The notes beneath the pieces are model-generated. The model did no database searches, had not been told where the DNA came from, and saw nothing but the letters and a program-made list of their open reading frames with translations. A stretch of DNA of 64,000 nt from Pisolithus tinctorius (Eukaryota; Basidiomycota; Agaricomycetes; Boletales; Pisolithaceae): the NCBI GenBank assembly GCA_024663395.1, contig JANFAH010000003.1, positions 4,030,001 through 4,094,000 of the forward strand, written 5' to 3'. Of the stretch, positions 1 through 64,000 are shown piece by piece (position 1 is the stretch's first letter; each line of letters starts with the position of its first letter). The position numbers and the translations under genes are program-made.

Positions 1-231
1 CACCATATTGACCATATAGGCGGGTAGAGACTGACGTACGCGGCTTTCTACCTAGTTCATCCATTCATCCATTGCTCACTGCTGCAGGCAATCCCGATAC
101 ACCGACAATCGTTCCCTGCTTTGTGAACGTATAAGAGTCAAGCCTATCATCACCATTGAATTGATGGACAGAGACGTAAGAATTTATTTCCATTCAGTCG
201 CACGAACTGACTGCATACTTTCTCTACAGAC

Positions 232-764
232 CATTCCCATTCATCAGCAGCGATTTCCATTGACAGTTCCACTCTCTCCTCGAAGTGAAGTGGATGCACA
301 TGTGCCCACCTGTAGTATTGCCGATGTGAACATTGCTGTAAAGGATAGCGGGGCAGAAAGGTACGTCTCAATATATAGAATCAGGAGCAAGTGGCTTCAA
401 TCACGAGTAGCTATGCAACAGTTACAAGACCCAATCGTCAGGAACACAAAATCCGTAACCTCAATGTCACAACAGGACGATACATAATGACCCATCGCCT
501 CCCTTTGCAGTACCCTCCATCTTGTTCTCAGTGCAGTGGATGGCGATCTTTACATTCATCACTACAGCAATGAAAAGGTTCAGATATGGTTGCGAGAAGG
601 GGATCAATGGATAAGTGATGTTTCGGATGGTCATCATCACCCACTGTTACAGGACTACCGTCTCTTCGTCGCTGACGGTATAGAACCTACCTGGGTAACA
701 AAGAAAACGAGATCAACTTACAAGGGGAGGATTCGTGGCCACCAGAAGAAGGTGGATCAAACAT
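232..764 (+). CDS. 3' exons of an unknown gene, cut by the window edge
   Basis: Two exon-like stretches join in frame. An upstream intron appears to start at the GTAAGA near 176 and end with CTACAG at 231. The exon from 232 ends at about 360 (GCAGAAAG before GTACGT). The last exon starts after TTTGCAG (about 510) or after TTCTCAG (about 530) and ends at TGA 764. Both acceptors keep the frame and lead into residues such as AVDGDLYIHHYSNEKVQIW. The tail is basic (RIRGHQKKVDQT). I do not recognise a family, and the 5' part would lie near or beyond the left edge. The call rests only on frame continuity and splice-like signals, so it could also be chance. Confidence 0.33.
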
Positions 765-1764
765 GATTATCATCCAGTCGTGTCCATTTCAATAATAGAT
801 TGGTTGTCTTTTCGTCCGTAGCCATCTCTGCTGAGCCTTACCAGTACTGTAGGTGCCCTCAGGTATGAATATTCGATGTTAGCTTACTCATTCCTCGCAG
901 AACCCTAACTAATCCTGCCACCCGAGAAAATTCCTTTTTCTTCATGTAATTACCGAATGTACATTGATACAGACACGCATTACACATGGGCAGCGCCAGC
1001 AGCGGAGAGTTGCAGCGGCCCCAGATCAGCTATTAGCGGCGTGCTGCAAAAAAAGCATGTAAGGCGGATGGTCACGACGCATACACAATGAGAAGTGATG
1101 ATGATATTTGGAGAGTGTCGAAATGCTGCCCCAACTTCAAGTCCTCCGAACATCGTCAGCTATAGTACAGTGAAAAACAGTTTGTCATTATCTGTGCGAG
1201 ACACGCGACTCGGAGCATTGCCTGGATATCACATATGGAACTGGATGTATGTAGCAAGGATCTCATGATATACTTCATAATCAGTCTTCAGAGTGGCGCT
1301 TTTTTATGATCACTGCTGGTTCAAATGTAATACAACTATAAGGACATTGATGATGCTTGGCTAAACTCGAAGTACAAAGGTTATTGGAGAGGTCATTTTT
1401 TGTGATCAGAATGTCGAGTTTCGTTCCTGATTTGGAACCCTATGACACAGCCCCACAAATTCAAAGAAACTCCATGACCTGGATCACTGCACTTTGCAGA
1501 TCGGTCTTCAAATTCACGTCTTCCATTAGAGGGCATTTACACCTGTTCAAACTTGTTGCAGTCTCAGCAAACAGACAGTCAGAAAGTTCAAGGCTATTGA
1601 CAAATTTCTGTACACTTCAAAATATCCGTTCAGCGCTCTCTGAATTTTTCGTTGACAGTGAATTTGAAGCTCAGCTTAGTGACACGATCATCAGGCCTTT
1701 GCCTGCAGTGTCAGTCTGCTTTCTCATTTTCTGCTTAAGTCAACTTCATCCAACCCTCTAATAA
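765..1764. other. Intergenic stretch, nothing recognised
   Basis: Both strands carry only short open frames without recognisable motifs. One frame at 1,357-1,761 (+) is open for 134 codons but lacks an ATG start and family-like sequence. No RNA gene or clear repeat was seen here. Confidence 0.4.
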
Positions 1765-1945
1765 GCTTGAGAACCAGACCGTTGCGCACAATACACCTAT
1801 GGTAGTTATGTAGTTGTTCAAGACTAGCAGCCCGCCGGTATTGGGGGAATGATTAGTCGTGACAAAGATGAGTAGTGCAATGCGAACGCGAGAGGGAAAA
1901 CGAAATTGGTGGCGGACATGTAGATTATTTGGCGGATACGATTCG
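1765..1945 (-). pseudogene. Decayed copy of the seven-helix membrane-protein gene
   Basis: Read on the minus strand, two frames give NRIRQIIYMSATNFVFPLAF and then NTGGLLVLNNYITTIGVLCA followed by TVWFSS. These match RIRQIFYISAANFVFPVIF and TTGGLLWLINDYVTVMGLL of the intact gene at 3,223-4,410 in the same order. The frame changes between the two blocks, so the copy is frameshifted. Only the last exon is recognisable. It lies in opposite orientation to the intact gene, within the left arm of the inverted duplication described separately. Confidence 0.75.
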
Positions 1946-2279
1946 GCATGCGACACGCTGCAAAATGCGCATCGTTTGGTCCATCTCGAGGATGTAGCGA
2001 GAGTGAACTTACCACCCTGTTTCCGTCTTGTATGGACATGGGGGTTATAAAGGAATCAGCTAAGGCAATCAATAAAGTACTTCGAGATTTATCAATTCGT
2101 CTACTAATTGCGTCGTGCATTCAGTGATCATGTGAGGACTACGGAACCGGTGGTGGCTTCTCTGGCTGAGACCTTCCGTGGTCGTCGCAGACCTACAGAG
2201 CTATCAGGGAGAAGACTCTGCATATAGAATCAGTGCCCAATGGACCTAAACGTCGGCGATCAACACACGAGAGCTACTA

Positions 2280-2605
2280 CCACTCGAGCGCATGTGACCC
2301 ATACATGCACCATTGATATACGCTACCTCACGGATTGGATGACTGCCCTAACTGGTTCACATAGCCCACGATAGCAGTCTAACAAAAGTCCGGATGGGCG
2401 CATCAGTACTTGAAACCACGAGATCACATATTGATCTTCTTGCGTGATGGCTAATGAGTACTTTCCATACTGGCAGATGTGTTTCATCACATGATCCGCC
2501 AGATAGTGTGGGGAGCCACCGATAGTTTATACATGCGCGCAAAACTGAAGAATGAACAAGACCCGGTGAGCTGGGACCTGGGAGGGTTCCCCTGACATAA
2601 CACGG
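2280..2605 (-). repeat. Left arm of an inverted duplication
   Basis: Reverse-complemented, this stretch resembles 2,880-3,215. Shared landmarks are VPVWEVLFSY-ERRSVTCNPVVSSTD (right) against LPVWKVLISHHARRSICDLVVSSTD (left), and the promoter-side sequence GTATATYARTGGTGCAT. Together with the pseudogene at 1,765-1,945 it forms the mirror image of the membrane-gene locus, with the centre near 2,750. Confidence 0.6.
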
Positions 2606-2879
2606 TGAAAATCCTGCAACAAACACACGTTGAAGTGCTGGGGGTCCCTACTGGCTCCGATTTTGCGGCCAGTTCTTGATGTTGATGGCAGGACGGGAAT
2701 GACCTCGCTGGGTGGAGAGATCATTCATCAATCATATCCATATCGAAGTTCCACTAGTGGTGGGGCAGTGGCAGTGCTTACGGCAGAAGCGGCCTCGAAG
2801 TATCAAGCTCATTTTCCTTGTTCGTATCTCGCCACCGCTTTTTGAGTTCGAATGCGACAGATACCCCAGTTTGCCATCT

Positions 2880-3215
2880 AAACAATTTCTGTCGCATGCA
2901 GGTGGAAATTGGGACCTGTTACTTCAACGCGTATGTGGTCCCTGTGCTGGCCGAATCGCTGACCCATGATGATTCAGAGGTCAAAAGGGTACCAGTATGG
3001 GAAGTGCTCTTCAGCTATTAGGAAAGGAGATCAGTAACATGTAATCCTGTGGTTTCAAGTACTGATATTACTCCGCTGCCGTACTGATCTTTCCAGAGAT
3101 TCACACTAGTCTCATCGAAGGAAAGAGTCCATGGATTGCGCAAACCTGATAATATTCAATTAACCCGGTAGAGTATATTAGTGGTGCATACATACATCCA
3201 GATTTTCACCCCATC
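2880..3215 (+). repeat. Right arm of the inverted duplication, upstream of the membrane-protein gene
   Basis: This is the partner of 2,280-2,605 in inverted orientation. It runs directly into the promoter and first codons of the intact seven-helix gene. The matched stretch is interrupted by small indels, so the duplication is not recent. The peptide-level similarity in one frame may mean that a small exon lies here, but no complete gene could be built. Confidence 0.6.
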
Positions 3216-3222
3216 TCACAAA

Positions 3223-4410
3223 ATGGCCTCAGCGGCAGATCCAGAAGTTATCATCAATGAGTTCGCCGACTCCATACGCCCAGCTCTCTCCCTTATCATC
3301 GCAAATACTGCTTTCTCTGCCTCTCTGCTTACCCTCTTTGTAGTCCTTCTTGCACTCTCCACAAAGGAATCTCGACGCCGTATGATATTCCGACTGAATG
3401 TGTTTGCTATCTGTGTCGCCCTAACTATGGGTGTATTGGTTGGCTTCTGTAATGGGAAGATCGTTGTCGACCAGCTCGATCAAGTGTCGACAAGTCTCGC
3501 GATTGCTACAATGGTCTTCACTTTCTTCCCACCGTTACTGTGGGACTCGATATTGTTAACTCGCCTTTTTGCACTCTATCCCATCTCCAGCACACCTCCA
3601 GCCACTCTATTGAAGATACTTGCATTCCCTCTCTCTGTCAAATGTGGTCGAGTGGTAGTTCTCGTGCGTCGCTTTATTAATTGTCAAGTTTATGCACCGT
3701 AATCCCAAATGCAGACTATTGTCATCACCAAATATGTTAGGTCTGTGACAGCAGAAGGCCCCATCCTGGCTGAGTCCACTGATTGGACCCGCGATCCCTA
3801 CTTGATCGCTGAATGGGTGATGCAAATAGCAGACAATATGTGAGTTGATAAATATCGAAACACTCCATTGAAAGCCTTGATTGTTTCCTCTTCGAAAGGT
3901 ATTCTGTTAGTCTCTTCCTTTACAACCTCCACGTCCGCACGGGCTGGATAAAACCTGGTGAGTATGTGTTTCTCCCATATCTCGCAGGCGGACTGAATGA
4001 CACACATTTCCAATCATGTAGTGGGTGGAATTTCGACCCGTATCCGCCAGATATTTTACATTTCCGCCGCCAATTTTGTCTTTCCTGTCATCTTCAACAT
4101 CGTACTAATCATTTCCGTCGCGATTGATCTGCCCGTTACTACTGGTGGGCTGCTATGGTTGATCAACGACTACGTTACCGTCATGGGCTTATTGTTCGCA
4201 ACGGTCTGGTTCTCCGGATCGGAGTGGGTTCAGACTCGCAACATCGACTTGCGAAGGGTAGATGACACTGGCAGGAAGCGTCGGAGCGAAATTGTGGTAG
4301 TTGGCAAGGGGTTTGCCACACCTGACACGTCAGACTTGGATGCTGGACCCGTGACGGATTGCAAGCCACTTGGCATACTGACAGGAGAGGATAAATACTG
4401 TACAGTGTGA
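3223..4410 (+). CDS. Seven-transmembrane integral membrane protein (basidiomycete family)
   Basis: Four exons join in frame: 3,223-3,654, 3,715-3,839, 3,899-3,957 and 4,022-4,410, giving 334 residues. All three introns have GT-AG ends and lengths of 59-64 bp. The start is the first ATG (MASAADPEV), after an upstream GTATATTAGTGG stretch. Hydrophobic helices are visible at LSLIIANTAFSASLLTLFVV, NVFAICVALTMGVLVGF, ATMVFTFFPPLLWDSILL, FYISAANFVFPVIFNIVLI and GLLWLINDYVTVMGLLFATV, with more around the exon junctions. The C-terminal tail is hydrophilic (about 70 residues) and presumably cytosolic. The layout resembles fungus-specific multi-pass proteins that occur in many copies in agaricomycetes. 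No ligand or activity can be inferred. It lies next to a P450 cluster, transcribed towards it. Confidence 0.82.
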
Positions 4411-5272
4411 TTCCGGACCCCCCTCAGGTGAAAATCCCATTACAGTTTTGTCGTAGTTAGTTTGTCTCCCTATCGGTGTACTCACCTACAACACTTCTTG
4501 CAATGGTGGGTTGTTACATATGTATATCGTGTGTTATGTAACATATAGTAGTTGTGTAAAATATTGCTTCTGACCGACGTAGGGAGAGAAGAGCCTGAAT
4601 GTTCACAGAGGCTTAATCAGCAAAGACAGCGCCCACACGGAGGCACTGGATCACGTGACTGAACAGCCCCGCAACTCCGATGTCACGTGACTGTTCACGT
4701 CCACACTTGACCATTGGAATCACGTGACCGACAGTGCCTTTGGACACAGTATGATACTACTGTTTCGCCGGTCATCCGCCCCCTACACAGAGCAGATGAA
4801 AGGTCGCATCTTTTTCTCCTGTTTTATGCCGGGCGTCCCAATTCTTCAGATCTTCAAAATTTCCTCATCGACTAGTGTTAGTATATTTATGTAAAATCCC
4901 ACATGTCTAGCAGATGGGCATTGCGCACCTGACAGAATGTCTGAAGTTGGACCGATATGCGTGTGCCATGCTTACTGGGTGCGAACCGTTTCGCCGCGTA
5001 GTTATCTGGCTAACACAACTAGTAAGTTCAAGTGTCTTTGTTGCATTTGCAGGTGGAGTGTAGAAATGTGTGTATTGGGCAAGATAGACTAAGGAATTCC
5101 AATTAATAAAATTACATCGGCGCACCCAGTGCTTTGGTATGTATGTGATCTAGTGTATATATGCAACGATTAACCTACTCACGGATCATCCACCATCGAC
5201 AACGAAAGTTAAGGATAGTCTAATATATCATAGCAGAAAACGGCCCTGCCGTCGTTCATCCATGTCAATGAA
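4411..5272. other. Spacer between convergent genes
   Basis: About 860 bp separate the membrane-protein gene from the convergent P450 gene. No coding exon was recognised. The only notable content is the CACGTG cluster described separately. Confidence 0.4.
4651..4729. promoter_or_regulatory. Cluster of three TCACGTGAC palindromes
   Basis: TCACGTGAC occurs at 4,651, 4,683 and 4,720, and a half-site TTCACGT lies at 4,694. CACGTG is the core site of bHLH factors of the Cbf1/Pho4 type. Three copies within 80 bp are unlikely by chance and suggest a bound regulatory element. The flanking annotated genes converge here, so the target promoter is not obvious. It may belong to an unannotated transcript or act at a distance on the P450 cluster. 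Confidence 0.4.
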
Positions 5273-7443
5273 TCAAAAGCCCTCGTACCGGGTCACGCGC
5301 AATGGCATCGCGCTGCCTTCTTCCCCGACCACTCGGGGCCTGGGCAATATTCCTCTGCACAGCTCAATTTGGGTGTTCGGACCATCTCTCATCTCGAACA
5401 CGAAACTCTTCACTAGCACCGACAGCACCGCCTGTGTAGAGACCTATCAGTACACTCCGATGGAGCATACAGCAATGCAATTTCGAACTCACCTTGATCT
5501 CGGATACCGCAAAGCCCTTTCCGAGACAATTCCTCGGCCCATCAGCAAAAGTCAACAGGTGACGGTATCCTTGGACATCCTGTGCCTTCTTTGGGATACC
5601 ATCTTTCTCGAGCCAACGATCTGGCCGAAAGACCTTCGCGTCCGGTCCCCAGATGGCAGTGGATCGGTTGGTGCATGCCAAGGGCAACCCGATTCTCGTG
5701 CCACGTGCTACCGAGATGCTGTTGACGGCCTGGCCAGACTTGGTAATAACAGGTTCTGAGAGAGGGATAACGTCATCTTCCGCTGCCTGGCGGGGAGAAT
5801 GTGAAGGTCAAAGAGAGAAGATATGGCCTGTTTGTAAGTCGACTTACCACGCGAACAAAGTCTGTTAGGGGAGGATGGATGCGAAGGGACTCGTGTACCA
5901 CAGCGTCGAGGTAAGGAAGTGTCTGGCTACTCTGCAACTGGTCATATGTTGGCTCAGAACCAAAGGCCAGAAGCTCGTCCCGCAGCTTGCTTTGGGTATC
6001 TGGGTTGCGGGCAAGCTCGACCAATGCCCAGGTCAGGCTATCTGAAAAACCCGTTAGGCTAGCCAACAACCTTTACCAACACGAAGGGCTCACTCGATGT
6101 AGTGATGTAACCAGCAAGAAGCAACTCTTTCATCTGGTGATCCCGGACCGTAAGGATAACTTGACAGGAATAGAGTCACCATTTACTCACGGACGACAAC
6201 ACTTCTTCGGGGGTCACATGCCGTCCGCCCTCTGCTTCAGTAGCTTTGACTAAAGGAGGTCCTCGGTAAGTCTATCCTCCAGTGGTAGCGAAAGAACATA
6301 CTGAGCACTCCGATAATCGACTTGTCCTCTTTACCATCAATAACTCCCTCTTTCTTTTCTTTCTCCATCCTCTCTAGGAGATTCTTTGCGACGCCCGACA
6401 ACGTTTCTTGCATGTCGGTGAGCGACTGAACACACGATACCGGTATGTAAGAAAACACAGGGAACACTTCTGCGAAGAGGACGACGGCAACATCAAGGAA
6501 CGATTGCTTGGCCGACGCGTCGAAGGCACTGAACACTTTTTGGATTGTGGCAGGTTTACCGTCGAGGGAACCGAACTCATGGGAGAACCCGGCCATGCCA
6601 ATGGTGTCGAGGCTGGTGCAAATGTTCGGACTAAACTTTAACGAATACAATCATTATTTGCTCACGAGATATGGTTCATCCAATCTTGGATTTCGATGAT
6701 AGCGCTTTCACCGCCACTCATGTCGATCAGAGCGTCCCAACCAGCTTTCGTCTAGGCCATCAAATGCTCAGTTTCCGAAGACACGTCGAACAAGTTTGGT
6801 AAGGCTTACTTTGTGAGCACAGTTGTAGAATACATGGGAAAGCTTCCGCATGGCAGCATGGCTGAATGCAGGTGACAAGGACTTGCGTTGTCTGAGGAAC
6901 AAGGGTAAGCACGTTATTTCAGTATCTGGAACATCGACGTTACCTCTTGTGATCTTCTCCATGAGACCACAGTATTCCTCTCCCGAACTGGACATCGAGT
7001 TGTAAGCGGAGCATGCAAGATACTGTTGTAGTGGAACATACCCCGCGTTCCAGGAATACTCTAGTTGAGTCAGTTAGTACGTATGTCCAGGTTTCCCGGG
7101 CATAGTAGTGTGCGAGGGCTCTTGGATCGCACAACATGATCTTCTTCCCGCCGAAACTCGTCGGAACCTCGTAAGCGACACCATATTCCTCGGCCCATGT
7201 TTCAAAGATCTCCCCTGTGTCTGGTGACTCGAAGAGGTCTTTCGATGCCCCGAATATGGGGTGCGTGCCAGGTGGTCCGCGAAGACTGGTGGTCTTGAAT
7301 TTCCTTCGAGCTGCACGCAAGGTACTGCGTAGAACCAAGACACCGGCGATGCCTGCGAGGACGCTGAAGATAGAAGTTGAACGATAAACCGCTAGCAGGT
7401 TATCGTAGGCCGCAGTGTGGATGGTAGAAGTGGTGGAAGACAT
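5273..7443 (-). CDS. Cytochrome P450 monooxygenase 1
   Basis: This is a multi-exon minus-strand gene starting at ATG 7,443 (MSSTTSTIHTAAYDNLLAVY) and ending at TGA 5,273 (MPLRVTRYEGF). An N-terminal membrane anchor (SIFSVLAGIAGVLVL) precedes a proline-rich hinge (LRGPPGTHPIF). Further landmarks are FGRGILWSHGEDHKR, QRKSLSPAFSHAAMRKL, the I-helix AGYITTS, the K-helix ESLR, FRPDRWL and the haem-binding loop FADGPRNCLGKGFA. All exons appear open, so it should be functional: an ER-bound haem-thiolate oxygenase working with NADPH-P450 reductase. The substrate is unknown. It is a clear paralog of the next P450, in the same orientation, from tandem duplication. I do not assign a CYP family. Confidence 0.92.
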
Positions 7444-7489
7444 GTCGTGTCTGAGTCCGTTGCTGCTTCAATCGTGAATTCAGAGAGGG

Positions 7490-7496
7490 TTATATA
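7490..7496 (-). promoter_or_regulatory. TATA box of P450 1
   Basis: On the minus strand TATATAA lies about 47 bp upstream of the ATG at 7,443. It is the only TATA-like word close to the start, implying a very short 5' leader. Confidence 0.45.
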
Positions 7497-9343
7497 TGTG
7501 CCGCAGGACGCTGTGAATGACAATGGCATCGCTATGAATCCAGTAGCATTACACTCCCAGGGGTGGAACCATGACGATCTGCTGTCAATGGGTAGGCTTT
7601 GATGATGGCTGAACAGCTTCGGATCAGTTGTTGTTGGGCGAGAGACCTCATTCGTTGCTCTCACTGGCTCAATTTGGTCCCATACAGGTGCAGGAGTACC
7701 TGAGACGGGATACCGACCAGAACGGCGACCTGTCAAGTACGAGGCGATATCTGACTTGGTTCGAAAGCTATCAGTTTCGGGATATGGCAACGACACTCGG
7801 AATAGCCTTCTGTTCAGAACGAGTAGACGATAGTCAGTCCAAGGGATAATAATCCGGCGTCTTCGCCACCAAACTTTCCAATGGATATGACCCTATACTG
7901 TCTTTCCTCATCAGAACATGCAATTGCTTCGTGTTGTCAGTTATGGCTCTTGGAATTCGAGGTTGTGACACGTTTTCGGGGAATGGGAGATGAAAATCGT
8001 TTTGTGCGCTAGTGTCAGAACCCCCTGACGCAGCGGAGGCTCCAGGAATCACGTGCCCGATCTGGCGTGCTCGGATCAGCAGGCTCTCCGAAACCATCGG
8101 CTGCATGGAAATGTGTGCATCTTCGACGATGGTGGTACTCGACCGGCTTACCGGGACCAAAACGAGAGCCGGGGAAGCTATCTCCCAGTCTTTTTAGGAG
8201 CTTCACATCCACCGCAAGTCCGTACTCTTCGGGTTGCACGTCTCGACTCTCGAGGCACTGTAGGCTGCGGCACTTGTCTGGTCGACTGGATAAGATGTTT
8301 GGTGGTCGTTGGTGCCAACTTCTCGTGTGCGTCGTGCGTATATGATCCTTTGCATTCACACCTGTTCCGAAAGACGTCAATCAATGCTTTTTTAGTACTT
8401 GCGCATCACACTCGCTTGTTCGGCGTATGCACGACCATATGAGGGTAGTATGTACTGCACAGGCGGATTGATGGCTATTAGTCCGCCATCACCGCAACAG
8501 GATAAGCGTTGGACGGTGCAGCCACATACAAGACTATTGGTGGCGTAACATGTAAGAGCTTTCGTTTCATGCCCTAACATTACTCCTGCAGGGGTACGTT
8601 TCAACATAATAACCTTCAAGTTCCAGCTTTCCCCATGACAAGCGCGCTCTCACCCAGCTTTTCTGATGTAAAAATACGCGAGTTCCTGGACCAGTTTCTG
8701 TCCCACAGACATGTTATATCACGCAGACGCCCTGCTATGAGAATCAACCGGATCAGATACCCTAATCTTCACCCGGATCCCGGATTTCGCAGACTAACCC
8801 CGTCAACGCGTCCCTCCGTGAACCGCTCTGCGCCAGACGACCCGGCTTCCCCGTCTATCCCAGTGTAGCAACGACACCAACGTTTTAGGAATGGCACTGA
8901 ACTCTTGCACAACCCGCTGAAGACGCGAGCTTGGTGGTTCTACCACTGAAGCCCCTGTGCCTGGACTCTAAACGTTTCACCGCTCTACCAGTTATGACGG
9001 AGCACTTCGGGCAGGCATTTGTTTTGACGGGTTAAGTTTGCCCAGGCAGCGGACATCTCGTTCAACGATGTCGTCATAAGTGTATCTACCTTCAAGCATT
9101 CATTCAATCCATGAAAATTTCCACTCGCTGGATATAGGTCCGCACCAATGGTGTGTGCAACCTTGTTCCTGAAGATGAACTCGGTTATTACGATCATTCT
9201 CAACTTTCGCCGTACCATGATATCAATCAGCTACCTGTCCCAACGTACTTTACAAGTTACGATACATCAAAGCTTGTATGGTCGCAACAAAGAAAAAAAC
9301 ATAATTTAGCTTATCACCGGTCAACGCAAACTCGAAGTGTCCA
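7497..9343. other. Spacer between the two P450 genes
   Basis: About 1.85 kb contain the upstream region of P450 1 and the downstream region of P450 2. Apart from the weak minus-strand candidate at about 7,850-8,380, nothing coding was recognised. A stretch around 8,940-8,995 has tRNA-like arms but was not accepted as a tRNA. Confidence 0.35.
7850..8380 (-). CDS. Possible small two-exon gene, unknown
   Basis: On the minus strand an open frame starting at MTSFGTGVNAKDHIRTTHTR runs to FPGSRFGP. A GTAAGC donor follows, and an acceptor TTTCCATGCAG lies about 50 bp further on. The second exon can be read in more than one frame (PMVSESLLIRARQIGHVIPG in one). There is no recognisable domain. It could be an accidental pair of open frames between the P450 genes. 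Confidence 0.2.
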
Positions 9344-11520
9344 TCATCCTTCGTAACGGCGTATACGCAATGGCACGTCACTGCCCTGTTCTCCAGCTAT
9401 CCTAGGCCTTAGCAACACTCCCATTACAAGCTCCACTCTTGTATCGGGTCCGTCTCTCATTTCAAACACGAAGTTCTTCGCCAGCACTGACAATACCACC
9501 TTGGAAGAGGGTAATTAACAATCTGATCGTCCGAACGCAAGAAAGAAGGCGCACTTTGAACTCGGTCAGCGCAAATCCTTTGCCAATGCAGGTCCTTGGG
9601 CCGTCCACAAATGTCAGTAGATGTCGGTATGCCTGAATATCCTGTGCCTTCTTTGGAATGCCATTTTCCTCCAGCCAGCGTTCTGGTCGGAACATCTTTG
9701 CGTCTAATCCCCATATTTCGGTAGATTTGTTGATAGAGGCGATAGGTATTCCAATATGAGTGCCACTTGCTATAGTGAGGCTATTGACGACTTCGCCAGA
9801 CTTAGTAACAACAGGCTCTGAGAGAGGGATAATATCATTCTCCACTGCCTGAAAACCTCAGGTTAAGTAGGGGAACACGATTTCGCTTGTCGCTCGACAC
9901 ACCACACGAAGAAGGTCCGTCACAGGAGGATGGACTCGCAGGATCTCGTGTACCACAGCATCGAGATACGGTAAGTTGCTTTGTAGCTGGCTGTATGTCG
10001 GTTCTCCACCAAATGCTAAGAGTTCCTGGCGCAGTTTGTTTTGTACGCCAGGGTTCCTCGCAAGTTCAAGCAAAGCCCATGTCATGGAAACTGTAAATCA
10101 CATGCAACCTGGAGTGAGACATGAAATAAAGAACAACTTACTAGATGTCGTTTCATACCCGGCTGCAAGGAGGATCTTCATCTATAAGGAAGGCGAATGA
10201 GTAAGTACGCTATGTGGTAAGGGTTCCGTTTTCTTACTTGCGCCAGGACTTCCTCTGGAGACGATCGAATATCAGAGTCCGAGTCGTTGGCCTTCACTTT
10301 ATGTGCAGTTTTCTTAAGGGCAACCTCACATAACGATACAGGAACGCACTCAGCATTCCGATGATTGACTTCTCTTCTTTGCCATCAAGAACTCCCTCTT
10401 CTTTCTCCCTCTTTATCCTTGCTAGCAACTTCGTCGAGATATCTTCCATAGTTTCTTGCATCCCGCGGAGTAGTTTGATCCTCGGTGTCGGCAAATACAC
10501 AAGCCAAGGGAACACTACCGAGAGAAGGATGAATCCCATATCCACGGCTGATCGCTTCGGGGCTGATGCAATCGTATCAAATACCTCAGTCACTGTAGCT
10601 GGCTTGCCATCAAGGGTGCCGAAATCGTGAGAGAAACATGCCAGTCCGATGGAATCAAGCCTGCAACAATCGGAGATCAGCGCAGGTGGATTCAACAGAC
10701 GTAACTCACGAAATACGGTTCATCCTTGGCCAAGAGTTTTTCAGTTTTTCATTCTCGCAGAAGAAATGATCTAGCATACCAGTTCTGGACTTTTATGACA
10801 ATGTTATCGCTGCCACTGGCATCAATCATGGTGTCCCATGCAGCTTTCGCCTGGAACGTCGAAATTGATTTCGGAGAAAATGAGGAGTAGGAAGTTTACT
10901 TTGTGAGTGGAATTAAAGAATATGGGGGTGAGCTTCCGTATGGCAGCTTGGCTGAACGCAGGTGTCAAGGATTTGCGTTGCCTGAAGGAAAAATCTCAAC
11001 GATAACTTTCATTTACGAGATACCCGTGCCTGCCTCTTGTAGTCTTCGCCTTGTGCCCACAAAATTCCTGGTCCGAACTAAATGTGTAATGAGAAGTCTC
11101 CGATTGAAGTCACATAGGTGGACCTACAGTGCGTCGAAGGATAAGCCTGGTATCTTCTGTGAGTACATATGTCCATGTTTCCCGAGAATAGCAGTGTGCG
11201 AGTGCTTTTGGGTCAGATAACATGATCTTCCTCCCACCAAGGGTAGTCGGGACTTCATAAACTACACCAAATTCCCTGGCCCATGTTTCGAATAAAGCAC
11301 CAGGATCTGGTGATTGGATGATTTGTTTCATTGCGCCAAATATGAGGTTGGCTCTAGGTGGTCCGCGAAGCCTAGTGGTGATGAAGGTCCCTCGAGCAAC
11401 TCGTAAGGCACCACGAAGTGCCCAGATGACAGCAATGATAGCCGCGACGTCGATCAAAGTGACTAAGCGACCCAGACTGTTGCGGACAGTTAGGACCATA
11501 GAATACAGGTCGAGGCCCAT
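9344..11520 (-). CDS. Cytochrome P450 monooxygenase 2
   Basis: This is a multi-exon minus-strand gene from ATG 11,520 (MGLDLYSMVLTVRNSLGRLV) to TGA 9,344 (PLRIRRYEG). Landmarks are an N-terminal anchor (TLIDVAAIIAVIWALRGAL), LRGPPRANLIFGAM, FGPGILWAQGEDYKR, I-helix AGYETTS, K-helix EILR, FRPERWL and haem loop FVDGPRTCIGKGFA. It shares exon structure with P450 1 but differs at two introns. One needs a GC donor (intron 10,982-11,033). One is extra (10,725-10,779) and cuts out a 15-nt microexon at 10,710-10,724. With these introns the frame stays open throughout. Function as for P450 1, substrate unknown. Confidence 0.9.
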
Positions 11521-11989
11521 GATTGTGTCGGAGAACGATTGAGAAGGAGTGAGAAGGAAGTGGTTAACTGCGGATGAATGGGTCGTGATAAATGTGGAGG
11601 AGTGAATGGAGTCACCGCCTTCAAGTCACGAGTTTGTTCCGGCAGATTAATCGATGACCGATGCAAGATGACTGGCTAGCTCGTCGGAACCATTACTGAA
11701 CCGAGAAACCCCTGAAATGACCTCAGCCTGTATAGAGCAGTGTCAGTGTATGGTTTCATTGCCAAATGGATCAGACCGTGTACCCTAGGCATCATGCAGA
11801 AGCAGGTTTGCGGACGAGTTGTGTGGAGCGTAGTAGATTGCTAAGGATTCCTGGTCCTGAATACATGATGTTTTGCGGGCCCAGCATCGAGTCTCAGGCC
11901 GAGCCCAGATCACTGGCCTAAAGAGTGTTAGCTTCCCTCTCACAAAACCAAGGAGTCTGTGCAACCGCTGCTGCACGACCGCGGAAAAG

Positions 11990-12655
11990 TATGGCTATTT
12001 TGCTTACTACGTCAATCATAGCTTCCCATGCAGATTTCGTCTGAAACATCGTTCTTGGTATCGAAGATTACGGTGAGAAATGGGTTCAACCTCGTGAGCG
12101 CACCTGTTAACGACAGGCGCGAGGTTCGTCATGGCACTGCAGGCGTCGAATAACTTCCCTCTCCAAGCTGCGTGTGCCTACCCTTTGTGGTCTTCGCCTT
12201 CTCACTACAGGACCTCCCATCCAAACTGGATAGCGAAATGTGAAACGAGAACATCAAAAGCTGAATATTGCGTGTACGCTGCGTTCACGGAACAATCTAG
12301 TCGAATCAGTGAATAACACCTCCACGATTCCTGGAAAAGCAGTTTGACAGTCTGCAAGTGCCTTCGGATTACATGGTATAATCCTCCTCTCGCCAAGGGT
12401 AGCTAAGACAACGAATGCTGCATCATATTCCTTGATGCGTACTTTGTATAATGCTCCAGCATCTGGTGGTTGTGCGAATAGGCGTATTGAACATGAAGTC
12501 GGTTCCGGGCGGTCCGTGAAGCCTAGTGGTCTTGGTTCTTGAAGGACTCTCGAACATCGGAAGCCGTCACGAAGTGCCCAAATCGCAGAACCACTATTGC
12601 AACATCGAGCAGAGTGGCGAATGCCAGCGGGTGGTCATGGATAGTTTCGAGTAAA
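11990..12655 (-). pseudogene. Third P450, decayed N-terminal part only
   Basis: The minus strand gives ALRDGFR, then TTRLHGPPGTDFMF-like sequence in shifted frames, DAGALYKVRIKEYDAAFVVL, TLGERRIIPCNPKALADCQT and FTDSTRLFRER. These align in order to WALRGALR, TTRLRGPPRANLIF, PGALFETWAREFGVVYEVPT, TLGGRKIMLSDPKALAHCYS and TEDTRLILRR of P450 2. A later fragment around 12,000-12,050 matches the exon starting KAAWDTMIDAS. Frames are broken and the haem-binding half is absent. It is a dead third member of the tandem array. Confidence 0.82.
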
Positions 12656-13774
12656 GAAGGTTATATCAAGGATAGTATAAATAGTACAAGAACAATTTGA
12701 CGACTGCCATGAGTCACTAGTCACCTAGAGTTCCCTGCCCGTGGAGTTCCGCAAATCAACGGACCTCCGCCACGAGTTCGACATTTGAATGTGCGAAGAA
12801 CAATGAGATTAAGAGGGATAGCGCAAGCCGAATGATTAACATCACTTGAGATGAGATTGCCTGCCCGGAAGTCAATCCATGCTCCACTTGTTACGTTTAC
12901 CGCATCACGCCTGGAACCCCATAGGCTGAAGAATGTGTTCAGTACTGCTCCTCTTAGGTGAAAATGGCCCGGCGTAGCGAACAGCGCTGTGAGCATAGAT
13001 TCCCTTGAAACGGTGAAATCCGACTGGCCACGCCTTAAAGCTTGAAGCTTGACTATTACTGTTCAACGAAGCTGCACTTGGTTCAAGTCCTGCAGCCTGC
13101 CAGCGCTTCCCTAGGCAGACCAAAAATTTCGAAGAGGACAAGGCAATCCTTTTTATGTGCCCGTGCCACTCGAGTTATGCAGCGCCATAACACTCGGGCC
13201 CCGAGTACTTGCTTGTGATGTGAGGATATCCGGGTCTGGTACTGGAATGTCCTCTGCTTCGCATAGGATGATCGAGGGGCATTTGGCGCTTACCACGATG
13301 CGTGGGCACCCAGCCCTTCGTCATATCGAAATCATTTTGAGATGGTCATCCACAGTTGCGGAACGAGCTCAAGGCCTGCCTAGATTCACAGATGTAAGTA
13401 CTCGACCAATTCCAAGTCTCAGGGCTAGGTCGTGGCATACAGGAAGATGCCACGGCATTGGCGCTCATGGTAACCTGTGCAGCATGCAGTGTTAAGTATT
13501 ATTACCTTGTTGTTGGCATCTTTCCCCGACCTTGTCCTTCTGTCGTCCTATACTGTCCCCTCTACCTTCCCTGTTCCCATAATCTACCAAGTTTCGTGTC
13601 TTTTTCGCTCAGCGCCGACAAGAAAGATTGAACAGCTCTCACGCGAAGCCAAAAATTCCCGTCATATGATTCACATCTAGTGCGCAAGCTGATAGGCCAT
13701 TTTGTCTTCAAGTGCTCGCCTAATCCGAACGCTTTTGTCGACTCATCTCCCTTGGCTCTAAGTAGTCCAGAGGA
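12656..13774. other. Upstream region of gene X, partly duplicated at 62,830-63,260
   Basis: From about 13,450 the sequence matches the reverse complement of 62,830-63,110 (for example GGCGCTCATnGTAAyCTGTGCAG). No open frame with coding character was found, so this is probably promoter and leader of gene X. The stretch 12,656-13,450 shows nothing recognisable. Confidence 0.4.
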
Positions 13775-15610
13775 ATGGCTGCAAGCATCCAAACCACACG
13801 AACCGTGGCTTCGGAGCTTTCTATTGCACCTGCACACGCAGATTCACGACAAAGCTTAGCGCTTGACGGAACCCTGGGATCACCGTCCTCACCCAGCATC
13901 ATATCTGGCCAAGGACTGCCTCCTTCCCAACAGTACCAACAGGAAGCCAACGAAGCGGGGGAGTCCACGTCCACATCTGATAATGTGACCCACTCCACCG
14001 GAAATTCACCTGGTGGGACTAGATTGCGAAGCTTGTTCAACACCACTACGCACTCTCGGTCAACTAGTTCGGTAAACTCACAGCAGTCGAGGTTCGCCGT
14101 TTTTCTCTTTTCCCGCTGGCCTACTAAACATGCGTAGTCATTCGATGCGTTCCGTTGAGATAGCCCACTGGACCAATAGCTTCGTGCACTACACCCCTAT
14201 CCCCCCACCTCGACAGAAACCACCACCGATCATATATCAACCGTATGTTACGCTTACCCTTCTATCACAATTACGGCATTGTCTGATAATTTGGTGTTCA
14301 TCAAGGATCGGTCCTGAGCCCCCACTCATACCTCCGTTGACACTGGTACGAGTTTTCACTAGTGACGGCATCTGCGCATCACTGTTTAAATGTAACAGGG
14401 ACCATCCATCTCAGATTGCCTCCTTCCTGAGGATTCGCCAGTATTCCAACCACTCCCGGATATCCCGGAATTGGTAGGTTTTGTTAGGTTGCTGAGGTCC
14501 CGGGTTAATTATTATGTGTAGCCTGGTCTCGAATTCTCATGGATGGTGAATGTAGCCGACAGACTGGAAGGGGTTGATACGCAGCTAGGGTCGTTTGAGG
14601 GCGCATATAGTTCCCCTTCCACTATACATGTGAGTTTAATTCGTACTTTTCCATGATGATGACTTTTCAATATTGAGGTATAGGAACATGCCGATGTGCT
14701 GGATGATGACTTTCGCTCATCGACAAGTACTTCCAGCGATACCGACGATCCACAGACGGATAACCCTCCGGAAAGCATCATGTCTCCTATGGATGTAAGC
14801 CATAAATCTGACAACTTTCTGTGGATATACATATAACTTTGAGCATCCAGCTACCTGCTACTGGCTGGCTGCCATCGGAGCGCATCTTGGAAATGGGCGA
14901 TGGACCAATGCTAACCAATGAACAATCCCCTGAAGACGCAAGTTCTATGGAGTTTGTGTTATGTTCTGAGACTTATGTCAACATATTAGCCTTCTGCAAT
15001 GCTGGCCAGTTCAACTGTCAAACCCCACAATATACCTCAGAGACATAAGAAGCCTGCGACTTTACGTGACTGGATCAACAAGACCAAGCCAGGAGAGTTG
15101 TTTGTGGGTGCTTGGGCTGATCTGGTAATATATCTAATATCTCTTCGTGGCTCATTACTGGTCTAATCCTCATCTTTGAAGCCTGTGGTTCCGGGGACTC
15201 CTCGGCCCCCTTGGGCAGGAACCCAACATAGTGATATCGTTCCCGATCCATGTGACCACCAATCGTTTATAACTACAAGCGAGTACGGCGGTGGTTTTGT
15301 ATGTTGCAGGTGCCGGAACAGTTCGTAAATATTGTTATTGTTGTCTTCGTTCTTATAGCAACCTTCATTGTGACAACCTGAGACTGGTACTTTTGTTTGG
15401 GTGTAGACTAGTTTCGATACTTAAACGTCCCACCGGCAGGGGCAAGACGTCGTGTATTAAATATTTGTAGTATCATCGTTGTATTCATATGTGAGTACGC
15501 CGCCTTCCTGCTTCTCGCAACACAAAATGCAATAGTCAGCAAGTGGCCCTGTAAATTAGCGCCCAAGGAGCCACTTCAGCAGCATTTGACATCCATATCT
15601 TCTCCAGAGA
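13450..15610 (+). repeat. Segmental duplicate block X, copy 1
   Basis: The block resembles the reverse complement of about 61,000-63,110 over nearly its full length, including gene X, its leader and its 3' flank. Shared 3' landmarks are GTTTCGATACTTA, CGTGTATTAAATAT and CCTTCCTGCTT. Copies differ by several percent and small indels. Confidence 0.7.
13775..15048 (+). CDS. Gene X copy 1: unknown protein with many small exons
   Basis: Seven exons join in frame: 13,775-14,133, 14,180-14,242, 14,306-14,345, 14,399-14,473, 14,522-14,629, 14,684-14,794 and 14,851-15,048. All introns are GT-AG and 46-63 bp, and the product is about 317 residues. The first exon is Ser/Thr/Pro-rich (ISGQGLPPSQQYQQEANEAG). 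The middle is proline-rich and acidic (GPEPPLIPPLTL, DDDFRSSTSTSSDTDDPQTD). A conserved block LPATGWLPSERILEMGDG follows. Further splicing could add an exon at about 15,042-15,116 (PATLRDWINKTKPGELFVGA) and a hydrophobic C-terminus near 15,310-15,390 (QFVNIVIVVFVLIATFIV). The family is not recognised. The inverted paralog at 61,160-62,824 conserves the exon pattern, which supports a real gene. Confidence 0.6.
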
Positions 15611-16956
15611 GAATTCGCCAAGTTTCCTTTCTACTCGGTGGGACCCGGACTACCACTGTGCAGGTGCATATTCATCTCGCCTCCCGCTGCTCGGAGACTT
15701 TGTAACAAGGTCTGTGGGTTCCGCGCCACGCAAAGGAAAGGTGAGCCATACATATGCACGATCGTTATGCAGAAAATGAATCGTTGCTGCAAGCTAAAGG
15801 ATGAGACTGATCAACGACCGAACAACTACAATATCACATCAGAACTCAATTAAATGGCGGCAGTTTTGTTTTGGACAAGTACGCCACCCATTTGGTGAAG
15901 CCTGCAGGTTTTTATCACTGAGAAAGTACCCCTCTGGTAGCGAAGGGAGGCCTTAGAACTTTCAAGGTGAAAATGTGGGATATCTGGTAATCATCGTGGG
16001 ACTGCATGTCTAGGAGGCGGTCTGGAGCGGAAGGTCGCCAAGCGCGAGCATTGATTTGTCGGTACGTAGCCTGGCATGGAGCAGACGAAAATGGGAGCTT
16101 CTCGGGGCACCGCTCAGGGACATTTGGGACCCAAGGCGCGATTGAAAGCAGATCTTTTCGAACCGGCACTCGGAAGCGAGGGAATGCGCCTTATGGTCAT
16201 ACGAAAGTTAACAAGAGTCCTCAGACGTAGAAAGGGAAATTATTCCAAAATACGGGAATCTTGAAAGCCCGTGCGCAGTGAGTAGCGCGAAGCATCAGGA
16301 GCAGCAGTAATTCCATGACTTGTGTAAGCCGGACGCTAGTAGCGTGCGGGGTCTCGATGACAATGTCAACACATTAAGTCAACTGCAGACATCAAAAGGC
16401 CGTGGTTTCGGCTGTTACTAGAGTTTCATGCCGAGTAACAGTTCTGCCACTTCATCGGACCTTATTCCTATAAATCTTAGTAGGCGCGACCTGTGACAAG
16501 CTCAAGTGTTCAAGAGCACAGGGTCATCAAACTACATACAAGCCTAATGCTTGAAGGTCTTGCAATATATCTGGTTATCTTTTCGCCGAAATTGCGCGTT
16601 GTATGTCGAGTAACAGTGGGCTTGTCTCAGGAACGCATTTTAGGCTGCTAAGGGGTTGCAAGGGCCACTTACAGTCGGAAAAAATGCGCCGCAATATCCG
16701 CTTGTAGTAAACGCATAGTGCTAGAAGTACCATGTCAGGATTGTTAGCGATGCATAATTCATGCTGGAGACATACGAGCAAGTTCACGTTCCAGCAGTCG
16801 GAACTACAGAAATTCCTATCGCACACTCCGACTGTCACGTGCTGATGCACGAATTGGCATCACGTATCACTTCGATCGATAGAGCAGCCAAGGTATGCGT
16901 TCGATATTCAGACACTATTCAACTGCTGCTGAAGCGATCGCGATCCAAGCTTGACC
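15611..16956. other. Upstream region of F-box copy 1, duplicated at 53,230-54,856
   Basis: The sequence aligns with 53,230-54,856 by patches: GACTGTGCAGG and ATATTCATC (15,655 against 53,250), GGAAGGTCGCCAAG, GATTGAAAGCAG and TTTCGAACC (16,035-16,160 against 53,640-53,740), and the F-box promoter. No gene was recognised. It holds a CACGTG word near 16,837 and the conserved leader ACTATTCAACTGCTGCTGAA just before the F-box start. Confidence 0.5.
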
Positions 16957-18450
16957 ATGGATGAATTTGCTGAGGCACGCGCAGCGCTGGTCACTTTGGA
17001 GAAACGAAAACAGGGACTCATCGCGGAGCTCAATGATGTCCACGCTGCCATTCGCTCGCAGAGGAACAAACTCGAGGAACTTATCAGACGATTGCCTGTT
17101 TCCCCTATCAATCGCCTCCCCGACGAGATTCTTTTGCGAATTTTCGAGTTAATCTTAATCTTTGGAACCCCACGTACGGTGGACAAGAATTGTTGCGTGC
17201 GTTGGAAAGGACAGCTGGCAGAGGTCTCTCGACAGTGGAGAAATGTGATCTTGCATTCGCCATGTCTGTGGACTACCATCAGAGTGTCCCCGTCGTGGAA
17301 CACAGCGCGCATCGAGGCCCACATCATGCGGAGCTCTAAATCACCGCTGGACATCGAAATCTCTCCTTGGAGAAATTCTTACGCGCTCAAAGACCGACCG
17401 CTTCTACGACGGCTCGAACTCGTTGTTCCTTGTGCAGAACGCTGGCGCAGCCTCACTATATCCTCGGTTGTATCATCCTCAACGTTCCGGGTCTTGCAAA
17501 GATTGGATCATTTGTCCCTGCCTTCGTTAACGTCCGTTTGGATCGAACGTTTCCCTTGCTGCGAACCAGGAACGTTTGATCTCCCATTCCTTCAGCCCCA
17601 ACGCGCTCCCCTTATAGAAAAAATATTCATTTCTGGGGACATTGGAATGCTAAAGGGCCGCGAGATACCTTCTAGCGTGAAGACGCTGGCCGTGGAATCG
17701 ACCTCTCTGCGTTGGAAAATCACCTCTGCGCTACTTCTTGAATTCGTGCCCTGTCAGAGACTGACCTCTCTGTGTCTTGGTAATTTCACCAATTCCGAGG
17801 AATTGCCTCCCAATAGTATCCAACTCCCTCTGCTCGAAAAGTTTGTATCCAGAGGTGGAGTCTCAGCCGCGCTGATATGCGCCATCGTGGCGCCTAGACT
17901 TAAACACTTTGAATGTCACGAGCTCAGCGCATATCCGTCTCTACATGACCGTTTCGTGGCCGTTGGTGGCAAATTTAGCAACGTTGACCATCTGGAGTTG
18001 CATGCCGGGTCTCAACGGTCTCAACGATATAAACCCCCATCACAGTCCCTACGTTTGGCATTTCCTGGTGTGCGTCACTTGGTACTCTCGAGAGTGGACG
18101 CAATTGCAATTCTTCCTTCTGCAGAGGACCCAGGCACGGTTTTCCACTGGCAACACCTTGAAAGCCTAACTAGCATCGGGTATCCGGAGGAGGAGGTGGA
18201 GGAGAAGGAGAAGAAGGCCTTTATCGATAATTTGGCCAACTGCCTTAGGCGGCGACAAGAAGCGGGTCTATCAAAGCTCCGATTAACCTTTCCAATGCCC
18301 TTTTCAGTCGAAAGATTTTTATTCGTGTATGAGCAGCTCAATGATTTGTGTATTTTGGAATGCGTGTATAACACCCACGATATCACTCTCTCTGGGGCGA
18401 CCAGTAGCAAGCCGTGGTTGGTGCGTACCTCAACCATGTATACTTGTTGA
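16957..18450 (+). CDS. F-box protein, copy 1
   Basis: This is a single-exon gene of 497 residues, starting at ATG 16,957 (MDEFAEARAALVTLEKRKQG). Residues 1-45 form a charged coiled coil. The F-box follows (ISPxNRLPDEILLRIFELIL style, here VSPINRLPDEILLRIFELIL, then CCVRWKGQLAEVSRQWRNVI and SPCLWTTI). The remainder has leucine-rich-like spacing without strict repeats, as in the large agaricomycete F-box families. The expected role is a Skp1-bound substrate receptor of an SCF ubiquitin ligase. The target is unknown. It is nearly identical to copy 2 and more distant from copy 3. A 12-residue acidic stretch (EEEVEEKEKKAF) lies near residue 410. The 3' flank is cut at 18,683 by the transposon nest. 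Confidence 0.9.
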   Translation: MDEFAEARAALVTLEKRKQGLIAELNDVHAAIRSQRNKLEELIRRLPVSPINRLPDEILLRIFELILIFGTPRTVDKNCCVRWKGQLAEVSRQWRNVILHSPCLWTTIRVSPSWNTARIEAHIMRSSKSPLDIEISPWRNSYALKDRPLLRRLELVVPCAERWRSLTISSVVSSSTFRVLQRLDHLSLPSLTSVWIERFPCCEPGTFDLPFLQPQRAPLIEKIFISGDIGMLKGREIPSSVKTLAVESTSLRWKITSALLLEFVPCQRLTSLCLGNFTNSEELPPNSIQLPLLEKFVSRGGVSAALICAIVAPRLKHFECHELSAYPSLHDRFVAVGGKFSNVDHLELHAGSQRSQRYKPPSQSLRLAFPGVRHLVLSRVDAIAILPSAEDPGTVFHWQHLESLTSIGYPEEEVEEKEKKAFIDNLANCLRRRQEAGLSKLRLTFPMPFSVERFLFVYEQLNDLCILECVYNTHDITLSGATSSKPWLVRTSTMYTC

Positions 18451-18683
18451 GCGTGCCGATGCTGAACGCTCCCTCTCCAATAGGACGTATCATTCAGCCA
18501 ACCTTACATTTTGGATGCCCTCCGGGACGCCGTGATGGCGGGATGCATTCGAACAAATGGAAGGGGTTGATTGTGGTGGCACCGCTATATGTTGCTCGTG
18601 TCTCGTAGAACAGTTGCGCCTTGTACAGCTTTTGTTAAACACGGATCTAATCTCGGCAATTACATGAGTGACATGAGAGCATT

Positions 18684-19305
18684 CCAGGACGCGGAGTAGT
18701 CCTGGTCTGTTTTCATCTTTTGTTGCACACGATCATGACGGTGTATGGTCCGAACTCCATCTATCCATAAAAGGCCTATTTGTTTTTGCTTTTCAGATTG
18801 CAGTTGTGCATTGGTTTGCCATGACAAGTGTGGAATGCCATCTGTTTGCAAATACATTGCTGTCCCCTTTTCTCCTTTGCCTCCTCACTCCTCGGAACGC
18901 CTCTGTCGAGATCTACTATGGCAGAAAATCGAGCTCCTCCTGCCCTTCTCTTGAGGCTTGACCTTGATCACACTGATGATGGTACAATGATAAGTTATGC
19001 TACTTTGTGAGAGAATTATGCTTTTGTTGGTTTTTTGGCAGATGGTGGGAGTTGTGCAAGACATCGTCTTCCACCCTGGACAGTGGTCACACAAGTGAGT
19101 TCATTGAAGGAGTTTGCTGAACAGTATCAGTTTCTTACATGAGTTGATTTGTTGGCCATTTGTGATCAGCATTGTATTGCCATCAGTAGTTGTTTATGTT
19201 TGCAGGGTTTGTGCAATGTCCTTTGCCTTCATGCATGTACACAGCCTGTTCAAATTCAGCATTGACTGCTCTGTGGTGAGCACTGCTGAAAAGCTGTCTC
19301 ATGGA
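18684..19305. other. Remnant of an older element left of element A
   Basis: The sequence is foreign to the F-box duplications and is the left part of whatever element A inserted into. It starts with a perfect 7-bp hairpin (18,684-18,705). An exon-like start MAENRAPPALLLRLDLDHTD occurs at 18,919, followed by a possible intron ending TTTTTTGGCAG at 19,041. The continuation across element A (from 35,818) is not recognisable. Confidence 0.35.
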
Positions 19306-19310
19306 GATCA

Positions 19311-19709
19311 TGTAATGACTGGTAGACTTCTCACTTCCACATTTCCTACTTACCTATATATATCCACCCTCTGGTTAGGGTTATGCTTTAGGGATGCTTA
19401 GTCATCTTGGACTTTTCCTTTTGCTTACTCTTTCATGCTTACATGATACTTAGTAAGGCTGTGCCTCATTACTAACACATGTTCGCGTTCAACCAATAGT
19501 GTAGTTCTCTCTTTTGTTTACTTCTTTCTAGAATGTTCTCTTGTGGCAGTACATACAAACAGTAAGGCAGTATATAAGTCCCATTGTTTGTTGTAGTCAG
19601 TTTCTCTAATCTAGTTTGTTTTGAGCCTAGTCCTCATTCAATGGGTTCCACTCCCCTTCTCTCTGGTTTGAAGTGATAGCTGAGAAGACATTTGTCTTTG
19701 GTTGCTTCA
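19311..19709 (+). repeat. 5' LTR of gypsy element A
   Basis: It is 399 bp, starts TGTAATGACTGG and ends GGTTGCTTCA. It is flanked by GATCA at 19,306-19,310. TATATAA lies at 19,571. The mate at 35,414-35,812 has the same length, and almost all differences are transitions at former CpG sites. Confidence 0.96.
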
Positions 19710-20475
19710 CTTGAACTAGATTGCTACTTCTCCCCTACCACTTCATACCTGGTGCCAAGGGTCAATGGCAGTACAATACTCGTAGTGGGCAGTCTGCCCC
19801 ATAGCTTTTCTTTTTCACCTCTGTCAGTGTGACCAAGAGTGCCCAAGCAACGGAACCAGTTGGGTAAATGTCTTAGGGAGTTTTATGTTACATATATACA
19901 CTGTCCTGAGGTCAAGCTCAGTGTATGCAGGGCAACACTTGATCAAGAGGGCCTGCAAGGTCCAGAGTGGCTGAGCCATACTTAGTCATAGTTCCCACAT
20001 GGCAGCAGAGGTAGACCAGTAGTCGATGTTCTTGCACCCACTGTAGTTCACATAGTGTGCCAGGCTGGTCTCTCCCTATTTCTAGGAGGTTGATCAGGTG
20101 TGCAACAGTGAACAGACTACATGTTTAGTGCTCCTGAACACCATTGGCAAGTAGTATGCCTACATTACCCTTACCTTACCACCATTCCTGCCATCAAGAA
20201 GGAAGAGGTTGAGCTTTGTCTCCCTCTTAGGTTCCTCCCTTACAAGAGGGAACTCTCTACCCCATGCCTCTCATGCTCACTCTCCCCACTCACCCCACTT
20301 CCTCTTCCCCCTCTTGAGCTTTTCTGTGAAGTAACTCTGGAGTTTGTTTATCCCTCACCTTCACCCTCCCCTGACCTGAATGAACTCGGGTTTGTTTTTA
20401 ATCAACCTTACAACCTTTGGAACAGACATTCCATCCACTGCCCCCTCTGTAAACCAGTTCCACTAACAAGCAGAA

Positions 20476-20706
20476 ATGGACCCTGCCCAACCACAACTGC
20501 CTCCTGTTGACTATGCCATGGTGCAAGCTATGGCAGCAGCAATGGCTCAGGCCATGCAGCAGTACATCCTGGTGCCAGCTGCAGTGCAAACAACCAACTT
20601 TGACCCCATGAAGAGGGGTGTCACAGAGCCCAGAACTTTTGATGGTTCTGTGGCAAAATATGAAGAGTGGGTGATCTGCATGAGGGCCTACTGTAAAGTG
20701 GCCAAC
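20476..20706 (+). pseudogene. Element A gag, 5' part
   Basis: It starts at ATG 20,476 (MDPAQPQLPPVDYAMVQAMA). After an Ala/Met/Gln-rich N-terminus it reads MKRGVTEPRTFDGSVAKYEE, the typical gag capsid entry motif. The frame is broken off at KVAN by insertion of element B and resumes at 28,900 with HHYTSQDCMAFW. Confidence 0.85.
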
Positions 20707-21416
20707 TGTTATGCTGCACTCACATGTTTCCCTCTTGCAGGCTCTCTACACACTTGTCCACACCCACTTTGCCTCTTTAGGCATTCCTGTTTCTCCTGCA
20801 AGCCACTGTCTACACAGTTGGACTTGTGTTCTGTATGATTTCTCCTTATGCCTTCCTTTTATGGTAGACCCCTGTCTACCCTGCATTGTACTAAAACTGG
20901 ACATTGCATCCATCCCCCTTCCTTCTGTGATCTGCTGGTGGCCCTGATCCATGCAGTCATGTGACATGTTCACCCTGGCTACCCCAGTGTGTCCATTTAC
21001 CCCTACATATGTCACATACATGGTTAGTCCCTCTTCCCTTGTTCACCCCATTCACCCTTGCACCTGCAGACATGGTTATATGTGTAGTCCTGCTGTGCAG
21101 TGGCTTGTTGTGACTCGTCTTGCCTTAGTAGGGATGTGGGTGTACATTTAGACATTTTTGAATGTTTGTCCCACAGGTATTTTACATATGTATATAAACC
21201 TGCATGTATCGTACCAGCTCTCCATTCAAAATCTACTTTGCAACCTGCCTTAGCTCTGCTTGCTGTACCCAAGAGGACTTGACAGTATGACTTTGGCTGG
21301 CCAAGACTAGTGCTCCATCTGCTAGTGAAGTTAAATAATGCATCACTTCTCATGCTGTCATGTGCCTGTGTTAAACACACTCGATTCGTGATGTGATATG
21401 AGTCATCAGCATAACA
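20707..21416 (+). repeat. 5' LTR of gypsy element B
   Basis: It is 710 bp with perfect terminal words TGTTATGC and GCATAACA. TATATAAA is at 21,191 and the inferred transcript start at 21,224. The mate at 28,191-28,899 is 709 bp. Confidence 0.95.
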
Positions 21417-21572
21417 GAAGATTTTGAATCACCTGGACACATCAAAGCCCAGATTACCTTTGGATACCTGTGGTCTGGAATCCTTGCTAGGCAAAATAGC
21501 CTGCAAAACAACCACCTCCCACCACTCCAACAGGAACCACTGGTTTAATATCAGTGAGCTAGCCCCTAACCT

Positions 21573-22900
21573 TTGGCACTAACCTTCCTCTTCGTCAATG
21601 TGTCTTCCAACTGCCAAGAAGAAGGAAGTAAGAGGCCTCCATCAGCAGCCTCTTTGTTCAAATCTCCCATACCTTCTTGTAGAGGAAAAGAAGTCCTCCA
21701 AGTGAGGCCACTCATTCATCACCCTTCGGTGCAAACTCCAAACCCTCGTATAGGTCTTGAAGACCCACCAGTAAGGCCCCAACTCAGGCAAGCAGCAGAA
21801 TCAACCTCACCAGTAAACTTTACATCTTATCGTGACCCAAAGCCTTTGGGCTTGGACATTGACACTCAGCCACAAGGGACAGCCAGACCAGTGGACCCCT
21901 CTTCCAGTTCATCTACCAACATATACCTTCCTACTACTTCAGCTGACCAGATGGCAGAAGAACTTGCCCACCAAACCTCTGGACTAAACATCCAGGACCC
22001 CTTTGCCAGCCAGGCTAGGGTAACCCCTGAAATGGCCACCGAGTTTTACAAATCGCTCTTTGGCAGAGATGTGGTAAGGCCTAAAGGCCCCTCCCAAGGT
22101 TCCGAGGAAAAAGGAAAGGAACATGACTCTAAGGGAGGCAGACTGAAAGAAATCGGCCTGAACAAACCCTTCTCTTACAATGGAGCACACCAGGACTTTT
22201 CTGCCTGGTTAAGCAGCATCAAACTCTACCTCACAACCAATGACCATGTCTACTACAAAGATCAGTCCAAGATCACATTCACCCTTTCCTACATGGGAAG
22301 TGGTTCAGCCTGTGCCTTTGCTGAGGCCTATGTCAACAAAAACACAACCACGCTTGGAGATCTCAAGATCTTTGATGGATGGGATGAGTTTGTCGCAAAA
22401 CTAAAAGAAACCTTCCAAGTAGGAGATGCCAAGGCCACCGTGCTAATTTACCTTTCTGCCATCCACCAGGGAGACTGCTCTCTTGACGAATATATTGCTG
22501 ACTTCTGCAATTGTCTCAACAAGGCCCAGATATCCACCCATGACACTACTGCTGTGGTGTTCTTTGGAAAAGGCCTCAATGAGGAAGTCAACAAGTGGAT
22601 CCTCATGTCCAGCCCCAAGCCTGACACCATTGAAGACTGGATCTGGCAAGCAACAGCGGTGCATGTGGCAATGGCCACACTCAAGGTCTTTTTGGGAAAA
22701 GCAACTTTCCAAGACCAATCCTACTTATGGAAACAAGAACAAGGTTCTCACAGATCAAAATCCTCTTCATCCCCAAAACTTCCATACCGAGACCTTACAC
22801 CATGGATATTGATCGGAAGTCAAAGGTCTGATCACAGAGCAAAGCTCCTACTTGTTATGGATGTGGTAAGACAGGGCACATGAAGTCAAAGTGCCCCTCA
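21573..22900 (+). pseudogene. Element B gag with zinc knuckle
   Basis: A 436-codon frame holds a disordered N-terminus and a capsid-like domain (KPFSYNGAHQDFSAWLSSIK, YMGSGSACAFAEAYVNK, DGWDEFVAKLKETFQVGDAK). The nucleocapsid knuckle CYGCGKTGHMKSKC (CX2CX4HX4C) sits at 22,853-22,894 in another frame, so a frameshift lies around 22,780-22,850. Confidence 0.85.
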
Positions 22901-23199
22901 TCCACAACAAACAGTAAGTCTTCCTTGGCCCAGAAGTTCTGTACTCACATCCTGGCAATGCTTGAGGAGCTCAACAAGAATTCTGAAGAGGAGGAAGATT
23001 CAGAACCCACAGACCACTATGGTGGTGAGAATGACAAACCCACAGACAATGGGGGACTGAAAGGAAACCCAGATTTTTGAAAGGCTCCCCTGGTGTAGTG
23101 TCAGGAAGAGAGCCCATAGTATCCCGAAAGATAGAGGTTAGAATAGGAACTGAAAAGGTGTATGACTACAAACAAGATATGTCAGTCACTTCTATCGCT

Positions 23200-23735
23200 G
23201 GTTTCACTTACCTCGTCGATTGACAAAATGCTACTGTCTGAACAATCCTTGACTCAGGCACCAAAACAAATATCATCAATCCTGCAATAGTCAAAAAAAT
23301 ATGACATTCTGATGTGGAAGATTGCAAGACCCTGGGAGTCTAGAAGCTACAAAGGCAAAACCAGAGATTGGGTAACCCACATCGCTTCCTTCAGAGCCAA
23401 GATCTGGGGAAAGACCATGCACATCTGCACATATGTCCTCAAGCTCAGAAATTGGGAGTCCCTCCTCCTCAGCATGCCCTGGCTCAAAGAGCACAACCCC
23501 ATAATCAGCTGGACCTCCAGAAAGCTGATTGGCTGGGGGGAGCTCAACCATGGTCTCAACAAAAAAAATCGCATTTGTGGAACTGACTTTGCCAGGACCA
23601 TCAAAATAAACCACACCTCTATTTCTACGAAGCTAGAGGCCTCACATGTACAAGCAGAAGTGGAATTACCTCTGGAATATTGGGACTTCTCTGTAGTCTT
23701 CTCCAAAGAAGAAGTCCCTCTTCTGCCCCATTGAG
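23200..23735 (+). pseudogene. Element B protease region
   Basis: TILDSGTKTNIINPAIVKK (about 23,250) is the retroviral-type aspartic protease active-site block with DSG. The following stretch corresponds to the flap and LPWLKEHNPIISW-like end but changes frame more than once. Confidence 0.7.
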
Positions 23736-23758
23736 GTTTCCTCGACCACAAAATATGT

Positions 23759-24940
23759 TTGAAGCCCAGCTTTCAGCTGAAGAAAGGAGCTGTCTACCTG
23801 CTCTCACTTGATGAACTCAAAGGACTTGATGAGTTCATAGACGAGAACCTCAAATGTGGAAAGATCTGCCCCTCGAAATCTTCGCAAGCTGTGCCTGTGT
23901 TCTTCGTAGGAAAGAAAGATGGTAAAAGAAGACTCATCCAGGACTATCAGTACCTAAACTCTCACACCATCATCAACTTGTACCCCCTCCCTGATGTGAA
24001 AACCCTTCTTGACGAACTCACCAACTTGCGCTACTTTGCCAAGTTCGATGTTCACTGGGGTTTCACAAATATTAGGGTGAAGGAAGGTGACGAGTGGAAG
24101 GGGGCCTTTATAACCCCCAGAGGACTCTTTGAACCTATGGTAATGTTCTTCAGGCAGTGCAACTCACCGCCAACCTTCCAGAGGTACATGGACCATATGT
24201 TCGGAGAACTCAGAAATGAGAGGAAGGCCATCATCTTTATGGATGATGTCACTATAGACTCGAAGACAAGAGAAGAACTACATACAGCCATCCACTGCTT
24301 TCTGCAAATTGCCTCAAAGGAACACCTGCATCTGAAGCTTAAGAAGTGTACCTTCGAAGCCGAAGAAATAGAGTTCTTGGGGTTTGTGATCTGTCGGGGT
24401 CAGTACAAACCATCAGAGATCAAAATTGAAGCCATCAAAACCTGGCCTGCTCCAACAACCCTGAAAGAACTTTGTTCCTTCCTCAGCTTCTGTAACTTCT
24501 ACCAGCAGTTCATTTCTGGCTTTTCACAGACTGCCCAACCACTGCATGATTTGTCCAAGAAAAATGCAAAATGGACCTGGGGACTGGAACAGACCTCTGC
24601 CTTCAAGGCCCTGAAGAAAGCCCTCTTGTCCAAGCCCATCCTTCGTCTTCTGGACCTCTGGAAGCCCTTTGTACTCCACACCAATGCCTCTAAGCTAGGC
24701 ACCAGGGCCATTCTGTCACAAGCCGATGACTCAGGAATGCTTCACCCCTGTGTGTATATGTCTCAGTCGCTTACTGGAGCAGAGCAAAACTACCAAGTCT
24801 ATGACTTGGAAATGCTGGCAGTAATGCACATCCTCAAACAGTGGCACCCGTATTTGCTCTTGCCCCTGGAACTGACTCGAGTCTACACAGACCACCAGAA
24901 TATCACCTATTACACACAGCCTCAAAAGCTAACCACTTGA
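23759..24940 (+). pseudogene. Element B reverse transcriptase and RNase H
   Basis: The frame is open for 393 codons. Landmarks are SQAVPVFFVGKKDGKRRLIQ, YLNSHTIINLYPLPDV, VMFFRQCNSPPTFQRYMDHM, and the polymerase motif FMDD, with F where Y is usual and LDD/IDD is the family norm. The RNase H block reads LHTNASKLGTRAILSQ. The catalytic aspartate of the usual TDAS is Asn here, consistent with a G-to-A change. The frame ends with TGA within YTQPQKLTT. Confidence 0.85.
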
Positions 24941-25036
24941 CAAGCTCATTGGCAGGCTACCCTGCAGGAGTACCTGCTCCAGTTTGTCCACATTGCAGGA
25001 ACAAAGAATTCTGCTGCAGACACCCTCTCCCATCGC

Positions 25037-26140
25037 TTGGATTTCAATGCCAAGCCCACTACCATCTCCACCCTACTTCTGAAGGCTGTTTGGCTTGAGG
25101 GGGGGGTGAGACCCTCCGTTGTTTCCATTTTTAAGGTTGATTGGACCATCTCTGAGCCTTCAGAAGCTCCAAAACCTGTCCAGAAGGTCTCCTTCAGGGA
25201 ACCAGGGCCTACCGAACATCCACCTGAGGAGAAAGGAAAGGTTCAGAAAGGTAAAGGACATGTTTTCCAGCTGAATGCCAACCTGTACCAGGAGGTAAAG
25301 AAAGCTTCCACATCCCTGTCTGTCCCAGAAACAACAGAAGGATCTGACAGAGTCAGGAGGAAAGGGAGGAGGATTTTCATGCCGGAACCAGTCTGCCAAG
25401 ATGTCCTTTGGCAGTACCATGACACCCCTGCCTTTGGACACCCTGGTGTGAAAGCAATGACAAAGAAAATGAATAAGTATGTGTGGTGGCCTGGAATGTA
25501 CCAGTCCATCTGCAATTATTGTAAAGGATGCCCCTCTTGCCAAGCCAACAAGGTTAGCACACACCTGATGACTCCGCCCATCACCCCACACGATGTAGCA
25601 AAGAACCCCTTCCCATTCAAACAGGTCTCCATGGATCTGGTCACAGATTTGCCCCTGTCTGGAGGAAAATATGACTCTATCCTCACTATTGTTGACCAGG
25701 GACTCACCAAGGGTGCGTTCTTTCTACCAACTACTAAGATGGTGGACAGCATCAGTGTGGCAGACCTCTACCACACCTATGTGTATCCCCATTGGGGGGT
25801 CCCCGAGGCTGTCATATCAGACCGAGGCCCTCAGTTCATCTCCACCTTCACAAGAGATCTCTACCACTCCCTTGAAATTGAATTGAAAGCCTCCACTGCC
25901 TACCATCCACAGACCAATGGAGAAGTGGAACATGTGAACCAAGAGGTCGGCACCTACCTATGCATGTACATGGATACAGACCCACACAATTGGCACATGA
26001 AACTTCCTGATGCACAAATGGCACATAACTTGCATGTGCATTTGTCCCACAACCAATCACCATACTCACTCATGTACAGGTTTGACCCTGCTCCCTATCC
26101 TACAGGACAACCCCCACAGGAGTCACTAGCAGGAGATTGA
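25037..26140 (+). pseudogene. Element B integrase
   Basis: The zinc-binding HHCC region reads HDTPAFGHPGVKAMTKK with CKGCPSCQANK. Core acidic residues are visible at SMDLVTDLP, ISDRGPQF, and the E of HPQTNGEVEHVNQEV. TGA after QESLAGD (26,138-26,140) cuts it before the C-terminal domain. Confidence 0.85.
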
Positions 26141-26398
26141 CTCGAGCAGTTGGCTGCCAATCAGGATGCCGCGATTATTGCTCACAAGGAAGCACAGGAA
26201 TTAATGAGGCAGTGATCAAAGGGAACCTATATGGAGTTCTCCATGGGAGATAAGGTTTGGCTGGATGCTTCTGACCTAAAAAGGGATGTTCCATTGAAGA
26301 AGCTTGTGCCCTGATGACATGGCCTGTTTGTAATTTCCAAACAGATCAGCCTGGTCACCTACAAGCTACAACTGCCCCCCAGTTGGCAAATACACCCT

Positions 26399-26704
26399 GT
26401 GTTCCACACATCCAAGCTTACCCCCTTTGTCAAAATGCACGAATATGGCCCAGCTCAACCCCCACCTCCACCAGAACTGGTAGGAGACAAGAGTGAATGG
26501 GAGGTGGAGGCTATACTTAAACACAAATGTGCATGCAAGGTCAAGTCATCATCTAGAGAGCCCAGTGTAACCCTGCAGCAAAAATACCTCTATCTCATCA
26601 AGTGGCTTGGTTACCCACACTCCCAGAATAGTTGGGAAAGCAAGGACAACCTTATAAATGCCCCAGAGGTTCTCGGGGAGTACAAGCATGTCCACAACCT
26701 TTGA
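26399..26704 (+). CDS. Element B chromodomain
   Basis: EWEVEAILKHKCACKVKSSS and YLIKWLGYPHSQNSWESKDN form a chromodomain with the expected aromatic positions (Y, W, W). Chromodomains at the end of gypsy integrases direct insertion to chromatin. The frame ends at TGA 26,702-26,704. Confidence 0.8.
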   Translation: MFHTSKLTPFVKMHEYGPAQPPPPPELVGDKSEWEVEAILKHKCACKVKSSSREPSVTLQQKYLYLIKWLGYPHSQNSWESKDNLINAPEVLGEYKHVHNL

Positions 26705-28115
26705 AACTGCCATGTCCTACACCCCAAACACTGAGAACCCTGGCTCTGACTACTTTGACAATGACTTCCATGCCGACATCAATGAACCCTATGATCCCTC
26801 TCACCCATACTTCAATCACTATGCCAGTTCCCCACCATGCCTCTCAGAACCACCAATATGCCCCCACAGAGTGCTACACTCCCCATCCCCCATGGTATCC
26901 TCCCACTCCTCACATGGTGGTACCTACCAACCCCTTCACGACTCCATCACCTCTGCCACATGCCCATACTCATACCCAGTCATCTGCTCAGTCCCCACTT
27001 TGCAGAGAGCCTGTAAGGATGCCTGAAAGGGAAAGTCCAAAGCTTGTGAGAGGACACCTGAGCCTCATTATGACACCTCTTTCAGATCATGTAACACTCC
27101 CCCTATCTCCCAAGCCAGTTACAAGTCCCTCTCCCCAGTCTCTCACTCTGGTGCATCTGCTCCGGCACCATCCATCGCACCGGCCAACCTCTTGGCCCCT
27201 GCCACAGTTCCAGCAGCCCCTGCCTCCACCACCAGCAGGCTGGCTCCTGAGGCAAGCCTCTTCCTCAGTTATGTGTGGCTGCTTAATGACTTTGAGCACT
27301 GGGAATCACACAGCTGGAGAGCAGGAGAATGCCACAAGCATCTACAGATGCTGTCTACAATCTTCAGAAGCTCAGAAGTGATTGGCAAGTGCATGTATGA
27401 CCAGGTCAGAACCGCAGAAGGGACCTTTGAGGTGCATATGTACAAAAACCTCAACCACTTCAACTCCTCTATCCTCCAGGAAGCCCTTAAGACCCAGGAA
27501 GCCATCATCAAGATTGTCCACAAAGACTACAGCCCCTCTCTCATCTCCTCCTTCCACTCCTTTCTTGATGGACTCCCCATTGATGTTGTGGTCTGTGGGC
27601 TCTTCCCTCTGGCGAGTCAAGCAGCACCTGGAAGACAGGGCCTACCTTTGGACCCTCACTGAAAGGAAGCACAGAAGGTTGAGGGACAAGAAACTGGTCA
27701 CTCAAGGGCATCACAACATGGACCTGGAGGAGCTGGAGAGGCTGACAGAGATGTCGAACAGAGGTGTCACAATTGCTGGGAGAAGATTATACTGGGCCAG
27801 GGTCAAGAACACTTCCAGGCCATTGCAGATGCCCTCGCAGCAGTCCCCTTCAACAGGACCCCACACAACTGGCTCGACTTTTTTGCTTGGGCCTGAGGAG
27901 ACTCCACTGGAAGGGCCCTCTTCTACACTTTTCAGACATCAAGAGCTCTTCTGGCTGCTCCCTTCATCCCAGTACCTGTCTCTGCCCTCAGCAAGAGAGA
28001 ACTTGGTGGGCTCATACCCATTGATTGGCAGCATCCCCTCCATCAGTTCACCTGTTACCGATGTTCATGCCTTGGACATTGGTTGTCTAACTGCCTGGCT
28101 TGTGGTGGCAACTAA
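26688..28115 (+). pseudogene. Element B third ORF with a C-terminal zinc knuckle
   Basis: One frame runs about 475 codons from ATG 26,688 (MSTTFETAMSYTPNTENPG) to TAA 28,113. It is interrupted only by three TGA codons (27,024, 27,660, 27,897). It overlaps the end of the chromodomain frame by 17 bp. The N-terminal third is Pro/Ser/His-rich. The middle is helical and charged (SSEVIGKCMYDQVRTAEGTF, NSSILQEALKTQEAIIKIVH). Near the C-terminus CYRCSCLGHWLSNC is a perfect CX2CX4HX4C knuckle (28,053-28,094), distinct from the one in gag. All three stops are TGA, as expected from CGA or TGG decay. The function is unknown, possibly an RNA-binding accessory protein. It is not an envelope: no signal peptide or fusion segment is visible. 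Confidence 0.65.
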
Positions 28116-28190
28116 TTCTGAAATCTGCTCCTGGGTAGAACAAGGCCTCTACCCACCTTTGGAGGACCTCAGGCCTTGAGGGGGGGGTGA

Positions 28191-28899
28191 TGTTATGCTG
28201 TGCTCACATGTTTCCCTCTTGCAGGCTCTCTACACACTTGTCTGTGCCCACTTTGCCTCTTTAGGCATTCCTGTTTCTCCCACAAGCCACTGCTATGCAG
28301 TTGGACTTGCATTCTGTACAATTTCTCCTTATGCCTTCCTTTTATGGTAGACCCCTGTCTACCCTGTGTTGTACTAAAACTGGACATTGCATCTGTCCCC
28401 CTTCCTTCTGTGATCCGCTGGCAGCCCTGATCCACACAGTCACATGACATGTTCACCCCAGCTACCCTGGTGTGTCTGTTTACCCCTACATATGTCACAT
28501 ACGTGGTTAGTCCCTCTTCCCTCGTTCACCCCATTCACCCTTGCACCCACAGATGTGGTTATATGTGTAGTCCTGCTACGCAGTGGCTCGTTGTGACTCA
28601 TCTTGCCTTAGTAGGGACATGGGTGTACATTTAGATGTTTTTGAATGTTTGTCCCACAGGTACTTTACATATGTATATAAACCCACATGTATTGTACCAG
28701 CTCTCCATTCAAAATCTACTTTGCAACCTGCCTTAGCTCTGCTCGCTGTACCCAAGAGGACTCAACAGTATGACTTCAGCTGGCCAAGACTAGTGCTCCA
28801 TCTGCTAGTGAAGTTGAATAACATGTCACTTCTTGCGCCATCATGTGCCTGTGTTAAACACACTCGATTCATGATGTGATATGAGTCATCGGCATAACA
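28191..28899 (+). repeat. 3' LTR of gypsy element B
   Basis: It is 709 bp, TGTTATGC to GCATAACA. It follows the polypurine tract TTGAGGGGGGGGTGA. It differs from the 5' LTR almost only by transitions. Confidence 0.95.
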
Positions 28900-29668
28900 C
28901 CATCCACCACTATACAAGCCAGGACTGCATGGCTTTCTGGACCCAGATGACTGGTCCAATTGCCAGCAACTACATGTGGGCCAAGTTAGATTTCCACTTG
29001 GCAAATGGAAATTGGCCTACCATCAATGAGGTGGTAGCAGATCTCAACTCTTGCTTCCAGCCCATGAACAATGGGGATTGGGCCCAGAAGAAAATGCAGA
29101 AAGCAAGGCACAGACAGTCTTGAATGGATGCCTTCTTGGCAGAATTCGATAGTTGGAAGCTCATGGCCAGTGCTTCTGACAATTTGGCTATCCTGTGCCT
29201 AGAACAGGCCATAAACCCTGAGGTGCTCCACCTCATGCATCACTTGGGGAAAAGAAAAGACATGTACAAGGAGTACGTGACAGAGCTCCAGTTGGTGGCC
29301 AGAAACTTTGAAAACCACTGATATATGACAGCCTCCTCTTTGAGGGTATGACCTCAGAATCAACCTCATGGCTTCTCTGCCACAGGTATGCAACCCAGGG
29401 CTGGCACTCCCATGGACATAGGTGCTGCTCAATGATAAGGAAAGGGGAAGGGACCCCCTAAGGACAAGTCCCACATCACATGTTTCAGATGTGGCCTGAA
29501 AGGCCATTATCGAAGTGAGTGCCCTAAACAGGCACAACCACAAGGATGCCCTGTCAGGGCTGTAAATACTGACACTGGACCCGACCCCTGCCTGAAAGCA
29601 ATGGAGGGGATGAGCTTCAAACAGATTGTCACTCATATCAACCAGTTAAAAGAATCAGAGCTGCAGTG
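28900..29668 (+). pseudogene. Element A gag, 3' part with zinc knuckle
   Basis: The frame continues the gag of 20,476-20,706 (HHYTSQDCMAFWTQMTGPIA). It is broken by TGA after KARHRQS (29,121) and again at about 29,320. The knuckle CFRCGLKGHYRSEC (CX2CX4HX4C) lies at 29,481-29,522. Confidence 0.85.
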
Positions 29669-30076
29669 AAATCAGGTCCTGCAGACTCTTCCAGTATGTG
29701 GACATTTGTTCCTGTTTCTTCTTCTTCGTTTTCTTCTTTTTGCAGTTTTCATTCTACTTATGGACTTAACAAATGAAAGAAAATACAAAAGTCGAAAATA
29801 TAAAAACCAAAAATAGTGTACCAGTAGTTTCTTTCAATCATTTCTCCTTTCCTGATGTCAAAGAACCACAGGAGTTATTTAATGGTTCAGAATCGGTTTC
29901 TTCTTCTCCTACTTTTACATCATCTGAAGTGGAGTCCTGAAAGGGCTCGGTGCCAGATGTAAAACCATGCCTGCTTAATTCCACTTGCAATAAAAAACAA
30001 AAAAAATGTTTCTTTTGATCTCCCAAATCTCGAGGGTAGTAGTGCAAAGACCTCCATATGGTCTGAAACCCGACGC

Positions 30077-30553
30077 ATGCTGAACCTGAAGGATTCTGTG
30101 GAGGTCCCTTTGGTTTTACAAATGAATGCCAGCTTGGCATTCAAGGTTAGCACATTACTCGATAGTGGTGCTACTGGAGTATTTATACATAAGGACTTTG
30201 TTGAAAGGAACCAGATTCCAAAGATAGCACTGCCAAGGGCAGTTGATGTATTTAATGTTGATGGTTCACCTAATTCCACTGGAAGGATTATGCATCAGGC
30301 TCACCTTCAAGTCTCATACCTTGACCATCACAAGGAACTTCTTGCCAAGATTACTGATCTAGGAGGTAGCACCATGATCTTAGGTCATACCTGGTTACAT
30401 CAGCACAACCCACTGATAGATTGGAAAACCAGTGAGGTCAAAATGGGCAGGTGTCTGGCTAGATGTCAACAGTTAGCCCCTAAAACCTTGTTCGTACACA
30501 AGGTCAAGAAACTCGAAAGAGAAGCCATGGACTCTTACATAACCTGGATTTGA
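30077..30553 (+). pseudogene. Element A protease
   Basis: STLLDSGATGVFIHKDFVER is the aspartic protease active site (DSG). ILGHTWLHQHNPLIDWKTSE is the conserved end of the domain. Flanking frames are interrupted, so it is no longer part of a continuous pol. Confidence 0.85.
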
Positions 30554-30577
30554 AATCTAGGAGCAGACAAACCAAGA

Positions 30578-33500
30578 ATGGATAAAACCCCTCAGGAACT
30601 TGTTCCAAAGGCATATCATGAATATTTATTGGTCTTTTCCAAAAAAGAATCCAAGCACATGCTGCTTAGGAAACCTTGGGACCATGCCATAGAACTAAAG
30701 GAGTCATTTGTACCAAAGAAAGGAAGGTTGATCCCTCTCTCCCCTGACGAGCAGAAAGAAGTCAGTGATGTGAGTCAAAGTGTGGAAAGGTGGTGAAAAC
30801 CAACCAAAACCAACACAAAAGACAAATGTAGAGTGAGTGGTGGTGTGCCTCCGCAGAACCTGGAGTGCAGAAACCTAAATGTGGGGGGAACTTCAAGTAG
30901 AGGTGCTCCTGGCACGAGTCGACAACAAGTTACACAGGAGAAGATGAATGAGTGATGATTGGATGGGGGATGCTGAACAGAGTGAAGGTGTTCAGCCGAA
31001 AGGTACTTCAAGTAATGGACTTCAAGGAAACGTGCTCCTTGCACAAGTCGATGACAAGTTATGCAGGAGTGGGAGGATGACTAAGCAAGACTTGCTGACT
31101 AAGTGTGGATGGAGCTTCAGATAATGAATGGTGGTAGATAGACTCTTCCAAATGAGCCTCAACTACCAAGTATACGAATGATGACAGGTAGACCCCTTCG
31201 TGGAGCCTTGACTGTCGACGACGAGATAGGCACTGGGCTGACTGCTGGACTGCTTCTGAATTGCTTCTTGATTCTGATTGATTGTGGGTAGCTAAGTACA
31301 TGGGGGTTTATATACTGAGGGGGGAGCACAGCTTGTGACAAACAAGGCACAAACACTTGGTAAGTAATGAGTAAGGACTGAGTAATCATGATGAGTAAGC
31401 GAGAAATGAAAAGTAAGCAAGCAAAGAAGATTGGTAAGTATTGGCAGTGAATGAGTCAAGGATAGTCAAAATATCACAAAATGAGTCAAATAGAATCAGA
31501 AACTGAGTAAGCACACTGATATCACATTAGGGGGTGGCGATGCAAGTTAGATCTCAGCAGAGACATCTCTAGATCCAAAGACAGCATGACAGATGGACGG
31601 TGTTTCCAGATAGGGAAGTATTAACTCCAGAATTGAAGGGCATGAGTCAGGTGTCAAAGGGGGCTAGGGCATTGGGGGTCTGTGGGGCAATGAGAGCATA
31701 CGCAATCATGTCTCCCACCCTTCCATCCTCTCAGCGAAGTTAACAAAAACTTCATGAATGGGGCTCTGATGGAGGAGGAGGAGAAGGGGGGACGTCTTCT
31801 GCTGGATCTTGCAGTAAGAAGGCAAGATGCATGTCATACTTGTCATGAATGCGATCAGGGAGGCTGGAGGACAGTAGATTATACTGCAGCTGTCGCAATG
31901 CAGGAAGAATGATGGACAAGACTGGAATAAAGACGGTGCAGGGAGCAGGGAGGAACAATCCATATGCTTCATCAACTGGGGAGACTGAAATGACCACATA
32001 AGACCTTTCTAACCGAGTGACAGACCTGAGGTGACCAAAGAACGTCCTTCTGGAAGTCATACTGACAAGGAGAACACGCTGACCAAGCTGCATGGGATGA
32101 GATGGGGCTGACAATGATGGGATGAACCAGGGGGCTTCAGGATGGAAGCTGGTGGGAATGCCTGGCAGATATATGTAGCCACTGTCTCTGGCAAATGAGA
32201 CAAGCGAGATGATTGATGAAGAGGTGGCCATGATTGATGGACTTAGCGAAATGAGCGTCTGATGGATGGAGTGCTGTAGAAATGCACAGGGTGCAAGGAT
32301 CCTCTCCAAATTTGGAAGGAAGAATCATGGGGCTGAGCACTTTAAGCGAGCATGGGAATGGAGTCAATATCTTTGGAAATGGTGGAGATACGACAAAAAC
32401 CGGAATGCCGTACACGGGTGCTAAAAACCTTTAATGCGCGCTTAACTCGCTTCCTCTTTTCTCTTTAGCACTGACGACTCGTTCTTGTGCGAAGGATGAC
32501 TGTTAACGTCCAACAGTCTTTCTATGCATGAGGCCTTTAGTCTTCATCTGCATGCCTGGGCATTGTGCACAACTCGTCAACGAGTTAGGCAGAGTCAGCT
32601 GTAACCATGTCCACAACACCTTTGGTGTGTGACAGTGACTTCATGGATGGTCAGCTCAAGAAGGGTTATATTCAGCCTAGTAAATCACTGCAAACCTCTC
32701 TGGTGTTCTTCATCCCTAAAAAGGATGGAAAGAAGCATATGGTCCAGGACTATCAATATTTAAATGAACATACTGTCAAGAATTCATATCCTCTCCCTTT
32801 AATATCTCAGCTTGTGGACAAGTTGAAAGGTTGCAAACTCTTGACAAAGATGGATCTTCGCTGGGGTTACAACAACATTAGGATCAAAGAAGGAGATGAA
32901 TGGAAAGCTGCTTTCATATGCCATCATGGTGCTTTCAAACTGCTAGTCATGTTCTTTGGGCTTTGTAACTCGCCCACCACATTCCAGAACATGATGAATG
33001 ATATCTTTGGCGATATGGAAGATGTGCTCATTGTCTACATTGATGACCTAATGATATTTATGAAAATGGACAATCAGGAGGAACATGACAGGATCGTGCT
33101 GGAGGTGCTTAGAAGGCTGAAAGTAAATGACCTATTTGTCAAACCACAGAAGTGTATCTTCAGACAACAAGAGGTGGACTTTTTAGGAATGATAGTTGGT
33201 GTTAACGGAGTATGTATGGACCCTGCCAAAATCTCTGCTGTGCAAGATTGGCCCATACCTACCAATGTTTGCAGAGTTTGTGGCTTCCTCAGCCTAGTGA
33301 ATTTCTACTGACGATTCATTAAGGACTTCATGCAGATCATGAAACCCCTAAATAACCTCACAAAGAAGGACCTTCCATTTGTTTGGGATGACAAATGTCA
33401 AATGGCATTTGATACACTAAAAGAAGCCTTTACAACCACCCCTATCCTTATGTTTCCCGATCAGGATCGGAGGTTTTGGTTAGAAACAGATGCTTCAGAC

Positions 33501-33842
33501 TATGCCACTGGAGTGGTGCTTTCAGTAGAATGTGATGATGGTCTCTGGAGACCTGTCACCTACTCCAGTCACTCTCTATCTGGGGCTGAACTTAATTATA
33601 TGGTTCATGACAAAGAAATGCTGGCCATTATCTGCGCACTCGAACAGTGGCATCATTACCTCGAGGCTACCCTGTACCAGTTTGAAATTTGGACAGATCA
33701 TCACAACCTCAAGTGGTTTATGACTGCACAGAAGCTTCAACCATGCCAGGTGCATTGGGTGCAGTACTTTAGTCGCTTTAACTGTATTATAGTTCACAAA
33801 CCCAGAGTCACAATGGGAAGGCTGGATGCCCTGTCAAGATGA
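30578..33842 (+). pseudogene. Element A reverse transcriptase and RNase H, split by insert C
   Basis: The frame reads up to SPDEQKEVS (30,766), is interrupted by element C, and resumes at 32,639 with DFMDGQLKKGYIQPSKSL. RT motifs are FFIPKKDGKKHMVQDYQYLN, FGLCNSPTTFQNMMNDIF and the catalytic YIDD (near 33,040). TGA at 33,309 replaces an arginine codon in NFY-RFIKDF. RNase H follows with LETDASDYATGVVLS, intact in its aspartate. Confidence 0.9.
30769..32633. mobile_element. Insert C: unclassified 1.87 kb element in the RT of element A
   Basis: AGTGA flanks it on both sides (30,764-30,768 and 32,634-32,638). Removing it restores the RT frame EVSDFMDG. Termini read TGTGAGTC and GTGTGTGAC(A). 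Depending on where the repeat is cut, the duplication is 4-6 bp. No long terminal direct repeat and only weak inverted similarity at the ends was seen. Inside are two near-copies of about 50 bp (30,888-30,940 and 31,022-31,072, both with CAAGTCGA/CGAGTCGA and ACAAGTTA) and a minus-strand frame of 185 codons (31,752-32,309) without known domain. The class is uncertain. It could be a non-autonomous DNA element or a degenerate short retroelement. Confidence 0.75.
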
Positions 33843-33938
33843 GAGGACTTTGTAGAAGGAAAAGAAAGGGCAAAGTCTGAAGAGTCCCTATTTATAAACC
33901 CGAGTCAGGTTTGCTCAGTAAAACTAGAAAATCCCTTC

Positions 33939-35274
33939 ATGGAAGATTTGCAGATTGAGTCCACTAGAGCCAAAGGAGTCCCCACTGGATGTGAGCTCCA
34001 AGGTGGTCTTCATTATGATGGAGAAAAGGTCTGGGTGCCTAGTGCACTTAGAAGGAAGTTACTTAATGCTCTCCATGACTCTCCCCTAGCAGGACATCAT
34101 GGAATAAAAGGAACTCAGGAGTTGATCACATGCTGGTTCACATGGTCCACCTTGAAACCCGATGTAGAAGAGTATGTGAAGCATTGCCAAACATGCCAAG
34201 CCAGCAAGTCTGGAAATAGGCTGCCTGCAGGAGAACTCAAACCTTTACCTGTCCCTGATGGGCCTTGGAGTCAAGGGATCTTCTGGAAAGTTCCACATGT
34301 TGGTTGTCATTGACAGGTTCTCTAAGGAAGCAGAGTTCATTCCCTGCACTGTGGAAGAAACAGCTGCTAGCACAGCTTGACTTTACCTGACACATGTTTG
34401 GAAACACCATGGACTTCTGGACTCTATCATATCAGACAGAGGCCCACAGTTTGCCTCTTCCTTCATGAAGGAACTATTTAAAATGCTGGGAGTACAGCAG
34501 AAGCTTTCTATGGCTTTCCACCCACAAACAGATGGACAAACAGAGTGGTTGAACTGCAAGATTCAACAGTATTTATGGATGTATGCCAACCAGCAGCAGG
34601 CTTGCTGGGAGGAATGGCTGCCTTTGGCTCAGTTCGCATACAACAACTCTGCCTCATCTTCTACTGGCAAGTGCCCCTTCGAAGTTACTCAATCCTATAG
34701 ACCTAGGATGGGCATCAAACCAATGATTTCAAAGGTAGAAGCAGCAGAGGAAGTTGCCAAATCCTGGTTCCAGGTGTTCCAGGATGTGAAAGCAAACCTC
34801 ACCAAAGCACATTCTTGGCAGAAGCAACAAGCAGATAGATGCCACTTGTCTGCTCCTTCCTACTCCATTGGATCTCAGGTCTGGCTAGCTATGGACCACC
34901 TGTCCTTGAAAGAATGGCAGAGCTGTAAACTTTCTGAAAAATGGATTGGACCATATGAAGTTCTAGAAGTACTTCTGAACACTCTTAAATTAAAGTTGCC
35001 ATGCAACATGAGGATTCACCCAGTTGTGAATGTCTCATGGGTCAAACCCTATCTTGGTGCTCTTGATGGGCAGCCTGTTAACAGGCCTGGACCACAGAGG
35101 GTTACTGACAAAGGAGACATTGAATATGAGGTTGAATATGTTGTTGACTCCTGTTTGAAACATGGAGCTCTTCAATTCCTTGTGCATTGGAGGGGATACC
35201 CTGAAGAAGATCATACTTGGGAGCCAGCCTCCACCTTGAAGAATTCACAGTCAGTGATCAAGGACTTTTATTGA
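33939..35274 (+). pseudogene. Element A integrase and chromodomain
   Basis: HHCC region: HDSPLAGHHGIKGTQELITC with CQTCQASKSG. A frameshift lies at about 34,270, and TGA at about 34,378 interrupts ASTA-LYLTHVWKHHG. The core acidic residues are visible at ISDRGPQF and in HPQTDGQTEWLNCKIQQYLW. The C-terminal GIEYEVEYVVD-like chromodomain ends FLVHWRGYPEEDHTWEPAST. All core domains are present but not in one frame. Confidence 0.88.
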
Positions 35275-35413
35275 TCCCACCCCAGAGCCCCCTGTAAATT
35301 ATCTCTCCTCTCATTGGAAAGCTTTGACAGCTTGTTCACACCTGTGCTGGAACTGTCTACTACTGTTTGTCCTATTTGGTCTCACCTGGAAGTTGAGCCT
35401 TAGGAGGGGATAG

Positions 35414-35812
35414 TGTAACGACTGGTAGACTTCTCACTTCTGCATTTCCTACTTACCTATATATATCCACCCTCTGGTTAGGGTTATGCTTTAGGGATGC
35501 TTAGTCATCTCGGACTTTTCCTTTTACTTACTCTTTCACGCTTACATGATACTTAGTAAGGCTGCACCTCGTTACTAATGCATGTTCGTGTTTGACCAAT
35601 AGTGTAGTTCTCTCTTTTGTTTACTTCTTTCTAGAACATTCTCTTGTGGCAGTACATACAAACAGTAAGGCAGTATATAAGTCCCATTGTTTGTTGTAGT
35701 CAGTTTCTCTAATCTAGTTTGTTTTGAGCCTAGTCCTCATTCAATGGGTTCCACTCCCCTTCTCTCTGGTTTGAAGTGATAGCTGAGAAGACATTCATCT
35801 TTGGTTGCTTCA
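35414..35812 (+). repeat. 3' LTR of gypsy element A
   Basis: It is 399 bp, TGTAACGACTGG to GGTTGCTTCA. The target duplication GATCA follows at 35,813-35,817. It is preceded by the purine tract GGAGGGGATAG. Confidence 0.96.
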
Positions 35813-35817
35813 GATCA

Positions 35818-37056
35818 AGTTTTCCAAGATGCAATCCCCCTTAGTCTCATCAGCATAAATCCTGACCTGATGAAGGAATACATCTGATTTATTGCAGATG
35901 TTTACTCATCTTGCTAGGCAACAACAAATTGTATGACACCATCAATCCATTCAAATCCATTCCTCTAAGCCCACATCCAAAACCACATGGTGTGCACCAC
36001 AAACAAATTCTCCCCTCTTCGCTGCCAAATCAAATAAAGGGGTCAACAACAGATTCATAAGTAATTCGAAACAAAGATGGATGTCCTCTCAACTCAATGC
36101 ACAAATTATCAAGCTCTCTCTTTGAATCATTTTAACCAACACTGACAACCACTACCATTTTCCTCTTCATGTCCCCTGCCTATCCACATTAGCATCCTTA
36201 CCACAACCACTGCCATTTCACTTCATTGTAATATTCATTATCGAGCATTGAACTACCCATACTTAGTTTATTTACTTCAAGCTGAAGAGCCTCCCATCAA
36301 ATGCTTGCTGACATAATTAAACATTAATCGCATCCTGGATTGCCCAGAGGGCCAGTGTATTCCTGGACACTGTCAGGCCAGGTCTGAAAACTCTTTGTCC
36401 TCAATGATCATACCAGACTGTTAAGTCCAATCACATGCAATTTCCTTTTTTTTTTTTGGGGGGGGGGGGGGACTGGTTGCATTGGGGTTCCTGCATTTTG
36501 TTTGTACATGTCATGTCAGATAATGTCATGCAGACAACCATGGACAGCGGCGTGTGCCACTTGTGTATTGACATGGCTGGTGCCAGCATTGTTGCTGCTA
36601 TCAGCTACAAGTTTATTCAATGAGAATATATGCTGGACCATGTTACAATGCATGAGGAATTTACTGCCAAGTTTGTGTACCCTAGAGGATCATTGTTGGT
36701 ATGTCATGCAGACTCAGTGTGCAAGTTTGTGGAACAGTACCCCTTCCTGATGTTGAAGGATATTAAATCTATTGCAGCATTTCACAGAGTGGTTCTGCGT
36801 TGTTGTCTGTGCCATCAGGGGTGTATTGATGCCCTCCATGTTCATGAGTGTTCAGCTGCTTGTCCATCATTGTTGTACATGTTTTGACAGCTTAAAACTG
36901 CTTGGAGAGGGAGATGCCTCCTTCCTGCACATCATCAAAGATTGCTCATACATCATCCTCTAAGCATGAAAACATCCTCTCATAAATGACAGTTATATAA
37001 TCTACCATCCCACATAGAGAACATAATCCTGTGCCCTGTAGACTTTTCTGTTCGAT
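35818..37056. other. CpG-poor remnant between elements A and E
   Basis: No recognisable domain. The stretch 36,502-36,960 has loosely open frames (HEEFTAKFVYPRGSLLVCHA), interrupted. A homopolymer pair T12-G14 lies at 36,446-36,471. It is probably part of the older element that received both A and E. Confidence 0.35.
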
Positions 37057-37061
37057 ATCAT

Positions 37062-37252
37062 TAACAAAGGTATGAGTTTCTCAGTGTATGAAGTAGTCAC
37101 TGAGGTGGAAAACAACAGTGCAGAAAATTTATAGTATGGTAATTAGTAAGCATGTTGACATCGGAATTTAATTCTGAAGGTCAGGGAGAAATTCCAAGCC
37201 CTCTGGGCGAAACTCTGAGATGCTACTGTAATTCTGGATTGCATTCTCGACA
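37062..37252 (-). repeat. 3' LTR of Copia element E (internally deleted)
   Basis: It is 191 bp, and the mate at 49,849-50,140 is 292 bp. The left flank ATCAT (37,057-37,061) matches ATCAT after the mate (50,141-50,145). On the minus strand the polypurine tract TTGAGGGGGAG ends just before it. Confidence 0.92.
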
Positions 37253-37319
37253 CTCCCCCTCAATTGGAATGAAGTCCAAGTGCAGACACAAAGTGTTTCA
37301 CCTTGATGCTGGGTAAAGG

Positions 37320-37813
37320 TTTGGTAAGGGTATTGGCAACCATGTCGTCAGTAGGACAATAAATTAAATGAAAGGAATGGTTTTCCACAGCAAAATGAAT
37401 GAAATGGTATCATATGTTGATGTGCTTTGTGTGAGCATGATAGCTGCCATCTTTGGTAAGTGTGATGGCAGATTGGCTGTCAGAATACAGCGGGATAGGG
37501 TGTTTGAGTGGTTGGAAAACTTCCCCAATGAGTCATCAAAGCCACAGGCCCTCTTTGGCTGCATGAGTTGCTGTGACATACTCTGCTTCAGCAGTGGAGA
37601 GTGTTATGAGTTCCTGTTTCTGCAAGGCCCAACTGATAGCTCCACCATCCAGTAGGTAGGCATATCTGCTTATAGCACATTGATGCTCCTGCAAAGCTCT
37701 GTCTGCATTGGTATAGCCCTCAAGGCCTCATTCTGAATTTCCAAACATTAAAGTGAATGCTTTTGTGCCTGAGATATACCTGTAGATTCGTTTCATGGCT
37801 TCCCAGTGAGTCA
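37320..37813 (-). pseudogene. Element E RNase H, 3' part of pol
   Basis: The minus strand reads MTHWEAMKRIYRYISGTKAF, a stop, GYTNADRALQEHQCAISRYA, LLDGGAISWALQKQELITLS and TAEAEYVTATHA. This is the Copia RNase H block (YTDADWA, GGAISW, STAEAEY). The D-to-N change in TNAD again fits G-to-A decay. It was contiguous with 45,947-46,995 before element D inserted. Confidence 0.85.
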
Positions 37814-37818
37814 TGTTG

Positions 37819-38532
37819 TGTCATAACCGTGCATTCACACTAAGCCCTTGCTAACTCCGCGCTTCACTCCGCCGGTCATTCACTCACTCCGCACCAACTC
37901 CGCCCAACTTCTGTTGGTTGCGAACCATCTCTGCTCCGACTACTGTCGAACTTGTGTCGCTCTCCTACCGGACCGAGCGGTCCGTCCCCTGAGGGGTCAT
38001 GTGACTACCTTCGCAGTCAGGTACTCCGCAGCACGCTCACCGCATGGTCCAGTGCCTGGACTGCTTCCTTTTCTGGATGTTCTGTGTTACCCGTTCATAT
38101 GTCCTCCGTCTACCCTTCATTCGTCGTCCAGGAAGTTTTACTTGAAAATTTATGAGTCTCCGTATGTCAGTTCCGATTCCGGTTACTGTACCTCCGTAGC
38201 AGTATAAAAGTATGTACTGTACTCCGCTGTTCTTCAGTACGAATATCAACTTAGTTCCTACTCCCTCTGATTCTGTCTTCTGCCTGTCGGAGTTATCTCC
38301 GACTCTCCGTCTGTACTCTCCCTCTGAAATACGAGGGCTGAGATCGTGCAAGGGGGTAGTGCACGAGCTAAACCTGACGCCCTCACTCCACTCTGCCTCT
38401 GTCTCGGTGGACTTCGTTCCTGCCAACACTCCACTAGTCGGAGTTCTGTTCCTGTGTGTCGGACTTGCTTCCGGAGCACTCTCTAGACTCTATATAGCGT
38501 CGGGGTTGGTCGGAGTAGGCCCGAACTTGACA
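37819..38532 (+). repeat. 5' LTR of gypsy element D
   Basis: It is 714 bp, TGTCATAACC to AACTTGACA, and flanked by TGTTG (37,814-37,818). TATAAAAG is at 38,203 and the inferred transcript start at 38,236. It holds about 12 CTCCG and 4 CGGAG words by eye. Confidence 0.97.
38203..38246 (+). promoter_or_regulatory. Element D promoter: TATA box and self-primer start
   Basis: TATAAAAG at 38,203-38,210 lies 33 bp before AGTACGAATAT (38,236-38,246). That word is the exact complement of ATATTCGTACT at 38,535-38,545, 2 nt after the LTR. The first 11 nt of the transcript would therefore prime minus-strand synthesis, as known for Tf1 and sushi. Confidence 0.75.
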
Positions 38533-38534
38533 GT

Positions 38535-38545
38535 ATATTCGTACT
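38535..38545 (+). other. Element D self-complementary primer binding site
   Basis: ATATTCGTACT pairs over 11 nt with 38,236-38,246 in the LTR and starts 2 nt after the LTR end. No tRNA complement was recognised at this place. Confidence 0.8.
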
Positions 38546-38593
38546 CGCACTTGTACGATCTCCTTTTCTGTCTTCCAAAAAACTTACACTGTT

Positions 38594-39877
38594 ATGAGAA
38601 CTCGAGCTCAATCCCAGAGAGAGGTCGCTGAGAACCTCGCTGTTGCGCTAGCTAATCCGTGTCGACTCCCTTCCGTCGTCGAACAGTTCCAATCATTCTC
38701 CGCTCGACACCGCTCTCGCGCTGAAGGTGAAAGCGCTTCGCAAGCTGGTCGCTCTGACCTCCACCCAACAACTTTCCATACTCCATCTCCTCGAAACCGA
38801 GATGATGGACCTGATCCCGACCCCGACTATCCTGACGGTGATCCCGACGGCGGGGGCAGCGGTGACGGGGATAACCCCGAAGACCCGGCTGAGCCGCCAG
38901 AGGATCCCCTCGTAGCTCTTGCTAGAGCTGTCCATGCGCTTGTGCAGTCTAGTTCGCGCACTGGGGACTCTGCTCCGAAAACCAAAGTCCGTGAGCCCGA
39001 CACCTTCGATGGCTCCGACCCTAAGAAACTCCGCGAGTTCCTTGTTCAATGTGAGCTAAACTTCCAAGACCGCCCTCGCGCATTCCGCTCCGACAGAGCA
39101 AAGGTTACCTTTGCTCAGTCTTATCTCAAGGGTATGGCTCTGGCTTGGTTCGAGCTAGATCTACTAAATCCCGACAACTATGACTGCCCGCTCTGGATGG
39201 ACGACTATCACGAGTTCTTACAAGAGCTCACAACTAACTTCGGTCCACATGATGCCATAGCGGATGCCGTCCAACAACTCGAGAACCTAACCATGAAAGA
39301 TGGGTCTCGAATTACTAAATACGTCGTGGAGTTCAATCGCTGGGCTTCGCAAGTCAAGGACTACGGTGTCGGTGCACTCCGCCACCGCTTCTATAGCGGA
39401 CTTCCAGACCGCATCAAGGACGAGATCGCTCGCGTCAGTAAGCCTTCTACCCTCGCACAACTCCGCGAACTCGCCCAAACCATCGATGCGCGCTACTGGG
39501 AGCGCAAAGCAGAGATCTCGCACACCACCAAGTCCGCCTCCGACAAGTCACAGTCTTCCAACTCCGACAACAAAACTAAATCGTCGTCCTCCGCCTCCGC
39601 TCAAAAGTCCGACGCCAAGGGCAAGGGAAAACAGAAAGATCCGCCCAAGTCCGACGCATCCAAGTCTGATATTGCCCATCTTCTGGGCAAGGATGGCAAG
39701 CTCACCTCCACTGAACGTCAGCGCAGGATGAAGAACAACCTCTGCCTCTTCTGTGGCGAGGCTGGCCATTCCGCCAAGGACTGTCCCAAGTCCACCTCTC
39801 GCGCAGCCAAAGCCCGTGCAGTTACGGCTGAAACTCCGCCTACTCCGCTTGCGGAAAAGGCAGAGTCAAAAAATTAG
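38594..39877 (+). CDS. Element D gag
   Basis: It has 427 residues from ATG 38,594 ([20 protein letters not shown]) to TAG 39,875. An acidic, proline-rich stretch lies near residues 65-110. It is followed by the capsid domain ([59 protein letters not shown]). A Ser/Lys-rich linker and the knuckle [14 protein letters not shown] (CX2CX4HX4C, about residues 395-408) follow. The frame is intact. It packages element RNA into particles. The last codons contain the slippery site used to enter pol. Confidence 0.95.
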
Positions 39878-39912
39878 TCCGCTCCTCCAGGGAGCTCGCA
39901 CAGCCTGGAGGA
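39868..39912 (+). promoter_or_regulatory. Programmed -1 ribosomal frameshift signal between gag and pol
   Basis: The heptamer A-AAA-AAT (39,868-39,874) stands in gag frame directly before the gag stop TAG. After an 8-nt spacer a perfect 9-bp stem follows: TCCTCCAGG (39,883-39,891) with CCTGGAGGA (39,904-39,912), 12-nt loop. The -1 frame is open from here into the protease and RT. Confidence 0.8.
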
Positions 39913-42900
39913 AGCGTTGAACCCAACTGTGCGCAACCGGACATCCAACTCAACGCTTCCACTCTTTCTAGTCCCAATTCTTTACTTCCGTCTGTAACTC
40001 TTCTGGATTATTCTGTTGATACTGTCTCTGCGTTGATCGATTCTGGTTCTTCTCATTGCTTTGTAGATCCATCTGTAATTAAAAAATATGCCATTCCCAT
40101 TTCCTCCGTTTCTCTGCCAATTCCGCTCCGCTTGTTTGATGGTAGTACCAATGCTGTCATTTCCCAAGAAGTAGATCTTTCCCTCCGCTTTCCTTCCGGC
40201 GATGTCAACTCCGTTTCATTTTATGTTACTCCGTTGGATTCTTCTTGTTCGCTGGTATTAGGACACAACTGGCTCACCCGCTTCAATCCGTCGATTGACT
40301 GGGTACTGGGCAGTATATCATTCAAACCATCGCTACAGGGAATGCCGACACCCCAGGCACCTTCGTCATCTTCCGCTGCGACCTCTGCTCCGGATCCGAC
40401 ACCCTCCGCTCCGTTTGCAGCTCCGACTGCATCTCCGACCGACTTGCCGTGCTCTGCTCCGCTCGTCTCACTCATCAATGCTGCCGCGTATGTCAGAGCC
40501 TGTGCTCTCCCTGGCTCTAGACAGTTCCGCTTACAGCTCTCCGCTGATGATGTGAAGCTTTGTGCGTCCTCCGCTTCCTCTCCGCCCCCTGACCTCTCTC
40601 CGGTTCCTCCTGAGTATCACGAGTTTGCCAACGTCTTTAGTAAAGACAAGGCCACAGAACTTCCGCCACACCGCTCGTTCGATCTCAAGATCGACCTCGA
40701 GGAAGGAGCAACTCCGCCCATCGGTACAATCTACTCTCTTTCTCCGCCAGAGCTTGAAGCTCTCCGCACCTTCATTGACGAGCACCTTGGCTACGGTTTC
40801 ATCAAACAATCCACCTCCGCTCACGGTGCCCCTGTCCTCTTCGTGAAAAAGAAGGACGGTTCACTCCACCTCTGTGTAGATTATCAAGGACTCAACAAAA
40901 TCACGAAAAAAGACCGCTATCCGCTGCCGCTCATTTCCGACCTACTCGACTCTCCAAGCCGCACTAAAGTCTATACCAAGATTGACCTCCGCCATGCCTA
41001 TCATCTGGTCTGCATCACAGATGGAGATGAATGGAAAACAGCATTCCACACTCGTTATGGTTCTTACGAGTGGCGGGTAATGCCATTCGGTCTGACTAAC
41101 GCGCCTGCGGCCTTCCAGCGATTCGTCAATAGCATCTTTGCAGACATGCTTGATGTCTGTGTCGTGGTATACCTCGATGACATCTTAATTTATTCGCAGG
41201 ACATGGAGTCGCACCACGAACATGTAAAAGAGGTACTCCGCCGCCTTCGAAAGCACGGTCTTTATGCCAAGCCAGAGAAGTGCGAGTTTCACTCCGACTC
41301 CGTCGAGTACCTCGGTTATGTTCTTTCTCCCTCCGGTCTCACCATGTCCGCTGAGAAGGTTCAGGCGGTCCGCAACTGGCCTGAGCTGCAGAAGGTGTGA
41401 GACATCCAGTCTTTCCTTGGTTTCGCAAATTTCTATAGACAATTCATTAATAACTACTCCGACATTGTTGTTCCACTCACTCGCCTCACGTGAAAGGGTG
41501 CTCCTTGGAACTTTTCCGAGGAGTGCCACTCCACTTTCCTCCGCCTGAAGGATGCCTTCAGCTCCGCTCCCATTCTCACTCATTGGGTCCCTGACACTCC
41601 GCTTACAGTTGAAACCGATGCCTCCGACTATGCCATTGCTGGCATTTTGTCGATCACCTGCTCTGATGGTGAACTCCGCCCAGTCACTTTCTACTCTCGC
41701 ACCATGACCGCGCCAGAACTCAACTATGATACCCACGACAAGGAGCTGTTGGCTATCTTCGAGGCCTTCCGCCATTGGCAGCATTACCTTGAGGGCTCCG
41801 CCTTACCTGTCGATGTGGTGACGGACCACAAAAACCTTGAGTATTTTTCCACCTCTAAGGTTCTCACCTGTCGACAGGCCCGCTGGTCGGAGTACCTTTC
41901 ACAGTTCAATCTTTCCATCCACTTCCGACCTGGCCGCCTAGGAGCCAAACCCGACGCACTTACGCGACGTTGGGATGTCTACCCAAAAGGGGGGGATAGG
42001 GACTACGCACAGGTAAATCCTCACAATCTCTGCCCTATGTTTACACAGGAGCAACTCGTGTCGTCCCTCCATACCACCACCCTCATGGCACCTGTGCTCC
42101 GCGCCACCATGGTCTTCGATGTTGAGTGCTTGCACTCCGACATCATCTCCGCCCTACCCTCCAATCCTGTCTCCGCCAGCCATCTCCCAACTCCGACTAA
42201 GCCTTGGTGGTCCTTGGACTCCGACGGTCTACTCCGCCTTGACGGTCGTATCTTTGTCCCTGACATTGATGACCTCCGCCTCCGAGTGCTTCGGTTCAAG
42301 CATGATCATCCTCTAGCAGGCCATTTCAGGCAAAACTGCACCTTAGAACTCGTCCGCAGGGACTATGTGTGGCCCAACCTCCGCTCCGACGTAAAGGAAT
42401 ACGTCAGGTCTTGCGCTGCCTGTGGACGGAGCAAAACTCCACGTCACCGCCCTTATGGTCTACTGAAGCAACTCCCCATCCCAGAGAGACCTTGGAACTC
42501 AATCTCCATGGACTTCATCGAACACCTCCCCAACTCCGATGGCTACTCCGCCATACTTGTGGTAGTGGACCGCCTCTCAAAGCAAGCGGTGTTCATCCCC
42601 ACCCACGACTCCATCACCTCCACCGAACTCGCTAAGCTCTTCCTTACCCATGTCTTCTCCAAGCACGGAGTACCAGCTAATGTTACCTCCGACAGAGGTC
42701 CTGAGTTCGTCTCACACTTCTTCCGCTCCCTAGGAAAAGCCCTTGATATGCGTCTTCACTTCACTTCGGGTTACCACCCAGAAGGTGATGGCCAGACCGA
42801 GCGAACGAACCAGACCCTCGAACAGTACCTTCGTGTCTACTGTAACTACCAACAAGACAACTGGGCTGAGCTGTTACCTCTAGCGGAGTTCGCTTTCAAC

Positions 42901-43593
42901 AACGCACCAAGTGCAACTACTGGAGTCTCTCCCTTCTTCACTAACAAGGGATACCATCCAAACCTGTCTGTGGTCCCTGACCAAGACTTCACTTCTCCAA
43001 GGGCTCATGACTATGTCGTCGAGCTCTCCGCCCTTCATGACTTCCTCCGCTCCGAAATGTCCGCCGCTCAACAGCGCTACCAGGGTCCAGCAGATGCTAA
43101 ATGCATACCTCCGCCTGAGTTCAAGGTCGGAGAACAGGCCTACATCAAAGCCAAGTACTTCCGCTCAACTCGTCCTTCGGAAAAACTCTCCGAAAAGTAC
43201 TTAGGTCCGTTCACCATCTTGGCCAGGCCAGGTACGCATTCCGTCACCCTTAAGCTCCCTGACTCTATGCGCTCGGTACATCCAGTCTTCCATGTCTCAC
43301 AACTGGAAGCTGCAGCGGCTAACCCTTTCCCAAACCGACAACAACCTCCGCCTCCGCCAGTGGATGTCGATGGTGACCTTGAGTACGAGGTATCAGAGAT
43401 ACTCGACTCTAAGGTGGACCGCCATCGCCGCCATTGTCAACTCTTGTACCTAGTCCGCTGGGCTGGCTACGAGAACACCGATGAAGAAACCTCTTGGTTG
43501 CTTGCAACTGAGCTAGATCACGCTTCCGACATAGTGTCCGCTTTCCATGAACGCTATCCACACAAACCTGGCCCGTACCAACCTCCGCCATAA
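39871..43593 (+). pseudogene. Element D pol: protease, RT, RNase H, integrase, chromodomain
   Basis: One frame runs from the frameshift site to TAA 43,591, with only two TGA stops (41,398, before [15 protein letters not shown], and 41,491, within LTRLT-KGAPW). Both sit where CGA for arginine would be expected. Protease: [57 protein letters not shown], catalytic YLDD (near 41,170). RNase H: VETDASDYAIAGILS. Integrase: HDHPLAGH with CAACGRSK, then SMDFIEHLP, TSDRGPEF and GQTERTNQTLEQYL. The chromodomain starts EYEVSEILDSKVDRHRR, followed by YLVRWAGYENTDEETSWL. All catalytic residues are present. The copy is therefore recently inactivated, or depends on readthrough. Confidence 0.95.
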
Positions 43594-43754
43594 ACTCCGC
43601 CCACATAACCTTCCTCCGCTGGCCAACTCCGCCCCTCACCGAACTACCTTAAGTACTTTAGCATTTTCTCTGCTTGTCTATTTCACTTCTCAGAGTCGCG
43701 AACAAAAATCACAAGTCTATTTCGTAGTAGTACAAAAATATACAAACTAAAGAC

Positions 43755-43775
43755 AAAAAAAAAAAAAAAAAAAAA
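43755..43775 (+). repeat. A21 homopolymer after pol
   Basis: Twenty-one consecutive A follow the 3' untranslated stretch of pol and end about 10 bp before the stop codon of the antisense gene. Confidence 0.9.
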
Positions 43776-43785
43776 CAAAACTACT

Positions 43786-45030
43786 CTACTCTTCCATCAC
43801 TTGTTCTCCGCCACCCTCCTGTTCTTCACCACCTTCCTGCTCTCCTTCGACTTCTTCCTTGTTATCCCCCTCCGCACCTTCATCTGCTTCCTCGTTCTTG
43901 TCCTCCGCCGCCTCCGACTGAGGCCTCTTCCAACCTCCGCCTGTGCGCTCGAGCTCAGCCATCCTGGCCTCTCGCGCATCCTCCCTTCTCCTCATCTCCA
44001 CCCACTCCGCCCATGCGTGGTACATCGCCCACTCGTCGGCAGTCCGCTCTGCAGCCACCGCCATCCGCTCCGCTGCCTCTGCCATCCTCTCGAAGGCCAG
44101 CACAGCAGTCTCGTGCGCTTCGGCCTGCCTCTCCATGGCTTGCAGCTGTCGCTCGCGCTCCCACTCCGCCCACCGCGTGTGGACTCCCGCACCCGAGGGA
44201 CCCTCAAGTGGGGTCGCAGGCTCGTCCTCTTCTCCGCCTACCTCCCGCTCGTCATCCGCCTCCTCTGTCTCCGTCGCCCTCGCCTTCCCCTTCCCTCGCG
44301 GCTTCTTCTTCTTCTCCCCTCGGGAGCTCCCTGTCCCTGCCCTCTTCCGCGAAGGTCCTGCCGCCGCCTCTTCCCGCGTCCAGCTGCAGGTTTTCTTCTT
44401 GTTGTGGCAGGGCACACAGGCCCTGGTCTTACCTTGCCCTGGCTCGCACTGACCCGCTGTCAGACTCGCTATGCAGCGAGTGCAAGGGGGCCGCCTGGTC
44501 GCGGTGACCACCACAGAGGTCCCAGGGACCCTCTGGGCGGTGTTGACGTTGTAGACCGCGCCGCTTAACCTGAAATAAAAATACAAGTCAGCTCCGCCTG
44601 ACTGTTAGAATTCTGTCACTCACCTTTGCGCAGCCTCGTCCTGCCTGGCCTGGGCCCTCTCCTGAGAGGCCCTCTGCCTCTGCTTCTCTGCCTCTTCCGC
44701 CGCTCTCTGTCTTTGCCTTTCGGCCTCTTCATCCGCCGCCTTCTTCTGCTGCGCTTCTTCCTCCTCTCTCTGCCTCCGCTCCGCCTCCTGCCGCGCCTCT
44801 TCCACCTTTCGTCGCTTGGCCTCCTCTCGTTTGGCCTTGCGCTCCGCCTCGCGTTCTCGCTCCTTCATCTCCGCCTCTTCTTGCCGACATGCCTTCTCCG
44901 CTGTCTTCTCGCGCTCAGTGTCCGTCGAGTCGTCTGTAAGGACGACTAGGTCGTCGTCGGCGACCTGGGAGTAGTCACGAGAGTGACCAGGGGTGGGCTG
45001 GGGGGTTTTGTTCTGACATTGAGAGGACAT
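43786..45030 (-). CDS. Antisense cysteine-cluster, coiled-coil protein inside element D
   Basis: Exon 1 runs from ATG 45,030 (MSSQCQNKTPQPTPGHSRDY) to 44,624 and exon 2 from 44,569 to TAG 43,786. The intron (44,570-44,623, 54 bp) has GTGAGT and TTTCAG ends, and the join CAA-AGG keeps frame. The product has 396 residues. An acidic start (DDDLVVLTDDSTDTE) leads into a long Glu/Arg/Ala coiled coil. A six-cysteine cluster reads CTRC-8-C-9-C-VPC-6-C. Next come a basic Lys/Arg-rich patch, a second Ala/Glu coiled coil (ERMAEAAERMAVAAERTADE) and an acidic tail. The spacing CX2CX8CX9CX2CX6C resembles fungal Zn2Cys6 DNA-binding domains, but the basic residues sit in the last loop. A role as an element-encoded nucleic-acid-binding regulator is inference. 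It has no stops, although pol on the other strand does. Confidence 0.75.
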
Positions 45031-45227
45031 GATGGTGGGGGGGATGGGATACGAGGGATTGGTACCCTAACACGTGTTTTTAAGCGGAACTTCGAACTCC
45101 GACGGAGCTCTGCCGCGGCTAAACCCATTATCCTCGAGGCATCAAAATAATTTCAAATGATCAACTCGTGTTGATCTCATTCTGTACATGTGGCCTTCAG
45201 GGGTTCAGGCCCTAGGGGGGGGGGCAC

Positions 45228-45941
45228 TGTCATAACCGTGTGTTCACACTAAGCCCTTGCTAACTCCGCGCTTCACTCTGCCGGTCATTCACTCACTCCA
45301 CACCAACTCCGCCCAACTTCTGTTGGTTGCGAACCATCTCCGCTCCGACTACTGTCGAACTTGTGTCGCTCTCCTACCGGACCGAGCGGTCCGTCCCCTG
45401 AGGGGTCATGTGACTACCTTCGCAGTCAGGTACTCCGCAGCGCGCTCACCGCATGGTCCAGCGCCTGGACTGCTTCCTTTTCTGGATGTTCTGTGTTACC
45501 TGTTCGTATGTCCTCCGTCTACCCTTCATTCGTCGTCCAGGAAGTTTTACTTGAAAATTTATGAGTCTCCATATGTCAGTTCCGATTCCAGTTGCTGTAC
45601 CTCCGTAGCAGTATAAAAGTATGTACTGTACTCCGCTGTTCTTCAGTACGAATATCAACTTAGTTCCTACTCCCTCTGATTCCGTCTTCTGCCTGTCGGA
45701 GTTATCTCCGACTCTCCGTCTGTACTCTCCCTCTGAAATACGAGGGCTGAGATTGTGCAAGGGGGTAGCACACGAGCTAAACCCGACGCCCTCACTCTGC
45801 TCCGCCTCTGTCTCGGCGGACTTCGTTCCTGCCAACACTCCGCTAGTCGGAGTTCTGTTCCTGTGTGTCAGACTTGCTTCCGGACCACTCTCTAGACCCT
45901 ATATAGCGTCGGGGTTGGTCGGAGTAGGCCCGAACTTGACA
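45228..45941 (+). repeat. 3' LTR of gypsy element D
   Basis: It is 714 bp, TGTCATAACC to AACTTGACA, followed by the target duplication TGTTG (45,942-45,946). It is preceded by a G-rich tract (45,215-45,224). Confidence 0.97.
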
Positions 45942-45946
45942 TGTTG

Positions 45947-46995
45947 GGTGCATTGTTGAACTGCACAACTGTGGAGACAGCAAACACGATATCTGGGCAT
46001 GTTCCAACAGCAAGGTGCATGAGGGAGCCTACAGCAGCATGGTAGGGTATGTTCTTCATGTGTGCAGCTTCTTCAGCTGGCTGCAGAATTTCTCTGCAGG
46101 AGAGTTTTATGCCAGGGTCCATCAGAATTGCAGCAGGTTTGCAGTCAGTGAGGTTGTATTTTGTCAGGATGGCCTCAATGTACAACTGCTGCAACAGTGA
46201 TATGGTGCAGGCTTCTCTGTTCTGTGTCACCTTCATTCCAAGTAGCCAACTGATGGGCCCTAGGTTGGAGATTTTAAAATGAGTGCTGATCTCCTGTTTA
46301 AATGAGTGGATTAACGATGGGGAACTGCCTGTTACAGTGCAGTCATTGACGTGGCTGGCAAGGATGAGAATTTCTGATCCTATGCAACCATAGAACACTC
46401 CCCAGTCTGCATGTGCTCTGGTGAGCCCAAGATCTGCAAGAGTAGCACATAGCTTCTGGTACCACCAAAGTGTGCCTTGTTTCGAGCCATATAATGCTAT
46501 GTTTAGCTTCCCAACTGGATGGGAAAAATTCTGCCCTACAGCATAGCCCTCAGGGAGCTCCATGTAGATATCTTCACCATCTCCAAGTTTGCCATTGAGG
46601 AATGCTGAGTGGAAATCAAATACATCAATATCCCAGTCATTGCATGTGGCAATTGCTAGTATGGTGTAGAGAGATGCGAGTCTTGTGACAGGAGCATATG
46701 TTTCATTGTAGTCAATGCCCTGGATCTGAGAATAGCCCTTAGTGACTAGGTGGGCCTTGTACTTCTCAGTTTCTCTGGCAGCATTGCGTTTGATCTTGAA
46801 GACCCATTTGCATCCTACAATGTTTGCACCTTTGGGGCACTCAATGACATCCCAGGTATGTGCTTCCTCTAGGCTCTTTAATTCCGCATTTATGGCATTT
46901 TGCCACTTCAACCAGTCAGCTCGGGATTTTGCCTCCTGTACTGTCAATGGATCCAGCCCTTCAGCTTCAGCCATCCCTGCCACCATAGCATACAC
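45947..46995 (-). pseudogene. Element E reverse transcriptase
   Basis: The minus-strand frame has Copia RT landmarks: WQNAINAELKSLEEAHTWDV, VGCKWVFKIKRN, KAHLVTKGYSQIQGIDYNET, FDFHSAFLNGKLGDGEDIYM, YGSKQGTLWWYQKL and SWLLGMKVTQN. The catalytic motif reads ASHVNDCTVTG. The first aspartate of the expected VDD is Asn. The frame ends where element D begins and resumes at 37,813. Confidence 0.9.
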
Positions 46996-47574
46996 AATGT
47001 TAGTGTCATCTTCATCAGTAGCTAGTTCTTTGTCGAATATGTAGGTAGTGCTTTCTTGGGATTTTGGGCTGTTTGGGTTGCTATCACTCTCTCAGAGTTC
47101 TTTTACAAAGTTGAGAGGGATGCACCCATCATGAGTGCCCTCCCCTGTATGTAGGCACCTCATATAGTCTGATTTGAAGTGCTGGCAAGTGGAATGACAA
47201 GGTTGAGGTGGAGGTGTTTCGAAATTGTCTCCAAGTGGGTCCAAAATGAGTCTCAGAATTTCCAAAGTTGCTTTGGTGGGTTGCTCAACCATCTGCAGGG
47301 CCTCAGAATTTCCCTGTGAAGCTGTGGAATTTCATTTTGAGGCTTTGGAATTTCTTTCTGAGGTGTTGGAATTCCCCTGCTCCCCCTTGAGCAGCACACC
47401 ATGTGGTACAGACACATCCCAGCACTCGAAAATGACACTTCTTTCAATTCCAATTGCTCATGTGTCAGGCCAGTAGATGTGGTGGCCATCACTCTCAGGA
47501 TCAAAACCTACCCAGTGTCCATCTCAGGCTCACATGTCTAGTTTGGAGCCAGAGGTGTCATGGACCTTGACATG

Positions 47575-48301
47575 ACATTCCTAGACCAGAATTTTTGAGA
47601 GGTCAGGTGGTCTTTGGTAGAGCATTTCATAGGGAGTTTTTGTGCCTAGATGGTGAGTCAACGAGCAGTTTTTGAGCCAGGTCACATGCATGATGGCCTC
47701 CCCCCAGAGGTTCTTGTAGGCTGCTGGCATGAATCATCACACATATGTGCTCAACAAGTGTTCTGTTGAGTCATTCTGCAACTCTGTTGTGTTCAGGGGT
47801 ATCATGGATGGTTATGCATTGTTCTGTGCCTTGGGATTTCAGATATTCCGAAAATTCTGCACTAAGATATTCTCCCCCTCAATCTGAGTGAAGTCACTTG
47901 ACTTTGGTGTCAAATTGCATGTTCAGCCATGCTTTGTAGGCCTTGTACAATGTGAAGGTCTCAGCTTTCATCTTCTGGAGGTACAGCTTGTTGTAGTGGG
48001 TGTGGTCATCTGTGAATGACACATAGTACTGGCTGTGGCCAGGGGTTTGGACCAGAGAGGGTCCCCAGAGATCTGTGTGGACCTCGTCACCTAGGTGTTC
48101 ATGGTGGGGTGGGTCACACTCCTTCCCAATGGGCTTCCAAGTGGCTTTGGCATATTCACATGAATTGCATGCACCCATGGTAGAATGCACTTCATCCAGT
48201 TTAATTCCGGTGATTGTGCTGTCCTTGAGCATGCACCAGATAGCTTCAGGAGCAATGTGACCAAGCCTGATGTGAATCTCCTCCATGGTTAAGGATTCCA
48301 T
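47575..48301 (-). pseudogene. Element E integrase
   Basis: HIRLGHIAPEAIWCMLKDS with CNSCEYAK is the HHCC zinc region (GAG-pre-integrase). HTDLWGPSLVQTPGHSQYYV and SFTDDHTHYNKLYL carry the first core aspartate and its surroundings. The stretch left of 47,890 continues only in broken frames. Confidence 0.82.
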
Positions 48302-48559
48302 GGCCTTGGCTAGGCCTGCAAAGGTGCAACAAGCTCATTTGAGGCAGCAGAGGCCTTTTTGCATCGGAATTTTGGCTACTTTCTTTTTCTGGGCATCAAA
48401 AATTTGACAATGCTTGTCTCAGAATAATGCCACATACCCAGCAATGTCAAGTTTGCTGATGGAAACAAGTGTAATTCCCATCTTGGGAGCATAGAGCATG
48501 TCTTTGAGTCAAATATGGGTTTGTGCAGTGCCATTTGGGAGTGAGATTGCAAGGTCACC

Positions 48560-48802
48560 TTTCCCAATGGCATGGAAGGTGTGGTTGTCAGCAGCAGTGA
48601 TAGGTTTAGGAATGATTGGCTTGTAGTCGAGGAATTTGCTGCAGTAGGAGGACATATGATGTGAAGCACCGGAGTCAAACAGGATGGTCTCTTCTGCAGA
48701 ATTTAGGCTTTTGCCTGTGAGCAGAGCATGGTCAAAGGTGTTCATATATGCATCTTCTTCATCAATAATGATATCCTGGGGGTTCAGAATTTCTTCCTCC
48801 AC
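48560..48802 (-). pseudogene. Element E protease
   Basis: EETILFDSGASHHMSSYCSK is the Copia protease active site (DSGASHHM). Downstream ITAADNHTFHAIGKGDLAIS is the usual second block. Confidence 0.85.
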
Positions 48803-48863
48803 AATTTCTGTAAGCCAGTTGTTGTCCTGTGGGTGTGCTAGTCAAACTCCATCAGGTTCCAAG

Positions 48864-49784
48864 TCAGCACTGGTCTGTGCACTCAAGCTGGCTGATGCAC
48901 TGGCCACAGTGGCCACTTTTCTGGTACCTTTCTCCTTCTTTTTTTCCTTTTCCCTTGTTCTGGAACCACTTGGGCGCTTGCCCAGCTTTTCTGCCACCCT
49001 CTTCCCAGCATTGGTCTTTCATATGACCTTTCTTTCCACAGTTTTCACAATTTGGCTTCTTTCCATCCTTTGCTGAGTAAGCCACATCTTTGGAATTTCT
49101 GGAGTTTCCAGAGTTGCCCCTTTTCATCCACATTTGGCACCTATCATATTCATTGGAAATTACTTTGATGATGAAGTCCAGAGATAGGTCCTTTTGCATG
49201 ACTAGGGCCAAAGATGTCATAGCTGTGAGGTTGGAGTCATAAGAAGCGGGAAGTGAACTGAGGATGATAGCTGCAAAGTCATCATCTGTGATTGACTGTC
49301 CAAGTGCAGCAAGTTGTTCACACAGTGCATGCATCTTGTCAAAGTGAGCACGGACATCACCTTTTTCTGAACAGTGGGATTCTTGGAGTTTTCTCTGAAG
49401 ATCAATTGTGACAACACAAGAGCGGTTTTGGAAAAGATTGGTGAGGACACCCCACACACTCTTCACAGTCTCTTCCTTCAGGACTCAAAGGAACAGAGAT
49501 TCCAGGAGTGACACAGCAATCACTTGCTTGATGTATCCATCATCCTTAGCCCATTGCTGAAGTTTTTCTGGGTATTCACTAACAAGTTTTTGCTCCATGG
49601 CTGTGGGCTTCCAGGAGGCATCTTTCCCTGCTGAAGGGTCCTCTGGTTTTGCATCCAAGCCAGTCAGGTGTCTGATCAGCCCTTTTGAACTGATGGCCCA
49701 TTCAACCCAAGCCTTGTAATATAGCCAGTTGCTTCTGTCCACATTTAGGGTTGGGACTTGTAAGGAATGATCATCTTTTGCCAT
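48864..49784 (-). pseudogene. Element E gag
   Basis: It starts at ATG 49,784 (MAKDDHSLQVPTLNVDRSNW). The frame is interrupted by TGA at about 49,485 (LLESLFL-VLKEETVKSVWG). It continues with VTIDLQRKLQESHCSEKGDV and AHFDKMHALCEQLAALGQSI, the UBN2-type gag of Copia elements. The knuckle CENCGKKGHMKDQC (CX2CX4HX4C) lies near 49,020. Confidence 0.88.
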
Positions 49785-49833
49785 AGTGGGTATTGATGCT
49801 GCATATTAACTCTTTCAGAATTAGAGCATGAGA

Positions 49834-49848
49834 GCAGGGCTCATAACC
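49834..49848 (-). other. Element E primer binding site for initiator tRNA-Met anticodon arm
   Basis: The plus strand reads GCAGGGCTCATAACC directly next to the 5' LTR. This is identical to 15 nt of the anticodon stem-loop of eukaryotic initiator tRNA-Met (GGGCTCATAACC core), as in Drosophila copia and Ty5, which prime from a tRNA half. Confidence 0.82.
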
Positions 49849-50140
49849 TAACAAAGGTATGAGTTTCTCAGTGTATGAAGTAGTCACTTTATTAGAACCT
49901 AATGAAGGTATGAGTTTCTACACTATGTCAGTACCAAGTAAATGAGCAGGAATCTAGCTATACTCACCTCAGTGTACAAAGTGGTCACTGAGGTGGAAAA
50001 CAACAGTGCAGAAAATTTATAGTACAGTAATTAGTAAGCATGTTGACATCAGACTTTAATTCTGAGGGTCAGGGAGAAATTCTGAGCCCTCTGGGTGAAA
50101 CTCCGAGATGCTACCATAATTCCAGATCACATTCTTGACA
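49849..50140 (-). repeat. 5' LTR of Copia element E
   Basis: It is 292 bp, followed by target duplication ATCAT (50,141-50,145). It contains two copies of CAGTGTAYRAAGTRGTCACT, one of which, with the 101 bp between, is missing from the other LTR. Confidence 0.92.
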
Positions 50141-50171
50141 ATCATCCCCCCCACAGTACTAATCTCTTACA

Positions 50172-50308
50172 TACACTTGGACACACATTCACCCAATAGA
50201 CCATAAACTTGGGCTTGCACTCCCTTGATAGAATCCTATGAACTTGGACTCGCACTCACTCAATAGAATCCCATAAACTTGAACTCACACTCACTTGATA
50301 GAATCACC
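50172..50308 (+). repeat. Tandem repeat, 35-bp unit, about 3.9 copies
   Basis: The unit reads approximately AYRAACTTGGRCTYGCACTC then ACTYRATAGAATCCC. Successive copies differ by a few transitions. It lies just right of element E in the remnant that E inserted into. Confidence 0.85.
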
Positions 50309-50550
50309 TGTAGAGTTGCTTGTAAATGTAAAGAATTACATCACGTGCTTTCCCCAAATGCGTCCAGGGGCGCCCGGAGGGCTTTGGTCACCTTGTTTAC
50401 AAGGTCACTGCACCCCGAAAATTGAGACGCTTTTTTCGACCCTCAACAACAAGTCCGCGCGGCAAATCCCACCAGCCACCTCACAACTGTAGCATGCTCG
50501 GGCGTGGTAAACAAGGTGCCTGCCGGCGGCGACGGCCCTGTTCTAGTATT
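50309..50550. other. CpG-rich right margin of the transposon nest
   Basis: In contrast to the remnants inside, this stretch keeps many CpG (GGGGCGCCCGG, GCCGGCGGCGACGGC). It has an inverted repeat ACCTTGT-TT-ACAAGGT at about 50,389. It ends ...TTCTAG before host sequence ATTACACTTC. No coding frame was recognised. Confidence 0.4.
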
Positions 50551-50730
50551 ACACTTCTACAAACACAATTGCCCATCGCGCACCCCGACTGTCACGTGCT
50601 GACGCCCTCTTGGCAAAACTCCCTTACAAATCATCACGTGGCTCACCGATCGATAGAGCAGCCAAGGTATGTGTTCGACGTCCAGACACTATTCAACTGC
50701 TGCTGAAGCGATCGTGATCCAAACTTGGCC

Positions 50731-52248
50731 ATGACTGAACTTGCTGAGGCACACGCAGTGCTGGTCACTTTGGAGAAACGAAAACAGGGACTCATCGCGG
50801 AGCTCAATGATGTCCACGCTGCCATTCGCTCGCAGAGGAACAAACTCGAGGAACTTATCAGACGGTTGCCTGTTTCCCCTATCGATCGCCTTCCCAACGA
50901 GATGATTTTGCGAATTTTCGAGTTAATCCTTGGAACTGCACGTGCGGAGGACAAGAATTGTTGCGTGCGTTGGAAAGGACAGCTGGCAGAGGTGTCTCGG
51001 CGGTGGAGAAATGTGATCTTGCGTTCGCCATGCCTGTGGACTACCATCAGAGTGTCCTCGTCGTGGAACACAGCGCTCATCGAGGCCCACATCATGCGGA
51101 GCTCTAAATCACCGCTGGACATCGAAATCTCTCCTTGGAGAAATTCCGTGCTTAAAGACCGACCGCTTCTACAACGGCTCGAACTCGTTGTTCCTTGTGC
51201 AGAACGCTGGCGCAGCCTCACTATATCCTCGGATGTATCATCCTCAACGTTCCGGATCTTGCGAAGATTGGATCATTTGTCCCTGCCTTCGTTAACGTCC
51301 GTTTGGATCGAGCGTTTCCCCTGCTGCGAACCAGGAAAGTTTGATCTCCCATTCCTCTGGCCCCAACGCGCTCCCCTTATAGAAAAAATATTCATTTCTG
51401 GTGACATTGGAATGCTAAAGGGCCGAGAGATACCTTCTAGCGTGAAGACGCTGGCCGTGGAATCGACCTCTCTGCGTTGGAGAATCACCTCTGCGCTACT
51501 TCTTGAGTTCGTGCCCTGTCAGAGACTGACCTCTCTGTGTCTTGGTAATTTCACCAATTCCGAGGAATTGCCTCCCAATAGTATCCAACTCCCTCTGCTT
51601 GAAAAGTTTGTTTCCAGAGGTGGAGTCTCAGCCGCACTGATATGCGCCATCGTGGCGCCTAGACTTAAACACTTTGAATGTCACGAGCTCAGCGCATATC
51701 CGTCTCTACATGACCGTTTCGTGGCCGTTAGTGGCAAATTTAGCAACGTTGACCATCTGGAGTTGCATGCCGGGTCTCAACGGTCACAACGATATAAACC
51801 CCCATCACAGTCCCTACGTTTGGCATTTCCTGGTGTGCGTCACTTGGTACTCTCGAAAGTGGACGCAATTGCAATTCTCCCCTCTGCAGAGGACCCAGGC
51901 ACGGTTTTCCACTGGCAACACCTTGAAAGCCTAACTAGCATCGGATATCCGAAGGAGGAGGAGGAGGAGGAGGAAGAGAAGGAGGAGAAGGAGGAGAAGG
52001 AGGAGGAGAAGGAGGCCTTTATCAATAATTTAGCCAACTGCCTTAGGCGGCGACAAGAAGCGGGTCTATCAAAGCTCCGATTAACCTTTCCAGTGCCCTT
52101 TTCAGTCGAAAGATTTTTATTCGTGTATGAGCAGCTCAATGATTTGTGTATTTTGGAATGCGCGTATAACACCCACGATATCACTCTCTCCGGGGTGACC
52201 AGTAGCAAGCCGTGGTTGGTGCGTACCTCATCCATGTATACTTGTTAA
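50731..52248 (+). CDS. F-box protein, copy 2
   Basis: Single exon, 505 residues from ATG 50,731 (MTELAEAHAVLVTLEKRKQG). N-terminal coiled coil, then F-box (VSPIDRLPNEMILRIFELIL, CCVRWKGQLAEVSRRWRNVI). It is nearly identical to copy 1 along the whole length. The acidic stretch near residue 410 has grown to about 20 Glu/Lys (GAG/GAA repeats at 51,953-52,015). It is predicted to be an SCF substrate receptor. The upstream leader ACTATTCAACTGCTGCTGAA is shared by all three copies. No disabling change was seen. Confidence 0.9.
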   Translation: MTELAEAHAVLVTLEKRKQGLIAELNDVHAAIRSQRNKLEELIRRLPVSPIDRLPNEMILRIFELILGTARAEDKNCCVRWKGQLAEVSRRWRNVILRSPCLWTTIRVSSSWNTALIEAHIMRSSKSPLDIEISPWRNSVLKDRPLLQRLELVVPCAERWRSLTISSDVSSSTFRILRRLDHLSLPSLTSVWIERFPCCEPGKFDLPFLWPQRAPLIEKIFISGDIGMLKGREIPSSVKTLAVESTSLRWRITSALLLEFVPCQRLTSLCLGNFTNSEELPPNSIQLPLLEKFVSRGGVSAALICAIVAPRLKHFECHELSAYPSLHDRFVAVSGKFSNVDHLELHAGSQRSQRYKPPSQSLRLAFPGVRHLVLSKVDAIAILPSAEDPGTVFHWQHLESLTSIGYPKEEEEEEEEKEEKEEKEEEKEAFINNLANCLRRRQEAGLSKLRLTFPVPFSVERFLFVYEQLNDLCILECAYNTHDITLSGVTSSKPWLVRTSSMYTC

Positions 52249-52548
52249 GCGTGCCGATGCTGAACATTCCCTCCCCAATAGGATGTGTCATTCAGCCAAC
52301 CTTACATTTTGGATGCCCTCCGGGACGCCGTGATGGCGGGATGCATTCGAACAAACGGAAGGGGTTGATTGTGGTGGCACCGCTATATGTTGCTCGTGTC
52401 TCGTAGAACAGTTGCGCCTTGTACAGCTTTTTGTTGAACACGGATCTAATCTCGATAATTACATGAGCGGCATGAGAGCATTACAATTCTACAAACACAA
52501 TTGAAGAGACAACGCTCGGTCCACACTCTGCAATTCTCAAGAATGGGA
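52249..52548. other. 3' flank of F-box copy 2, duplicated after copy 3
   Basis: It aligns with 56,336-56,631, including GGACGCCGTGATGGCGGGA and ACATGAG-GGCATGAGA. It probably contains the 3' untranslated region. No gene. Confidence 0.5.
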
Positions 52549-52751
52549 TCATCCACCTCTTACATGTTGTAAATGAACTTCCCGTATATGGCGCGCAAGG
52601 TTATGTCGTCGGATGTTGTTTCCGTAACCTTGCCATCCACATTGTAACACTGCATCCCGAGACAAGAGACAATTCCGTGCGTGGACATGAGGTGTCCAGG
52701 AGCAGTGTTGCATGTGATGGACACTGAACACGGACTGTCGTCTGAAACCAT
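52549..52751 (-). pseudogene. Broken copy of the small C2H2 zinc-finger gene
   Basis: The minus strand starts MVSDDSPCSVSITCNTAPGH, like the intact paralog at 56,632-56,844. A frameshift follows after HLMSTHGI. The finger (CGWQGYGNNIRRHNLARHIR) is in another frame, and its second zinc-binding Cys is Tyr. It is therefore inactive. Confidence 0.65.
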
Positions 52752-52776
52752 TTAGAGACAGTGAGTCGCTGGACAA

Positions 52777-54856
52777 TTAGTGTACACCCTGCTGTACCGC
52801 CAACCGAACCAACGGAAATAACGCATGAAACAAAAATAACACACTACTACTGAGGAGACGTCATTCTTCACCGTTCGAACGTGAGCGAAGCAATTTCAAC
52901 CACAGGGAGTGGTCATAAGGGAGAAATCCCGAGGCGAGAGTGTATGAAACGTGGAACGGAACGTGTGTGGAGAACGACGAGGCAAGTAAATAGCCTGCGC
53001 GCGAGACGACAGACCAAGAAGAGCGAGAGAATGAACAACCGCAGAAGCACTCAATACCTATATATTGGTCAAGCACAGGAACTACAGCAGCAACCAAAGG
53101 CTCTACCCCGAGTTATGACTGTCATTGGAATACAGCTTGCCAAATGGACCATTAGCCGCAGCCTCACTTGCCATCCGGTGTTGAAACACCCATATCTCCA
53201 CCAAGGGAAATTGGCCAAGTTTTCGTCCCACTAGGTAGAGTCCGAGCTCGACTGTGCAGGGGTGTATATTCATCCCGTCTCGTGCTGCTCTAAAGAGTTT
53301 GTAGCAACGCCCGTGAATCCTACGCCATGCAAAGTGAAGGTAAGCCAGACACTTAAACCGTCGTCAGTGAGTCATTACTATGGATTAAAGCGTGAGATCG
53401 CTCAACGACCGTATAAATACGATCTCACGCCGGAACTTGATGAAGTGGCAGCAGTTCCGCTCTGGACAAATTCGCTACCTGTTTGGTGAGATTGTAACGT
53501 ACCAACCGAGCCGGCATCTTTGTGTCACTGAAGAGGGTACCCTTCCGGCAACAAAGGGAGGTCCTAAGGTTTGTGAAGTGAGATTATAGAAAAACTGTTA
53601 GCAAATGGTGAGACCGAGTGTCTAGGGGGCAGGCTGAAGTGGAAGGTCGCCAAGGGAACCTACAGTGCAGTGTTGGTTGTCAGTGCGCAGCTTTGGGTCG
53701 TTTGAAGCCGACGGCGGGAATTGAAAGCAAGTCCTTTCGAACCATTTCTCGGATGTCGGGGAACGCACCTTGTGGCTAGACAAAAGTCAACCCAAGTTGA
53801 GAAGAATGCTAAGACGCAGCAAGAGAACTCTCCAAAATCCCAGCATTAGACAATATTAGCGAGGAGCATCAAAGTAAATCATTAAATTTCGGATGAAGAA
53901 TCCATTCCATTCCTAGTGCAAGTGTCTCTAGCTCGGCTGAGAGTGGATTCGTATCACGTTTACGCTGAAGCGACTACCAGTAAATCCTGATGATAAAACC
54001 CTCCAAGATGATTGTTTGACCTGCATAATTTGGAGGCCAGTGTGCAGAGAGCAGCGCGAAGGCATCGATTTCGTGACTTGCATAAGCCGTCTCGTTGATC
54101 CAGGTGACAACGCTAGTAGCGTGCGCGGCCTCGGTGAGAATGTCAGCACAGCAAATCGAATGCAGAGAACAAACGAGCACGGTTTTAATAGTCACTAGTG
54201 GTGTTACGTGCGGGCAAATAGCAGTCCTTCCTGCCCTTCATCGGACTTTGTCCCTAAAAGTGTTAGTGGGTGCGGCCTGTTACAAGTTCAAGTGTCCAAG
54301 AGCACAGAGTCACCAAACCACCAGCCTACTTGAAGGTCCTGCTACGTAGAGGGCAGTGGTTTCCCTTTCACCGCCATTGCGCATTGTGCATTGTGCAGCA
54401 GTGAACTTCTTTTAAGACCGCATTTGAGGCAACCAGATTTTAGGTTGTCGAGGGCTGCAGGGGCCACTGACAGTACTTCCTATAAAGGGTGTCGCAGTAT
54501 ACACTTAGAATAAACGCTTTGTGCTAGAAGTAATGACTCACGCTCGAAACGTACCAAGAGTTTCATTTCGAAGCAGTCGGAAGGATGTCCTCATTCCTGT
54601 TGCGTTCGCAAATGGTGTCCAGTACAGTGAGCTCCTACAAGTTACAGTGGTGAGAGCGCGCTCGAAGTGCCAACCCCGCTTCTTCTGCTTACAGATTACC
54701 ATACAGAGTCGAGAGGACAAGTATCACTGCCAGGGCTGGCAACACTGCCATTTACATTAACATCCACTTCATTCATCAATACAGCAGCTGAGGTACGTGT
54801 CCAATGCCTAGACACTATTCAACTGCTGCTGAAGCGATCGCGATCCAAGCTTGACC
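52777..54856. other. Duplicated flanks of F-box copies 2 and 3
   Basis: 52,777-53,230 aligns with 56,900-57,290 (shared ATACCTATATATTGGTCAAG). 53,230-54,856 aligns with 15,611-16,956. No gene was recognised. A minus-strand frame at 52,861-53,097 (VVPVLDQYIGIECFCGCSFS) is conserved in the other copy, but this may only reflect the shared DNA. Confidence 0.45.
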
Positions 54857-56335
54857 ATGGATGAATTTGCTGAGGCACGCGCAGCGCTGGTCACTTTGGA
54901 GAAACGAAAACAAGGACTCATCGCGGAGCTCAATGATGTCCACGCTGCCATTCGCTCGCAGAGGAACAAAGTCGAGGAACTCATCAGACAGTTGCCCATT
55001 TCTCCTATCAATCGCCTCCCTGATGAGATCCTTTTGCGAATTTTCGAGTTAATCCTTGGAACTGCACGTACGGAGGACAAGAATTGTTGCGTGCGGTGGA
55101 AAGAACAGCTGGCAGAGGTGTCTCGGCGGTGGAGAAATGTGATCTTGCATTCGCCATGTCTGTGGACTACTATCACAGTGTCCTCGTCGCGGAGCACAGC
55201 GCTCATCGAGGCCCACATCATGCGGAGCTCTGAATCACCGCTGGACATCGAAATCAATCATAATGGAATTCTTTTCGCTTCTGAGGAAAAAATGCTCGTA
55301 CAACGGCTCGGACTCGTTGTTACTTGCGCAGAACGCTGGCGCAGCCTCACTATATTCTTGGGTGCATACTCAACATTCCAGGTCTTGCAAAGATTGGGCC
55401 ATTTGTCCCTTCCTTCGTTGACGTCCGTTTGCATCAGGAACTTCCCCTGCTGCGAACCAGAAAAGTTGGATCCCCCATTCCTTCGGTCCCAATGCGCTCC
55501 CCGTATAGAAAAAATATTCATTTCTGGAGACATTGGAATGCTGAAGGGCCGCGAGATACCTTCTAGCGTGAAGACGCTGGCCATGGAATTAGACTTCTTT
55601 TCGCGTAGCGGAATCAACTCTGCGCTACTTCTTGAATCCATGCCCTGTCAGAGATTGACCTCTCTGTGTCTTGATGGTCGCATCAATTTCGGGGAATTGT
55701 CTCCCAATAGTATTCAACTCCCTCTGCTAGAGAAGTTTGTGTCCAAACTTCGTGGAGTTTCAGCAGCGCTGATACGTGCCATCGTGGCGCCTAGACTCAA
55801 ACACTTTGAAGTTCACGCGCTCAGCGCAAATCAGTCTCTGCATGACACTTTCGTGGCCGTTAGTGGCAAGTTTAGCAGCGTTGACCATTTTACGTTGTAC
55901 AAGTCTCAAAGACATGAAACCGTATCGAAGTCCTTGTGTTTGGCATTTCCTGGTGTGCGTCATTTGGTACTCCCGAAAGAGAACATAATCGCAGTCCTCC
56001 GCTCTGCAGAGGGACCAGGCACGGCTTTCCACTGGCAACACCTTGAAAGCCTAACTAGCATCGGACATCCGGAGGAGGAGTTTGAGGCCTTTATCAATGA
56101 TTTGGCCGACTGCCTTAGGCGGCGACAAGAAGCGGGTCTATCAAAGTTCCGATTAAACTTATCAACACCCTTTTCAGTTGAGAAACTTTTGTTCGTGTAT
56201 GAGCAGCTCAACGATGTATGTATTTTGGAACGCGCGTATAACACCCACGATATCACTCTCCCCGCGGTGACCAGTGGCAAACTGTGGTTGGTGCGTACTT
56301 TATCCATGTATACTTGTCAAGCGTGCCGATGCTGA
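54857..56335 (+). CDS. F-box protein, copy 3
   Basis: Single exon, 492 residues from ATG 54,857 (MDEFAEARAALVTLEKRKQG). Coiled coil, then F-box (ISPINRLPDEILLRIFELIL, CCVRWKEQLAEVSRRWRNVI). The C-terminal half has diverged more from copies 1 and 2, with several substitutions and small indels and a short acidic stretch (EEEFEAF). The usual stop after MYTC is changed to CAA, adding QACRC. The frame is intact. The expected role is an SCF ubiquitin-ligase receptor. The divergence of the putative substrate-binding half with a conserved F-box suggests change of target. Confidence 0.9.
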   Translation: MDEFAEARAALVTLEKRKQGLIAELNDVHAAIRSQRNKVEELIRQLPISPINRLPDEILLRIFELILGTARTEDKNCCVRWKEQLAEVSRRWRNVILHSPCLWTTITVSSSRSTALIEAHIMRSSESPLDIEINHNGILFASEEKMLVQRLGLVVTCAERWRSLTIFLGAYSTFQVLQRLGHLSLPSLTSVCIRNFPCCEPEKLDPPFLRSQCAPRIEKIFISGDIGMLKGREIPSSVKTLAMELDFFSRSGINSALLLESMPCQRLTSLCLDGRINFGELSPNSIQLPLLEKFVSKLRGVSAALIRAIVAPRLKHFEVHALSANQSLHDTFVAVSGKFSSVDHFTLYKSQRHETVSKSLCLAFPGVRHLVLPKENIIAVLRSAEGPGTAFHWQHLESLTSIGHPEEEFEAFINDLADCLRRRQEAGLSKFRLNLSTPFSVEKLLFVYEQLNDVCILERAYNTHDITLPAVTSGKLWLVRTLSMYTCQACRC

Positions 56336-56631
56336 ACATTCCCTCCCCAATAGGACGTGCCATTAAACCGACCTTACATTTTGGGTGCCCTCCGGGACGC
56401 CGTGATGGCGGGACGCATTCAAACAAATGGAAGGGGTTGATTGTGGTAGCACCGCTATATGTCGCTCGTGTCTCACCCTCGCTGCAACGAGCTCCTTCAT
56501 AGAACAGTTGTGCCTTGTGGAGCTTAAGTCCAAAACAGACCCGACCTCGACAATTACATGAGTGACATGAGAACAATACAATTCTACAAACACCACCGAA
56601 GAGACAACGCTCGGTCCACACTCTGCAATTC

Positions 56632-56844
56632 TCAAGAATGGGTCCCATCTCTTGGATGTTGTAAATGAACCACCCGTATATGACGTACGAGGTTATGTCG
56701 TCGGATGGTACTTCCGCAATCCTGCCACCCACATTGCAACACCGCATCCCGAGACAAAAGCCCAATCCCATGCGCAGACATTAAGTGTCCAGGAACAGCG
56801 TCGCACGTGATGGGCACTGAACATGGACTATCATCTGAAGCCAT
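56632..56844 (-). CDS. Small C2H2 zinc-finger protein
   Basis: A 70-residue frame starts at ATG 56,844 (MASDDSPCSVPITCDAVPGH). A first cysteine/histidine block (CSVPITC, HLMSAHG) is followed by a better finger, CGWQDC-11-HIRVVH, within LQCGWQDCGSTIRRHNLVRH. Agaricomycetes have many short proteins with a CxWxxC finger and a RHNLVRHI-type helix. It could be the last exon of a longer gene. It lies just downstream of F-box copy 3 on the other strand and was duplicated with it. Confidence 0.55.
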   Translation of the reverse strand: MASDDSPCSVPITCDAVPGHLMSAHGIGLLSRDAVLQCGWQDCGSTIRRHNLVRHIRVVHLQHPRDGTHS

Positions 56845-58208
56845 ATAGAGACAGGGAGTTGCTGGACAATCAGTGAACATATTGCTGGACCGTCAAGTGA
56901 ACCAACGGAAATAACGTATAAAATAAAAATGACCCACTACTGCTGAGGAGACGACGTTTCTTCATTATTCGAACGTGAGCAGAGCAATTTCAACCACAGG
57001 GTTCGGTAAGACTCACAAGTGAGAAACCTCCGGGAGAGTGAGGACCGAGCGTGCAACAGAGCGTACGTGGAGAACTGCGAGGCAAGTAAATGGTCTGGGT
57101 GCAAGATGAGAGACCAGGAAGAACGAGATAACGAACAACCGCAGAAACCCTCAATACCTATATATTGGTCAAGCACAGGAACTACAGCAGTAACCAAAAG
57201 CGCTACCCGAGTTATGACTGTCACTGGAATACAGCCTGCCAAAGAACCGTCAGCCACAGCTCCACTTGCCGTCCTGTGTTGGTTCTTTCTGACTATCGAG
57301 GAAGACAAAAAGGATGATAGACCCACTAGTTCCCTCTTCTTCTGGCTCGTCGTCGTCGTGTCCATCCTGAGGGAAGACCGCAAAACACTTAGGGTGTACT
57401 CTTGATTGTTCATCAGCCTTTTGCACGCCGCAGCTGCATGGGCGTGTTACGTCCTGCTCCATTCGATGAAGTCACTGCTCGTTTTGCAAAAGCCATGGCG
57501 AGAGCCGGCCTAACCACCTATGTCTTAGTCACTTGCAACGGTCGGCGAACCCGTTTAGGACACTCCCCCCTTCGGGCGGGAGTATTGCTTCTTTGACGTG
57601 CATTCTACGAGTTGAGAGATTGCACGGAGTCGGAATAGACCAACATTATCTCGACTGAAAAGAATGCGACCCAGTCGATGTCTCCTCCCTGCGTCTAGAA
57701 GATAGTCCAATCAGATCATAGGCTTTGAGATGGGGTACGGTTGAAGATTGATGGACGGAGGCACGAAGACACCCCATAATTCAGATCGGAGGTTTTTATG
57801 CGGACGAGGAGTTCCCTTTCGGGTGCTGCCAAATTATTGCATCTAAGATTGACGGCTTACTGGAGAAAGGGTCGTTCCGTCGGCTTGTGTCGTCATCGTA
57901 CCGATCGCTACGCTGCTCAGTCGACTGGAACTATGTCTGCCTGGCCAGCGAGAGTCCAGAGTCCCAATCAATGGTCAGGCACCTAAAGACTCCGACATGC
58001 AGTGGAATTAGGTGTGTTCTTTTTACCTTTCCTTACCTTCGGCTCGCTCATGTGTTACGCTATTGTTCGTCGTTGAGATTGCATGATCACAGTACATAGT
58101 CAGAACCTGTAAACTTTGTGTCTCAAAATTACATCACCGAGGACATGTCCCGTGTTAGCCATAACTCGTAAAAACTACAATATTGAAAAACAGCACATTA
58201 CAACGCCT
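56845..58208. other. Intergenic region, left half duplicated at 52,777-53,230
   Basis: To about 57,290 this is duplicate DNA of the F-box/C2H2 unit. From 57,290 to 58,208 it is single-copy in this window. Short open frames at 57,402-57,596 and 57,798-57,986 show no recognisable features. Confidence 0.4.
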
Positions 58209-59004
58209 TCAATAAGGATCAACGGTACCATCGATGAGATAAAGCACTCCATTCATCGCCTATGAATCCCATCAGACCAAACCATGATATCAATATCTGA
58301 AGCGAGAACCAACCTGTTTCACACTGATGATCTTAGACCCATCTTCAAGCGTGACTCGTGACCAGTTTGGGGAACCTTGCCCAGTCTTCGAGGTTGGGAT
58401 GAAAGTAACGGATTTGCCCTCGAGTAAAGTGTCATATGTCACGGGGACACTCGAGAGAGAGATGCGAGACTGACGGTTGGTTAGCTCTACGGTCGCAAGC
58501 ACAGAACTACACACGGAATCTTACGGGGATGATATGTGCTGAGACCCAACGGTAAACATTACGCTTCGATTGTTCGTCGAATTGTTGCTCAGAAAGCTCA
58601 ATGATGGGTACAGTGGAAGGCGGCCCTTGATGTCTACGGCAATATCATGACTTCTGAGTACACCGAGTTTGTCCAATGCCAAAATGAAATCCTACTTACG
58701 GTTTCCTGGCCAGCGCCATAACAGCCCTGTTCGTCGGCACCAACAGTGTGAGGTACTGATCTCCAGTGTCGAAATCCAGCGACAGTTCGGTCTCCCTGGC
58801 GTACGAATAGTAAATGCTCGCTGATGGCTCTATGGTGAGCAGGTCGGCGAGCGTCGGCTGTGGGCGAATCATGGGAGTATAATCCTCATCTGACCCGCTT
58901 TTCTGGCTCTGCATATTTGGTGGAGATGAGAGTACGGACTGTTCGTCCAAAGAGGCGGAGGCAAGGAAGGGTAGCGCGAAGACAAACAAGTGAGATAGTT
59001 GCAT
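58209..59004 (-). CDS. Secreted fasciclin (FAS1) domain protein
   Basis: The start is at ATG 59,004 with a signal peptide (MQLSHLFVFALPFLASASLD). Exon 1 ends at 58,700, exon 2 covers 58,525-58,633, a further exon starts near 58,490, and the last ends at TGA 58,209. FAS1 landmarks are TLADLLTIEPSASIYYSYAR, YLTLLVPTNRAVMALARKP, HQGPPSTVP, NVYRWVSAHIIP, TYDTLLEGKSVTFIPTSK and SVKQAMNGVLYLIDGTVDPY. Length about 250 residues, one FAS1 domain. Such proteins are extracellular or wall-associated and mediate adhesion. The third exon boundary is uncertain because the best in-frame intron is only about 40 bp. The FAS1 call itself is firm. Confidence 0.82.
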
Positions 59005-59138
59005 CGTTGCTCGTTGAATTACAGGCCAAGCTCCAAACGCTACTGGTCCTCGGGCCGCGGAATTGGAAATCGGCAATCGGGTAAATCCAACTGGCACGTA
59101 GAATGGAGACTACGAAACTAACACATCATCATCATCAT

Positions 59139-60341
59139 CTACAGTCGAGAAACCCTGTCTCCTTCTCCTTCTCCGCTGCTCTGCGGTCCAGCTTCTCCGG
59201 AATCGTCCACGCTACGGACTGGGGGTGCGCCTTCCCCACCTGATTCAAGGGGGTCAGCGGTCAACATGGCTTCTTCCTCCCTGGAGGTCCAGTGATGCGA
59301 GGCAGAGTTTACATCTCGACGCCGCCTACTCTGCCACGAATCCCGATACAACAGTGACTTGAAGAATTCATAGGATACGTCAAGAATTTCGTGCGCATGC
59401 TGGAGCGTGAACTTGGGCAGGAGTTGAGGGCCGCGCAAACGGAGTACGAAGTAGTTGTATAGTGTGCTGGCGACCATGTATAACATGAAGAGGATCATGG
59501 CACTGCAGTATTCAAACGCTTAGTCGTGGTAAACAGAGTATTTCTTGGGACATACGTGATAATACACGAGACGAATAGTCCAGATAGGACGCCTCGCTCC
59601 CCTGTCGGGCAAGCAAACTAGAAAGATTTGGACATGATCCCTGAAGAAGTAGCCGGATTCCCACTCACATGTGTCCTCCATTCGAGCTCGTAGTGACAAG
59701 CGTCTTCGGAATTGGGAGGGAATGTATCGATAACGACAGGGTTGCCTATAATACCACATTAGTCCCGGGTGCATCGAAGTGAGCAACGTAATCATCGTAC
59801 CTGCCGCGAATACAGACGTATCACATATGAAACGGATTGAAGAGCTTCCACGGACGTTATCCATATCCTTGCAAGGCGATCCATTGGATTGTCGAAGCAT
59901 CAAGCCTCCCTCTACCATCTCCAGGGTTGTATTCACGATCCTTGAACAAGACTACTTCACACTAGCAGTGCATGCGATTTCCAAATGACTCACCCGATGG
60001 CAAAGTCTCCATGGTCTCGTCGTATCAGTCCAGCGATATCCCCCTCATCCTCAGAAACACCGGTATTCCATGGGTCGGTGGCCACACCTTTACAGACATT
60101 AAGGTAGAATTTCCGTCCGGCATCTATCTCGAACTGGTAGTCTTTACTGTGATGCACTTGGGTGTGCGGTGCATCTAACAGGCGACGGCATGGCGCACCT
60201 TGACTTGAGAGGGGTGAGGTCGTAGTATTTACCCCCAGAGTGAAGTGTACATGGCTTTTCATCAGCGTAGGCAAAGACGGCAAAAGTAAAGATTGTTGCC
60301 AACAGCAAGTGGCCTAGTTTCCACACACATCGGGTTGTCAT
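59139..60341 (-). CDS. ATG27-like type I membrane protein (autophagy, MRH domain)
   Basis: The start is at ATG 60,341 with a signal peptide (MTTRCVWKLGHLLLATIFTF). At least five exons follow to TAG 59,139. Landmarks in order are KPCTLHSGGKYYDLTPLKSS, DYQFEIDAGRKFYLNVCKGV, ATDPWN, NTTLEMVEGGLMLRQSNGSP, CKDMDNVRGSSSIRFICDTS, NPVVIDTFPPNSEDACHYEL, and EWRTH-FACP. One transmembrane helix (GLFVSCIITAMILFMLYMVA) and a cytosolic tail rich in Glu/Ser/Gly follow. The paired cysteines and RSS-type IRFICD motif are those of the mannose-6-phosphate-receptor homology domain of ATG27, which cycles ATG9 vesicles among Golgi, endosome and vacuole. It ends 135 bp before the FAS1 gene, on the same strand. Confidence 0.85.
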
Positions 60342-61159
60342 TTGACCCAGAGCAACCTTGTCTGGCACTGCGCAGTTCCAGGGTCCACTGAGTGGGCGTA
60401 AACTTGCGCTTTGCTGGCATTGCCTTTTCAGGCCGTTCCCACGCACGACGGTCACGCTCTCCACGGAGTCTTTATGCTCAGCACAAGTCAGTTTATTTGC
60501 GTCGAACGACGTCTTCGAGTACTGGTAGTCTGGACTCCGAGACATAGTTCGAAAATGACTTGCTTTCAATGCACGCCTTGGCTCTTGGGCTTCAAACGTC
60601 GCTAAACGGAACATCGACACCCCTGTTCCGCGGTGCCCCAACCAACACTCGCGCTCACTGAGCTCTAGATTCCCTTGGCAAATTTCCATTGCCCCATAGA
60701 CATCCAGTCATATGATTGTTTACGACATACTCCCTCCTAAGCACTAGGGTTCCCACTTTGTCGCCAGAGAGGTACCCTTTTCAATGATAATAACATGCCG
60801 GTTCAGTCGGTATGTTACATTCTCACCGAACGGGTGGCGAACAGAACAGATCACAGTTGGGCGGTCTCATCTTTTGGTTCGTGGCAATGACTCTCTTTTT
60901 AGATAACGACCGTACTTTTGTCTGGTTCACCTTCGCTTTGCGTCGCGCGGAATCCTCAGATTTTGTGTCACAGTGTAGTAGCGCAAGACAGGACAACCTT
61001 TGGAGAAGAAACGGGTATCAAATACTGCTAAAGTAGTTCCCCGAACCCTACTTTATAGGGCCATTTGCTGAATATTGCATTTCGTGTTGCCAAAAGCAGG
61101 AAGGTGGCGCATTCACGATGAATATTTTGAATGATGACGATGATACTACAGATATTTAA
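60342..61159. other. Upstream of ATG27, duplicated at 63,290-63,830
   Basis: CATCCAGTCATATGATTGTT occurs at about 60,701 and with one change at about 63,531. Further matches flank it in the same order and spacing. The patch around GACTTGCTTTC (60,560 and 63,345) also matches the reverse complement of 16,120-16,170 and 53,700-53,750. No gene was recognised. Confidence 0.5.
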
Positions 61160-62824
61160 TACACGACGGCTCGCCCTTGCCGATGGTAGTGATGTACTTC
61201 ATAGAAAAATCCCTCAGTGTATAACCCTCGGAAGAAGAAATGCCGCACAAGACATGTAAGTATCGAAACCAAACGAAAGTACCAATCCCAGGTGCCATAA
61301 GAATGAAGACAATAACGAAATTCACGAATTGTTTTGGCGCCGGCAACATACGAAACCGACGCTGTACTCGCTTGTTGCAAGAGATACGTAGTCAGGTAGG
61401 TCAACAACGATATCATAATACCGGTTTTCTGTTTGGGGGGTCTGAGAAGACAGCGGAACGACAGTCTTCAGACATCAGGATTAGACGAGTAGTGAGCCAC
61501 GGAGAAATATATTCACCGGTTGAGCATAAGCACGTGCAACGCGTTCTATCTTGCGGAATGGACCACTTATTACCGCTAGGAATTTGTAATATCTTTGCGG
61601 TAGATCGGGGGACACACTGGGCTAATGTGTAGACGTAAGCTTCAGAGTATAAAATGAGCTCCATCAAACTTGCTTTCTCAGCGATTGATTTGCTAATTGG
61701 TTCCGACCCATCTTCCATGTCGAGGATGCACTTTGACGACGGCCAGCCAGTGGCAGGTAGCTGGACAGCCAAAAATTGAATGCATTTCCACAAAAAGTGT
61801 CAGATATATGGCTTACATCCATCGGAGACTTCGTGCTTTCCGAAGACAAGGTATCCGTCCGCGAATCGTCAGAATCACTAGAAGTACTTCTCGATGAGCG
61901 AATGCCATCTTCCAGTGTATCAATAAAGTCCTATATTTCAGCATTGAAGAGTCATTGTCACGAAAATGTGCGAAATAAAACTCACGTGTACAGTGGAGGG
62001 AGAGTCATACAAGTCCCCGAACTGGTGTAGCTCGGTATCAACCCTCAACATCCAGGGGAAATCGAGACCAGGCTACGCAGAATACTTAACTCTGGAACTC
62101 AACAACCCAATAAAACCTACCAATTCTGGGATATCCGGGAGCGGTTGGAGTACTGGCGATTTCTGAGGAAGGAGGCCATCTAAAGTAGATGGTTCCTAAT
62201 GTGTTTGAATGGTGAGTGTGTTAGTAGATACTGTCACCAGTAAAAATCCGTACCAGCACCAATGGAGGTAGGGATGGTGGCTCAGGATCGATCCTTAATG
62301 GATACCAAAGTATCAGACAATGCTGCAGTTGTCATAGAAAGATAGGCATAGCATACGGTTGGTATACGATCAGCGGTTGTTTTGGCCGGGGTGGGGGAAC
62401 AGGGGTGTAGTGTACGAGGCTATTGGTCCAGTGAGCTATATCAGTAGGAGATGTCGAACTACTACGCATCTTTAGTACACTGACGGAAAAAGAGAAAAAC
62501 GGCTAGCCTCGACTTCTGTGGGTTCACGGGGCTAGTTGACCGACAGTGTGTAGCGATGTTGGACAAGCTCCGCAATCTAGTCCCACCAGGTGAATTTTCG
62601 GCATAGTGGGTCGCATTATCAGATTCCTCCACTTTGTTGGTTTCCTGTTGGTACTGTTGGAAGGGAGGCGGTCCTTGGCCAGAAATGACGTTGGGTGGGG
62701 ATGATAGCGGGGTTCTGTCCAGCACTAAGCTTTGTTGTGACTTAGTAGTTGTCCGATCTGCATGCGCTGGGGCAGTAGGACGTGCCAGATCCGCAGTTCG
62801 TGTAGTTTGGGTGCTTTCAGTCAT
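61160..62824 (-). CDS. Gene X copy 2: inverted paralog of 13,775-15,048
   Basis: It starts at ATG 62,824 (MTESTQTTRTADLARPTAPA). The exon pattern of copy 1 is conserved, including the 46-bp first intron and the microexons. Protein landmarks: NVISGQGPPPFQQYQQETNK, NSPGGTRLRSLSNIATHCRS, VHYTPVPPPRPKQPLIVYQP and LPATGWPSSKCILDMEDG. The 3' part contains a hydrophobic segment (QFVNFVIVFILMAPGIGTFV) and ends near GKGEPSCIKYL. Copy 1 has the matching segment, so the full protein may be membrane-anchored. Several positions of copy 2 look less well kept, so it may be a decaying copy. Function unknown. Confidence 0.5.
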
Positions 62825-63800
62825 TCCTTGAACTACGTTGGAGCCAAGAACAACGGGTCGGTGCAAGGATTCAGTTGGACAAGCACTTGAAAACAAAAAT
62901 AGCCTACATATCTAGGCTGTGGGGGGAAACGTGACGAAACCTCTAAGTTGGGTGGATTATAGAGAGGGAAAGATAGAGAGGACAGTGTAGGAGGACAGAG
63001 GAGGGCAAGCTGATACCAATGGCCGATTGCAACAACGCGAAGGTAAAATAGGAACATTGCACGCTTGGCAGTGCTGCACAGATTACAATGAGCGCCCATT
63101 CCATGACAATAATGTTGCTGTGTGGCATGAACTCACTCAGGACTAGAAATGATTGCACACCAAGTTCCGCCAATCCGATCCGAGCACTAGGACCATTTGA
63201 TGGTTGCAACTTGCATGGAGACGGCGAACGTCCCGTTCCGAAATCATTTTGATGTGACAAAGGCCTTCCGCACGGTAAACTGCTTGGCAGAAGTCAGTTT
63301 ATTTACCACATCCTTTCCAATGATGCCTCCGAGTTCGAAAGGACTTGCTTTCGATTCCCGCCTTGGCTCTATGTCCCTAACTGGTGGCTACGGCCATGGA
63401 GCTCTGTCTGGAACTTAGCTCCCGTTCGCGACGCCTCATGCCAGGTGATACAAGTACTAACAAACCAGCGCTTATGTACGCCGAACTATAGGTTCCCTTG
63501 GCGACTTGCCATTTCAGTCCGCCTCCTAGGTATCCAGTCATATGATTGTTCACCAGATACTCGCTCATACACTCTAGGACCTCACTTCAATGCTGGAGGG
63601 ATACCCATACCCTTTTTCGTGACGAAAGCGTGCTGAACAGAGCAGTGACCCATAACTACACGGGCTCACCTTTACTTTGCATGACATGGAACCCTCAGGC
63701 TCTGTTTCAAAGTCTCTGGAACAACGTAGGATGGGACGAATATTCACTCTGCGCAGTCACAACTTATGGTCCCCTTAGTAGGAAGGACATTTAGCGAATT
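62825..63800. other. Upstream of gene X copy 2 and duplicated flank
   Basis: 62,825-63,260 mirrors the upstream region of gene X copy 1. 63,290-63,830 repeats 60,400-61,100. No gene was recognised. Confidence 0.45.
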
Positions 63801-64000
63801 CCCGTCAAATGTATTGCATTTTGTGTTGCCAGAGGCAGAGAGGAGGTAATGATTGTTTGAATGATGATGATATTGCACATATTTAATACATGATATCTTA
63901 CCTTTGCTGATGGTAATGATGTACAACCCTTGTCGGGGTATAACCCTCACAGGAGAGGAATTGCCGCGCAGGACATTTAAGTATCGAAACTAGTCTGCAG
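63801..64000 (-). pseudogene. 3' end of a third gene X copy, cut by the window edge
   Basis: It matches 61,070-61,270 (GAATGATGAnGATGAT, ATATTTAATACA, AAGTATCGAAAC). On the minus strand it gives ITISKGKISCIKYV, like TTIGKGEPSCIKYL of copy 2. Whether the rest of this copy is intact cannot be seen. Confidence 0.5.

Follow-up and report, generated by a model that had tools for sequence, protein, structure and literature searches.

The closest described parallel to the element reported here is the system called VANC/VANDAL, which counteracts silencing in Arabidopsis (Hosaka 2017, PMC5735166; Sasaki 2023, PMC10398659). According to the accessible parts of these reports, VANDALs share with the fungal gypsy families described below a transposon-encoded, fast-diverging protein, a short motif that has accumulated in the transposon, motifs that differ between relatives and a transposition protein far more conserved than the reader, the latter being putative in our case. 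VANDALs, however, are Mutator-like DNA transposons while the fungal element D is an LTR retrotransposon, and VANC motifs reside in non-coding tandem repeats, whereas the words found here are dispersed over coding and non-coding parts. VANC carries DUF1985/DUF287, and neither these domains nor TRP28 (PF04195) appear among the Pfam matches of the antisense proteins that were scanned. Binding and demethylation have been demonstrated for VANC.

Plant Retand-type gypsy elements (PMC11963269) likewise harbour, in the stretch from pol to the 3' LTR, a gene in antisense orientation, the product of which is predicted to bind DNA and is described as being of unknown function. It contains a TRP28 domain instead of the six-cysteine cluster present here, about half of the Retand elements feature tandem arrays in the antisense region, and the available text of that paper does not report saturation with a word. 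Fungal transposon-borne TET/JBP dioxygenases (PMC12730594) provide a further case of elements probably equipped to counter silencing by methylation, as is proposed here, but these are enzymes residing on DNA transposons, and the accessible part of the paper names no private address word. In the genome of Pisolithus tinctorius, 150 Tet_JBP matches are listed. Fungal Zn2Cys6 factors such as GAL4, Leu3, Pho7 and AlcR share a six-cysteine cluster with the antisense proteins, and their sites, like the words described here, contain CGG. A search of titles and abstracts, outside of which most subscription papers lay, returned none that dealt with words of this kind or with a Zn-cluster gene lying antisense in gypsy elements of fungi, and the available text of a paper on transposable elements of Laccaria (PMC3411680) makes no mention of antisense, opposite, additional ORF, zinc, reverse orientation or methylation.

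CTCCG saturation of element D

Element D is a Ty3/gypsy chromovirus LTR retrotransposon of P. tinctorius, located at 37819..45941 (+ strand) of the window, i.e. the whole stretch of 64,000 nucleotides that was analysed. Its paired 714-bp LTRs (37819..38532 and 45228..45941, both +) are 96.5% identical (25 differences in 714 positions) and bordered on both sides by the 5-bp target-site duplication TGTTG (37814..37818 and 45942..45946), as read from the sequence. The gag gene (38594..39877, +) encodes Ty3_capsid/Retrotrans_gag (Pfam) and a CCHC knuckle. It is followed by a first pol piece for protease and reverse transcriptase that is closed by an in-frame TGA (39832..41400, +) and, past another in-frame TGA, by a second piece for RNase H, integrase, SH3_Tf2-1 and chromodomain (41494..43593, +), such that the Pfam matches follow the PR-RT-RH-IN order with a C-terminal chromodomain (Chromo 3.5e-7). 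On the minus strand, an antisense gene comprises exon 1 for a charged N-terminus (44624..45030), a GT-AG intron of 54 nucleotides read from the sequence (44570..44623) and exon 2 for the six-cysteine cluster CTRCIASLTAGQCEPGQGKTRACVPCHNKKKTC, a long helix and an acidic C-terminus (43786..44569).

CTCCG occurs 110 times on the + strand of the element and CGGAG 13 times, the first-order Markov expectation being 20.4 and 5.9, whereas the remaining 55.9 kb of the window contain 33 and 40 copies. This bears out the saturation pointed out in the initial annotation, as do the details given there: the left LTR contains exactly the 12 CTCCG and four CGGAG counted by eye (1.7 and 0.4 expected; the CTCCG density corresponds to 6.9x), two 60-bp stretches in pol claimed to hold three to five copies carry five and three, and the word occupies all three reading frames and is present in either LTR, in the antisense gene and, with one CTCCG on the + strand, in its intron. 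Gag contributes 13 copies, the two pol pieces 26 and 28, and the 3' LTR 12 CTCCG next to three CGGAG. The bias ends at the TGTTG duplications, in agreement with the earlier statement that it stops at the target-site duplications. As controls, eight Copia loci (about 3.7 kb each) contain one or two CTCCG apiece with no 5-mer of their longest ORF beyond z 4.6, and no 5-mer exceeds z 4.1 in three long ORFs of the window that lie away from the transposon block (perhaps members of one repeated gene family).

The claim that codon use of one gene does not account for the words also holds. In gag plus pol, 67 CTCCG compare with 24.0 expected from 300 codon shuffles (maximum 40, z 10.8) and with 37.2 under a stricter null in which the next base was kept as well (maximum 49, z 7.5), i.e. 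counts in D stay well above both maxima. Together with the Markov model, these nulls led us to reject codon use, base and dinucleotide composition. The spacing of the 110 sites is random (median gap 37 bp) and two or three copies in a row are the nearest approach to a tandem array, so that tandem duplication was rejected as a source of the words.

Sister families and their antisense proteins

What is new beyond the starting observation is that sister families are saturated with different CGG-containing words: at least three related gypsy families are each filled with a short word of their own, coding parts included. Family L039 is saturated with CGG[ACT]CT, which occurs 12 times in its 529-bp LTR (13.9x), and L041 with GACCGGTC-like (ACCGGT-like) words that are palindromic (66 ACCGG, 62 CCGGT). 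Each of the three words contains CGG on one strand. The families' own words occupy 35-52% of the positions the proteins permit; CTCCG is realised at 67 of 129 such positions (52%) in D, against 17% in one sister family and 12% in another. The words of L039 and L041 partly overlap, CGG[ACT]CT reaching z 5.5 in L041, and ACCGG and CCGGT z 4.0 and 5.5 in L039. A fourth family (L042, L055, L056) possesses the antisense gene but has just a weak CGGTG/CCGGT word (Markov z 5.3-6.6; best word in L042 at z 2.7 under the codon null). A short motif that is specific for the own element and differs between relatives is thus found in three of four families, and the link between word and protein is drawn from three strong families. 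L053 and L054, included to represent further gypsy lineages, have no match to any of the four elements and lack such a word.

Markov scoring covered 51 of the 56 loci, with L001 and L009 (the window itself) and the unmatched L052-L054 omitted; D loci had been chosen by similarity to D and include the near-identical duplicates L007/L008, L015/L016 and L028/L029. Spacing is Poisson-like in all three elements, and a regular array was rejected. A CCGG-only count for L041 at first looked evenly spaced. Fixed-spacing CGG/CCG dyads were equally dismissed, as none was strong except CGG-N3-CGG in L039 (22 versus 6.8), an excess taken to restate that family's own word.

The antisense gene sits between pol and the 3' LTR in the D, L039, L041 and L042 families. 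In D, its splice junction matches that of proteins annotated for P. tinctorius, P0001 among them, and exon 2 shows a pN/pS of 0.17 across 29 D copies, so the gene looks to be under selection. A long N-terminal helix is predicted for the exon 1 part in a structure model of an L039-type relative. Between L039 and L041, 83-92% of Pol but just 37-41% of the antisense protein is shared; the second half of Pol including the chromodomain barely differs, and the Gag CCHC knuckles deviate in one of 14 residues.

The initial annotation had named CGGAG as a Zn2Cys6 half-site, an idea which gains from the protein in part. A C-x2-C-x6-C-spacer-C-x2-C-x6-C pattern fits the L039, L041 and L042 families (spacers of 12, 12 and 14), UniProt gives many relatives the name Zn(2)-C6 fungal-type, and in a second structure comparison all five matches over the cysteine region are Zn2Cys6 domains, though weak. 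Pfam Zn_clus, on the other hand, stays below the curated cut-off in the eight of 27 L039/L041/L042-type members in which it appears (best E 0.022) and is listed neither for 23 D-type members nor for D, and searching PDB sequences with the aligned antisense proteins gave nothing useful. The proteins further differ from established Zn2Cys6 factors in the spacer (9-14 residues), in the first knuckle of D, which is C-x2-C-x8-C and off the x6 pattern, and in originating antisense on a retrotransposon. The six-cysteine cluster bears a weak predicted structural likeness to Zn2Cys6 DNA-binding domains.

Conservation of the words among copies

It had been suggested to ask whether related copies keep the motif better than neighbouring CpG sites, and the outcome is divided. 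Across 38 copies (37 D-family copies plus L050), motif and other CpGs are retained at 0.74 versus 0.77 in the LTR, 0.81 versus 0.81 in gag-pol and 0.69 versus 0.73 in the antisense gene; LTR motif CpGs even decay faster than other CCG sites (0.74 versus 0.84-0.85). As motif CpGs decay as fast as others, no local protection is seen. Non-CpG motif bases, in turn, vary less than matched CTC triplets in the 37 copies, an effect that is weak by region (LTR p 0.049, gag-pol 0.085, antisense 0.24). CpG richness was dropped as a sign of anti-silencing because young, word-free Copia copies are also CpG-rich (40-72/kb in coding parts); a CpG-poor LTR pair at 19311-35812 had first prompted that idea.

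In Pol, D motif codons show lower amino-acid identity to L039 (0.60 versus 0.73 elsewhere) and to L041 (0.59 versus 0.72). L041-word codons exhibit a weaker effect when compared to D (0.66 versus 0.71), and L039-word codons show no loss of identity to D (0.73 versus 0.72).

Candidate readers of the words

Saturation, its family specificity, a selected antisense gene and the divergence of this gene between families are established. We infer that the antisense protein acts as the reader, with DNA as its target and anti-silencing as the result. The protein of each family, helical and charged and equipped with a Zn2Cys6-like cluster, would recognize a family-private CGG-containing word, CGGAG for D, CGG[ACT]CT for L039 and an ACCGGT-like word for L041. 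Selection for copies recognized by their own protein would write this word into the LTRs and into a third to half of the permitted positions, and dense binding would most likely keep the chromatin of the own element, and of no other, open or demethylated, as VANC does for VANDAL. Of the VANC-like arrangement envisaged at the outset, the different CGG words in antisense-gene-bearing sister families speak in favour, while the location of words in coding sequence and outside of tandem repeats does not fit. The fourth family with its gene and weak word, the partial overlap of the L039 and L041 words and the undiminished decay of motif CpGs count against the explanation, which as a whole we prefer tentatively, as plausible but short of probable. 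With still more reserve we consider it possible that the words form a private, evolvable address code by which a family marks and protects itself and not its sisters, cluster and word co-evolving, in D at some cost to Pol.

It is less likely, yet conceivable, that the antisense protein reads the DNA words for a different step, be it activation of the LTR promoter, coating or import of cDNA, or guidance of integration. Zn2Cys6 proteins are mostly transcription factors, and the density of words in the LTRs of D and L039 is in line with such a role; a promoter, however, needs sites in the LTR and not in half of the permitted places of gag and pol, and the nearly identical second half of Pol with its chromodomain in L039 and L041 is difficult to reconcile with their different words.

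Rather unlikely in our view is a function in the sense RNA, with Gag or the antisense protein binding a code for packaging, export or avoidance of RNAi. The claim that D is saturated on one strand is pertinent here. Beyond base composition it holds for the coding parts, where CTCCG uses 67 of 129 permitted positions and CGGAG five of 69, and the orientation relative to the element is kept even inside the antisense gene (16 versus 0). In the LTR both orientations are about equally enriched (CTCCG 12 versus 1.4-1.7 expected, CGGAG four versus 0.4), and the one-strand claim is in part a matter of composition. The L039 word is likewise strand-biased in coding parts. Such a bias in D and L039 is unexpected for an unoriented DNA site, and the words span the length of the presumed genomic RNA, provided that transcription proceeds as in other LTR elements. 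Besides the two LTR orientations, the palindromic word of L041 and the almost unchanged Gag knuckles of L039 and L041 argue against a role in RNA.

A host factor as the reader appears improbable. The Zn2Cys6 factors of fungi are numerous and usually have CGG-containing words as their sites, and families could have adopted different host sites as activator or shield while the antisense gene serves another purpose; against this stand different words next to near-identical Pol in one nucleus, with the own antisense protein differing most, and the eight Copia loci, which show no such word. It is hardly credible that codon use, base composition, local duplication or mutational bias produced the saturation as a side effect, for although the elements are C-rich (C 0.33, G 0.21 in D) and 20 CGGCCT in the L039 antisense gene may partly reflect repeated codons of a low-complexity protein, codon shuffles fall short of the counts, sister elements with the same skew carry other words, tandem arrays are absent, and the Copia loci and the three window ORFs show no such saturation.

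Whatever its cause, the use of 35-52% of permitted positions suggests strong selection on synonymous sites. If the preferred explanation by a family-encoded reader is true, transposons have evolved sequence-specific self-recognition a further time and not in plants, here with an LTR retrotransposon as carrier and an unrelated class of protein. The recognition word would be visible in coding sequence, such that an element would itself disclose the target of the DNA-binding protein it encodes, and four clusters with three or four words would offer natural training material on the recognition code of Zn2Cys6 proteins. The families would also provide a clean system for studying how transposable elements escape silencing without derepressing all others.

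Architecture of element D and its saturation with CTCCG

Element D of the ectomycorrhizal mushroom Pisolithus tinctorius (window 37819..45941; genome of 92.5 Mb in 221 contigs) is a Ty3/gypsy chromovirus by each feature tested. Its LTRs of 714 bp each are 96.5% identical to each other and bordered by a 5-bp target-site duplication, TGTTG, gag encodes capsid and CCHC, and pol encodes protease, RT, RNase H, integrase and chromodomain and is broken by two in-frame TGA. An antisense gene for a protein with a six-cysteine Zn2Cys6-like cluster resides between pol and the 3' LTR on the minus strand; as read from the sequence, exon 1 (45030-44624) and exon 2 (44569-43786) are separated by a 54-nt GT-AG intron, and the splice junction is the same as in annotated P. 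tinctorius proteins, e.g. P0001. The best matches of the antisense proteins are from P. tinctorius, with a few in P. orientalis.

The initial annotation described D as saturated with CTCCG in all reading frames and codon use as an insufficient cause, and both statements are borne out. D contains 110 CTCCG and 13 CGGAG versus 20.4 and 5.9 in a first-order Markov model, all frames contribute, and gag plus pol carry 67 CTCCG versus 24.0 after synonymous-codon shuffling (maximum 40 in 300) or 37.2 (maximum 49) when codons are exchanged only if they match in both amino acid and next base. The most direct measure is the share of protein-permitted positions that carry the word, here 67 of 129. Eight Copia control loci of about 3.7 kb contain one or two CTCCG apiece, and no 5-mer exceeded z 4.6 in the longest ORF of each or z 4.1 in three long window ORFs (genes not identified) outside the transposon block. 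Three related stretches of the window (16858-18683, 50632-53183 and 54769-57281; 83-95% identical, 54-68 CpG/kb) may represent tandemly arranged genes of one family, now interrupted by this block.

Sister families with different words

When word counts were compared with other gypsy families, fetched via a gypsy RT motif search (344 + 303 places), the sister elements L039 (LTRs 98.7% identical) and L041 proved saturated too, with different words. L039 contains 50 CGGCCT versus 3.6 expected and, in gag-pol, 43 CGG[ACT]CT versus 10.2 under the codon null, while CTCCG stays at null level (19 versus 19.2). L041 contains 66 ACCGG and 62 CCGGT versus about 10 each, with 36 and 42 in gag-pol versus 15.5 each (codon null). 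Permitted positions realised in D, L039 and L041 amount to 52, 17 and 12% for CTCCG, 2, 30 and 46% for ACCGG, 4, 37 and 45% for CCGGT, and 3, 41 and 18% for CGGCCT. Of the three elements, L039 and L041 are closest to each other, and their words are partly in common (codon null: L041 z 5.5 for CGG[ACT]CT; L039 z 4.0 for ACCGG and 5.5 for CCGGT). In both, as in D, words occur throughout: in the LTRs, in gag and pol, and in the antisense gene. Word saturation and its family specificity are nearly certain. On the element strand, the L039 antisense gene (L039:6584-7677) has CGGCCT 20 times and AGGCCG not once, to which codon repetition in its low-complexity protein perhaps contributes.

CTCCG is the best-scoring word in 38 of the 39 D-family loci, the exception being the dead copy L050 (5 CpG/kb); in L040 (4 CpG/kb) it reaches only z 1.9. 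CGGCCT scores best in four of five L039-family loci, all except dead L043 (4 CpG/kb), and all three L041-family loci score best for their own word. Decayed forms of the own word persist in decayed copies (L043, 27 versus 4.1; L050, 88 versus 45; L049 with 25 CpG/kb, 107 versus 35). As copies within a family are not independent, the independent sample is three families. The L040 locus is rich in GATTCT, TTCTCC and CTCCAT, perhaps owing to a tandem array (L040:9188-9900, seen in self-matches) past the end of its dead D-like copy.

Of 51 D words in pol alignable to L039, four are identical in L039; for L041 the figure is three of 51. At D motif codons the amino-acid identity between D and L039 is 0.60, compared with 0.73 at the remaining codons; at L041 word codons that between L041 and D is 0.66, compared with 0.71, and L039 word codons show no difference relative to D (0.73 versus 0.72). 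The simplest account of these alignments would be that the words were written in after the families separated, and in D to some extent at the expense of protein conservation.

The main exception is a fourth family (L042, L055, L056 and mixed L047), which has the antisense gene and no strong word: ACCGG/CCGGT reach z 5.3-6.6 (Markov) and, in L042, z 2.7 at best under the codon null. Five cluster genes with intact reading frames resemble the L042 antisense gene (50-52% protein identity) and lie on contigs at C2:2924-5257, C55:373499-375832 and C45:860-1438 as two pairs at about 1.75 kb distance plus a single one, those of C2 and C45 near contig starts. They are perhaps domesticated copies; locus L052 (C2:4679-8557) gave no match to any of the four gypsy elements.

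Decay of the words and the methylation setting

The question whether D copies retain the motif better than other CpG sites received a divided answer: word CpGs decay equally fast, and the non-CpG CTC bases vary less. Among 38 copies, CpG retention inside the word versus elsewhere is 0.738 versus 0.768 in LTRs, 0.811 versus 0.805 in gag-pol and 0.685 versus 0.731 in the antisense gene; in the LTRs word CpGs decay faster than other CCG sites (0.840, 0.845). Among 37 copies, 1.07% of base comparisons differ for CTC before CG versus 3.43% for CTC elsewhere (variable sites 18/90 versus 75/168; p 7.5e-5 overall, by region only 0.049, 0.085 and 0.24). This decay gives no sign of local protection of the word from methylation and fits words that would be under selection in the active lineage and decay neutrally once inserted.

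Methylation-based silencing is likely in this genome because it holds three DNA methylase matches, CpG-stripped old copies and Tet_JBP dioxygenase domains at at least 150 places (149 over the cut-off among the matches listed). Many listed Tet_JBP matches share an identical open frame of 201 or 239 aa, which is what a gene carried by transposons would show; one study describes a TET/JBP domain carried by fungal DNA transposons, in its authors' view to escape silencing (PMC12730594). CpG richness by itself is not special, since Copia copies without words also have 40-72 CpG/kb in coding sequence; D has 63-65/kb. An LTR pair at window 19311-19709 and 35414-35812, 95.5% identical and of about D's age, has 5 CpG/kb; in contrast to D, it probably derives from a source that was poor in CpG from the outset.

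A possible self-recognition system

We favour, as a reading that taken whole is somewhat short of probable, a self-recognition system in which the antisense protein would bind its own family's word along the whole element and thereby keep it active, most likely by anti-silencing, which is what VANC does according to the Arabidopsis studies (Hosaka 2017, PMC5735166; Sasaki 2023, PMC10398659). Its main puzzle is word orientation. The words in the coding parts of D and L039 are oriented with the element, as would suit reading at the RNA level, whereas the counts in the D LTRs favour DNA, as does the palindromic nature of the L041 word. D does not belong to the VANC/VANDAL system, since it is not a MULE and lacks DUF1985 and non-coding tandem repeats, but the logic would be common to both. 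What would be new is the use of an unrelated protein and the placing of the code in coding sequence.
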